Shown here piece by piece: positions 1 through 64,000 of a DNA stretch of 64,000 bases. The translations under genes were made by a program, and so were the position numbers. This DNA comes from Lamellibrachia satsuma. Its lineage: Eukaryota > Annelida > Polychaeta > Sabellida > Siboglinidae. The notes under the pieces are model-generated. The model was given only the letters and a program-made list of their open reading frames with translations. It was not told the DNA's origin and did no database searches. The stretch is taken from the NCBI GenBank assembly GCA_033239005.1, contig BSQZ01000018.1, forward strand, positions 8,976,536-9,040,535. The letters run 5' to 3'. The first letter of the stretch is position 1, and each line of letters starts with the position of its first letter.

Positions 1-1012
1 CGATGTATTGTGTCAGGTCTGTGCACGATGTATTGTGTCAGGTCTGTGCACGATGTATTGTGTCAGGTCTGTACACGATGTATTGTGTCAGGTCTGTACA
101 CGATGTATTGTGTCAGGTCTGTGCACGATGTATTGTGTCAGGTCTGTACATGATGTATTGTGTCAGGTCTGTGCACGATGTATTGTGTCAGGTCTGTACA
201 CGATGTATTGTGTCAGGTCTGCACACGATGTATTGTGTCATGTCTGTACATGATGTATTGTGTCATGTCTGTGCATGATGTATTGTGTCAGGTCTGTACA
301 TGATGTCTTGTGTCAGGTCTGTACATGATGTATTGTGTCAGGTCTGTACACGATGTATTGTGTCATGTCTGTGCACGATGTATTGTGTCAGGTCTGTGCA
401 CGATGTATTGTGTCAGGTCTGTGCACGATGTATTGTGTCATGTCTGTGCATGATGTATTGTGTCAGGTCTGCACACGATGTATTGTGTCATGTCTGTACA
501 TGATGTATTGTGTCATGTCTGTGCATGATGTATTTTGTCAGGTCTGTGCACGATGTATTGTGTCATGTCTGTACACGATGTGTTGTGTCAGGTCTGTACA
601 TTATGTATTGTGTCAGGTCTGTGCACGACGTATTGTGTCAGGTCTGTGCACGGTGTATTGTGTCATGTCTGTGTACTGTGTATTGTGTCAGGTCTGTACA
701 CGATGTGTTGTTTCGTATCTTTACACGATGTGTTGTTTCATATCTGTACACGATGTATTGTGTCAGGTCTGTACACGATGTATTGTGTCATGTCTGTGCA
801 CGGTGTATTGTGTCAGGTCTGTGCATGATGTATTGTGTCAGGTCTGTGCACGGTGTATTGTGTCATGTCTGTGCACGATGTGTTGTTTTGTATCTGTACA
901 CGATGTGTTGTTTCGTATCTGTACACGATGTGTTGTTTTGTATCTGTACACGATGTATTGTGTCATGTCTGTGCACTGTGTATTGTGTCAGGTCTGTGCA
1001 CTGTGTATTGTC
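1..1012. repeat. 25-bp minisatellite, ~40 copies
   Basis: Head-to-tail 25-bp units with the core GATGTATTGTGTCAGG. Copies at 690-960 are more diverged (TTTCGTATCT variants). Because 25 is not a multiple of three and the unit lacks stops in this orientation, all three plus frames stay open for long stretches. These are repeat artefacts, not genes. The array is truncated by the window start. Confidence 0.97.
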
Positions 1013-1609
1013 ATCGGTGCCAGCGATGTACAGGACATCTGACATAGGCAGGCAACTAACAGTGCGGTTTGAGAGACTTGAATTGACTATTATTTGAACA
1101 GTTGCACCAACTTTCTCCACATACGAGGGCATGTATTGGCGCGGCAAACACAGTAACTGCTGCAGAGGTTCTGGATGAGCTGTCTGTGTAGAGATTGTCA
1201 GGGCACCAATACAGTAGCTCCTGTCCACATCAGCTGCTCGTGGATATCTCAGTAAATAGTATCTCTGACTACAGCCCCCAGTGGTGATGCAGATGGAATT
1301 TCATCATATTATAAACTATGTTTTGCCGATACACGTGACCTCCTGTCTCATGGATGTGTTCAGTCTATCAGATGTGATGTATTGTTTCAATATATGACAT
1401 GTTTTTTATTCATTTGTGATTAAAAAAGTTGAATGCATTTGCTGAAGAGAACTTCTTAGATTGGCCTTTTGGTCCGCTGCCAGAGAATAACTGCCCCTGA
1501 TGGCAGGGAGAAATACTAGGAAGGAGTTTGTTTCATTAGTTTAGGTGGGAACTGGGACAAAGTTCACTTGTTCAGGTGGCTCAGCCAGGGATGATAATAA
1601 AGTGTTATT
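1013..1609. other. unique sequence, nothing recognised
   Basis: Non-repetitive AT-rich DNA downstream of NAXE. A minus-strand open stretch (about 1228-1018) reads ..YMPSYVEKVGATVQ.. but matches no family I recognise. Confidence 0.4.
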
Positions 1610-1704
1610 GGGTCACAAGCATGACGAAGGGTCACAAGCATGATGAAGGGTCACAAGCATGACGAAGGGTCACAAGCATGACGAAGGGTCACAAGCATGA
1701 CGAA
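1610..1704. repeat. 19-bp tandem repeat, 5 copies
   Basis: Five copies of GGGTCACAAGCATGACGAA, nearly identical, in otherwise unique sequence. Confidence 0.95.
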
Positions 1705-4005
1705 AAAGGAACAATAAAGCTTCCCATAGGTGCTGTAAATATTTATCCTTCTGGTCTTATAAATATGCAGTGGACATACGCGGCGTAGACACTGTGAACC
1801 AAGTTGACGTCAGACTGACTTAATCAACCGGACTTGATGAGTTTTCACATGATCTTTTTGCTGTTGTGGTGTTTGTGGAGCTGCTGATGTTGTAGCCATG
1901 TGTTTGAGTAAGTTAACAAGGCCGTAGAAGCAGGTGCACTTGGCTGCACCAATGTAGCCACATGTGTCTGTTCAAGTCATTAATTAGCTGCAGTTGTACC
2001 TTGTCTGTCCCTCCTGTCTTCTTAATGGATTTCCTATTGGACATTTTCAATGTAATGTGTCGTTCTTAAATCGTACAGCCTGGTTTCATGTGCACATTTA
2101 TGCTCTGTAAGTTGGAGATATGTTCTTTTAAAGATGTTTCTGTACATGATATGTTCACCAGCTTTTGTGTATGATTTGTATTTAACCTGTGTGAAAAAGT
2201 CCTTTTTGGACAGACAGTTCAACTGACAAGTTCTTCTGTGCAGCTTCAATGCAGACCATGGCTTCTGCTGAGAAATTTTTTTGTTTCTGCAGGTGCAGAG
2301 CATACAATACTACCAAGTTATTCCTTGCAATTAGTGCTCTGCTGATAACGCGTTGTCTTGCTACAATATTCTGATGTTAAGAGAAGGTTCAGGTAGACAT
2401 GTTTCACTGTTTCTGCACATCTAATCAGTGACATCAATATAACATGCCATTCGTATTGAATGGGACTAATATTGGGGAGTGGCAGTGCCAAGAACCTAGT
2501 CATACATAGGAAGTGTATCTTTGTTGGTTTACTTGTGTGATGGAGACTAAAATTGCATCACGCATTGTGATCTTAAATCACTCAATGTGATTTCTCTCAT
2601 TGGGTTGATTAATTACAAACAGCCAGATGATGTTGTGCCGGTCAGGTTCTGCAGAGACCACGAGTTGGTTAAATGGCTTCATCAGCGTCTGGATAATGTT
2701 GCTTTTCATAAGGTAGCAGTCCTTTTGCCGTATAATAAAATATGACGATTGCTAAAATGCTGTGTCCTGGCGTGTGTATTCTTTTGTATGGTATTTTATT
2801 CAGTTTCAACAGGTCTGAAGACCCAGTAACAGGACTGATAATATATATATATATATATTTATTCTAGGTGCTGGTTAACATGTTACTGTCTTCTGACAAG
2901 GCCCATATAATACTTGTGTTAACGTCACAATAACAATTATATTATTGACAGAGAAAATATGTTCGGAAAGGATTGGTTCTGAACACTTCCTAAACAATGA
3001 ACTTTGTGTCAAAACTAGAGTGAATTCTTATATTCGTGAAAATGTTCATCAGGTTGAGAGAGAATAATGGTGAGTTAACTAGTTAAAAAAGAAACTTTAC
3101 ACTCATCAAATATTACATTTTATTGATGAGTATTGATAACATACTAAAAAACATTCCATTTCGTGAGGACAGTCAGATGTTTCACTTTGGTTTTGCCAAC
3201 GTTTCTGGTATAGGTTCAATTATTCATTTCTTGCCATTACCAAAATACCTTATGCTACATGTGTTTGTGTATATTAAAAAAATAGGCCTACTCCATAATA
3301 TTATGTCAAAATATGATGTGTCAGTAAGTAGTGACATGTCATAAGTTGGCAACGATACACAAATAATACGTACAAATATGATACAAATATTCTGCACATC
3401 AATCCATTATAACAGGACATTTGGACTGGACTACCTCATGTAATGTTCAGAGGAGCAAACCAGTGTACAATTTAAATTTTCAAAATTGTTCATTGACACT
3501 GTGTGTGTTTAAACAAGAAGTATAAGTTAACCACAAGACTGCCTTCAGAGTTGGTTGCTACACGATCATGCTGAGTAATAACTTCTCAACACTGAACTAG
3601 AACAACATTGAACAAGAACTAGAACAACATTGAACTAGAATGTTTTGAAATGAGATACTACAATATTTTCCCAAAACAAAAAAGAAAGAATATACGTTTT
3701 CCAGAAAACTACCCCATATAATGCTAAGAAGTTACAAAATGGTATTTAGGAAAAACAGTGCTGATTCCCAGTGTTTGTCTGGTTGTTCCAAATGTGAATC
3801 ATTTACTATAATGACGACAGTTCAAAACGCTGTGATAATTTTGTATTTGATACAAAAACAACACTTACTAGTCTTACATACGATGATTCAACCCGATTGT
3901 TGTGTATTCAAACCCTGCAAAATAAAAGGCTACAGAAGAACCCCTCTGAAGAGACCACCCAAGTGACCCGGATAAAGCTGATTACAGGGTTCAAGGGGTG
4001 GAGAC
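1705..4005. other. unique AT-rich sequence
   Basis: No coding similarity, RNA gene or large repeat recognised. It contains a short (TA)n run at about 2839-2858 and a small direct duplication (AACTAGAACAACATTGAAC) near 3597-3640. Open frames here are short and composition-driven. Confidence 0.4.
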
Positions 4006-4038
4006 TGGGAAGATAGACTAGGAGCAGGACAGGAAGAT
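4006..4038. repeat. isolated copy of the 24-bp unit
   Basis: One to one-and-a-half units (GATAGACTAGGAGCAGGA) of the 24-bp array that otherwise lies at 5325-6130. It sits directly against the 3' end of the CR1-like element, 1.3 kb from the main array. Confidence 0.8.
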
Positions 4039-4039
4039 G

Positions 4040-5325
4040 ATTTAACAAGATTTGTCATCCAAGCCAATCTTAAAAACTTCAATCTGATCTCTTAACCTCC
4101 TTGTCTCTAGAGTTGTTAAACCACATTCTTTCAGGCATTCTTCTTAACTAAGGTCTCTCAGTTCTGGAATAATTTTAGTTGCTCTCCTTTGTATGCGTTC
4201 AAGCGTATCTATATCCTTCTTACGATATGGTCTCCATGCTTGTATACAGTATTCTAAATGAGGTCTAACTATTGCTTTATAAAGAGGTATCATTAGCTTT
4301 TTTCCTTGTATCTTATATTTCTCCTAATCAACCCAAGAATTTGATTACCCTTTGAAGCTGCAATACCACACTGCTCTGAAACTTTCATATCAGCGCTTAT
4401 TGTAACTCCTAAGTCCTTTTCTTTTACAGTAGTACCTAGAACAGTATCTCCCATATTATAGTTTATATCCAAATTTCCAAAAAATTAATAACATCAGCCA
4501 TTTTTCAGACCATTTAACTAATTTGTCTAGATCATTTTGTAAATGTTGTTTATCACCATCAGTGTTAACCTTTCTAAACACTTTTGTGTCATCTACAAAT
4601 TTCAGTACATTGCTTGTTATATTGTCATCCAAGTCATTGATTTCCAGTTTGAAACTTCTCCATCTACTACAACACGCTGTCTTCTGTCAGTCAGCCATTG
4701 TTCTATCCTGTCAATTATGCCATCTTCAATACCATGGGCTTTTAATGTAAGTAGTAATCTTTGATATGGCACTTTGTCAAAAGCTTTCTTAAAATCTAAG
4801 TATATAATATCTACTGGTGATCCCACGTCTATCCACTTAGTGATTTCTTCAAAAAAACATAACATATTTGTTAAGCATGACTTCGCTTTTAGGAATCCAT
4901 GTTGAGATGAATTTAATAATTTATGCCTAACAAGGAAGTCCACCATATGGTCTTTAATTCACCTTTCTAATAATTCACAAATATTTGACATTAAACTCGC
5001 TGGTCTGTAATTCTTCGATTTATTTCTTGAACCCTTTATAAATAATGGTATGATGTTTGCTTCTTTCCATTCAAAAGGAACCACTCCCTCTTTTAATGAC
5101 AAGTTGAACACTCTTGCAAGTGGTATACTAATTTGTTGTACTGTTTCCATTAGTAGTTTTGGAGGAATTCCATCCATTCCAAGTGATTTAATATCCTTCA
5201 TTGTCTTTATTTTCTTAACTACCATTTTTGGAGTTACAATTAACAGTCCTAAATGGTAAGATTTAGATTCCTGAAATTTAGCATCTGGAACTAATATCCT
5301 CTCTAGATGAACTAATATCCTGTCT
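4040..5325 (-). mobile_element. CR1-like non-LTR retrotransposon fragment A (RT domain)
   Basis: On the minus strand, from high to low coordinates: KSLGMDGIPPKLLMETVQQI, [12 protein letters not shown] block, NYRPASL, QHGFLKAKSCLTNMLCFFEE, YLDFKKAFDKVP (RT motif A), WLTDRRQRVVVDG, then KFVDDTKVFRKV (motif C, FVDD) and the C-terminal EKDLGVTISADMKVSEQCG and LEYCIQAWRPYRKKDI. This order and wording are typical of the CR1 clade. The GVPQG block (motif B) is missing through an internal deletion near 4640, and stops and frameshifts are present, so it is dead. The 3' end is near 4040; the 5' side abuts the 24-bp array. Confidence 0.88.
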
Positions 5326-6130
5326 AGTGGATGGACAAGGAGCACGGCGGGAAGATGGACTAGGAGCAGGATGGGAAGATGGACTAGGAGCAGGACGTGA
5401 AGATGGTCCAGGAGCAGGACGGGAAGATGGTCTAGGAGCAGGATGGGAAGATGGTCCAGGAGCAGGACGTGAAGATGGTCCAGGAGCAGGACGTGAAGAT
5501 GGTCCAGGAGCAGGACGGGAAGATGGTCTAGGAGCAGGATGGGAAGATGGTCCAGGAGCACAGCGGGAAGATGGCGTAGAAGGCTGGAAAGATGGACTAG
5601 GAGCAGGATGTGAAGATGGACTAGGAGCAGGATGGGAAGATGGAATAGGAGCAGGACGTGAAGATGGACTAGGAGCAGGACGGGAAGATGGACTAGGAGC
5701 AGGACGGGAAGATGGACTAGGAGCAGGACGGGAAGATGGACTAGGAGCAGGACGGGAAGATGGACTAGGAGCAGGATGGGAAGATGGACTAGGAGCAGGA
5801 TGGGAAGATGGACTAGGAGCAGGACGGGAAGATGGACTAGGAGCAGGACGGGAAGATGGACTAGGAGCAGGATGGGAAGATGGACTAGGAGTAGGATGGG
5901 AAGATGGACTAGGAGCAGGATGGGAAGATGGACTAGGAGCAGGATGGGAAGATGGACTAGGAGCAGGACGGGAAGATGGACTAGGAGCAGGATGGGAAGA
6001 TGGACTAGGAGCAGGACGGGAAGATGGACTAGGAGCAGGATGGGAAGATGGACTAGGAACAGGATGGGAAGATGGACTAGGAGCAGGATGGGAAGATGGA
6101 CTAGGAGCAGGATGGGAAGATGGACTATGA
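5325..6130. repeat. 24-bp minisatellite, ~33 copies
   Basis: Units of GATGGACTAGGAGCAGGA plus six bases. As 24 is a multiple of three and no frame contains a stop, long open frames exist on both strands (DGLGAGRE and PSSHPAPS type repeats); these are artefacts. The right edge is followed after ~90 bp by a CR1 3' end; the left edge abuts CR1 fragment A, where REDISS is itself duplicated. Confidence 0.97.
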
Positions 6131-6219
6131 CGGGAAGATAAGATGATATGGAATGGAAATGGAGACATGGAGAAGATACGATGAACCTCCGACTCATCAG
6201 TGAGAAAGATGTTAAATAA

Positions 6220-6345
6220 AAAAATTTAACAAGATTGTGACCCAAAACAATAAACTATTGGCTTGTCGACAATCTATCGTCTATGTGTAACCTGCCCTTG
6301 TCAGATATGAGCCGATTTTGTTTTTAGATATATTTATTTATGGTC
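6220..6345 (-). mobile_element. CR1-like 3' end fragment B
   Basis: Contains the same 3'-terminal motif (AATCTTGTTAAAT on the minus strand) and the preceding block seen in fragment D at 14.85-14.95 kb (CTATTGGCTTGTCGA versus CATTGGCTTATCGA; GTGTAACC plus GCCCT). Only about 120 bp is recognisable. Confidence 0.55.
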
Positions 6346-6945
6346 AGATATAGCGTTTGTGTATCAGCAGGCCAGCTGACATGTGAAGTCACTCATGGTG
6401 ACCCGGAGACAGCCGAGCTTCAGGAGTATCTGCTCTACAGCACTACGAAAATTAGTTGGAACCTCTACTGTCTTCGTGAACATTCTGCAGGGACGGAGAT
6501 GCAGTAACATGACAAGAACAAAGTTACCCTGTATCAAGGTGCAAAGTCAACCACACTATACAAGCAAAGTCAACCACACTATACAAGCAAAGGTGCCAAG
6601 TCTCTTTGGGAAATTTCCTTCTTTTCTGCCGTTTGTTTCACATCTCCTGCTTCTCCTTCCTTTTCAAATAACCTCCTTCATTTTGAAACAATTCCACATT
6701 TTCCATAGCAGTTCACTACAGAGTGCATAAAATGGCCCCCATGTGATCTTCATTTTTCAAAAGATTCTGTATTGTGGGAGGGAACACCCCCATCCACACC
6801 CCCTTCCACACCCTCCTTCCACACCTCCTTCCACACCCTTCCTTCTCTATCTAATCTCCTGCAGGTGAATCTCCTTCCTTCTAATTATTTAACTTGGCAC
6901 CTCTGCACAAGAAATGAGCTAAACTCTGTATTAAAAAAATGCAAC
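6346..6945. other. downstream flank of NAXE, low-complexity patches
   Basis: Contains a 23-bp direct duplication at 6541-6590 (CAAAGTCAACCACACTATAC) and a pyrimidine-rich CCTTCCACAC patch at 6780-6845. No gene recognised. It may include NAXE 3' UTR, but no clear polyadenylation signal was found. Confidence 0.4.
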
Positions 6946-7013
6946 TACAGTGTACAGTGTACAGTGTACAGCGTACAGCGTACAGTGTACAGCGTACAGC
7001 GTACAGTGTACAG
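6946..7013. repeat. 7-bp tandem repeat just downstream of the NAXE stop
   Basis: About nine copies of TACAGTG/TACAGCG, ending 70 nt from the NAXE stop codon, so probably inside the 3' UTR. Confidence 0.9.
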
Positions 7014-7082
7014 TGAGCCTCTGTTTACTGGGTTCACAACCATCAGTCGGATCAAAAGAAACTTGACCATCCTTGGTATGTT

Positions 7083-7321
7083 TCACTTCTCCTGCCGTTC
7101 CTCTTTCTTCTCGTCAATCCGAGGCAGCTCAAGAACGCAGTCAGTGCCCGGGTACTCAGGGAGGTTCAACTCATACTTCCTGGCGAGCTCAAGGGGAACA
7201 AACCTGCCACCAAGGTAGTGGTGTCTTCCCTTGAAGACGCGGGAGCAGCGCTTTGGAGCAGTCAGGGAGATGAGCAATTCCGGCTGGAGACCGCCTGGAT
7301 CTCCCTCTTCCACATCCCAGC
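7083..7321 (-). CDS. NAXE: NAXE coding exon 5 (C-terminus and stop)
   Basis: 239 nt, entered in phase 1 after TTTCCTAG. It completes Gly201 and reads [20 protein letters not shown], then [20 protein letters not shown] and [11 protein letters not shown], followed by a charged tail KKEERQEK and TGA at 7085-7083. The tail is longer and more charged than in vertebrates. No AATAAA is visible close downstream; the nearest on this strand is near 6340 inside a CR1 remnant. A 7-bp repeat starts about 70 nt past the stop. Confidence 0.96.
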
Positions 7322-10300
7322 CTAGGAAATGAAACAGGCATGTTACAAGTTTCCCATATGGATAATGTTTTGGGAAGCCCAACTCTTGCCTTCATACACT
7401 TTCATCCCCACAAAATCTTAAGAATGTGACATGCTGACAAAATCTGCATTTAAAATTGTACCTTTTAAAATTTATGGACTAAAAATTGCACCATTTTTTA
7501 TCCTTCTGCCAGGTGGGATAAATGTACCTCTTTTGTAAGCAACATACATGTGTACTTATACAACACACGTGTACTTATACAACATACATGTGTACTTATA
7601 CAAATACTGATACAACATCCATGTGTACTTACACAAATTTGTTTGAGTATATCTCATTTAACAACCAGTGGAAATTTGAATTTTCTGAAATGATGACACC
7701 ATTTAACTAATTTGTCTAGATCGTTTTGTAAATGTTGCTTATCACCATCAATGTGATTCTTTCTAAACACATTTGTGTCATCAGCACATTTCAATATGTT
7801 GCTTGTTATATTATTGTCCAAGTCATTGATATAAATAAGAATAATAAAGGTCCTAATACTGATCCTTGTGGTACCCCACTCAAAACTGATTTCTTGTTTG
7901 AAACCTCCCCATCTACTATAACATGCTGTCTTCTGTCAGTCAGCCATTGTTCTATCCAGTCGATTATACGTCCCCGATACCATGGGCTTTTAATGTAAGT
8001 AGTTATCTTTGATGTGGCACTTTGTCAAAAGCTTTCTGAAAAACTAAGTACTGGTGATCCGTTGTCTATCCACTTAGTGACTTCGTCATAGAAACAACAT
8101 ATTTGTTAAGCAAGACCTCACCTTAAGGAATTTATGTTAAGATGGATTTAATAATTTATGCCTGACAAGAAAGTCCTCCATATGGTCTTTAATTATCCTT
8201 TCTAGCAATTTACAAATCACCAATGTTAAACTCACTGGTCTCTAATTATTTGTCTTATTTCTTGAACCATTTTTAAATAATGGTATGATGTTTGCTTCTT
8301 TCCATTCAAAAGGAACAACTCCCTCTTTTAATGATAAGTTGAACACTCTTGCAAGTGGTACACTGACTTGTTATACAGTTTCCATGAGTTGTTTTGGAGG
8401 TGATTTTTGTATCCGTCCTTGCCTTTATTATCTTAGCTACCTTTCTAGAGTTACAATTAACTGCCCTATACAGTCCGATTTAGCCTCCTGAAATTTAGCA
8501 TCTGGAATGGGTAATGAACTAATATTCTTTCTGGTAAACACTGAACTGAAGTATCCATTTAGGTCTTCCACCATTAAAAACCCTTGTGATATTATATTTC
8601 CAGCACTGTCTTCTAATGGTCCATCCTTATCTCATACGTATTGTTTACTCCTGATATATGCATATTTATGTTACATGCTAATTTTTTTTCATCGCTTCTT
8701 TTAGATTGTCTAATTTTAGTCTTGGCTGCATTAAATGCCTTTTTGTAATTTGTGTAATCTTCATCCTTTATAGGTGTACCAGAAATAGTTTGATTGTACA
8801 CTATTTTTCTAATAGCTTCTTTTGACAAGTGTTTCTTTCTAGACTGTTTTCCTTGTTTTTTCAAGGGAACAAACTGATAAATTTCATATTTTTGAATGTT
8901 TCAACATTCAGTTGCTGTCTTATTCCTCAGCATGTTATTCCAATCTAGCATTGCTAAGTATTTTCTCATATCTTTATATTTACCATTGTGGAAGTTTCCC
9001 CTGAACTTTTTTCTTTCTGATTTTACTTTGATGTCATAATGTATATTGATTATGATCACTGTTATCCAATGGCTCATGTATTTTATTTGTCCACAAATTC
9101 TTTTGTGATCACAAAACTGTATCTAATACATTATCTTCCCTGGTTGGTTCTAGCACACGTGGAGTAGGGAAGCTCTCTTGAATTAAAGGTAGAATCTGTT
9201 GGTCCTCACCCCCTGTACTCTCTAGAGATTTACATTGTATGTGTCTGAGGTTGAAATCTCCCATTATGATACATTCCCCTTTACTGACTTCCTTTATAGC
9301 ATTTTGTATTTTTGTGTTATCCCCTTCATTTATGTTTGGACTTTGGTAAACTAATCCAATAGTTAATGTTGAATTTCCTGTAATTTCAAGTTACATTGAA
9401 GTCAAGGTTGAATAATGCTATGCAGTCTTTTAGGTGTACTTAATTCACAGGTCTTACTGTAGCAGCTATGAAATTCACAGCAGCAGCTGCAGCAGCCATC
9501 AGACAACAGCTACAATAATCAAAACAGCAGCTTCAGCAGCTACTACAACAGCAGCTACAACAATCACAACAACAACTGCAGCAGCCACTACAACAGCAGC
9601 TACAACAATCACAACAACAACTGCAGCAGCCACTACAACAGCAGCTACAACAATCACAACAACAACTTCAGCAGCTACTACAACAGCAGCTACAACAATC
9701 ACAACAACAGCTGCAGCAGCCACTACAACAACAGCTACAACAATCAGAACAGCAGCTGCAGCAGCCACTATAACAGCAGCTATAACAATCAGAACAGCAG
9801 CTGCAGCAGCCACTACAACAACAGCTACAACAATCACAACAACAACTGCAGCAGCCACTACAACAGCAGCTACAACAATCACAACAACAACTGCAGCAGC
9901 TACTACAACAGCAGCTACAACAATCACAACAACAGCTGCAGCAGCCACTACAACAACAGCTACAACAATCAGAACAGCAGCTGCAGCAGCCACTATAACA
10001 GCAGCTATAACAATCAGAACAGCAGCTGCAGCAGCCACTACAACAACAGCTACAACAATCACAACAACAGCTGCAGCAGCCACTACAACAGCAGCTACAA
10101 CAATCAGAACAGCAGCTGCTGCAGCCACTACAACAGCAGCTACAACAATCGCAACAGCAGCTACTGCAGACACTACAACAGTAGCTACTGCAGACACTAC
10201 AACAGCAGCTACTGCAGACACTACAACAGCAGCTGCTGCAGACACTACAACAGCAGCTGCTGCAGACACTACAACAGCAGCTATTGCAGACACTACTACA

Positions 10301-13300
10301 ACAGCAGCTACTGCAGACACTACAACAGCAGCTACTGCAGACACTACAACAGCAGCTACTGCAGACACTGCAACAGCAGCTGCTGCCGACACTACAACAT
10401 CAGCTCCTACAGACACTACAACAGCAGCTGCTGCAGACACTACATCAGCAGCTACTGCAGACACTACAACAGCAGCTGCTGCAGACACTACAACAGCAGC
10501 TACTGCAGACACTACTACAACAGCAGCTACTGCAGACACTACAACAGCAGCTACTGTAGGCACTACAACAACAGCTACTGCAGACACTACAACAGCAGCT
10601 ACTGCAGACACTACAACAGCAGCTACTGCAGACACTACAACAGCAGCTACTGCAGACACTACAACAGCAGCTACTGCAGACACTACAACAGCAGCTACTG
10701 CAGACACTACAACAGCAGCTACTGCAGACACTACAACAGCAGCTACTGCAGACACTACAACAGCAGCTACTGCAGACACTACAACAGCAGCTACTGCAGA
10801 CACTACAACAGCAGCTACTGCAGACACTACAACAGCAGCTACTGCAGACACTACAACAGCAGCTGGTGCAGACACTACAACAGCAGCTGCTGCAGACACT
10901 ACAAAAGTAGCTGCTGCAGATACTACAACAGCAGCTGCTGCAGACACTACAACAGCAGCTACTGCAGACACTACAACAGCAGCTGCTGCAGACACTACAA
11001 CAGCAGCTACTGCAGACACTACAACAGCAGCTACTGCAAACACTACAACAGCAGCTGCTGCAGACACTACAACACCAGCTACTGCAGACACTACAACAGC
11101 AGCTGCTGCAGACACTACAACAGCAGCTACTGCAGACACTACAACAGCAGCTACAACAATCGCAAGAGCCACAAGATGTAACTGTAGAGTTGATGAGATT
11201 TCCAGTAGAAACTAACACAATTGACACTGTCATCTACTGGATGTGGTCGGTGCTGCTGTGCAGTCAGACATGATAGCCTTGGTCAAGGGTTTGGAATGTG
11301 ATTATGTGTGTGTGAGTGATGAAAGTACAAGGATGCTCTGATGTGGGATTAGATTATGGACAGCACTGATGGCCACAGAGAGATTGTCCAGTGGACATGA
11401 GGCCACAGACCCTAGGTGCAGCCACCAGCAGGCCTTGCATGATACCAGTGTGCCAGCAGGGATGGCCAACTATTGGTCATTATTCAGGTCCAGGACCCCT
11501 GTAGCTTGTACATTGAAACCCATCTGGCCATTCTGGGAAACTGACCAGAGGATCAACAGTCAATACACATCATAACATCATTATATGCTATCTGAGTGTG
11601 TTATATTCTTCAACATAGATACAATTCCTGACTAATGAGTGTCTCTGAGGAGGTGACAAAACACTTGATCTGTTGCTCTGTGGAGACATCCAGATCAAGT
11701 GAAATAACCCCAAAGACACACTGGATCTCTGTCTACTGTTTTACTGGTTATTTCAAAAGTAACCAAACAAATTATTTACATCCAGCTAGATTCCTTTTTT
11801 AAAACACAAACAATTTTGTATGATAATTAATATGGATTTAGAATGGAACATTCAACTGAATTTGCTGCTCTTGAATTAACTGATACAATAATTACATAAA
11901 TGGATAATAATGAAATACCTATAAATATCTTCTTAGACCTTTCAAAAGCATGTGACACCGTTGACCATATGATATTACAAGCTAAATTATACTATTTTGG
12001 CATAAAAGGTGTAGACTTAGATTTAGTTAGAAATTATTTAACAGATCAAAAAGAGTATGAGGAAATAAAGGACATCAAACCAAATATGCTGAACACCACA
12101 GGGCTCGATTGTAGGCCCATTGATTTTTATTACATATATTAATGATTTTGTTGAGTCCAACATTTTATAATGTATGTCGATGATACCACGCTTTCAAGTA
12201 ACCTAGACTCATTTTCAACTCATGAAGAAAATGGAAATGTAGAATTCTCTATCAACATAGAACTGCATAAAATCAGTGAATGGCTTGAACTAAACAAATT
12301 ATCTCTTAACCTAATCAAAACTGTTACTAAAAATGGATAATATAAACATTGCTAGAATGCATGAATTCAATGTTCTTGGATTAACTTTTATTGAACAATT
12401 AAACTGGAAAAGCCATATCGAAAAAATTTCAAATAAGTGCTCAAGAACGTTAAGTATTCTCAACAGATTATTACCTCTTAACATAAAAATGATGTTGTAC
12501 AACTCACTGATTTTGCCACATTTGAACTATGGCATAATGCCCTGGGGCTACAAATGTGACAGAATAAAAAAATGCAAAAGAAAGTCCTCCGAATTATAAG
12601 TGTACGCAAATATAATGCTCACTGTTTAAAAGTCTTAAATTATTAAAATACACTCAAATTACAAGAACTAAAAATATATTATAAATTACCTGTGTACCTT
12701 TAACATGTCTGCTCAAAACAGTAGCATTCACAACTTCAACACACATGGGTAACACACAGTGAGAGTACAACACACAAGTAATACAACATACACACAGTGA
12801 GAGTACAACACACAAGTAATACAACATACACACAGTGAGAGTACAACACACAAGTAATACAACATACACACAGTGAGAGTACAACACACAAGTAATACAA
12901 CATACACACAGTGAGAGTACAACACACGGGCAATACAACATACACACAGTGAGAGTACAACACACAGGCAATACAACATACACACAGTGAGAGTACAACA
13001 CACGGGCAATACAACATACACACAGTGAGAGTACAACACACAGGCAATACAACATACACACAGTGAGAGTACAACACACAAGTAATACAACATACACACA
13101 GTGAGAGTACAACACACAAGTAATACAACATACACACAGTGAGAGTACAACACACAAGTAATACAACATACACACAGTGAGAGTACAACACACAAGTAAT
13201 ACAACATACACACAGTGAGAGTACAACACACGGGCAATACAACATACACACAGTGAGAGTACAACACACTGGCAATACAACATACACACAGTGAGAGTAC

Positions 13301-16300
13301 AACACACGGGCAATACAACATACACACAGTGAGAGTACAACACACGGGCAATACAACATACACACAGTGAGAGTACAACACACAGGCAATACAACATACA
13401 CACAGTGAGAGTACAACACACGGGCAATACAACATACACACAGTGAGAGTACAACACACGGGCAATACAACATACACACAGTGAGAGTACAACACACGGG
13501 CAATACAACATACACACAGTGAGAGTACAACACACTGGCAATACAACATACACACAGTGAGAGTACAACACACTGGCAATACAACATACACACAGTGAGA
13601 GTACAACACACGGGCAATACAACATACACACAGTGAGAGTACAACACACGGGCAATACAACATACACACAGTGAGAGTACAACACACGGGCAATACAACA
13701 TACACACAGTGAGAGTACAACACACGGGCAATACAACATACACACAGTGAGAGTACAACACACGGGCAATACAACATACACACAGTGAGAGTACAACACA
13801 CGGGCAATACAACATACACACAGTGAGAGTACAACACACGGGCAATACAACATACACACAGTGAGAGTACAACACACGGGCAATACAACATACACACAGT
13901 GAGAGTACAACACACGGGCAATACAACATACACACAGTGAGAGTACAACACACGGGCAATACAACATACACACAGTGAGACTACAACACACGGGCAATAC
14001 AACATACACACAGTGAGAGTACAACACACGGGCAATACAACATACACACAGTGAGAGTACAACACACGGGCAATACAACATACACACAGTGAGAGTACAA
14101 CACACGGGCAATACAACATACACACAGTGAGAGTACAACACACGGGCAATACAACATACACACAGTGAGAGTACAACACACGGGCAATACAACATACACA
14201 CAGTGAGAGTACAACACACGGGCAATACAACATACACACAGTGAGAGTACAACACACGGGCAATACAACATACACACAGTGAGAGTACAACACACGGGCA
14301 ATATAACATACACACAGTGAGAGTACAACACACGGGCAATACAACATACACACAGTGAGAGTACAACACACGGGCAATACAACATACACACAGTGAGAGT
14401 ACAACACACGGGCAATACAACATACACACAGTGAGAGTACAACACACGGGCAATACAACATACACACAGTGAGAGTACAACACACGGGCAATACAACATA
14501 CACACAGTCAGAGTACAACACACGGGCAATACAACATACACACAGTGAGAGTACAACACACGGGCAATACAACATACACACAGTGAGAGTACAACACACG
14601 GGCAATACAACATACACACAGTCAGAGTACAACACACGGGCAATACAACATACACACAGTGAGAGTACAACACACGGGCAATACAACATACACACAGTCA
14701 GAGTACAACACACGGGCAATACAACATACACACAGTGAGAGTACAACACACGGGCAATACAACATACACACAGTGAGAGTACAACACACGGGCAATACAA
14801 CATACACACAGTCAGAGTACAACATGAAGTTGCTAAACACAGTCAGATTTAACAAGATTGAACAAGATTTGCCATCCAAGCCAAAGGCCCAGATGGCAAG
14901 TGGACAAGGAAGCCATTGGCTTATCGAGAGTCAAACAATGTTCATCTACGTGTAACCCGCCCTCCTGAGATATGTGTTCAACTTGTTTTTATACATATTG
15001 ACGCTGCTAGCAGTTACACAATCCATAGACAATTTGTTCCATTCATTTACTGTCCTCTGTGAGAAGGAGTACTTCCTGATACGCAATCTACACTGATCCT
15101 TTACTAATTTTACCTCATGTCTTCTGGTACTACTTTCTTTCTTCAATGAGAGAAACATATTTCTATCAAGATTTTCATACCCACAGACATGATTTTTGCT
15201 GCTCATCAAGTGCAGGAAAAATGTTGTAAACAAAGACGTGACCTATTGCCTTCATCGATCTATCTAAGGCATCTGACTCTGTGAACAAAGACGTGACCTA
15301 TTGCCTTCATCGATCTATCTAAGGCATCTGACTCTGTGAACAAAGACGTGACCTATTGCCTTCATCGATCTATCTAAGGCATCTGACTCTGCGAACAAAG
15401 ACGTGACCTATTGCCTTCATCTATCTATCTAAGGCATCTGACTCTGTGAACAAAGACGTGACCTATTGCCTTCATCGATCTATCTAAGGCATCTGACTCT
15501 GCGAACAAAGACGTGACCTATTGCCTTCATCGATCTATCTAAGGCATCTGACTCTGTGAATAAAGACGTGACCTATTGCCTTCATCGATCTATCTAAGGC
15601 ATCTGACTCTGTGAACAAAGATGTTTTATGGGGCTGCCTTGCCCGGCTTGGATGTCTTCCTAAATTTGTCTCTGTTACTTGACAACTACACAAGAATATG
15701 AAAGGATGTGTATTGCATGATGGTGATCAATTAGAACCATTTAACATCAACACTGGTGTGAAACAGGGCTGTGTAATTGCACACACACTCTTTTCTATAT
15801 TTCTGGCTGCCTTCCTATCACAAAGAAGATAGATCTAGCTAAGTGAGTGGACATCAAATATCATAGTAAGGAAGCTGTCCAGAATTACATATAGAAATTG
15901 TTGGTCCTCACCCCCTGTACTCTCTAGAGATTTCCATTGTATATGTCCATGGTTAAATTCTCCCATTATGATACATTCCCCTTTACTCACTTTCTTTATA
16001 GCATTTTGTATTTTTGTGTTATCCTCTTTGTTTATGTTTGGACTTTGGTAAACTAATCCAATAGTTAATGTTGAATTTCCAGAAACTATTTTGTACTAAA
16101 CAGCTTCATCGCAATCTTCTTCCCTTTCTAATTTTATTTCATAAGCTTGGATAGATTCTTTAACATATAAAATAACTCCCCCTCCCCTTCTTCCTATTCA
16201 ATCTCTCCTAAACATTACGTATCCTGTCAGTCCTAATTCAGCATATGTTACGTCTGTGTTTAATTAGTTTTTCTTATTTACTATGCTCCTTGCATTTAAA

Positions 16301-19300
16301 CATACACATTCATAATCAGCTTCAGAGATGTTTTCCTGACATTTTATTACCGGTTTGTGTGTACTAGTGGCCTCTTGTCCTGCTTGAGGCACCTCTAAGT
16401 ACCCTCCCCGCGCTTCTAGTTTAAACAATGTTTTATACTAAAAATATTTGTTATGCTACACTATCTATTGCTGCTGAGAGTTGATCCGCAACCACTGCTG
16501 CCCCTTTCCACTCCCCATCCCTCATGTACAGATCAGCCCTCCCAACAAAACTTCCCCATAAATCCAACTTCCACTTCCTTACATAGCTTCTGGACTAGCA
16601 TGTTAATTGCCATCCCTTGGCAATTTCGATATCTCTGACCCCTCCTTCCTATTACTATTACAATTTTGATATCTCTGACCCCTCCTTCCTATTACTATTA
16701 CAATTTTGATATCTCTGACCCCTCCTTCCTGTTACTATTACAATTTTGATATCTCTGACCCCTCCTTCCTGTTACTATTACAATTTCGATATCTCTGACC
16801 CTTCCTTCCTATTACTATTACAATTTTGATATCTCTGACCCCTCCTTCCTATTACTATTACAATTTTGATATATTTGACCCCTCCTTCCTATTACTATTA
16901 CAATTTTGATATCTTTGACCCTCCTTCCTATTACTATTACAATTTTGATATCTCTGACCCTTCCTTCCTATTACTATTACAATTTTGATATATCTGACCC
17001 CTCCTTCCTTTTACTATTACAATGTTGATATATCTGACCCCTCCTTCCTATTACTATTACAATTTCGATATTTCTGACCCCTCCTTCCTATTACTATTAC
17101 AATCTTAGATATACTTTGCCACACACGATAAATAATGCACCTGAATGTGACCTGATGTATTGAAAAGCAAAATATCAATTCAGAGTCTACATGGTTTTGC
17201 AACCTATAACAAAAATTATTATTTGCAAACTTATACATCGCTATGTAATAACAGAAACTGTTATAAATGCCAACAGGAAGGATTATGTAATTACACCGCC
17301 TTTGACAATGAACCAGCCATACCAAATCATTTATTATGTCATGTTTTTCTGTTATAGAGCTATATAGCCTAGATTGTTTTTATTATTTGTATAATCTGTA
17401 AATTGTACTTAATTGCACATAGGATGGCTCCTGTGAGAGCGACTAGTCTAGCTTTAATGGAAGTCTCCTGGCCCCTTATTTGATATTTGTGTTATAATTA
17501 TACTTTAACTACTTATACTGGTATGTACATACTCACTTGTTTAGTGATATGCATTTGGGCCTAATAAAAACATCTGTCTGTCTGTCTGTCTATTTACAGC
17601 AGTGACATTCACTGCCTTGTAAATGATGCAGTCATCATGCAGCATACATGGACCAATTATTGGAAGAAGCCTCATGTGCATCTTTCCATCCCAGACGACA
17701 CATTGGCCGACTGCTGTTGCTAACTTTAGCTTTCAGATGCAATGTTTGATGAGCTGTCTTGTGTCTAAGCCCAGCACTTAACTATGAATCTTGTGGCTTA
17801 CCTTCCCCTCAATGAAATGCAAGTATGTCGCAGGAAGCCACAATAAGTCAGGTATACTATATTTAGATGTCAACAAATTGATGCTTTAAAGACTTTGGAT
17901 TCTACTGGCCCTTTCTATTGTTGAGCAGCCTCTTAGAAAGAGCAGAACCCAACGAGTGATGAAAGCATTATGATGAATGCATAATTATCACAACGGGAAA
18001 CATTTATAGAACACTGAGCAGTATTGGAAGTCTGGAGTGAGTGTTTGCCAGACAGGTGACGGCAAGCAACAGGAAGTCTTCACTAACCCATCAGCAAAGG
18101 GGAACTATTGAGAAGTCAGTTTACCAGTCGATAGATCAATGCTGGAGATAGGCAGGCTACAGTTACTTAACAGATGGCACATCGATGCTGGCAATAGGCA
18201 GGCTACAGTTTCTTACAAGACAGCACATCAATGCTGGCAACTAGCAGGCTACAGTTTCTTACCAGACGGCACACCATTACTGGCAATAGGCAGGCTGCAG
18301 TTTCTTACCAGACAGCACATCAATGCTGGCAACTGGCAGGCTACAGTTTCTTACCAGACAGTACATCAATGCTGGCAACCGGTAGGCTACAGTTTCTTAC
18401 CAGACAACACATCATTGCTGGCAACCAGCAGGCTACAGTTTCTTACTAGATGGCACATCAATGCTGGCAACCAGCAGGCTACAGTTTCTTACCAGACAGC
18501 ACATCAATGCTGGCAACTTGCAGGCTACAGTTTCTTACCAGACAGTACATCAATGCTGGCAACCGGTAGGCTACAGTTTCTTACCAGACAACACATCATT
18601 GCTGGCAACCAGCAGGCTACAGTTTCTTACCAGACAGCACATGAATGCTGGCAACCAGCAGGCTACAGTTTCTTACCAGACAGTACGTCAATGCTGGCAA
18701 CCAGCAGGCTACAGTTTCTTACCAGATAGTACATCAATGCTGGCAACCAGCAGGCTACAGTTTCTTACCAGATGGCACATCATTGCTGGCAACCGGCAGG
18801 CTACAGTTTCTTACCAGACAGTACATCAATGCTGGCAACCGGCAGGCTACAGTTTCTTACCAGATGGCACATCATTGCTGGCAACTGGCAGGCTACAGTT
18901 TCTTACCAGACGGCACATCAATGCTGGCAACTGGCAGGCTACAGTTTCTTACCAGATGGCACATCAATGCTGGCAACCAGCAGGCTACAGTTTCTTACCA
19001 GACGGCACATCAATGCTGGCAACCGGCAGGCTACAGTTTCTTACCAGACGGCACATCAATGCTGGCAATCAGCAGGCTACAGTTACTTACCAGACTGCAC
19101 ATCAGTGCTGCCAACCGGCAGGCTACAGTTTCTTATCAGATAGCACATCATTGCTGGCAACCGGCAGGCTACAGTTACTTACCAGATGGCACATCAATGC
19201 TGGCAATCAGCAGGCTACAGTTACTTACCAGACTGCACATCAGTGCTGCCAACCGGCAGGCTACAGTTTCTTATCAGATAGCACATCATTGCTGGCAACC

Positions 19301-22300
19301 AGCAGGCTACAGTTACTTACCAGACGGCACATCAATGCTGGCGATAGGCAGGCTGCAGTTACACAGTTGTTGTATTATGATTGCGAACTCAGGCCGCGCA
19401 GGTCCCTTGAAGCTGAAGCCAAAGAGAGCGTCGATGACAAAGTTGAAGGAGTCTGTGATGAGTTTGGACTCGGAGGGCAGGTACGACAGGAAGGGAATGT
19501 CCATCTTCTCACACTGAGTGGTCATGTTGTTCAACAGAGGCTTGTTGGGGCGCTTCGGGTAGAAGATAGTTGGGTGGTAACCCTGCAACAGATGATGTCA
19601 AAGGTCAAGACTGCAACTGGTATATAATAATAATAATAACACAAACAATAATAACAAACCATAATAGTTAATCAAACACTAAGAATAAGATATCAATTTA
19701 TGAAATAATTGTTAGTAATTTATTAAAATAGTTAATGATGATTTACTAATCTTACTGATGAAGTGATTACAAGACTCGTTTTACAATCATAGGACATTGG
19801 TTGAAAGCCTAAGCATCATGTTCTCTCTCGATGACATTATCTTAGGTTTGTTTTGAGGTCTATATTAAGGTCACATGCAAGTACTTGGTATATCATCATC
19901 ATCACCATCATCATAATCAATAGGGCCGGACGGCCAGTGTATCGTGATACACACCACATGGTACATCTACACGATACACAATATCCGTATTGCGGTACAC
20001 TACGATATGTGATAGCGGTAGACAAAACATTATTCACGTCACCTTTGTGAAGCAATAAATATTCAACATGAACCACACCTGCCTGTGATAAAATAATGAA
20101 ATATAACATGTAGTGTATTTCCCACATGTGTATCTAACTATAATCTACATAAAATCTTGCCACTATTATTTTTTTCAATGCGCGCTTGTGAGTGACGATG
20201 TGACGTCTGCTGTAGTGTTGCCTTGTCCACGTCATAAATAAATGTGTTTTATTGTTGTTGTATCATTCTAGTCAGTGTAGTCTGTATCGCGATATGTATC
20301 GTAATGTGAAGTAGTGTATCATTGCGGTCCTAATAATCAACATCATCAATGATCCATGGAAGGAATGGAAGCAACAAGCAGCATGTGTTCCCTCTGCACT
20401 GTCTCGTTGTATGAGTGAGGAGACTTCAGCTAGCCTAAGAACTATATCAAGCAGTTGAGGGTACGTCACGACTTTCCTTCCCTGCGTCTCAGCTGTCCTC
20501 TAGGGGGTCTCCAAAAGACCATCTTGGAGACTGGTTGGTCGACTGCCCTAGTGCAGTTGATGATGTTGGTAGGTGACATATAAATGCGTCCAGTTTTGTA
20601 TTACTAAACGAAATGTCGTAAGTGGAGGGTGGTTTAATTAATTTCAATTAAGTATTGCAATATTACAGGTTCACGTCTGGAGTCCTTTGAAGCCTGAGAC
20701 GTCAGTGAATATCAACTGACAGCTGAACACAAGCCTCAAGGCAAAGCTAATTAATGTAATAAAACTGTATTGATCCAAGTATCACATAACTGGCAACAAG
20801 AGGACATCTAGCGTCAGATGACATCCGCTGTGTGACAAGAGGACATCTAGCCTCAGATGACATCCGCTGTGTGACAAGGAGGCACTCACAAATAGTTTGA
20901 GGTGTCGGGCGCACACGAGACCGTCCCCTCCGTTGTTACCCGGGCCGCAGCACACCAGCACTGCTCCGTTCTCCTTGGGAAGAGTCTCCTTAGGGAACAC
21001 CTGGGTGGGAAAAACAATAACGTATCTGAACAAATGCCTCCTTAGATGAACAGTCGTGCATGCATTTGAACTGTGCAAATGGCTGATGAGAAAACATACT
21101 TGCATGTGGCTGTTTTTGATACCAAATATCATGTCTCATCAAGATGCCTAGTCTCAGATGATACATGTTATAGCAGTCCATGTACTGTAAAGAGTATATG
21201 CATGGTAAGATATTGATAGATTACTGCAAGAAGATAAGACCTTATGCTCATCGACAGAGTGTCATTAGACTCTAGAACAAGGAAGTACAGTTAGACATGC
21301 TAGAACAGAAGATTCACTGAGGGAAACAATATGTGGATGCATGTTTGTTCATGTATGTCCATGTATGTCCATGTATGTCCATGTTTGTCCATGTTTGTTC
21401 ATGTATGCCAATGTTTGTTCATGTTTGCCCATGTATGCCCATGTATGTCCATGTATGTCCATGTATGTCCATGTTTGCCCATGTATGTCCATGTATGCCC
21501 ACGTATGCCCACGTATGTCCACGTATGCCCACGTTTGTCCACGTATGCCCACGTATGTCCACGTTTGTCCACGTATGTCCACGTTTGTCCACGTATGTCC
21601 ACGTATGTCCACGTTTGTCCACGTTTGTCCATGTATGTCCATGTATGTCCATGTATGTCCATGTATGTCCATGTATGTCCACGTATGTCCACGTTTGTCC
21701 ACGTATGTCCACGTATGTCCACGTATGTCCATGTTTGTCCATGTATGTCCATGTTTGCCCATGTTTGCCCATGTATGTCCATGTATGTCCATGTATGTCC
21801 ACGTATGTCCATGTATGTCCACGTATGTCCATGTATGTACATGTATGTCCATGTATGTCCACGTATGTCCCTCTATGTCCATGTATGTCCACGTATGTCC
21901 ACGTATGTCCATGTTTGTCCATGTATGCCCATGTATGCCCATGTATGTCCATGTATGTCCACGTATGTCCACGTATGTCCACGTTTGTCCACGTATGTCC
22001 ATGTATGTCCACGTATGCCCACGTATGCCCACGTATGTCCACGTTTGTCCATGTATGTCCATGTACATTGTATGTCCACGTATGCCCATGTATGTCCATG
22101 TATGTCCATTTATGTCCACGTATGTCCAAGTATGCCCATGTTTGTCCATGTATGTCCATGTATGTCCATGTATGTCCACGTATGTCCCTCTATGTCCACG
22201 TATGTCCATGTATGTCCATGTATGCCCACGTATGTCCATGTATGTCCACGTATGTCCACATATGCCCAGGAATGTCCATGTATGTCCATGTATGTCCATG

Positions 22301-25300
22301 TTTGTCCATGTATGTCCATGTATGTCCATATATGTCCATGTATGTCCATATATGTCCATGTGTGTCCATGTATGTCCATGTATGCCCATGTATGGTCATG
22401 TATGCCCAGGAATGTCCATGTATGTCCATGTTTGTCCATGTATGTCCATGTATGTCCATGTTTGTCCATGCATGTCCATGTTTGTCCATGTATGTCCATA
22501 TATGTCCATGTATGTCCATGTTTGTCCATATATGTCCATGTTTGTCCATGTATGTCCATATATGTCCATGTTTGTCCATGTATGTCCATGTATGTCAATG
22601 TATGTCCATGTATGCCCATGTTTGATCAGTGATTTGCATTGACATCTGGAGCTGTCAGTCATCACCTTAACTGAACTTGTTGTGACAATGACAGAGAGAC
22701 AACCTTCCTGCTAGTTCATTCAAAGACCAATGACTCCGTGAAATGAGACATTCTCCGTAAGAAGAGCACGGTTGTCCTGAAGACCATGTGTAAGGGTCAA
22801 GAGAGCTGGATAGGCATGCATGCATGCACCACACCCATGCACGCATGCATCACACTCACGCACGCACGCACGCACGCACGCACCACACTCACGCATGAAC
22901 GCATGCACGCACCACACTCATCACACTCACGCACGCACCACACACATGCATGCACGCACCACACTCACTCACGCACGCACGCACCACACTCACGCACTAC
23001 ACTCACGCACGCACGCACGCACCACACTCACGCACACACCACACGCATACACACCTTCAAGTTTAAGGGTAGGACTTCAGGTTACTTAGACATTTAGTCT
23101 TTGACATTTGAATCCATCTGATAAGATATTTTATTTCTTGAAGTGTTTTCTGAACCTAATGGGAGAAGTTTGTAATTTCAACTGAACTCTGCTCTAATGA
23201 GGTATTGTACTTGACCATTGTAACCACTCCCTACCATGGCAGATGAATTCACCTAAACCCGTCTAAAAATCAGCAGTAATTATACATTTCATCTTCTTTG
23301 ATCAAATAATATACAAGTGCTCTTGTGTTCAAAATATGAACTATTGTAACTGACTGTTTATGAAGCATTGTAATTCAACTGTTGAAGCGCATGCTATAAT
23401 TGAAAGTTTTTTAAGTGTTGTAACGGTAACTGAGCTTTTATGAGGCTGTGTAATTGTAATTAACAATTCTAGTTGAACCCCACCCTGCCTTCACAGCTCT
23501 TGTACATGTGTAGTTGAACCCCGCCTTGCCTTCACACGTGTAGTTGAACCCCGACCTCTTTCACAGCTCTTGTACTCACTTAGTTGAACCCCGCCCTGCC
23601 TTCACAGCTCTTGTACTCACGTAGTTGAACCCTGACCTGCCTTCACAGGTCTTGTACACATGCAGTTGAACCCCGACCTGCCTTCACAGCTCTTGTACTT
23701 ATGTAGGTGAACACCGCCCTGCCTTCACAGCTCTTGTACTCACGTAGTTGAACCCTGACCTGCCTTCACAGGTCTTGTACACATGCAGTTGAACCCCGAC
23801 CTGCCTTCACAGCTCTTGTACTTATGTAGGTGAACACCGCCCTGCCTTCACAGCTCTTGTACTCACGTAGTTGAACCCCGACCTGCCTTCACAGCTCTTG
23901 TACTCACGTAGTTGAACCCCGACCTTCCTTCACAGCTCTTGTACACAAGCAGTTGAACCCCGCCCTGTCTTCACAGCTCTTGTACTCATGTAGTTGAACC
24001 CAGCCCTGCCTTCACAGCTCTTGTACACAAGCAGTTGAACCCCGCCCTGTCTTCACAGCTCTTGTACTCATGTAGTTGAACCCGCCCTGCCTTCACAGCT
24101 CTTGTACACAAGCAGTTGAACCCCGCCCTGTCTTCACAGCTCTTGTACTCATGTAGTTGAACCCCGCCCTGTCTTCACAGCTCTTGTACTCATGTAGTTG
24201 AACCCCGCCCTGTCTTCACAGCTCTTGTACTCATGTAGTTGAACCCGCCCTGTCTTCACAGCTCTTGTACTCATGTAGTTGAACCCGCCCTGTCTTCACA
24301 GCTCTTGTACTCATGTAGTTGAACCCCACCCTGCCTTCACAGCTCTTGTACTCATGTAGTTGAACCCCGCCCTGCCTTCACAGCTCTTGTACTCATGTAG
24401 TTGAACCCCGCCCTGCCTTCACAGCTCTTGTACTCATGTAGTTGAACCCTGCCCTGCCTTCACATCTTTTGTACTCAAGAATGCTCCTGTATTAGTAGTA
24501 ATTTCTACACTAGAAATTGCTTTCAAAGTGTTATACTAGTTAAGTAGACAATTAGGTCACTCCATCTATACATATTGATGGTGGCAGATAATGATGAACA
24601 CATTAATGTGTCATCACCCAATTCACACAAGGAGCACTTAATACATTTACAAAGTCATCACCACCATAGGGGGAGTACTTTCACTCTACAATCATTGAGG
24701 GGTTTATGTATGTCCCGACCATGGGAAGTACACCGTGTTTCCACTCTACCCTCATTGAGGGGTTTATTGGAGGTTATATGACCCGACCATGGGAAGTACA
24801 CCGTGTTTCCACTCTACTCTCACTGAGGGGTTTATTGGAGGCTGTATGACCCGACCATGATATTTTGAAAGGCTACACTTCGATTGGAAGGAATTATAAT
24901 TCCTTCATCAATAGCTCCGAATTACAATATAAAATTATTTGCAAATTTAAGATTAATACCAAAATTAAAAAAATCCCTCCCTCCCTCCCCCTCCCCCTCC
25001 CTCCCTCCCCTCCCTCCCTCCCCCCTCCCCCTCCCTCCCTCCTCCCTCCCCCTCCCTCCCTCCCTCCCCTCCCTTCCTCGCTCCCTCCACCTCCCTCCCT
25101 CCCTCCCCTCCCCTCCCTCCCTCCCCCTCCCTCCCTCCCTCCCTCCCTCCCCCTCCCCCTCCCTCCCTCTCTCCCCTCCCTCCCTCCCCCTCCCTCCCTT
25201 GCTCCCTCCCTCCCCCTCCCCTCCCTCCCTCCCTCCCCTCCCCTCCCTCCCCCTCCCTCCATCCCCCTCCCCTCCCCCTCACTCCTTAATTAAGAAGAAA

Positions 25301-28300
25301 TGCATGACCTACCCTTGCGATGGCGACGGCACAGCTGAGTCCTGCTAGCTCCATGAGCTGATCCACGCTGAAGGCGTACTCCGTGAACAACTCCTGGTCA
25401 ATCCGCTGGGCCTCGTCCTGGCTGCAACATTTATTTATTATTTTTAAGGGTGACATGGTTGTGTATTCAAAGCATGACACCTCTTCACTCTAACTGCAGG
25501 CAGTCAAGATAAATAAAGTCTGCATCATTTATATCTTATGCATTTCTAGTATTGCAATAGATAGCACAAAATGACGAGAATAATTATGGATGTGTGTGAG
25601 CATGTGAGCGTGCGTGCATGCGTGCATGCGTGCGTGCATGCATGCATATCACATTATTCATGAATTCATGAATGATTCATTTTGTGAAGTTTTATATATG
25701 ACATTTGAACTGCAGTGCGTCTGCACCTGTCAATGCTTGGCCACATTTAACTATCAATTTACAGCTCCTCAGATATTTTAACAGTAATAAAGATCAATCA
25801 TCAGTTATGTCGACTGCACTTATAATTCACTCTACATATTAATGCCTGCCAGAACTTAACCATCAACATTTCTGTGTGTGAAAAAACAATTCTTCACAAA
25901 ACTAAAGATGAATGTAAGCATTCATTAGAATACACTGTCATGGCATTATCAATGAAGAACTTTTTTCTCAAACCTTTAAAGTTAACAAAGGTGACTTCAG
26001 TCACGCAAACCATAATTAGTGTCTTTCATTGCAGAGTGCAAATCTAAGTAGCACTAGTGGCACCAGAACACCAGAACAGTAATGGTGTAATGGTGTAATG
26101 GTGTAATGGTGTAATGCATTAGTTTTATTACTGCTGAGATTCACTGGCCACTGCAGCTGTACAGCTTACTGAAATGAACATAGTTGTCAATATAACCATG
26201 TGTACTGGGTACATCAGTACAAGAAAGAGGATGGCATATTTTCATAGTTTTGAGTAGCACTAGTAATAAACTGATACAGTGAAGCCTGGACTACCACTGG
26301 CTTGTGCAGCACTAGTAATAAACTGATACAGTGAACCCTGGACTACCACTGCCTTGTGCAGCACTAGTAATAAACTGATACAGTGAAGCCTGAACTACCA
26401 CTGGCTTGTGCAGCACTAGTAATAAACTGATACAGTGAAGCCTGGACTATCACTGGCTTGTGCAGCACTAGCAATAAACTGATACAGTGAAGCCTGGACT
26501 ACCACTGGCTTGTGCAGCACTACCTGGTAGTAATAAACTGATACAGTGAAACCTGAACTACCACTGGCTTGTGCAGCACTACCTGGTAGTAATAAACTGA
26601 TACAGTGAACCCTGGACTACCACTGCCTTGTGCAGCACTAGTAATAAACTGATACAGTGAAGCCTGAACTACCACTGGCTTGTGCAGCACTAGCAATAAA
26701 CTGATACAGTGAAGCCTGGACTACCACTGGCTTGTGCAGCACTACCTGGTAGTATTAAACTGATACAGTGAAACCTGAACTACCACTGGCTTGTGCAGCA
26801 CTACCTGGTAGTAATAAACTGATACAGTGAACCCTGGACTACCACTGCCTTGTGCAGCACTAGTAATAAACTGATACAGTGAAGCCTGGACTATCACTGG
26901 CTTGTGCAGCACTAGTAATAAACTGATACGGTGAAGCCTGGACTACCACTGGCTTGTGCAGCACTAGTAATAAACTGATACGGTGAACCCTGGACTACCA
27001 CTGGCTTGTGCAGCACTAGTAATAAACTGATACGGTGAAGCCTGAACTATCACTGGCTTGTGCAGCACTAGCAATAAACTGATACAGTGAAGCCTGGACT
27101 ACCACTGGCTTGTGCAGCACTAGTAATAAACTGATACGGTGAACCCTGGACTACCACTGGCTTGTGCAGCACTAGTAATAAACTGATACAGTGAAGCCTG
27201 GACTATCACTGGCTTGTGCAGCACTAGCAATAAACTGATACAGTGAAGCCTGGACTACCACTGGCTTGTGCAGCACTACCTGGTAGTAATAAACTGATAC
27301 AGTGAAACCTGAACTACCACTGGCTTGTGCAGCACTACCTGGTAGTAATAAACTGATACAGTGAACCCTGGACTACCACTGCCTTGTGCAGCACTAGTAA
27401 TAAACTGATACAGTGAAGCCTGAACTACCACTGTCTTGTGCAGCACTAGTAATAAACTGATACAGTGAACCCTGGACTACCACTGGCTTGTGCAGCACTA
27501 GTAATAAACTGATACGGTGAAGCCTGGACTATCACTGGCTTGTGCAGCACTAGCAATAAACTGATACAGTGAAGCCTGGACTACCACTGGCTTGTGCAGC
27601 ACTAGTAATAAACTGATAAGGTTAAGCCTGGACTACCACTGGATTGTGCAGCACTAGTAATAAACTGATAAAGTGAAGCCTATCACTGTCTTGTGCAGCA
27701 CTAGTAATAAACTGATACAGTGAAGCCTGGACTACCACTGGCTTGTGCAGCACTAGTAATAAACTGATACGGTGAAGCCTGGACTATCACTGGCTTGTGC
27801 AGCACTAGTAATAAACTGATACGGTGAAGCCTGGACTACCACTAGCTTGTGCAGCACTAGTAATAAACTGATACAGTGAACCCTGGACTACCACTGCCTT
27901 GTGCAGCACTAGTAATAAACTGATACAGTGAACCCTGGACTACCACTGGCTTGTGCAGCACTAGTAATAAACTGATACAGTGAACCCTGGACTACCACTG
28001 GCTTGTGCAGCTCTAGTAATAAACTGATACAGTGAACCCTGGACTACCACTGGCTTGTGCAGCACTACTAATAAACTGATACAGTGAAACCTGAACTACC
28101 ACTGGCTTGTGCAGCACTACCTGGTAGTAATAAACTGATACAGTGAAAGCTGAACTACCACTGGCTTGTGCAGCACTACCTGGTAGTAATAAACTGATAC
28201 AGTGAACCCTGGACTACCACTGGCTTGTGCAGCACTAGTAATAAACTGATACAGTGAACCCTGGACTACCACTGGCTTGTGCAGCACTAGTAATAAACTG

Positions 28301-31300
28301 ATACAGTGAACCCTGGACTACCACTGGCTTGTGCAGCACTAGTAATAAACTGATACAGTGAACCCTGGACTACCACTGGCTTGTGCCGCACTAGTAATAA
28401 ACTGATACAGTGAAACCTGAACTACCACTGGCTTGTGCAGCACTACCTGGTAGTAATAAACTGATACAGTGAAACCTGAACTACCACTGGCTTGTGCAGC
28501 ACTACCTGGTAGTAATAAACTGATTCAGTGAACCCTGGACTACCACTGCCTTGTGCAGCACTAGTAATAAACTGATACAGTGAAGCCTGAACTACCACTG
28601 TCTTGTGCAGTACTAGTAATAAACTGATACAGTGAAGCCTGAACTACCACTGGCCTGTGCAGCACTAGTAATAAACTGATACAGTGAAACCTGAACTACC
28701 ATTGTCTTGTGCAGCACTACCTGGTAGTAATAAACTGATACAGTGAAGCCTGAACTACCACTGTCTTGTGCAGTACTAGTAATAAACTGATACAGTGAAA
28801 CCTGAACTACCACTGGCTTGTGCAGCACTACCTGGTAGTAATAAACTGATACAGTGAAGCCTGAACTACCACTGTCTTGTGCAGCACTAGTAATAAACTG
28901 ATACAGTGAAGCCTGAACTACCACTGGCTTGTGCAGCACTAGTAATAAACTGATACAGTGAAGCCTGGACTACCACTGGCTTGTGCAGCACTAGTAATAA
29001 ACTGATACAGTGAAGCCTGAACTACCACTGTCTTGTGCAGCGCTAATAATAAACTGATACAGTGAAGCCTGAACTACCACTGTCTTGTGCAGCGCTAGTA
29101 ATAAACTGATACAGTGAAACATGAACTACCACTGGCTTGTGCAGCACTACCTGGTAGTAATAAACTGATACAGTGAAGCCTGAACTACCACTGTCTTGTG
29201 CAGCGCTAATAATAAACTGATACAGTGAAGCCTGAACTACCACTGTCTTGTGCAGCGCTAGTAATAAACTGATACAGTGAAACATGAACTACCACTGGCT
29301 TGTGCAGCACTACCTGGTAGTAATAAACTGATACAGTGAAGCCTGAACTACCACTGTCTTGTGCAGCACTAGTAATAAACTGATACAGTGAAGCCTGAAC
29401 TACCACTGTCTTGTGCAGCACTACCTGGTATTAATAAACTGATACGGTGAAGCCTGGACTACCACTGTCTTGTGCAGCATTACCTGGTATTAATAAACTG
29501 ATACGGTGAAGCCTGGACTACCACTGGCAACCAAACAAGAAAGTAGTTTGTACCAACGAACGCTGTATGTACATCAGTTATGTGAATGTAAAACAGAATA
29601 ACAACAACGATTGCTTGAAATCATATTATATTACATCTTGTAGTATATATCCATTTCCACAAGACTAAACAATTCATTAGAATTATATTAATTAATAATA
29701 CTCTGTTCTACTGGCCTCCCTTGATTATGTATACTTTTCCCGCGATTATTGGCAAGCTTCAACGTGACGTCTCTGATGACAAGAAAGTGCTACGAGATTG
29801 GGACTTTCTATTCATTCACCATACTGTTGATAGTGATAGCGGTTGTTTAGAATTGAGCATCAGAATGGTTTATTGTGCGGCATTTGATTGTAATGTAAAC
29901 ATTGTAAGAATAAATAAGACTAAAGTAACATGTAGTTGGTATATGTAAGACAGCATTCTTTGGAGCGATCGGCCAGCGACTCTGATAACTTCGGCCTCAG
30001 AGCACAATGGGCACAGGGATCTTGGCCCAAATGATTGTGTAACAAGCACATGAAGTTTAATGTGTGTGTTACTGTGAATAAAATAGAACTACATTAACCC
30101 AAAATTGTTATTTTGTAACTGCTTTTATAAGTTTCACTTCCTTTAACATAAAATACGGCGCTATATTTTTTTCATTTTAATACGCAGTCAACGAGATGAT
30201 CACTAAAACTTATACAATTCGTTGTATCCTTAAAATTCATTTCATATAATATATTACACAAAAATCGATAATATTATATACAGTTGAATAATTTAAATAA
30301 ATTAAATTACAATTATGTATCATAATAACGTGTTTCTATATTTCAGATTTTCACGCGTTTCCCTTCATCAGGAGAAATTCTCCCCAGATTGTTTTTATTA
30401 AATCAAATTATTACAGAGCAATGACAGTGATAAGGCGTTAGTGAATAGAATGAAGCTTTGATCTGTAGTTTTTTCATTAGATCATTTTTAATGTGAAGCA
30501 TGGTTTTTTGTTCACACCTATTCAATATACGAAACATACAAAGCATTGTATTTCAACAGTTTCTAGTTAAACTTGGCATCCCTTTGGTGACAAGTACAGG
30601 AATAACAAACCCTTAAAGAGGAGGCTGATCCATTACTAGCTAGAACTGAGTAGATCTTGCGTGTCACATCAGTCACCAAACTTACCAAGCTCTGCAAAGT
30701 TAGGCATAGGAGATGAAAGTTTTTGTTTATTTTGATCTTTATTTGGAAGTTTGACCACGTCACATGTTTATGTGTATGGTAGATATATAAGAAGTTTGAC
30801 CACATCACATGTTTATGTGTATGGTAGATATATAAGAAGTTTGGCAGCTCTACGTGGTCGTTTCCATGGTTCAGTCAGAAAGTAAATAAGTTCGAGGTCA
30901 AAGCAACTGGCATCATTAAACTGCTCTGAAAGAGCTGAATTCGAAGATGATTCTGCGGTATCACTTGATGCTAGCAGTTCGAAATCGTTACATTATACTT
31001 TTTATTCTGGAAAATCATCATCGTCATCATCATCATCATCATCATCATCGCCATCACTCGCTGTAGTAATGCGAGTGAAACTATACTGAAGCATGTGTTA
31101 GTGGGCATTGCTTGGTGTATGTAGAAAAGCCGTAAAGACTATGCATATTTTTCTAAGTAAAGCTGGTAAGTGGTATCTAATACATTTTCTGGCTCTCGAG
31201 GTATGACTGTATGAGATATCGATTTGATGACATTGCCTTGTGGAAATATCATGATAAGCAGCATTTTGCAAAAATAGTGATTGAAAAAATATAGGAACGT

Positions 31301-34300
31301 GTTTATGCATACATTTATGAAAAAATTTCAAGCATTGACGTGTGAAAATGTCTTCAATTTTGAACAGGTTTAGAGATTTCATTATAGGTTCCATGTGTGA
31401 GTTGTTTTTTCTGAAGTTTTATGAAGTTTGGATAGTGTATTCATATCAAAACCCCACGATAAAATGCTACAGTTGAAATGTGGCATGATTAAAGAATCAT
31501 ACATAGTCTTTAATGTGTATCCCAGTAGGAAGTGCTTTAGTTTATTCATGACTCCCAAAATTTGTGATATTTTATTTGATATTCTGTCAATGTGTAAAGT
31601 CCGGTTTAATGTTTCTTGAATAATAGTGCCTAACTATTTTTATTTGCGTATGCACTCTATGGGTTGACCGTCTATTTGTGCCATTAATTTTATATCTGAA
31701 ATACTACGTTGTGGAAAATGGAACATGTTTTTAGTTTTACTTTTGTCTTTAGGGAAAGTTTGTTTACAGATAACAATTCACTGATATGGTTCAGTTCAGT
31801 GTTAATGTTGTCGCTGATAGTATTATAGTCTTGCATATTACTCTTAGTATTGCATTTGAAAGAGCAGAGTGGTCTGACAAGAGTGGTAATCATCAGCATA
31901 TAGTATCACCTTGAATTTATTTTTAGCAAGATGAATATCATTTATATAGAGAGCAAATAATAGAGGACCTAGTATTGACCCCTGTGGGACACCTGTTGAG
32001 ATAGATAATGTGTCTGACATTATATCATCGAATTGGACAAATTGGCGTCTTTCGGTAAGGGAATTCATTACCAAAATTAACGGAGTCCGATTTATTCTGT
32101 AATGTTCAAGCTTTTTGAATAAAATATTGTGATTTATGATATCAAAGGCTTTTAACAAATCTAAGAAAATTGATATGGGGATTTTTCTGTTGTCTAAGTT
32201 TTGAAAAAGTGTGTCAATTAGTTCAAGTGTAGCCGTTTCAGTGGAATGTAATTTCCTAAACCCATATTGACTTTTGTAAAACAATTTGTTTATAGTTATA
32301 TACACAAATATTTTATCGTATACAATTTTTTCTAAGACTTTGGAAATGGAAGTAAGTAATGAGCTGGGAAAGTAATTATTGAGCAGGGTTTTATCATTGT
32401 TTTTATACATAGGAATAACTTTTGCAATTTTTTATTTTTGGAGAAAATATTATTCCTGTGTTTAGGGATTGATTAATAATGAGAGACAAGGGTTTAAAAA
32501 TTAGTGAATTAATTCTTCTTAGTAAAACTGTTGAAATTGAGTCATGACCTGCACTTCTCTTTGGATCAAAATCCTTGATAATTTAGTATTACAATATCTT
32601 CAGTTACTGGTTTGTAATTAAACATTGAGAGAGACTAGTTCTTTAAATAATGGGTAAAAGCTGTTTGTGTATGAGTGCTGGGAACTGAACGTACCAGTTT
32701 ACTGCCAATATTTACAAATAACTTGTTAAACCTACGTGCTATTTGCGTGGTATTGGTAACATACAATCCATTTACCTGGGTATATAGAAATTATTTGAAA
32801 ATTTTAATTTTGTGTTGTTCTTATTTATAAATTGTTTAATTGTGTCCCATGTTTTCCTGGTGTTTGATTTGAATTAATCAAATAGGTTTCTGTAGTAGAT
32901 CTTTTTGGCGTTTCTGATAGGTCTATTTAAATTTTTTATATACACGAAGATTCACCGATGTTATTGTAAGAGGTGTCACTTTGTGACGTCTGTTGTAGTT
33001 TCTGGCATAGTTTGCCTTTACATCTAATGTATTTAATAATTCCTGCTGTTCTCCAGCTGAACTTTTTATGTTTATACTTATTACAGCGAACTGTTTAACA
33101 GGACAGTGATTTATGTACAACTGAGTGAGTAGGCCTTCAATTATTATAGCGAACTGTTTAACTGGACAGTGATTTATGTACAACTGAGTGAGTAGGCCTT
33201 CAATTATTATAGCGAACTGTTTAACTGGACAGTGACTTACATTCAACTGAGTGAGTAGGCCATCAATTATTACAGCGAACTGTTTAACAGGACAGTGATT
33301 TATGTACAACTGAGTGAGTAGGCCTTCAATTATTATAGCGAACTGTTTAACTGGACAGTGATTTACGTTCAACTGAGTGAGTAGGCCTTCAATTATTATA
33401 GCGAACTGTTTAACAGGACAGTGATTTATGTACAACTGAGTGAGTAGGCCATCAATTATTATAGCGAACTGTTTAACTGGACAGTGACTTACATTCAACT
33501 GAGTGAGTAGGCCTTCAATTATTATAGCGAACTGTTTAACAGGACAGTGATTTATGTACAACTGAGTGAGTAGGCCTTCAATTATTATAGCGAACTGTTT
33601 AACAGGACAGTGATTTATGTACAACTGAGTGAGTAGGCCTTCAATTATTATAGCGAACTGTTTAACTGGACAGTGATTTACGTTCAACTGAGTGAGTAGG
33701 CCTTCAATTATTATAGCGAACTGTTTAACTGGACAGTGATTTACGTTCAACTGAGTGAGTAGGCCTTCAATTATTATAGCGAACTGTTTAACTGGACAGT
33801 GATTTACGTTCAACTGAGTGAGTAGGCCTTCAATTATTATAGCGAACTGTTTAACAGGACAGTGATTTATGTACAACTGAGTGAGTAGGCCATCAATTAT
33901 TATAGCGAACTGTTTAACTGGACAGTGACTTACATTCAACTGAGTGAGTAGGCCTTCAATTATTATAGCGAACTGTTTAACAGGACAGTGATTTATGTAC
34001 AACTGAGTGAGTAGGCCATCAATTATTATAGCGAACTGTTTAACTGGACAGTGACTTACATTCAACTGAGTGAGTAGGCCTTCAATTATTATAGCGAACT
34101 GTTTAACAGGACAGTGATTTATGTACAACTGAGTGAGTAGGCCTTCAATTATTATAGCGAACTGTTTAACTGGACAGTGATTTACGTTCAACTGAGTGAG
34201 TAGGCCTTCAATTATTATAGCGAACTGTTTAACTGGACAGTGACTTACGTACAACTGAGTGAGTAGGCCATCAATTATTATAGCGAACTGTTTAACTGGA

Positions 34301-37300
34301 CAGTGATTTATGTTCAACTGAGTGAGTAGGCCTTCAATTATTATAGCGAAATGTTTAACTGGACAGTGATTTACGTACAACTGAGTGAGTAGGCCTTCAA
34401 TTATTATAGCGAACTGTTTAACTGGACAGTGACTTACGTTCAACTGAGTGAGTAGGCCTTCAATTATTATAGCGAACTGTTTAACAGGACAGTGATTTAC
34501 GTACAACTGAGTGAGTAGGCCTTCAATTATTATAGCGAACTGTTTAACTGGACAGTGATTTACGTTCAACTGAGTGAGTAGGCCTTCAATTATTATAGCG
34601 AACTGTTTAACTGGACAGTGATTTACGTTCAACTGAGTGAGTAGGCCATCAATTATTATAGCGAACTGTTTAACTGGACAGTGATTTACGTTCAACTGAG
34701 TGAGTAGGCCATCAATTATTATAGCGAACTGTTTAACTGGACAGTGATTTACGTTCAACTGAGTGAGTAGGCCTTCAATTATTATAGCGAACTGTTTAAC
34801 AGGACAGTGATTTATGTACAACTGAGTGAGTAGGCCATCAATTATTATAGCGAACTGTTTAACTGGACAGTGACTTACATTCAACTGAGTGAGTAGGCCT
34901 TCAATTATTATAGCGAACTGTTTAACAGGACAGTGATTTATGTACAACTGAGTGAGTAGGCCATCAATTATTATAGCGAACTGTTTAACTGGACAGTGAC
35001 TTACATTCAACTGAGTGAGTAGGCCTTCAATTATTATAGCGAACTGTTTAACAGGACAGTGATTTATGTACAACTGAGTGAGTAGGCCTTCAATTATTAT
35101 AGCGAACTGTTTAACTGGACAGTGATTTACGTTCAACTGAGTGAGTAGGCCTTCAATTATTATAGCGAACTGTTTAACTGGACAGTGACTTACGTACAAC
35201 TGAGTGAGTAGGCCATCAATTATTATAGCGAACTGTTTAACTGGACAGTGATTTATGTTCAACTGAGTGAGTAGGCCTTCAATTATTATAGCGAACTGTT
35301 TAACTGGACAGTGATTTACGTTCAACTGAGTGAGTAGGCCTTCAATTATTATAGCGAACTGTTTAACTGGACAGTGATTTACGTTCAACTGAGTGAGTAG
35401 GCCTTCAATTATTATAGCGAACTGTTTAACTGGACAGTGATTTACGTTCAACTGAGTGAGTAGGCCTTCAATTATTATAGCGAACTGTTTAACTGGACAG
35501 TGATTTACGTTCAACTGAGTGAGTAGGCCTTCAATTATTATAGCGAACTGTTTAACAGGACAGTGATTTATGTACAACTGAGTGAGTAGGCCTTCAATTA
35601 TTATAGCGAACTGTTTAACTGGACAGTGATTTACGTTCAACTGAGTGAGTAGGCCTTCAATTATTATAGCGAACTGTTTAACTGGACAGTGATTTACGTT
35701 CAACTGAGTGAGTAGGCCTTCAATTATTATAGCGAACTGTTTAACTGGACAGTGACTTACGTACAACTGAGTGAGTAGGCCATCAATTATTATAGCGAAC
35801 TGTTTAACTGGACAGTGATTTACGTTCAACTGAGTGAGTAGGCCTTCAATTATTATAGCGAACTGTTTAACTGGACAGTGATTTACGTACAACTGAGTGA
35901 GTAGGCCATCAATTATTATAGCGAACTGTTTAACTGGACAGTGATTTACGTTCAACTGAGTGAGTAGGCCTTCAATTATTATAGCGAACTGTTTAACTGG
36001 ACAGTGATTTACGTTCAACTGAGTGAGTAGGCCTTCAATTATTATAGCGAACTGTTTAACTGGACAGTGATTTACGTACAACTGAGTGAGTAGGCCTTCA
36101 ATTATTATAGCGAACTGTTTAACTGGACAGTGACTTACGTTCAACTGAGTGAGTAGGCCATCAATTATTATAGCGAACTGTTTAACTGGACAGTGATTTA
36201 TGTTCAACTGAGTGAGTAGGCCTTCAATTATTATAGCGAACTGTTTAACTGGACAGTGATTTACGTTCAACTGAGTGAGTAGGCCTTCAATTATTATAGC
36301 GAACTGTTTAACTGGACAGTGACTTACGTACAACTGAGTGAGTAGGCCATCAATTATTATAGCGAACTGTTTAACTGGACAGTGACTTACGTTCAACTGA
36401 GTGAGTAGGCCTTCAATTATTATAGCGAACTGTTTAACTGGACAGTGATTTACGTTCAACTGAGTGAGTAGGCCTTCAATTATTATAGCGAACTGTTTAA
36501 CTGGACAGTGACTTACGTACAACTGAGTGAGTAGGCCATCAATTATTATAGCGAACTGTTTAACTGGACAGTGATTTATGTTCAACTGAGTGAGTAGGCC
36601 TTCAATTATTATAGCGAACTGTTTAACTGGACAGTGATTTACGTACAACTGAGTGAGTAGGCCATCAATTATTATAGCGAACTGTTTAACTGGACAGTGA
36701 TTTACGTTCAACTGAGTGAGTAGGCCTTCAATTATTATAGCGAACTGTTTAACTGGACAGTGATTTACGTTCAACTGAGTGAGTAGGCCTTCAATTATTA
36801 TAGCGAACTGTTTAACTGGACAGTGATTTACGTACAACTGAGTGAGTAGGCCTTCAATTATTATAGCGAACTGTTTAACTGGACAGTGACTTACGTTCAA
36901 CTGAGTGATTAGGCCTTCAATTATTATAGCGAACTGTTTAACAGGACAGTGACTTACATACAACTGAGTGAGTAGGCCATCAATTATTATAGCGAACTGT
37001 TTAACTGGACAGTGACTTACATTCAACTGAGTGAGTAGGCCTTCAATTATTATAGCGAACTGTTTAACTGGACAGTGACTTACGTACAACTGAGTGAGTA
37101 GGCCTTCAATTATTATAGCGAACTGTTTAACAGGACAGTGACTTACGTACAACTGAGTGAGTAGGCCTTCAATTATTATAGCGAACTGTTTAACTGGACA
37201 GTGACTTACGTTCAACTGAGTGAGTAGGCCTTCAATTATTATAGCGAACTGTTTAACTGGACAGTGATTTACGTTCAACTGAGTGAGTAGGCCTTCAATT

Positions 37301-40300
37301 ATTATAGCGAACTGTTTAACTGGACAGTGACTTACGTTCAACTGAGTGAGTAGGCCTTCAATTATTATAGCGAACTGTTTAACAGGACAGTGACTTACGT
37401 TCAACTGAGTGAGTAGGCCTTCAATTATTATAGCGAACTGTTTAACTGGACAGTGACTTACGTACAACTGAGTGAGTAGGCCTTCAATTATTATAGCGAA
37501 CTGTTTAACAGGACAGTGATTTACGTACAACTGAGTGAGTAGGCCTTCAATTATTTCATAATTAATGTTTGCATTTGAGAGAATATCTTTACTGAGTTTT
37601 TCCATAATGCCTGACTGACGTACAGAATCACAGTAACTTAAAGTAGACTTTTCATTGTTTGTCCTAAGTTTTATATGTTTGGGTGTACTTTGTTTGGATT
37701 GTAATTTGTCAAAGCTTATGAAATATGGTAGATGATCTGATATATTACTCATTAATATACCTGCTGTACAAGCTCTGGTGGCAGTTGAGAGCTTGCAGTA
37801 TATCTGATCGATAAGTGTACAAATATTGGAAGAAATGCGAGTCAGTAGACTAATCTTCAGGTAAAAACCGTTTGTACAGAATAGATGAAAATAATGCCCA
37901 GTTGTTTGCCTATCATTCACTTTCAGCAGATCAACGTTAAACTCACCAACTGTTTCTGAAGTTTCCTTTCCTAGTTTTGACAGGATAGGTATCAATTCAT
38001 CAATAAAAGTTGATATAGCTATGTAAATTTGGGAGGTCTGTACATATTACCTATTGTGATATGTTTTTCAGATTTGCCCCATAAATATCAAGAAACAGAC
38101 CTTCCCAAATAGCAGATGACTGGTATAAATTCCTTATGTTGTACTGGTTCATGTAGATATATAAATAAGCCACCATGACCTGAACAGTTTTTTACTTTAA
38201 TGAATGATATTATAATTAGGAATATGATATTGAGAGAAGTCTGAATCCTCTGAAAGCCAGCTTTACTAATAGAAATGTCAACCTGAGCCCTAATGTGTTG
38301 ACACATTGTCTGTAACTGAACCTTGTGGCTAATCAAGTCTTTATTAATTTCTGGTGTCATACTGTGGAAATAACTGATGAGCAACAGCCTAAGTTAATTG
38401 TTTGTCACTAATCAATAACTAGGCAATTGCACTACAATAGCTGCTGAATTCATATCAAGCCCTTAGCAAGGGACCCATCTGCCCATCTTGAAGATGGGCA
38501 AATGTCTGCCGAAGGTAAAATAAAAATAAAAGGGTTTTCTTTTTTACAAGAGGACATTTTTCCATATTTTTTTCAAACTCAGTCTTAGCGCATGCCGTCC
38601 TTTGTTACAGTGGCAGAGATCCACAATGTTAGCACATGCCTTCCTTTGTTACAGTGGCAGAGATCCACAATGTTAGCGCATGCCTTCCTTTGTTACAGTG
38701 GCAGAGATCCACAATGTTAGCGCATGCCGTCCTTTGTTACAGTGGCAGAGATCCACAATGTTAGCGCATGCCTTCCTTTGTTACAGTGGCAGAGATCCAC
38801 AATGTTAGCACATGCCTTCCTTTGTTACAGTGGCAGAGATCCACAATGTTAGCGCATGCCGTCCTTTGTTACAGTGGCAGAGATCCACAATGTTAGCGCA
38901 TGCCTTCCTTTGTTACAGTGGCAGAGATCCACAATGTTAGCGCATGCCTTCCTTTGTTACAGTGGCAGAGATCCACAATGTTAGCGCATGCCTTCCTTTG
39001 TTACAGTGGCAGAGATCCACAATGTTAGCGCATGCCTTCCTTTGTTACAGTGGCAGAGATCCACAATGTTAGCAATGGTTGACTTCAACGTTGACATTGA
39101 GTCGGATTTGGGCTCTGATTGACAGACACAATTGGCGTGTACTATGGGCAGCAGTTTTCCGGCTGCTGAAAGAAAACTGAAATGGCAGGCAAGCCACGAA
39201 CAATCCGTCTGTGCCTCAATCTAGCAAATGTTTTATGCTTCAATGTATTATTTTCAAAATTAATTGTATTATTGAATGCTATAATTATATTTTATTTTTA
39301 TATGTTGCATTGTTTTACTTTTAGTGTCATTTGATTTTGAGCGTGACTGCAGTCATATTTGTTCATGTTAGACATGTTTGCAGGCATGTACTTAAGATGT
39401 TGCAAGCATGGCTTCCAAATGGCTTCCATGTTTATATATTTAAAGTAGAGTTTCAAATTACTTTTTCAAGAACCTTCATGTGTTGGCTCTTAATTTATTA
39501 TGTATATTTGATTAAATTATAATAATTTTCATATGTTTCATTACTGAGTCATGTATTAGCTTCATCATGTTTTAACTAGTCTAAATATTAGGCTTATAAG
39601 TTTATTTACATTTATAAATGTAAATAAACTTGTGACTGTTGTGATGATACCAACCTCACTGCACAGCTAGCAAGACTTGATTGGGTCAATAATGGTTAAA
39701 CTGTAATTGGCCTGCCATTGAAAACACCCATTTCGGCCAATAATGGCTGGCATTGGGTGTACTGGTGTACTGACATTGGGTGTACTGACATTGGGTGTAC
39801 TGACATTGGGTGTACTGACATTGGCTTGCCAGTGAAAAAACCCAATTGGGTCAATAATGGCTGTCATAGGCGTACACGGCTTCCGTGAAAGCTGTTTACA
39901 TGCTTAACATTACACCTTTTAGAAAATTCAAGACTGGCAACATTTTATTTCTGGTTAAGACCCTGTTTCATATACACCCAGTCTCAGCTCAGAGTAACTG
40001 ACGACTTGCCAACGACAGAACTGTGCTATAAGACAAACACTTCTGATAACTGAGCAATTCCGGGGTTACGGATGTATATCTTAGATAAATTTGGACACTT
40101 TGCCAAGACATGCAACACAGCACAATTGGAATAGGCGGATTTTTAAAAAAAGGCATAATGTGTAACCTACCTAGTACTATTAACATGCCAAGTGACAGCC
40201 TTCCGGCTTTACTCATTTTTGATAAATGTTCTAAAATAGTCCCATTATGGACATACTCAGAGAATATGAATACATAAAAAAAAGTATGTGTTCGTACACA

Positions 40301-43300
40301 AGACTTTAAGCTTCCAAATAAAGTAGAAATTATTTAATTTCCTGTAGTAACCAGGTCACAGGTTCATGTGTATGTCGTCATGGACGTACGCTTTTCATGT
40401 TATGCATGTATATCTCTGAATGTTATGGACGTACACTTCACTCTTCACTATTTAAAATGCACATATGACATAATATCAACTTCAACACATTACCGAATGA
40501 AATAAAACTTCAAAAAGGCAAATATTATGAAGAATCAGAATATTCATAAAACAGTATTTAATTTGTTATGAAAAAAATCATAATTTTCAGCAGTTCCACT
40601 GATAGCCTGAGGTTTGGTCTGTTTTCTTTCTTTTTCAAGAAGCCCTCTCACCAAGGCTCATGCAGCATAACTAATAAAGAAACATAGACCCAAGAGATCA
40701 TTATGACATAAGATTTAAAATAGTTAACTGTGAACAACTGCAATACTCAATAACAACCACACATCTTTGAATAACCGTGGTATACAAATGTAGTCTCTTA
40801 ACAATACTCTAACTGCACTTGTTAAACTAACTCAGATGTTCTTATGCAGAAAAATATACACGTCAGCTCTAAAACACTTTCAAAACTCCTTAATATCAAT
40901 CAATAATTATTGTCAGAGTGTTCTTAATATGTTACTTTCATGCTTTGTTTAATGAACAAAATACACTTTAATCTCAGCTGTTCCACCAATAATGTACAAT
41001 AATGTACAATAATGTACAATCTGTTCTCCTTCTTTTCTAAGACAAACATGTGTTGGGGTTTTCAAGAAGCCATTGTATCGAGGCTTATGCAGCAGAATAA
41101 ACACATAAACAGGAGAACTGTTTGGCTGAGATGTAAAATAAAGAACAGTGAACTGCAATATTCAATAAAACATGAATGCATAACTTGTCTCACAGTCAAC
41201 CATTAATTCAATAAAAAAGGGCATACAACTAGATATTTAATACTAAAAATAGTAGGTTATCAATCAGGGTTGTTTGATTTAAATCATTGATTTAAATCAT
41301 GATTTAAATCACTCCAAAAAAATTAATTGATTTATGATTTTTTTACTTCTGGTTTTTTTAATCGCTGATTTATATGAATTTAACACAAATAATTGTTTCA
41401 AAGCATCGAGATAAAAAAATTTTGTATGTTTTTTAATACAAAGTGTGCACACTTGTGTAGCTGTATTGTCACCAGATAGCCTGATAGTCAAATATTTTAT
41501 GACATTGTGTATGTTTGAGCTATTCCCTTTCTGAATGCAATGCAGCCACACTAAGTTGTCTTTCAGAGGTAGTATCTTTTCAACACAGAAGCCCTGAGTT
41601 AAAGTCCACTTATAGCTTGTGCTAGTTGTTACCAATTCAGTATGTTGACTCAATTGTTTAATACTGTACCAGTTTGTATTCCGGTTAGAGACCCTTAGAG
41701 TACACAGAGCCCTGGACAGGTGCTAATCCACCCTATAGGCAAGTAATAATTACCACTGCTACAGCCTCAGACACACAGCATGCTTTCCTTTCCAAGACAG
41801 ATTATGCAACTACAGGGGGTGAGGCCTTGTTGACATTGTCTAATGCCTTTATATAAGCAAAAATCATGTACCCTCTGTTAAGACAAAACCCAAATCGATT
41901 TGAATAGAACATGTTTGAAAGAGTTTACAAATTTAAACATCTATATAAATATCTATATACCAGATTTAAAAAAAATAAATAAAAAAATAAAATAAATCCG
42001 ATTTAAATAAAAAAAATCCTATTTTTTATTTTTTATAAAAATCATGATTTTTTCAACCCGGTTATCAATACTCTAGCAAACTGACATTAATGTTATCTGA
42101 AAACAAAATGATGTTCATGGACTGGAGTATTTATGTCATCAGAAAACAAAATGATGTTCATGGATGGGAGTATTTATGTTCATGGACTGGAGTATTTACG
42201 TTCTTCTTCCAATTGTTCACGTCGGTTTTTTATTTTGCTCTGGTTATTTGTGCTTCTTGAAAATCTGTAGAATAAACAATTTAATTTTAGCACTTTTTTA
42301 GTTCTTCCCATTTTTGCATGCTATCTTTCTTTAATATTTTGTCACAAATGGACCAGATTCAACTAAGGTGACAATATTCTTGAATATAAATTGCCTTAGG
42401 AGTTGAAACGCACTCTATTTCACCTGGTATCCCTGGTTACCAGATTCCTTTGTAAGGATGTTGTAGTTGTATTTCACATCCATGTGCTTCTTGATGTGTC
42501 AATACTGATGATGTCCCAGTCAATGTAGAATTCCAATGATGTCCCAGTCAATGTAGAGTTCCAATGATGTCCCAGTCAATGTAGAATTCCAGTGCTGAAT
42601 GTAGTAGTTTTCACTTATGATGGAACTAGTATAAAGTGAAAACAATGGCTTTAGAGCCACGTAGTGAGTTAAATATGGTATGTGTCCAGTGTAGTTCATA
42701 TATTTGACAAAATGTTGTAGCCCTAACTTTGCACTGTTGAGAATTGTGTTATAGAAATACAGCATTATGGACATACAGCATTATGGACGTACATCGTTAT
42801 GGATGCACATCGTTATGGACGTACAGCATTATAGACGTACAGCATTATGGACATACAGCATTATAGACGTACAGCATTATGGACATACAGCATTATAGAT
42901 TTACATAAAATGTGCATTTTATGTACATCCATAACACTGTACGTCCATAATGCTGTGCGTCCATAATGCTGTGTCTCCATGACGCTGTGTCTCCATGACG
43001 CTATGCATCCATATTGCTGTGCATCCATAACGCTGTACATCTATAACGCTGTGCGTCCATAACGAAGATAAATCTTGACATGACATCCCTCAATTACAGG
43101 AATTGAAATTTTATTATAAATTCGTCGAAGTAAAATTACTGATTTACAAAGTTTACCATTTTATCCTAATTGGACCTATCACCCGTACGTTTGATGATAT
43201 TCATATCAAGAGAATAAAACATGAATTTGCCAAAAATTGTAAATAACACTTTGAATCTAATAAATAAGATTGTAAATAACACTTTGAATCTAATAAACAA

Positions 43301-46300
43301 AATTGTAAATAACACTTTAAATCTAATAAATAAGATTGTAAATAACACTTTGAATCTAATAAATAAGATTGCTATGCTTAGTTTATATGGAATTTCCTGT
43401 TGTGTTAAGAAACTCTTTACAAAATTCCCAAAATGTCTGTTCAGTATCAAACTGCTACATGTCAACAAATTCAGTAGTTGCACCTCCCTGGTCTGTTACT
43501 CTGTTATTTTACATAAATGTAACCCTGCATAAACATTTCTTATAATGCACTAAACATTTCTTATAATGCACTAAACTGAACATTTTTGAAATGTCTGCAT
43601 GAAAAAAGTTGTCTGACGTTTTTTCAAAATCCTTCCAAAAGTGATATTATTTTTGATTGAGAATAAATAAATAAATAAATAAATGCTTTGTTTTAAAACC
43701 ACAATTAACAAAAGGGAATATTCGTGTTAACGCAGTTTTTGTATTTTGTTTGTTTGTCTTTCAGTTACAATAAACTAATTAATGTAATTTTGTTTCCTTA
43801 AGATAAATGAATTTAAACTTAAACAGGTTTACATGTGCATACTCAAGACTAAAAATGCACTTTGCATATTTTTATTTTATTTTATTAAGCAATTACTAGA
43901 CAATACAATAAAAAAACATTATTTTGTGTTATGGACGTACATGCCTGATGTGACCCAAATCAGAACCAGGATTCCTATATTCATGTTGGACATAGAGAAA
44001 TGAAATTTGACAGTTAGATTACTATGTCACTCTATCTCATTACTATATTACACAAATCTGTAACAAAAATATGATGAAAAACTACGTTTTTCAGAAAGTA
44101 GAATTTTTTTGAAAAGTTGCATATTCTATACCACCATGTTTAACATAAAAATATTTTGTAATTTTTTATCACATTTCCCTTTAGTGCAAATGTTTATCTT
44201 CAAAATGGTACCCTATTTATATAGATATACCAAACCATTTGGCAGAATTGCCCAAATATGTTGTGATTACGTTATCCTGTATGCTGCATTATAACAACCC
44301 ACGTTTACATCAATAATAATAAATATTTACATTAAATGCACTGAATGTCTTAATCCTATATATGCTCCACAAAATTTATGGCCTTCCTATCCATTATATT
44401 TGTCTCAAGAAGACAGATGCACATTGTGTTAAATGCCCTGGCATTTCCAGATGGCAGATATCTGTCACAGAATAGCACTTGGCTAACGAACCTGAGATAT
44501 ATGAATCACCATAAAGGTTGTGCCAGTGACTACGCATAGGTTAAAAGGGATAATACGCGACATGAATAACAGGTTTACATCATATGGCTCACGGTTTGTG
44601 CAGTTGGGTTTTACGCAGACAATCAATAACTTCTGACACAAAATGTCATCAATGCATAAAACCGCCATTGAGGTGTCATCATACAGCAATAAACTATTGG
44701 GAGCATTACCACTGCAGGACATGACTTACCACTGCAGGACATGACTTACCACTGCAGGACGTGACTTACCACTGCAGGACATGACTTACCACTGCAGGAC
44801 GTGACTTACCACTGCAGGACGTGACTTACCACTGCAGGACATGACTTACCACTGCAGGACGTGACTTACCACTGCAGGACGTGACTTACCACTGCAGGAC
44901 ATGACTTACCACTGCAGGACGTGACTTACCACTGCAGGATGTGACTTACCACTGCAGGACATGACTTAGCACTGCAGGACATGACTTACCACTGCAGGAC
45001 GTGACTTACCACTGCAGGACGTGACTTACCACTGCAGGACGTGACTTACCACTGCAGGACGTGACTTACCACTGCAGGACGTGACTTACCACTGCAGGAC
45101 GTGACTTACCACTGCAGGACGTGACTTACCACTGCAGGACGTGACTTAGCACTGCAGGACGTGACTTACCACTGCAGGACGTGAATTAGCACTGCAGGAT
45201 GTGACTTACCACTGCAGGACGTGACTTACCACTGCAGGACGTGACTTACCACTGCAGGACGTGACTTACCACTGCAGGTCATGACTTACCACTGCAGGAC
45301 GTGACTTACCACTGCAGGACGTGACTTACCACTGCAGGACGTGACTTACCACTGCAGGACGTGACTTACCACTGCAGGACGTGACTTACCACTGCAGGAC
45401 GTGACTTACCACTGCAGGACGTGACTTACCACTGTAGGACTTGACTTACCACTGCAGGACGTGACTTACCACTGTAGGACGTGACTTATCACTGCAGGAC
45501 GTGACTTACCACTGCAGGATATACATATATATTACCAATACAGCTGCGGCTTTATTTAAAACAATACACGGCTGTCCATGTGAGAGACCAACTGGGTGAA
45601 GAGGATCTAGTTTTAATATGTTCACAAGAGAGTAGTCTAATTGTGTTATTACCCAGGTAACACACACTGTCAGTCAACTACACCACCTTGCTGCATCCAA
45701 TACCTGTGTGTCAACACACACAAGCACGTACGAATGCATGCATGCACGTCAATTAGGATAGTTAGACATAACTAGGCATCTGATTAAGGCTGAGGTTGGA
45801 CATTGTCTGATGTGACTCGCACCTGACTTGTCAGTGTTGGTCATCGGCCTGGAAGTAGACTTGCTGACTTTTGCATGCTATCTGTTCTTGCCAAGCAGGA
45901 TCAGTGAAGACAATCTAGATCTGAATGATGGATCATGGTCCTAAGTAGTTTAATCTGCTACAAAGGACTCTGCCTTGTTGACAATGCCAAGGAGGTATTT
46001 TCATTAATATTAATGAGCTCCTTCATGTCAAGTATTCTTCTCAACTAACAACAAGGAGCCCTTCCACACCAGGTGTCCTTCCCCACCACTGAGTGTTTTG
46101 AGGGTAAGTTCACGCTAGAGGCAACCTATTTGTCTATGAGCCCGACTGACTAATGAATTTGAACAATTTGCTTCCACAAATAACTACAGATATTATAAGA
46201 ACACTCTATGACAAAGTGCACAAAGACCAACAATTTTAATATAAATAATTTTCTTAAATGTACATTTTCTTAAATGTATATTTTATGTGATAGCTAATAT

Positions 46301-49300
46301 GCTAAAGTTCATGTATCTAAAACCAAACTGTGATTGAAATTTTTGCAAAAACATATCGCACACATGTTAGACACCTATTATTTTTTAAAGTAATATAAAG
46401 CATTATTACATCTAATATAATGTATTCAATCAAATATAACTTGCATACATTTATTAGCTTACCTAATACCTACAAGGTACACCCATTGCGGTTATTTATA
46501 TGGTGTGTCTGTAGCTCTCAGCCAAATAGACCCTTTTACAAATGTAACGGGATTAACCAAAATAGTAAATTTTTCCTCTCTGTCGTTTACAGTAGATCTA
46601 ATAATCTAATAAATAAAACTGGTTATTTTTCTTCACTGACATATGCTACACATGTTGAAACCATGAATGTTACATAACATAAAAGTGACATAAACCAACC
46701 ACATCCACGGAGGAGTTCCACAAGGTACAAAGCTAAGTCCTGCACTTTTCGTCCTCTTGATAAATTACTTATAAACAGTTTCTGATTCTTACAAATACAA
46801 TGATGACACACGCATCATCTACACGGGTCAGACACCTAGATGTCTACACTGGATCAGATACCCAGACGTCTATACTGTATCAGACATCTACACTGTATCA
46901 GACACCCAGGCATCTACACTGTATCAGACACCCAGGTATCTACACTGTATCAGACACCCAGACGTCTACACTGTATCAGACACCCAGGCGTCTACACTGT
47001 ATCAGACACCCAGACGTCTACACTGTATCAGACACCCAGACGTCTACACTGTATCAGACACCCAGACGTCTACAGTGTATCAGACACCCAGGTGCCAGAC
47101 CTCCAGGAAACAGCTGATGTGGCCTACAGTTGGACAACACAAAATGACATGAAAATCAACCAAAATAAGACAAAAAACTTATTATTGATTTTTCTAAAAC
47201 AAGGAAAGATTTCCAACCCATACGTATCAACAGAACAGAAACTCAGCGAATAACTGAGGCAAAGGTACTTGGCATCACTGTTACCAGCACTCTGACATGG
47301 CACGTATACGTTGGTGAAATCACACGAAAAGCTGGCAAGAGGTTGTTTCTACTGCTCAAACAGTCACATATTCCTATTAAAGACCATTTAACGGTAGACA
47401 TAATGGTGGTTCAGCCCATGCTGGAATACGCCTGCCCTGCATGGTCGACCTCACTCACACTGCATGGTCGACCTCACTCACACTGCATGGTCGACCTCAC
47501 TCACACTGCATGGTCGACCTCACTCACACTGCATGGTCGACCTCACTCACACTGCATGGTCGACCTCACTCACACTGCATGGTCGACCTCACTCACACTG
47601 CATGGTCGACCTCACTCACACTGCATGGTCGACCTCACTCACACTGCATGGTCGACCTCACTCACACTGCATGGTCGACCTCACTCACACTGCATGGTCG
47701 ACCTCACTCACACTGCATGGTCGACCTCACTCACACTGCATGGTCGACCTCACTCACACTGCATGGTCGACCTCACTCACACTGCATGGTCGACCTCACT
47801 CACACTGCATGGTCGACCTCACTCACACTGCATGGTCGACCTCACTCACACTGCATGGTCGACCTCACTCACACTGCATGGTCGACCTCACTCACACTGC
47901 ATGGTCGACCTCACTCACACTGCATGGTCGACCTCACTCACACTGCATGGTCGACCTCACTCACACTGCATGGGTCTGCAAAGTGACTTGAAGCAAGTGC
48001 AAAGATGTGCTATGAACATTATATACCTGGACATGCCCTATATCGAGGCACACAAACTCCTACCAATTGCAAGGGTTGCAGCATATAATATGCAATGTTA
48101 TGCACGCTACCCCTCACCCGATGTTGTGCACGCTACCCCTCACCCGATGTTGTGCACGCTACCCCTCACCCGATGTTGTGCACGCTACCCCTCACCCGAT
48201 GTTGTGCACGCTACCCCTCACCCGATGTTGTGCACGCTACCCCTCACCCGATGTTGTGCATGCTACCCCTCACCCGATGTTGTGCACGCTACCACTCACC
48301 CAATGTTGTACATGCTGCTCTGTACCAAATGTTGTACATGCTACCCCTTACCCAATGTTGTACACACTACTCCTTACCCAATGTTGTACACAGTACTCCT
48401 TACCCAATTTTGTACACACTACCCCTTACCTAATGTCGCATGCACATGTTACCCCTTACCCAATGTTGTACACACTACTTAATGTTGCATGTACATGCTA
48501 CCCTTTACCTAACGTTGTACACACTACCCCTTATCCAATGTTGTACACACTACCCTTTACCCAATGTTGCATGTATACGCTACCCCTTACCCAATGTTGT
48601 ACACAGTACCCCTTACCTAATGTTGTACACACTACCCCTTACCCAATGTTGTACATACTACCCCTTACCTAATGTTGCATGTGCATGCTACCCTTTACCC
48701 AATGTTGTACAAGCTGCCCTTTGCCCGATGTTGTACATGATACCCCTTACCCAATGTTGTACAAGCTACCACTTACCCAATGTTGTACATCCTACCCCTT
48801 ACCCAATGTTGTACACAATACAGAGGGACAGCACTGTGTAATTGTATTTGCAAGCTGTTTGACATTACACTTATGAAAAAATGCAGCGATGTATTGTGCA
48901 CTAGCGATCAGCAATTTGCATTCAAAGCGAATCACTCTACCACTCTATGTAGTGGAACATTAATTGAAACTGCCAATCATTTTGTAAATAATAACAGTTG
49001 CGTATACAGCTGTTTTCTAGACGCCTCTAAAGCATTTGATAAGGTTCACTACGGAAAGCTGTTCAATTTGATGCTTAAACGCAATGTACCTAGCGTAATT
49101 GTTAGATTCGTTCTTGACGGATACATCAGACAATGTATGTGTGTACAGTGGGAACGTTACAAATCTAGAATTTTTTTATGTACGCAACGGCGTGAAGCAA
49201 GGGGCGGTTATATCACCGATACTGTTCGCTGTATACTACGATGAATTAATAGCTAAATTAGCCAACAGCGGATACGGGTGCCGTATCGCTCAGCACTTTG

Positions 49301-50521
49301 TTGGTGCACTATCGTATGCAGATGATATCACATTATTATCACCTTCGCTACAAGGTCTGCAATATATGGTAAATATATGTGAGGAGTACGGGAAAGAATT
49401 CCATGTCACTTTTAACGATAAGAAAACTATAGGGATGGTGTTCGGCGCAAGTAATGTTGATTGTAAAGCCATCCAGGTAAACGGGAGCAATGTTACTTGG
49501 GCGACGAACGCAAAACACCTTGGTAACGTAGTCGATCACAAGCTTTCAGACTTGAATGATATAAATGCAAAAAAAGGTTATTTTATCGCGAGTGTTAACT
49601 GGTTTGTGGGCCACTTCAGAGGCAAAGTGCCTATTGATTGTTATATTCGTCTATTTCAGTCTTATTGTAGCACCCATTATGGCTCAACTCTATGGGCATT
49701 ACATGATAAAGGGTTCAACGATTTTTGCGTGACTTGGAACAAAGGCGTCAGGCGCATCTTAAACGTCATTTATATGACGCATACAGCACTTTTAGGACAA
49801 TTAATTAACACCTGTCACATATCCATTCAATTGGTGAAGCGATTTTGCAAGTTTGTGGATTTAATGTTGACTAGCCACAATGCCATTGTTAGGCACTTCG
49901 TTAGGCGGGCTATAAACTCAGCTCAATCACAAATTGGCCGAAATATAGCGGTTATTCGGCATAGGTATGCAATATATGTACTAGATATTAACGTGAACCA
50001 CGTACTTAGACAATGTCTTTTCAGTCAGCCAGAGCTGACAGGAATCGCTTGGTGCATACTCGAATTATTGCGTGTATCCAATAACGAGATTGACTTACCC
50101 GGTTTTACAAAAAAACGATGTTAACAACATGATTAACGCACTCTGCACTTGTTAAGCAGGCTGCCAATGGTTTTTTTTTTATTCAATTGTACCTATTCAA
50201 TTGTACCTAAACTATTGTGTACGAATAAATGATATACACACACCCCTTGCCCAATGTTGTACACGCTACCCCTTACCCAATGTTCTACATGCAACCCGTT
50301 ACCCAAAGTAAAAACAAACAGGACAGAGAACTGTTTTATTAACTGGTGCCTTTTTAACAACCAATACCATGTATAATTATTATATTTATTTTTTAATCTG
50401 TGCTCAGAGTGACTTTTTCTATAGATAACATTAGACTTATTCATTATAAATTTCTAATAGCTGTTTATATGTACCTTTTATTTCTTCTAGTAATCATATT
50501 ACGATATATGTGAGTGTACGC

Positions 50522-50571
<50 letters not shown>

Positions 50572-50581
50572 GTGTGTATGC

Positions 50582-50666
<85 letters not shown>

Positions 50667-53560
50667 TTTAGTTTTAAATATATTCTAACAAAATGTTATG
50701 CTTACTTTTAACAAATGCATATTTTTTTCAATCTCCATGATTGTAGAGAAATTAAATTATTATTATTATCATATTATTATTATTTAACAAATAAAAACTG
50801 GTAGTGAATACATCAAACATTGTAATGTGGGTAACCAAAAAATATGTGCCAGTGCTTGAGTAACAGACATTTTCAAAGGTGCTACGCAATCCCTGGAGTT
50901 CTACAGGTGCACCACATTAAAACAACTTATTTTACAGGTGCACCACATTAAAACAACTTATTTCAAAGCAACTTGCTATTCACCCTCTCAATGGACAGTA
51001 AGTAGCTAAGTATACTCCCAAGTCAATCCCAAATTTGCAAGATTATGGGTGATTGGTATGTTGCTGAATACAAGATTAATTTTTTACAGAAGTGCTAAGG
51101 CTTAGGCTCACATAAAAATGACTATCTGGTATCAGTGATGACCAGAGTTATGAACCACCGGTTTATTAATTATGCAATTAAAAAACTGTTGTTACTTAAA
51201 TACTTTAGGTACATAACAAAATTACATTACTGTCATAACCCCAGAAATGTTATTGAATTTATTGATTAATTTAAATCATGACATTAATATTACTTTAATA
51301 TGTTGGTAATTTATACAAATTAGATTTATATGGATCTCTGATGATTTCTTCAATAAAGGTTTCCCATTTAAAAGCTGCTATTTCTCTTTTAAATCAATTA
51401 TTTTCGCTATTATTCTACAGCGGACAAACTGTAACGTGAGTAACCAGAACACAACTAATTATTTTGACAACCACATATGTATTCAATTCAATTTATGCAA
51501 TTCCAAAACTGTTGCCAGGTAATGATACCTTGATATCTTAGCTACACAGAATATTAAGCCATTTGTTTACAGGAGTTATAGTGCGAGAAGACTTTGTTTA
51601 CAGCAGTTACAGTGCGAGAAGACTTTTTTACAGCAGTTATAGTGCGAGAAGACTTTTACAGCAGTTATAGTGCGAGAATACTTTGTTTACAGCAGTTATA
51701 ATGCGAGAAGACTTTGGTTACAGCAGTTATTGTGTGAGAAGACTTTGTTTACAGCAGTTACAGTGCGAGAAGACTTTGTTTACAGCAGTTATAGTGCGAG
51801 AATACTTTGTTTACAGCAGTTATAGTGTGAGAAGACTTTGGTTACAGCAGTTATAGTGCGAGAAGACTTTGGTTACAGCAGTTATAGTGTGAGAAGACTT
51901 TGTTTACAGCAGTTACAGTGCGAGAAGACTTTGTTTACAGCAGTTATAGTGCGAGAATACTTTGTTTACAGCAGTTATGGTGTGAGAAGACTTTGGTTAC
52001 AGCAGTTATAGTGCGAGAAGACTTTGTTTACAGCAGTTATAGTGCGAGAATACTTTGTTTACAGCAGTTATAGTGTGAGAAGACTTTGGTTACAGCAGTT
52101 ATAGTGCGAGAAGACTTTGTTTACAGCAGTTATAGTGTGAGAAGACTTTGTTTACAGCAGTTATAGTGCGAGAAGACTTTGGTTACAGCAGTTATAGTGT
52201 GAGAAGACTTTGGTTACAGCAGTTATAGTGCGAGAAGACTTTGTTTACAGCAGTTACAGTGCAAGAAGACTTTGTTTACAGCAGTTATAGTGCGAGAAGA
52301 CTTTGTTTACAGCAGTTATAGTGTGAGAAGACTTTGTTTACAGCAGTTATAGTGCGAGAAGACTTTGTTTACAGCAGTTATAGTGCGAGAAGACTTTGTT
52401 TACAGCAGTTATAGTGCGAGAAGACTTTGGATTTTAAGTTTGTACATTTTTTGGCATGCCCTTTTTTGTAACATGAGTAACTGCCATTTGCACAGTCACA
52501 AGATGAAAAGTAATCACTTAATTTTTTTCTCTTTTCTGTCACATGCTATGATCATTTAACTCACGCTTCAGCAAAGGAAACATTTTACAGTGTGTAATTA
52601 TTAAAACAGCAGCTCAAAAGAAAATATTATGGTAAAAATGTAATGCTAGTAACCATGGAATGGCCCATATACTGTTGTTGAACATAATCATTTGACATAT
52701 TAACTGCATTTTATCTAAGAATTTTTGGAGCCTGATCATTTCTGACAGAAAGCGTATTGATAGAAATCATACTGGAAGAAACAATTATTAGCATAAACCA
52801 TATTGACTGAAACCATATTGCCAATTTGTTTTAGTAGAAACCATACTAGAACAAATCATACAGACAAAAGCCATACTGGCAGAAATCATGCTGGAAGAAA
52901 ACGTACTGACAGAAGCCATACTGGAAGAAATTATTCTGACAGAAACCATACAGGCATTCTGGATGAAACCATACTGACAGAAACCATACTAGCAGACATT
53001 GATGGCTATAACCGGCTATAACTACTGCTACATACTGGAAGAAACTAGACAAGAGGAAACCATTCTGGCAGAAACTATATTGGTAGAAACCATGCTGGTT
53101 GAAACCATACCAGCATAAAACTTTCTGAAAGAAACCCTACTGGAAGAAACCTTACCAACAGAAACCATTCTGGCAGAAACTACGTTGGTAGAAACAACAC
53201 TGGCAGAAACAATATTGGTAGAAACCATTCCAGCAGAAAGTATTTTGGTAGAAATTATACTGGCAGAAACCATTCTGACAGAAATCTTATGTTAGAAACC
53301 ATAGTTGCAGTAACCTTTCTGGAACAAACCATACCAAAAGGAACCATGCCAGAAGGTACCACACAGGCAGAAGCCATGCCAGCAGAAACAGTACAGACAC
53401 AAACCATAGTTTAACACTTTCTTGGTTTAAGAATCAGTTACCTGATGTATGAGACCATCGCTGCCTGACACTCCTCAATCAGTTGTACTTTATCTTTACT
53501 GCGGTTGCTACCTCGGCGGCGAAACGAAAATTTAGCTGCTGATAATTTGTCCATTGCCAT
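7083..53560 (-). CDS. NAXE: NAD(P)HX epimerase, five-exon gene (join of 53442-53560, 25313-25421, 20890-21000, 19321-19582, 7083-7321)
   Basis: The YjeF_N-family enzyme epimerises the R form of hydrated NAD(P)H (NAD(P)HX) so that the partner dehydratase NAXD can repair it; in animals it is mitochondrial/cytosolic, and the vertebrate protein is also known as AIBP. The five exons sum to 840 nt (279 aa; human NAXE is about 288 aa). Visible landmarks are [14 protein letters not shown] (residues 58-71), the loop GPGNNGGDG (95-103), [10 protein letters not shown] (120-129), [10 protein letters not shown] (164-173, with the conserved Asp and Lys), [12 protein letters not shown] (194-205) and YLGGRFVP (236-243). 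Intron phases are 2, 0, 0 and 1, and every junction has GT..AG. There is no internal stop or frameshift. All introns are loaded with tandem repeats and transposon debris. Exon 1 is the least conserved part; the other four are unambiguous by family resemblance. Confidence 0.93.
7535..7640. repeat. ~20-bp tandem repeat, 4 copies
   Basis: Imperfect copies of ATGTGTACTTATACAACA in NAXE intron 4, about 200 bp from the exon 5 acceptor. Confidence 0.8.
7690..9410 (-). mobile_element. CR1-like non-LTR retrotransposon C, endonuclease to RT
   Basis: A longer relative of fragment A in the same orientation inside NAXE intron 4. It keeps motif B ([18 protein letters not shown], about 7930-7860), which fragment A lacks, but a frame change follows. 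The endonuclease-RT linker is readable at 8864-8613 ([20 protein letters not shown]). The 9.0-9.4 kb part is endonuclease C-terminus, matching a second copy at 15.9-16.1 kb. Many stops make it inactive. Confidence 0.85.
9475..11160. repeat. compound CAG-rich minisatellite (45-bp then 24-bp units)
   Basis: At 9475-10160 the period is 45 bp (cores CTACAACAATCACAACAAC and GCAGCAGCCACTACAACA). From about 10165 to 11150 the period is 24 bp (ACTGCAGACACTACAACAGC). Both periods are multiples of three and stop-free, so a 593-codon plus frame (Thr/Ala-rich, ADTTTAAT octads) and a 557-codon minus frame coexist. There is no signal peptide, splice evidence or flanking domain, so I do not call a mucin-like gene. 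It abuts the 5' part of CR1-like element C. Confidence 0.95.
11214..11834. other. unique sequence, nothing recognised
   Basis: Non-repetitive intron sequence between the CAG-rich array and an RT remnant. A 68-codon frame at 11369-11575 has no recognisable family. Confidence 0.35.
11835..12735 (+). mobile_element. degenerate Jockey/CR1-type RT fragment
   Basis: Plus-strand RT remnants: [18 protein letters not shown] (motif A), a damaged motif C region near 12180 (MSMI), [17 protein letters not shown], then [20 protein letters not shown] and [16 protein letters not shown]. Several stops and frameshifts. The C-terminal HNFNTH block runs directly into the 38-bp array, suggesting the array was seeded at the end of this ORF. 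Confidence 0.8.
12740..14822. repeat. 38-bp minisatellite, ~55 copies
   Basis: Very homogeneous 38-bp units (cores CAATACAACATACACACAGT and GAGTACAACACACGGG). The left third has more AAGTAAT and AGGCAAT variants; the right two thirds are almost pure GGGCAAT, with GTCAGAGT variants clustered at 14.5-14.82 kb. Minus frames stay open for up to 693 codons in cysteine-rich [18 protein letters not shown] repeats; these are artefacts of the stop-free unit. Confidence 0.98.
14845..15236 (-). mobile_element. CR1-like fragment D, RT C-terminus and 3' end
   Basis: A minus-strand frame at 15233-14946 reads [20 protein letters not shown] followed by [20 protein letters not shown], the usual C-terminal end of CR1-type ORF2, then a stop and the short 3' UTR ending AATCTTGTTAAAT next to the 38-bp array. 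Confidence 0.85.
15237..15625. repeat. 55-bp minisatellite inside an RT sequence, 7 copies
   Basis: Seven 55-bp units containing CTTCATCGATCTATCTAAGG. In frame, the unit reads [14 protein letters not shown], which is RT motif A, and the last copy continues directly into further RT sequence. The unit is therefore a duplicated piece of RT coding DNA. Confidence 0.93.
15590..15835 (+). mobile_element. non-LTR RT fragment E
   Basis: Plus strand: [33 protein letters not shown], a stop, then [20 protein letters not shown] (motif B region) and FSIFLAAFL. Truncated after motif B; inactive. Confidence 0.8.
15893..16440 (-). mobile_element. CR1-like endonuclease fragment F
   Basis: Minus-strand fragments include [36 protein letters not shown] and [17 protein letters not shown] (GDFN motif changed to GEFN). 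The stretch 15899-16084 closely matches 9198-9380 in element C. Inactive. Confidence 0.78.
16626..17104. repeat. 40-bp minisatellite, 12 copies
   Basis: Units with GATATCTCTGACCCCTCCTT and ATTACTATTACAATTTT. A few copies have lost one C and are 39 bp. In NAXE intron 4. Confidence 0.97.
17105..18135. other. intron sequence with an element-like 3' tail
   Basis: 17350-17572 is AT-rich and ends with CCTAATAAAAACATC followed by (TCTG)n at 17573-17591. A polyadenylation-like signal followed by a simple repeat is how many non-LTR elements and SINEs end, so this may be the 3' end of a plus-strand retroelement; no ORF confirms it. The rest (17600-18135) shows nothing I recognise. Confidence 0.4.
18136..19366 (-). 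repeat. 46-bp minisatellite made of NAXE exon-4 end plus 5' splice site, ~26 copies
   Basis: On the NAXE strand each unit reads about 31 nt of coding sequence (GCCAGCATTGATGTGCCGTC is the exon version) followed by GGTAAGAAACTGTAG. The first unit is the true exon 4 end with its GTAAGT donor at 19320-19315. About 23 of the copies keep GTAAGT or GTAAGA; a few have lost it (GATAAG at two sites, GTTAAG in the last). Near the exon, three-unit blocks of 138 bp are themselves duplicated (about 19060-19197 and 19198-19335). 46 is 1 modulo 3. Confidence 0.97.
19321..19582 (-). CDS. NAXE: NAXE coding exon 4
   Basis: 262 nt (87 codons plus one base), from TTGCAG to the donor GTAAGT at 19320-19315. It begins [16 protein letters not shown] and ends [12 protein letters not shown]. 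The conserved Asp and Lys of [10 protein letters not shown] are present. The last ~31 nt of the exon, together with the donor, are the first unit of a 46-bp tandem array that continues to about 18136. Reading past the true donor meets TAA after two codons, so use of a downstream copy would truncate the protein. Confidence 0.97.
19583..19920. other. NAXE intron 3, left part
   Basis: AT-rich sequence with short (TAA)n near 19622-19640 and (ATC)n near 19892-19915. The ATC-rich patch contains the target site of the MITE. Confidence 0.4.
19921..20332. mobile_element. hAT-like MITE, 412 bp, with 8-bp target duplication
   Basis: It begins TAGGGCCGG and ends CGGTCCTA (inverted: TAGGACCG), with further imperfect inverted similarity inward (runs of GATACAC, CGATACA, ATATCGC). 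The 8 bases ATAATCAA occur immediately before (19913-19920) and after (20333-20340). An 8-bp duplication with short T/CAGGG-type termini is characteristic of hAT elements. No transposase ORF; non-autonomous. Lies in NAXE intron 3. Confidence 0.82.
20341..20795. other. NAXE intron 3, right part
   Basis: Unique sequence between the MITE and the 39-bp duplication; nothing recognised. Confidence 0.35.
20796..20880. repeat. 39-bp tandem duplication beside the exon 3 donor
   Basis: Two copies (20796-20834, 20835-20873; core GGACATCTAG and CAGATGACATCCGC) plus a partial third that runs to within 10 bp of the exon 3 donor. The third partial copy (ACAAGGAGGCAC) overlaps the intronic start, suggesting the duplication grew from the splice-site flank. 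Confidence 0.92.
20890..21000 (-). CDS. NAXE: NAXE coding exon 3 (PGNNGGDG loop)
   Basis: 111 nt, exactly 37 codons, phase 0 at both ends, from CACCCAG to a GTGAGT donor. It encodes [20 protein letters not shown] followed by [17 protein letters not shown]. The glycine-rich GPGNNGGDG loop is the signature of the YjeF_N substrate pocket. A 39-bp tandem duplication runs almost into the donor from the intron side. Confidence 0.97.
21340..22622. repeat. 10-bp minisatellite, ~128 copies
   Basis: Units of ATGTATGTCC with ACGTATGTCC, ATGTTTGTCC and ATGTATGCCC variants. The ACG variants concentrate at about 21500-22250. All three plus frames are open for >400 codons and minus frames also stay open; artefacts of the unit. 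In NAXE intron 2. Confidence 0.98.
22815..23055. repeat. CACG/CACACTCACGC low-complexity tract
   Basis: Irregular alternation of ACGC runs with CACCACACTCACGCA blocks. Alternating purine-pyrimidine composition is compatible with Z-DNA. Confidence 0.9.
23056..23470. other. unique sequence in NAXE intron 2
   Basis: AT-rich; nothing recognised. Confidence 0.35.
23470..24475. repeat. 41-bp minisatellite, ~24 copies
   Basis: Units containing GTAGTTGAACCCCGCCCTGC and CTTCACAGCTCTTGTACTC. A homogeneous right half (CTCATGTAGTTG) contrasts with a more variable left half. In NAXE intron 2. Confidence 0.97.
24663..24858. repeat. 68-bp tandem repeat, ~3 copies
   Basis: Successive copies carry GGGAAGTACACCGTGTTTCC and TCATTGAGGGGTTTATTGGA; the first is partial. 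Confidence 0.9.
24974..25284. repeat. pure CCCTCC polypyrimidine tract
   Basis: About 310 bp almost entirely of CCCTCCCTCC and CCCCTCC. On the NAXE sense strand this is GGGAGGG/GGGGA, a strong candidate for G-quadruplex or triplex structure. It begins 28 nt after the exon 2 donor. Confidence 0.95.
25313..25421 (-). CDS. NAXE: NAXE coding exon 2
   Basis: 109 nt, entered in phase 2 after TTGCAG and ending in phase 0 at GCAAGG before GTAGGT. It encodes [20 protein letters not shown] and [16 protein letters not shown], the first helix and start of the Rossmann-like core of the YjeF_N fold, very close to vertebrate NAXE. The donor is followed after 28 nt by a 310-bp pure G/A tract (sense strand), so the splice site sits next to potential G-quadruplex RNA. 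Confidence 0.96.
25422..26249. other. start of NAXE intron 1 proximal to exon 2
   Basis: Contains a TGCG/TGCA alternating run at about 25608-25646 and an 8-bp repeat (AATGGTGT, four copies) at 26081-26115. Otherwise nothing recognised. Confidence 0.45.
26250..29525. repeat. 52/59-bp minisatellite, ~62 copies
   Basis: Units carry AACTGATACAGTGAAGCC and CCACTGGCTTGTGCAGCACT. Two length classes exist: 52 bp (CACTAGTAATAA) and 59 bp (CACTACCTGGTAGTAATAA). The extra 7 bp turn the junction into the perfect palindrome ACTACCTGGTAGT. Minus frames read [21 protein letters not shown] repeats, not a gene. In NAXE intron 1. Confidence 0.98.
29526..30745. other. intron 1 sequence containing a possible THAP exon
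   Basis: AT-rich, mostly featureless. A plus-strand AATAAA occurs at about 30077-30083, downstream of the THAP-like exon. Otherwise nothing recognised. Confidence 0.35.
29863..29898 (+). pseudogene. possible first exon of a THAP-domain gene (fragment)
   Basis: ATG starts [12 protein letters not shown], matching the usual N-terminus of invertebrate THAP zinc-finger proteins (first Cys pair CxxxxC), and is followed by a donor-like GTAAGA at about 29902. No second exon carrying the rest of the finger was found nearby. It may be the first exon of a gene nested antisense in NAXE intron 1, a decayed THAP transposase, or chance. Confidence 0.3.
30747..30838. repeat. 45-bp tandem duplication
   Basis: Two near-identical copies containing GACCACATCACATGTTTATG and TATGGTAGATATATAAG. 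Confidence 0.92.
31016..31056. repeat. (CAT)n microsatellite
   Basis: About 13 CAT units with a few interruptions. Confidence 0.9.
31095..38390 (-). mobile_element. Jockey/CR1-type retrotransposon G with endonuclease, expanded array and RT
   Basis: From high to low coordinates on the minus strand: endonuclease N-part ([20 protein letters not shown] at ~38190; [13 protein letters not shown] at ~38090), GEFNVDLLK (canonical GDFN altered to GEFN), [15 protein letters not shown] (catalytic SDH intact), the EN-RT linker disrupted by ~71 copies of a 63-bp unit, then [36 protein letters not shown] (motif A), [20 protein letters not shown] (motif B), LYADD (motif C) and a C-terminus [20 protein letters not shown] ending near 31100. 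The core is about 2.8 kb without the array. Several frameshifts (near 38050, 32430 and after YADD) make it inactive. It lies in NAXE intron 1 in the same orientation as NAXE. Confidence 0.9.
33083..37553 (-). repeat. 63-bp in-frame minisatellite, ~71 copies, inside element G ORF2
   Basis: Each unit encodes 21 residues ([20 protein letters not shown] type) with few substitutions: E/D, N/Y, V/I, N/S. Both flanks are the same retroelement [19 protein letters not shown] upstream and [20 protein letters not shown] downstream. One continuous frame of 1,690 codons runs from 37995 to 32923. A block of 15 units (945 bp) is duplicated: the rare variants at 33927, 34053 and 34242 recur at 34872, 34998 and 35187. 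The ORF is a by-product of a multiple-of-three unit without stops, not evidence of a protein. Confidence 0.97.
38391..38581. other. spacer between element G and the 44-bp array
   Basis: Contains the short inverted repeat CCCATCTGCCCATCTTGAAGATGGGC near 38468-38500 (arms GCCCATCTT/AAGATGGGC). No gene. Confidence 0.45.
38582..39073. repeat. 44-bp minisatellite, 11 copies
   Basis: Units containing GCGCATGCCTTCCTTTGTTA and CAGTGGCAGAGATCCACAAT, very homogeneous (GCCG/GCCT and GCGC/GCAC variants). Confidence 0.97.
39074..39597. other. unique intron 1 sequence
   Basis: Nothing recognised; increasingly AT-rich toward the palindrome at 39598. Confidence 0.35.
39598..39631. repeat. 34-bp perfect palindrome
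   Basis: Left arm AAGTTTATTTACATTTA, right arm TAAATGTAAATAAACTT, no spacer. Could extrude as a cruciform or fold as an RNA hairpin. Confidence 0.95.
39763..39826. repeat. 15-bp tandem repeat, ~4 copies
   Basis: Copies of TGTACTGACATTGGG, flanked on each side by diverged CCCATTTCGGCCAATAATGG / CCCAATTGGGTCAATAATGG blocks that are themselves related. Confidence 0.9.
40575..40765. repeat. diverged dispersed duplication, copy 1
   Basis: Shares order and wording with 40965-41215: CAGCAGTTCCAC / CAGCTGTTCCAC, TTTTCAAGAAGCC, GGCTCATGCAGCA / GGCTTATGCAGCA, and GTGAACAACTGCAATACTC / GTGAACTGCAATATTC. Confidence 0.7.
40965..41215. repeat. diverged dispersed duplication, copy 2
   Basis: Second copy of the 40575-40765 segment, with an 11-bp expansion (AATGTACAATA, three copies) near 40988-41020. 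Source unknown. Confidence 0.7.
41265..42061. mobile_element. hAT-like non-autonomous element, 797 bp, with 8-bp target duplication
   Basis: Begins CAGGGTTG and ends CAACCCGG (inverted CCGGGTTG). The AT-rich subterminal ends both carry AATCATGATTT. TTATCAAT occurs immediately left (41257-41264) and right (42062-42069). Terminal CAGGG and an 8-bp duplication indicate hAT. No transposase domain visible in the interior. Confidence 0.85.
42062..42509. other. intron 1 sequence with a local duplication
   Basis: Near-copies of AAAACAAAATGATGTTCATG followed by GGAGTATTTATGT occur at about 42100-42140 and 42140-42200. Nothing else recognised. Confidence 0.4.
42510..42594. repeat. 28-bp tandem repeat, 3 copies
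   Basis: Three copies containing GATGTCCCAGTCAATGTAGA. Confidence 0.93.
42765..43065. repeat. 16-bp array arranged as a giant inverted repeat
   Basis: 42765-42900 carries the unit ACAGCATTATGGACGT in plus orientation; 42925-43065 carries it inverted (ACGTCCATAATGCTGT). The centre at 42903-42924 is ACATAAAATG-TG-CATTTTATGT, a perfect hairpin. The two arms could pair over about 130-140 bp imperfectly. Confidence 0.9.
43236..43372. repeat. 33-bp tandem repeat, 4 copies
   Basis: Units containing ATTGTAAATAACACTTTGAA; 11 codons long, so frames stay open on both strands ([11 protein letters not shown] repeated). No protein family recognised. Confidence 0.93.
43373..44702. other. AT-rich intron sequence
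   Basis: Contains an (AAAT)n run near 43662-43684. A minus frame at 44722-44483 has no recognisable domain. No gene. Confidence 0.4.
44703..45519 (-). repeat. 20-bp minisatellite with a 5' splice site in every unit, ~41 copies
   Basis: The plus unit is GTGACTTACCACTGCAGGAC. In the NAXE sense it reads CTGCAGTGGTAAGTCAC, so nearly every unit holds GTAAGT, a perfect U1-complementary core. A handful of copies have lost it (GCTAAG, GATAAG). Lies in NAXE intron 1, sense orientation. Confidence 0.97.
45520..46679. other. intron 1 sequence, nothing firm
   Basis: Unique AT-rich DNA. It may include unrecognisable upstream parts of the retroelement that starts clearly at 46690. Confidence 0.35.
46850..47095 (+). 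repeat. 26-bp minisatellite next to the YNDD motif, ~9 copies
   Basis: Units of GTATCAGACACCCAGACGTC plus six bases. It begins about 50 bp after the YNDD catalytic motif of element H; RT sequence resumes immediately after it. Confidence 0.95.
47438..47972 (+). repeat. 23-bp minisatellite within RT coding sequence, ~23 copies
   Basis: Nearly perfect units of CATGGTCGACCTCACTCACA plus three. The seed is the codons for AWSTSLTLH of element H. Since 23 is not a multiple of three, all three plus frames are open and read [24 protein letters not shown] repeats; the element frame is regained at the right edge. Confidence 0.97.
48100..48822 (+). repeat. 26-bp minisatellite, left block, ~27 copies
   Basis: Units of ATGTTGTGCACGCTACCCCT plus six. 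The first six or seven units are nearly identical and the rest drift (CTTACCCAATGTTGTACA type, with 21- to 29-bp length variants). It starts within the C-terminus of element H and is interrupted at its right edge by retroelement I. Confidence 0.95.
48815..50220 (+). mobile_element. non-LTR retrotransposon I, 5'-truncated, RT nearly intact, inserted into the 26-bp array
   Basis: Plus strand: [58 protein letters not shown] (motif A), [20 protein letters not shown] (motif B), [14 protein letters not shown] (YADD at 49315-49326), [32 protein letters not shown], and the thumb/C-terminus ending [13 protein letters not shown] at about 50122. Only one break is obvious: a one-base indel in the T7 run near 49171-49177 splits the frame into 48780-49244 and 49099-50124. 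It is the best preserved retroelement here and probably the youngest. The 3' UTR has a short duplication (TATTCAATTGTACC). Confidence 0.9.
50236..50305 (+). repeat. 26-bp minisatellite, right block
   Basis: Two to three units (CCCCTTACCCAATGTT, TGTACACGCTACC) of the same array as 48100-48822, separated from it by retroelement I. Confidence 0.9.
50306..50520. other. unique AT-rich sequence
   Basis: Nothing recognised. Confidence 0.3.
50523..50660. repeat. (TA)n microsatellite, two runs
   Basis: About 40 bp and 74 bp of pure TA separated by TGTATATGTGTGTATGCATG. Confidence 0.97.
50661..51569. other. unique AT-rich intron sequence
   Basis: Contains an ATT run near 50760-50785 and a ~33-bp direct duplication (CAGGTGCACCACATTAAAAC) at 50905-50965. 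A short phrase TGTAA(C/T)GTG(A/G)GTAACCA recurs near 50822 and 51430 and, diverged, near 52461 and 52637, hinting at an older, decayed repeat. Confidence 0.4.
51570..52432. repeat. 31-bp minisatellite, ~28 copies
   Basis: Units of TTTGTTTACAGCAGTTATAG plus TGCGAGAAGAC. In the plus orientation each has an acceptor-like TTTGTTTACAG, antisense to NAXE. Confidence 0.97.
52741..53412. repeat. degenerate ~15/16-bp GAAACCATACTGGCA repeat
   Basis: Roughly 40 imperfect units built on AGAAACCAT-(A/T)CTG-GCAG. More diverged than the other arrays. It ends about 30 nt from the NAXE exon 1 donor. Confidence 0.88.
53442..53560 (-). CDS. NAXE: NAXE coding exon 1 (N-terminus)
   Basis: Encodes 39 codons plus two bases. 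The first in-frame ATG is at 53560, with a second ATG two codons on and a TGA four codons upstream, which fixes the start within this exon. The N-terminus is basic ([14 protein letters not shown]), compatible with a weak mitochondrial presequence. The exon ends ..MVSYI-AG before a GTAACT donor. Adding the C from exon 2 makes AGC (Ser) and gives [17 protein letters not shown], the pattern of human VKYLSQEEAQAVDQELF. This phase match and similarity are the evidence that an exon 28 kb upstream belongs to the gene. A TG-rich acceptor-like TGTGTCAG at about 53611-53618 leaves room for a non-coding 5' exon. Confidence 0.82.
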
Positions 53561-54512
53561 GTGCACTGGTCAGTTGGTGGTCACTCCAAGTCTTATCTTC
53601 GCGCTACTTGCTGACACACACACACAAGATGCACAAGAGACATCTACCAGTGACAGTGCAAGCAACATGAGCAACACTGACAGATGACATGACAGCAAAT
53701 GACATGTATTACACCTGTTTCACTCCACCTACTGGCCACTGATTGGTCAGTGAAGGACCAGTCCAGTGAGTCGACCAAAAGGGGGTTGTACATTCATATT
53801 GATTTTACACCTTGTCTATGAGACAACATAACAGCAATGGTGACATTACACAGTAGAGTGTCATTGTAATAAAAACACCATTTCTTCTGTAATAACAACA
53901 GCAGGTAAAGTATAAATACATAACTTTCCCATCATTGTAAATGCTCGTTAATTTTCTATAGGACGGACAGAATTGCAGCAAGATATTAAGAGGAGGACGA
54001 ATAAAACCAATGTCAGGCAAACACTAACAACATATCTGTGCCGGCGCCTTGCAAGCCAGGTAGGCACTAGACTTAGGCAGAACTAAGCTAATGGATTCCA
54101 CATTTAACAAATCGTATCTGAGCAAGACAATATGATCCCACCTAGGGAGATCAGGGCACTGATATACTGTTGAGCTTCTCTTTGAGCCTGGGGCAGTGAC
54201 TCTCCAGCTGCCAGCCTCCCTGCACCACTGGAGAAGCTCCTGCGAGATGTTGCAAGGATTCCTTCACAGTGCACAAGCATTGAGACATTCTCCAATTGTC
54301 CAGTCTTACACAGATGAACAACCACAGTTGTCAAAAAACTGGAAATTTTTCAGAGCATAACATTCTAGCACTGTGGACAACTCTGCAGAACAATGAAAAT
54401 AAAAAGAATATGAAGCCAATAAAAGCCAAAAGAATCCGTGAAAAGAATCATCAGTTGTCACATCAGTTACTTTGCTGTAAAATGCAGAGCAGCACTAAGA
54501 AAGCAGTATTTG
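53561..54512. other. NAXE upstream region
   Basis: Likely 5' UTR and promoter for NAXE on the minus strand (CCAAT box at 53742). A minus-strand open stretch at 54334-54104 (SGAGRLAAGESLPQAQREAQ) has no recognisable family. No plus-strand gene recognised. Confidence 0.4.
53736..53752 (-). promoter_or_regulatory. CCAAT box upstream of NAXE exon 1
   Basis: On the NAXE strand the sequence reads CTGACCAATCAG, a good match to the NF-Y/CCAAT consensus, about 180-190 nt upstream of the predicted ATG. No TATA box is evident nearby. Position and orientation suit a promoter element of a TATA-less housekeeping gene; this is inference from motif and location only. Confidence 0.35.
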
Positions 54513-55650
54513 GTGGATCACTTCATGTGTTCATGGTGGATCACTTCATGTGTTCATGGTGGATCACTTCACGTGTTCATGGTGGATCACTTCACGTGTT
54601 CATGGTGGATCACTTCACGTGTTCATGGTGGATCACTTCACATGTTCATGGTGGATCACTTCACGTGTTCATGGTGGATCACTTCACATGTTCATGGTGG
54701 ATCACTTCACGCGTTCATGGTGGATCACTTCATGTGTTCATGGTGGATCACTTCATGTGTTCATGGTGGATCACTTCATGTGTTCATGGTGGATCACTTC
54801 ATGTGTTCATGGTGGATCACTTCACATGTTCATGGTGGATCACTTCACATATTCATGGTGGATCATTTTACATGTTCATGGTGGATCACTTAACGCGTTC
54901 ATGGTGGATCACTTCACGTGTTCAAGGTGGATCACTTCACATGTTCATGGTGGATCACTTCACATGTTCATGGTGGATCACTTCACATGTTCATGGTGGA
55001 TCACTTCACATGTTCATGGTGGATCACTTCATGTGTTCATGGTGGATCACTTCACGCGTTCATGGTGGATCACTTCACGCGTTCTTGGTGGATTACTTCA
55101 TGTGTTCATGGTGGATCACTTCACGCGTTCATGGTGGATCACTTCACACGTTCACAGTTGATCACTTCACGCGTTCATGGTGGATCACTTCACGTGTTCA
55201 TGGTGGATCACTTCACGTGTTCATGGTGGATCACTTCACGTGTTCATGGTAGATCACTTCATGTGTTCATGGTGGATCACTTCACATGTTCATGGTGGAT
55301 CACTTCACGCGTTCATGGTGGATCACTTCACGTGTTCACGGTGGATCACTTCATGTGTTCATGGTAGATCACTTCACGTGTTCATGGTGGATCACTTAAC
55401 ATGTTCATGGTGGATCACTTTACATGTTCATGGTGGATCACTTCACGTGTTCATGGTGGATCACTTCACATGTTCATGGTAGATCACTTATCGTGTTCAT
55501 GGTGGATCACTTCACGTGTTCATGGTAGACACTTCACATGTTCATGGTGGTTGAATCACTTCACGTGTTCATGGTGGATCATTTCACGTATTCACGGTAG
55601 ATCACTTCACATGTTCATGGTGGTTAAATCACTTCACGTGTTCATGGTGC
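54513..55650. repeat. 23-bp minisatellite, ~49 copies
   Basis: Units of TTCATGGTGGATCACTTCAC plus (G/A)(T/C)G. Three plus frames stay open (MVDHFTCSWWITSHVHGGSL type). A few units near the right end carry an inserted TTGAA or TTAAA or lack bases. Confidence 0.98.
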
Positions 55651-56569
55651 AAGTCATCTATAAAAATTGTACTTGAGAATCTGATGGTTGCCACATTAAG
55701 ACAAGCGCAGTCAGAGGGGATCAAGGAAGATCATCATTACCTCAGGAGGTAAACCATCTGGTCATGACCGTCTTCAATACAATAATGAGTTGTGTTATAT
55801 TCTACAAGGATCAGACGAGTCCTTAAATTACGGGACAGCTGAAAGTGCTTTACCCTTGGCAGACTTGTTCATTCCAATGCCATCTCAACTTGTCTGCGAA
55901 GCATTCAGCCATGCTGTAATTACTGCACAAAGATTATTTGTTCAGATATCCAACCATGCAGATAGATTAGCACAGATCTGCACACTTAACACACCAGTGA
56001 CCATGCAGGACTGATACATGTCCCTCACAATAATTACAGTTTGTTTTGTCTGACAAAGAGAAGTTTGTAATCTATATAAAACTGAGAGTGGAACCACCAA
56101 GTGGGCAAATAGGTCACAAAATACTGTTTCAGTTAGTGGCGCAACCAAGTGGGAAAACTACTCACAAAATACTACTTCAGTTAGTGGTGCCAACAAGTGG
56201 AAAAACACATGAATATACTGGATGACAGACAATTAAAAAGCCATTCAATAATTAGTCAAAATGTGAATTAATGTCATTTTTTTCATTTTGATGAAATGAC
56301 TACTAGCTAAATATAAATGTGTGTGGTTCATCTGATTATTAGAAAGTAATTTGAATAAAACCAAGTAAAATTATTATAAAGCAAATGCACTGGTAGATTT
56401 CTTTGCCTTATAAAATGCAAAATGTGTGAGTCTTCACCCTCCCACTTGGGCTACAGTGGAGCTGTTGTAGTATCCAACGTACCTGAGCAGCTTCACACTT
56501 CCACTCATGTTCCTGGTGACAGAGATGACAGCGGGACGACACAGCCCCAGGAATCTCTTGATACACAGC
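55651..56569. other. unique sequence with one ~58-bp duplication
   Basis: 56095-56215 contains two diverged copies of a segment with CACAAAATACT, TTCAGTTAGTGG and CAAGTGG. Nothing else recognised. Confidence 0.4.
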
Positions 56570-59500
56570 ATCCACGGAGACAGTCACTGGCCTTCCTACA
56601 ACAAGTATACACAGTGACAGTCACTGGCATTCCAACAACAAGTATATACAGTGACAGTCACTGGCCTTCCTACAACAAGCATACACAGTGACAGTCACTG
56701 GCCTTCCTACAACAAGCATCCAAAGTCACTGTCACTGGCCTTCCTACAACTAGTATACACAGTGACAGTCACTGGCCTTCCTACAACAAGCATCCACGGT
56801 GACAGTCACTGGCCTTCCTACAACAAGTATACACAGTGACAGTCACTGGCCTTCCCACAACAAGCATTCACAGTGACAGTCACTGGCCTTCCTACAACAA
56901 GTATATACAGTGACAGTCACTGGCATTCCTACAACAAGCATCCAAAGTCACTGTCACTGGCCTTCCTACAACAAGTATATACAGTGACAGTCACTGGCCT
57001 TCCAACAACAAGTATATACAGTGACAGTCACTGGCCTTCCTACAACAAGCATCCACAGTGACAGTCACTGGCCTTCCTACAACAAGCATCCACAGTGACA
57101 GTCACTGGCCTTCCTACAACAAGTATACACAGTGACAGTCACTGGCCTTCCTACAACAAGCATACACAGTGACAGTCACTGGCCTTCCTACAACAAGCAT
57201 CCACAGTGACAGTCACTGGCCTTCCTACAACAAGCATCCACAGTGACAGTCACTGGCCTTCCTACAACAAGTATATACAGTGACAGTCACTGGCATTCCA
57301 ACAACAAGTGTATACAGTGACAGTCACTGGCCTTCCTACAACAAGTATACACAGTGACAGTCACTGGCCTTCGTACAACAAGCATACACAGTGACTGTCA
57401 CTGGCCTTCCTACAACAAGCATTCACAGTGACAGTCACTGGCCTTCCTACAACAAGCATACACAGTGACTGTCACTGGCCTTCCTACAACAAACATCCAC
57501 AGCGACTGTCACTGGCATTCCAACAACAAGTATATACAGTGACAGTCACTGGCCTTCCTACAACAAGCATCCACAGTGACAGTCACTGGCCTTCCTACAA
57601 CTAGTATACACAGTGACAGTCACTGGCCTTCCTACCATAAGCATCCACGGTGACTGTCACTGGCCTTCCTACAACAAGTATACACAGTGACAGTCACTGG
57701 CCTTCCTACCATAAGCATCCACGGTGACTGTCACTGGCCTTCCTACAACAAGTATACACAGTGACAGTCACTGGCCTTCGTACAACAAGCATTCACAGTG
57801 ACAGTCACTGACCTTCCTACAACAAGCATCCACAGTGACTGTCACTGGTCTTCCTACAACAAGCATCCACGGTGACAGTCACTGGCCTTCCTACAACAAG
57901 CATCCACAGTCACTGTCACTGGCCTTCCCACAACAAACATTCACAGTGACAGTCACTGGCCTTCCTACAACAAGTATACACAGTGACTGTCACTGGCCTT
58001 CCTACAATAAGTATCCACAGTGACTGTCACTGGCCTTCCTACAACAAGCATCCACGGTGACAGTCACTGGCCTTCCTACAACTAGTATACACAGTGACAG
58101 TCACTGGCCTTCCTACAACAAACATCCACAGTGACTGTCACTGGCCTTCCTACAACTAGTATACACAGTGACAGTCACTGGCCTTCCTACAACAAGCATC
58201 CACAGTGACAGTCACTAGCCTTCCTACGAAAGTATACACAGTGACAGTCACTGACCTTCCTACAACAAGCATCCACAGTCACTGTCACTGGCCTTCCCAC
58301 AACAAACATCCACAGTGACTGTCACTGGCCTTCCTACAACAAGTATCCACAGTGACTGTCACTGGCCTTCCTACAACAAGCATCCACGGTGACAGTCACT
58401 GGCCTTCCTACAACAAGTATACACAGTGACAGTCACTGGCCTTCCTACAACTAGTATACACAGTGACAGTCACTGGCCTTCCTACAACAAGTATATACAG
58501 TGACAGTCACTGGCCTTCCTACAACAAGCATCCACGGTGACAGTCACTGGCCATCCTACAACAAGTATACACAGTGACAGTCACTGGCCTTCCTACAACA
58601 AGTATTCACAGTGACAGTCACTGGCCTTCCTACAACAAGCATCCACAGTGACTGTCACTGGCCTTCCTACAACTAGTATACACAGTGACAGTCAATGGCC
58701 TTCCTACAACAAGCATACACAGTGACAGTCACTGGCCTTCCTACAACAAACATCCACAGTGACTGTCACTGGTCTTCCTACAACTAGTATACACAGCGAC
58801 AGTCACTGGCCTTCCTACAAGCATCCACAGTGACTGTCACTGGCCTTCCTACAACAAGTATACACAGTGACAGTCACTGGCCTTCCTACAACAAGCATCC
58901 ACAGTGACTGTCACTGGCCTTCCTACAACTAGTATACACAGTGACAGTCAATGGCCTTCCTACAACAAGCATACACAGTGACAGTCACTGGCCTTCCTAC
59001 AACAAACATCCACAGTGACTGTCACTGGTCTTCCTACAACTAGTATACACAGCGACAGTCACTGGCCTTCCTACAAGCATCCACAGTGACTGTCACTGGC
59101 CTTCCTACAACAAGCATCCACGGTGACAGTCACTGGCCTTCCTAAAACAAGTATGCACAGTGACAGTCAATGGCCTTCCTACAACAAGCATCCACAGTGA
59201 CTGTCACTGGCCTTCCTACAACTAGTATACACAGTGACAGTCACTGGCCTTCCTACAACAAGCATCCACAGTGACTGTCACTGGCCTTCCTACAACAAGT
59301 ATATACAGTGACAGTCACTGGCCTTCCTACAACAAACATCCACAGTGACTGTCACTGGTCTTCCTACAACAAGCATCCACGGTGACAGTCACTGGCCTTC
59401 CTACAACAAGCATCCACAGTCACTGTCACTGGCCTTCCTACAACAAGCATCCACAGTGACTGTCACTGGCCTTCCTACAACAAGTATATACAGTGACAGT

Positions 59501-62500
59501 CACTGGCCTTCCTACAACAAACATCCACAGTGACTGTCACTGGCCTTCCTACAACTAGTATACACAGTGACAGTCACTGGCCTTCCTACAACAAGCATCC
59601 ACAGTGACTGTCACTGGCCTTCCTACAACTAGTATACACAGTGACAGTCACTGGCCTTCCTACAACAAGCATCCACAGTGACTGTCACTGGCCTTCCTAC
59701 AACAAGTATACACAGTGACAGTCACTGGCCTTCCTACAACAAACATCCACAGTGACTGTCACTGGCCTTCCTACAACTAGTATACACAGTGACAGTCACT
59801 GGCCTTCCTACAACAAGCATCCACAGTGACTGTCACTGGCCTTCCTACAACAAGCATCCACGGTGACAGTCACTGGCCTTCCTACAACAAGCATCCACAG
59901 TCACTGTCACTGGCCTTCCCACAACAAACATCCACAGTGACTGTCACTGGCCTTCCTACAACTAGTATACACAGTGACAGTCACTGGCCTTCCTACAACA
60001 AGTATACACAGTGACTGTCACTGGCCTTCCTACAACAAGCATCCACGGTGACAGTCACTGGCCTTCCTACAACAAGTATACACAGTGACAGTCACTGGCC
60101 TTCCTACAACAAGCATTCACAGTGACAGTCACTGGCCTTCCTACAACAAGCATTCACAGTAACAGTCACTGGTCTTCCTACCACAAGCATCCACAGTGAC
60201 AGTCACCGACCTTTCTACAACAAGTATACACAGTGACAGTCACTGGCCTTCCTACAACTAGTATACACAGTGACAGTCACTGGCCTTCCCACAACAAGCA
60301 TTCACAGTGACAGTCACTGGCCTTCCTACAACAAGTATACACAGTGACAGTCACTGGCCTTCCTACAACAAGTATACACAGTGACAGTCACTGGCCTTCC
60401 TACAACAAGCATCCACAGTGACTGTCACTGGCCTTCCTACAACTAGTATACACAGTGACAGTCACTGGCCTTCCTACAACAAGCATCCACAGTGACAGTC
60501 ACTAGCCTTCCTACGAAAGTATACACAGTGACAGTCACTGACCTTCCTACAACAAGCATCCACAGTCACTGTCACTGGCCTTCCCACAACAAACATCCAC
60601 AGTGACTGTCACTGGCCTTCCTACAACAAGTATCCACAGTGACTGTCACTGGCCTTCCTACAACAAGCATCCACGGTGACAGTCACTGGCCTTCCTACAA
60701 CAAGTATACACAGTGACAGTCACTGGCCTTCCTACAACTAGTATACACAGTGACAGTCACTGGCCTTCCTACAACAAGTATATACAGTGACAGTCACTGG
60801 CCTTCCTACAACAAGCATCCACGGTGACAGTCACTGGCCATCCTACAACAAGTATACACAGTGACAGTCACTGGCCTTCCTACAACAAGTATACACAGTG
60901 ACAGTCACTGGCCTTCCTACAACAAGCATCCACAGTGACTGTCACTGGCCTTCCTACAACAAGTATACACAGTGACAGTCAATGGCCTTCCTACAACAAG
61001 CATACACAGTGACAGTCACTGGCCTTCCTACAACAAACATCCACAGTGACTGTCACTGGTCTTCCTACAACTAGTATACACAGCGACAGTCACTGGCCTT
61101 CCTACAAGCATCCACAGTGACTGTCACTGGCCTTCCTACAACAAGTATACACAGTGACAGTCACTGGCCTTCCTACAACAAGCATCCACAGTGACTGTCA
61201 CTGGCCTTCCTACAACAAGTATACACAGTGACAGTCACTGGCCTTCCTACAACAAGCATACACAGTGACAGTCACTGGCCTTCCTACAACAAACATCCAC
61301 AGTGACTGTCACTGGTCTTCCTACAACTAGTATACACAGCGACAGTCACTGGCCTTCCTACAAGCATCCACAGTGACTGTCACTGGCCTTCCTACAACAA
61401 GCATCCACGGTGACAGTCACTGGCCTTCCTAAAACAAGTATGCACAGTGACAGTCAATGGCCTTCCTACAACAAGCATCCACAGTGACTGTCACTGGCCT
61501 TCCTACAACTAGTATACACAGTGACAGTCACTGGCCTTCCTACAACAAGCATCCACAGTGACTGTCACTGGCCTTCCTACAACAAGTATATACAGTGACA
61601 GTCACTGGCCTTCCTACAACAAACATCCACAGTGACTGTCACTGGTCTTCCTACAACAAGCATCCACGGTGACAGTCACTGGCCTTCCTACAACAAGCAT
61701 CCACAGTCACTGTCACTGGCCTTCCTACAACAAGCATCCACAGTGACTGTCACTGGCCTTCCTACAACAAGTATATACAGTGACAGTCACTGGCCTTCCT
61801 ACAACAAGCATCCACAGTGACTGTCACTGGCCTTCCTACAACTAGTATACACAGTGACAGTCACTGGCCTTCCTACAACAAGCATCCACAGTGACTGTCA
61901 CTGGCCTTCCTACAACTAGTATACACAGTGACAGTCACTGGCCTTCCTACAACAAGCATCCACAGTGACTGTCACTGGCCTTCCTACAACAAGTATATAC
62001 AGTGACAGTCACTGGCCTTCCTACAACAAACATCCACAGTGACTGTCACTGGCCTTCCTACAACTAGTATACACAGTGACAGTCACTGGCCTTCCTACAA
62101 CAAGCATCCACAGTGACTGTCACTGGCCTTCCTACAACAAGCATCCACGGTGACAGTCACTGGCCTTCCTACAACAAGCATCCACAGTCACTGTCACTGG
62201 CCTTCCCACAACAAACATCCACAGTGACTGTCACTGGCCTTCCTACAACTAGTATACACAGTGACAGTCACTGGCCTTCCTACAACAAGTATACACAGTG
62301 ACTGTCACTGGCCTTCCTACAACAAGCATCCACGGTGACAGTCACTGGCCTTCCTACAACAAGTATACACAGTGACAGTCACTGGCCTTCCTACAACAAG
62401 CATACACAGTGACAGTCACTGGCCTTCCTACAACAAGCATTCACAGTAACAGTCACTGGTCTTCCTACCACAAGCATCCACAGTGACAGTCACCGACCTT

Positions 62501-64000
62501 TCTACAACAAGTATACACAGTGACAGTCACTGGCCTTCCTACAACTAGTATACACAGTGACAGTCACTGGCCTTCCCACAACAAGCATTCACAGTGACAG
62601 TCACTGGCCTTCCTACAACAAGTATACACAGTGACAGTCACTGGCCTTCCTACAACAAGTATACACAGTGACAGTCACTGGCCTTCCTACAACAAGCATC
62701 CACAGTCACTGTCACTGGCCTTCCTACAACTAGTATACACAGTGACAGTCACTGGCCTTCCCACAACAAGCATTCACAGTGACAGTCACTGGCCTTCCCA
62801 CAACAAGTATACACAGTGACAGTCACTGGCCTTCCTACAACAAGTATACACAGTGACAGTCACTGGCCTTCCTACAACAAGCATCCAAAGTCACTGTCAC
62901 TGGCCTTCCTACAACTAGTATACACAGTGACAGTCACTGGCCTTCCTACAACAAGCATCCACGGTGACAGTCACTGGCCTTCCTACAACAAGTATACACA
63001 GTGACAGTCACTGGCCTTCCCACAACAAGCATTCACAGTGACAGTCACTGGCCTTCCTACAACAAGTATACACAGTGACAGTCACTGGCCTTCCTACAAC
63101 AAGCATCCACAGTCACTGTCACTGGCCTTCCTACAACTAGTATACACAGTGACAGTCACTGGCCTTCCTACAACAAGCATTCACAGTGACAGTCACTGGC
63201 CTTCCTACAACAAGTATACACAGTGACAGTCACTGGCCTTCCTACAACTAGTATACACAGTGACAGTCACTGGCCTTCCCACAACAAGCATTCACAGTGA
63301 CAGTCACTGGCCTTCCTACAACAAGTATCCACAGTGACTGTCACTGGTCTTCCTACAACAAGCATTCACAGTGACAGTCACTGGCCTTCCTACAACTAGT
63401 ATACACAGTGACAGTCACTGGCCTTCCTACAACAAGCATCCACAGTGACTGTCACTGGCCTTCCTACAACTAGTATACACAGTGACAGTCAATGGCCTTC
63501 CTACAACAAGCATACACAGTGACAGTCACTGGCCTTCCTACAACAAACATCCACAGTGACTGTCACTGGTCTTCCTACAACTAGTATACACAGCGACAGT
63601 CACTGGCCTTCCTACAAGCATCCACAGTGACTGTCACTGGCCTTCCTACAACAAGTATACACAGTGACAGTCACTGGCCTTCCTACAACAAGCATCCACA
63701 GTGACTGTCACTGGCCTTCCTACAACTAGTATACACAGTGACAGTCAATGGCCTTCCTACAACAAGCATACACAGTGACAGTCACTGGCCTTCCTACAAC
63801 AAACATCCACAGTGACTGTCACTGGTCTTCCTACAACTAGTATACACAGCAACAGTCACTGGCCTTCCTACAAGCATCCACAGTGACTGTCACTGGCCTT
63901 CCTACAACAAGCATCCACGGTGACAGTCACTGGCCTTCCTAAAACAAGTATGCACAGTGACAGTCAATGGCCTTCCTACAACAAGCATCCACAGTGACTG
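56570..64000. repeat. 37-bp minisatellite with higher-order repeats, ~200 copies, open at the window end
   Basis: Units contain CAGTCACTGGCCTTCCTACA and ACAAGCATCCACAGTGA. Subtypes (AGCATCCA, AGTATACA, AACATCCA, CTAGTATACA, 31-bp deletion form CTACAAGCATCC) recur in long ordered blocks. A 2,287-bp block repeats: the unique marker CACTAGCCTTCCTACGAA is at 58213 and 60500, and CATTCACAGTAACAGTC at 60151 and 62438. A third block follows at an offset of about 2,512 bp, and a nested 256-bp duplication is present (58681/58937, 63480/63736). Short 62-codon frames recurring here are artefacts. Confidence 0.98.

What the first reader, a model, noticed from the sequence alone, without database searches (positions are those of the whole stretch)
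18136..19366. A minisatellite built from a coding-exon end and its splice donor
The 46-bp array in NAXE intron 4 is not intronic in origin. Each unit carries the last ~31 nt of exon 4 ([12 protein letters not shown]) plus the donor and ~15 nt of intron. About 23 of 26 units keep GTAAGT/GTAAGA next to a copy of the exon end. The spliceosome therefore faces a ladder of near-identical donors, only the first giving the right protein. Read-through of the first unit hits TAA within two codons, and the next units are +1 in frame, so wrong choice would truncate NAXE. This is an unusual case of a functional exon boundary acting as a tandem-repeat seed.
Basis: seen in the sequence. Interest (0 to 1): 0.88.

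Follow-up and report, generated by a model that had tools for sequence, protein, structure and literature searches.

The report
Tandem repeat grown from exon's end
In a tubeworm-like animal genome, the last 40 or so letters of an exon plus its splice signal stand copied 26 times in a row in the following intron; the copying is real, but it looks like a by-product of a repeat-rich genome, and repeats that multiply splice signals have been described before.

Summary
On the minus strand, NAXE exon 4 (19582-19321) ends in a segment that is followed, in phase and without a gap, by 26 further 46-bp copies (19313-18118), each 78-89% identical to the exon end. 22 of 26 keep GTAAGT (3) or GTAAGA (19). 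The boundary at 19321 fits an open five-exon reading frame, homologues and five one-exon ORFs. Copies 2, 3 and 5 have the true donor's sequence. All 26 downstream donors give ...PSGK-stop. Best reading: a local duplication primed by GTAACTG (exon -42; intron +5), expanded in blocks, tolerated because it lies in an intron. No transcripts or relatives' DNA could be examined. Arrays fill 52% of the window and some lie in what look like LINE coding sequences, so an exon seed is not astonishing; minisatellites with multiple splice donors are known (human IFI6/6-16). Verdict: a real, well-preserved new member of a known kind; function unproven, probably none.

The parts
19321..19582 (-). NAXE exon 4, 262 nt; ends ...IASIDVPS + first base of Gly codon (phase 1)
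   Evidence: homologues
19315..19323 (-). true 5' splice site of exon 4, CTG|GTAAGT
19314..19362 (-). seed segment: exon end (42 nt from 19362, or 39 from 19359) plus first 7 nt of intron
19356..19362 (-). GTAACTG, exon copy of the 7-nt direct repeat proposed to have primed the duplication
   Evidence: read; register
19310..19316 (-). GTAACTG, intron copy of the same direct repeat (intron +5 to +11)
   Evidence: read; register
18118..19313 (-). 26 copies of the 46-bp unit in intron 4 (copy 26, 18163-18118, shares least with the array consensus, 34 of 46)
19221..19231 (-). copy 2 donor, same -3..+8 sequence as the true donor; nearest intact competitor (+92 nt)
19175..19185 (-). copy 3 donor, same -3..+8 sequence as the true donor (+138 nt)
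19083..19093 (-). copy 5 donor, same -3..+8 sequence as the true donor (+230 nt)
19050..19300 (-). 3-unit (138-bp) block duplication: copies 1-3 and 4-6, longest exact run 113 bp
18336..18630 (-). 4-unit (184-bp offset) block duplication: copies 16-18 and 20-22, longest exact run 111 bp
7322..19320 (-). NAXE intron 4, 11,999 nt, GT...AG
7083..7321 (-). NAXE exon 5 (last coding exon, stop included), begins GC TGG = rest of Gly, Trp
20890..21000 (-). NAXE exon 3
25313..25421 (-). NAXE exon 2
53442..53560 (-). NAXE coding part of exon 1 (from the first ATG; a second in-frame ATG lies at 53554)

Best explanation
An exon-seeded minisatellite. In an ancestor of this animal (probably a siboglinid tubeworm near Ridgeia, by protein similarity), replication slippage or misaligned repair between two copies of GTAACTG, one 42 nt before the end of NAXE exon 4 and one at intron +5, duplicated 46 bp made of about 42 nt of exon and GTAA of the donor. 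Further block duplications and homogenisation then expanded it into the intron to 26 copies. The first copy stays the working exon end because purifying selection holds it, and it keeps being spliced at 19321. The copies carry donor sequence by descent, not for a function. If one is used by mistake, the mRNA reads ...PSGK-stop and would be a target for nonsense-mediated decay, so errors cost some mRNA but make no wrong full-length protein. Shown here: sequence homology, phase, donor census, edge pattern, effect on the reading frame, and a boundary that fits homologues. Inferred: the slippage step, use of the first donor in vivo, decay of mis-spliced mRNA, absence of function.
For: Gapless phase and 78-89% identity of 26 copies to the exon end. 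The exon looks like the ancestral party: its ...[10 protein letters not shown] is identical in Ridgeia and close to that in the other aligned homologues, while 21 of 26 copies encode V for that I and vary at all three codon positions (93 third-, 39 second-, 30 first-position differences from the exon; without the four near-fixed sites 20, 39, 9). Edges of the array keep exon states: 'TA' at unit positions 14-15 in copies 23, 25, 26 only (3 of the last 4, 0 of 22 others; Fisher p = 0.0015, grouping chosen after seeing the data), and donor +6 T only in copies 2, 3, 5 and 25 of 26. Upstream homology stops 3 nt beyond the unit, at GTA, where GTAACTG lies. Block duplications at offsets of 3 and 4 units (exact runs of 113 and 111 bp; 5 of 500 shuffles of unit order reach 113). 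Three one-exon ORFs from unnamed sources (P0121, P0124, P0129) that run on past the boundary for 16, 18 and 37 residues show no second copy of the exon end. Background: 52% of the window is tandem array, and some other arrays lie in peptides that look like LINE coding sequence.
Against: No transcript or relative's DNA could be read, so use of 19320 is inferred from homologues. The GTAACTG model is a reading of the present sequence: the far end of the array (GTAAACTGACTT) lacks the GTA that the model predicts and needs a 3-nt loss. The copies nearest the exon are not the most exon-like (copy 1 is the least, 36 of 46). The excess of near-fixed exon-to-array differences at third codon positions (3 of 4) is too small to count. 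That P0121, P0124 and P0129 are genomic read-through rather than odd transcripts is inferred; they are distant (74, 66, 71% identical), and P0121 has a short echo (LPSGK, 13 residues after VPSGK) that I take for chance. Absence of function is not demonstrated.
Confidence: 0.75

Rival explanations
1. Splicing rheostat: the copy donors compete with the true donor, a share of NAXE transcripts is diverted into ...PSGK-stop mRNA and destroyed, and the share depends on copy number, so array length sets NAXE output.
For: Three copies have the true donor's -3..+8 sequence and 17 more pair moderately with U1; none of 1227 GT sites in the other 10.8 kb of the intron pairs as well as the true donor. Local folding does not hide the copies: predicted accessibility of the true donor ranks 22nd of 27. 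All 26 downstream donors give PSGK-stop, and from copy 2 on the stop lies 84 nt or more before the junction, which fits the 50-55 nt rule for decay (rule recalled).
Against: No RNA data. Donor-like hexamers are in the consensus of 5 other arrays of this window, so they need no selective reason. Copy 1, the closest competitor, is dead, and 22 of 26 copies lack the +6 T.
Confidence: 0.12
2. U1 platform: the repeated donor-like sites recruit U1 snRNP, which strengthens definition of exon 4 or protects the 12-kb intron from premature polyadenylation; the sites help although they are not cut.
For: 20 of 26 copies pair with U1 at -8.0 kcal/mol or better; roles of U1 away from splice sites are recalled knowledge, not searched here.
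Against: No test was possible; nothing here shows that the array is conserved in any relative.
Confidence: 0.05
3. Reverse origin: an intronic minisatellite came first and overwrote the exon end by slippage or conversion.
For: Array and exon end are alike and contiguous.
Against: The exon end encodes a motif identical in Ridgeia and close to that of the solved ApoA-I binding protein, of 1jzt and of four other aligned homologues; the exon keeps I in PIAS where 21 of 26 copies encode V.
Confidence: 0.02
4. Assembly artefact: copy number or order is wrong.
For: Tandem arrays are hard to assemble, and no reads could be checked.
Against: Copies differ by point changes in an ordered way, with two separate block duplications and distinctive ends; an artefact would not create the exon homology.
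Confidence: 0.03

Closest known systems
Human IFI6 (6-16, G1P3) minisatellite (Turri, Cuin and Porter 1995, NAR 23:1854; paper not held; title seen in reference lists, and one sentence citing it in PMC4526556)
   Same: A minisatellite whose repeat units serve as multiple splice donors behind an exon.
   Different: From recall, its unit is about 12 bp, little more than the donor consensus. The extra donors there are reported as used to make isoforms (sentence). Here the unit is 46 bp, mostly coding exon, wrong donors truncate the protein, and use is untested.
Variable internal tandem repeats at exon-intron boundaries of human duplicated genes (PMC2812944; passages seen)
   Same: Minisatellite-class repeats that overlap an exon edge and alter splicing; 27 intron modifications reported there.
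   Different: There units average 30 bp repeated 4 times in recently duplicated primate genes with RNA support; here 46 bp in 26 copies beside one conserved gene, without RNA data.
Intron gain by tandem duplication of exonic sequence (PMC2891723, passages; PMC4974935, title and start of abstract in a listing; Zhuo et al. 2007 PNAS on introns from tandem arrays, title in a reference list)
   Same: A local duplication of exon sequence creates extra splice signals; premature stops in the new segment.
   Different: There a duplicated proto-splice site makes a new intron; here an existing donor is multiplied inside an existing intron.

Membership tests
NAXE (NAD(P)H-hydrate epimerase; YjeF_N domain) | YjeF_N domain match above Pfam cut-off | tested here: met
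   PF03853, 113.5 bits against cut-off 24.9
NAXE (NAD(P)H-hydrate epimerase; YjeF_N domain) | Nearest solved homologue is ApoA-I binding protein (NAXE) along most of the length | tested here: met
   2dg2 and kin, 278.8 bits, query 2-190 of 203
NAXE (NAD(P)H-hydrate epimerase; YjeF_N domain) | Open reading frame across all coding exons with GT-AG introns | tested here: met
   Five exons join to 840 nt, 279 residues, one stop at the end; four GT-AG introns
NAXE (NAD(P)H-hydrate epimerase; YjeF_N domain) | Epimerase activity | not testable with these tools
   none
Minisatellite | Head-to-tail units of roughly 10-100 bp, several copies | tested here: met
   46 bp, 26.7 copies
Minisatellite | Length variation between individuals | not testable with these tools
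   one sequence only
Minisatellite providing multiple splice donors (IFI6 type) | Array overlaps an exon end and its donor | tested here: met
Minisatellite providing multiple splice donors (IFI6 type) | Units carry donor sequence of usable predicted strength | tested here: met
   U1 pairing: 3 copies equal to the true donor (-10.7 kcal/mol), 17 at -8.0, 6 at -5.3 or weaker; donors of exons 2 and 3 of the same gene -9.7 and -6.6
Minisatellite providing multiple splice donors (IFI6 type) | Downstream unit donors are used in transcripts | not testable with these tools
   no RNA data held
Intron gained by tandem duplication | Intron at a new position, created by the duplication | tested here: not met
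   The exon 4 edge after PSG is shared by five one-exon ORFs from other sources, so the intron position is not new
Intron gained by tandem duplication | Duplicated segment supplies both donor and acceptor | not tested
   acceptors in the units were not scored

The most novel reading that the evidence does not exclude
The array is a length-tunable splice decoy: each allele offers a different number of donors identical or close to the true one, all of which send the mRNA to decay, so unequal exchange at this minisatellite produces heritable steps in NAXE output without touching the protein, and exon-end-seeded arrays of this sort are common in tubeworm genomes.
Probability: 0.08. Interest if true: 0.72.

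Novelty: new member of a known kind. Interest (0 to 1): 0.4.

Why it matters
It is a clean natural record of how a minisatellite can start: the seed is still legible because it is still an exon end, so the likely direction of copying, the edges and a possible priming repeat can be read. It is also a natural test of splice-site choice, with 4 identical donors (true, +92, +138, +230 nt) and 17 weaker ones in a row, only the first giving full-length protein. If RNA shows that the first is used almost alone, that says how strongly exon context and order outweigh the donor sequence itself.

Tried and rejected
Structural masking of the copies: not supported; local folding gives the true donor rank 22 of 27 for accessibility, 0.003 against a mean of 0.033 for the others. 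Codon-position bias as proof of an old exon state: 3 of 4 near-fixed differences at third positions, too few. Looking for the array in bacterial and archaeal genome contigs, in case of host contamination: 0 exact matches to one pattern; the tool warns that the window's own genome may be left out. The window's own genome: the genome search did not complete in 8 tries, so no genome-wide census was possible. Search for NAXE proteins cut short after exon 4: 58 hits, of which I opened 5 of the first 9 (P0121, P0122, P0124, P0125, P0129); these look like one-exon ORFs from other, unnamed sources, not tubeworm isoforms; the other 53 were not opened. Literature on minisatellites or tandem repeats at splice donors and exon edges: (0 papers); on tubeworm repeats: one paper, PMC9921365, passages seen: repeat content 30.2% in Ridgeia; nothing on exon-edge arrays in the passages shown; Riftia with minisatellite: 0 papers. 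The CTNS paper PMC5628181 (passages) describes an ordinary intronic VNTR.
Full report
What is there. The minus strand of the window carries a five-exon NAXE gene (NAD(P)H-hydrate epimerase): coding exon 1 at 53560-53442, exon 2 at 25421-25313, exon 3 at 21000-20890, exon 4 at 19582-19321, exon 5 at 7321-7083. Joined, they give 840 nt, 279 residues and a single stop at the end, with four GT-AG introns of 28,020, 4,312, 1,307 and 11,999 nt. The protein from exons 3-5 matches PF03853 YjeF_N, the solved ApoA-I binding protein and, first of 6505 database hits (120 listed), a Ridgeia piscesae protein at 88% identity. The animal is therefore probably a vestimentiferan (siboglinid) tubeworm near, but not identical to, Ridgeia; the species itself is not established.

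The array. The first 1.2 kb of intron 4 are copies of a 46-bp unit. When units are cut in register with the donor, copy 0 is the exon end itself (19359-19314) and copies 1-26 follow without a gap to 18118. The 26 copies match the exon end at 36-41 of 46 positions, mean 84%, and each other at 88% on average; the best match elsewhere in the window is 27 of 46. Homology goes 3 nt further into the exon (GTA) in copies 2, 3 and 5, which keep the GTAAGTA end, and then stops. The unit is thus 39-42 nt of exon and 7-4 nt of intron.

The boundary. Ridgeia and four other aligned homologues join ...PSG directly to WxVE. From a second protein search (58 hits) I opened 5 proteins from unnamed sources that cover exon 4 (P0121, P0122, P0124, P0125, P0129). 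All five leave the alignment right after PSG, and the four that include the start begin at ...Q|GY, the other edge of exon 4. They look like one-exon ORFs read from genomic DNA (inference), so the boundary is old. P0121, P0124 and P0129 run on for 16, 18 and 37 residues and show no second copy of the exon end, so these sources appear to lack the array at that point; P0121 has a short LPSGK 13 residues after its VPSGK, which I take for chance.

Direction and mechanism. The exon probably came first: its [10 protein letters not shown] is identical in Ridgeia and close to that in the other aligned homologues, while 21 of 26 copies encode V for that I. Differences of the copies from the exon number 93 at third, 39 at second and 30 at first codon positions; without four near-fixed sites they are 20, 39 and 9, which does not look like coding constraint. 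Array edges, which are expected to homogenise least, keep exon states: TA at unit positions 14-15 in copies 23, 25, 26 (3 of the last 4, 0 of the other 22; p = 0.0015, grouping chosen after seeing the data), and +6 T in copies 2, 3, 5 and 25 only. Overall identity to the exon does not fall smoothly with distance: copy 1 is the lowest at 36 of 46. Growth was by blocks: copies 1-3 and 4-6 share a 113-bp exact run at offset 138, copies 16-18 and 20-22 a 111-bp run at offset 184; 5 of 500 shuffles of unit order reach 113. The seed is flanked by GTAACTG at exon -42 (19362-19356) and intron +5 (19316-19310), 46 bp apart, which is what slippage needs; this step is inferred. Against it, the last unit ends GTAAACTGACTT and requires loss of three bases.

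Donors. Among copies 1-26 there are 19 GTAAGA, 3 GTAAGT, 2 ATAAGA, 1 TTAAGT, 1 GTAAAC. Pairing with the U1 5' end (11-mer from recall, ViennaRNA duplex) is -10.7 kcal/mol for the true donor and for copies 2, 3 and 5, -8.0 for 17 copies, and -5.3 or weaker for the other 6; the true donors of exons 2 and 3 score -9.7 and -6.6. In the remaining 10.8 kb of the intron none of 1227 GT sites reaches -10.7, though four lie between -10.1 and -9.5. Local folding does not favour the true donor. So by donor sequence alone the choice is open between four equal sites; what would favour the first is exon context and order (established idea of exon definition, recalled, not tested here).

Consequences. Each of the 26 downstream donors, if used, gives ...PSGK-stop. 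The stop lies 38 nt before the junction for copy 1 and 84 nt or more for copies 2-26. By the 50-55 nt rule (recalled), all but copy 1 would be decay targets; copy 1 happens to have a dead donor (ATAAGA), which may be chance, since 4 of 26 copies lack GTAAGT/GTAAGA.

How surprising. Tandem arrays cover 52% of the window, 53 after merging. Under a simple model (one seed of 40 bp per array) 0.27 seeds would overlap one of 8 NAXE splice boundaries; the median TRF period is 23, so this is on the high side. Placing whole arrays at random leaves 0 or 1 boundary covered in 6% of 4000 trials, so exons seem otherwise avoided, at borderline strength; in that call exon 2's start was entered 2 nt off (25423), which does not matter here. 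Some other arrays lie within peptides that look like LINE coding sequence (by eye), and donor-like hexamers are in the consensus of 9 of 43 TRF rows, which are 6 distinct arrays including this one. A donor-bearing array born at an exon edge is therefore a rare but natural outcome here.

Known relatives. The human 6-16 (IFI6) minisatellite provides multiple splice donors: title in reference lists and one introductory sentence in PMC4526556 saying that two downstream repeat units are used as donors; the original paper is not held. PMC2812944 (passages) reports minisatellite repeats at exon-intron boundaries that change introns in human duplicated genes. PMC2891723 (passages) reports introns born by tandem duplication of exonic sequence in Drosophila. 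I judge this a new member of the IFI6 kind on anatomy; the use of the extra donors in transcripts is untested.

Not established: transcripts, copy-number variation, relatives' DNA, species name.

Noticed in passing
33078-37555 (ORF 38046-32923, minus): A 63-bp unit repeated about 71 times stays open in one 1707-residue frame. Flanking peptides ([24 protein letters not shown] before; [18 protein letters not shown] after, in another frame) look like a LINE endonuclease-RT linker by eye; Pfam gave no hit for the upstream flank. Perhaps a minisatellite seeded inside a LINE ORF.
   Followed up: partly
47437-47973 and 15225-15621: 23-bp (23 copies) and 55-bp (7 copies) arrays also sit beside or inside peptides that look like LINE reverse transcriptase (CPAW...; [14 protein letters not shown]...), by eye; Pfam gave no hit for the piece before the first.
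   Followed up: partly
44706-45519, minus strand (NAXE intron 1): A 20-bp array of about 40.7 copies holds GTAAGT 36 times, 34 of them as CTGCAGTGGTAAGT, an acceptor-like and a donor-like motif two bases apart; no exon recognised beside it.
   Followed up: partly
NAXE exons 1-5: Each of the five exons has a tandem array close on its 3' side (108, 37, 12 nt, overlap, 68 nt), while the nearest array on the 5' side is 951, 177, 340, 1214, 219 nt away. One gene only; may be chance.
   Followed up: no
20796-20878: A 39-bp duplication (2.1 copies) starts about 12 nt behind the exon 3 donor of the same gene; it does not include the donor.
   Followed up: partly
18118-19313: Eight copies (1, 8, 13, 14, 15, 16, 19, 20) carry a perfect TGCTGG-TTG-CCAGCA hairpin that the exon end lacks; it might favour slippage.
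   Followed up: no
56567-63998: A 37-bp array of about 201 copies runs 7.4 kb to the end of the window.
   Followed up: no
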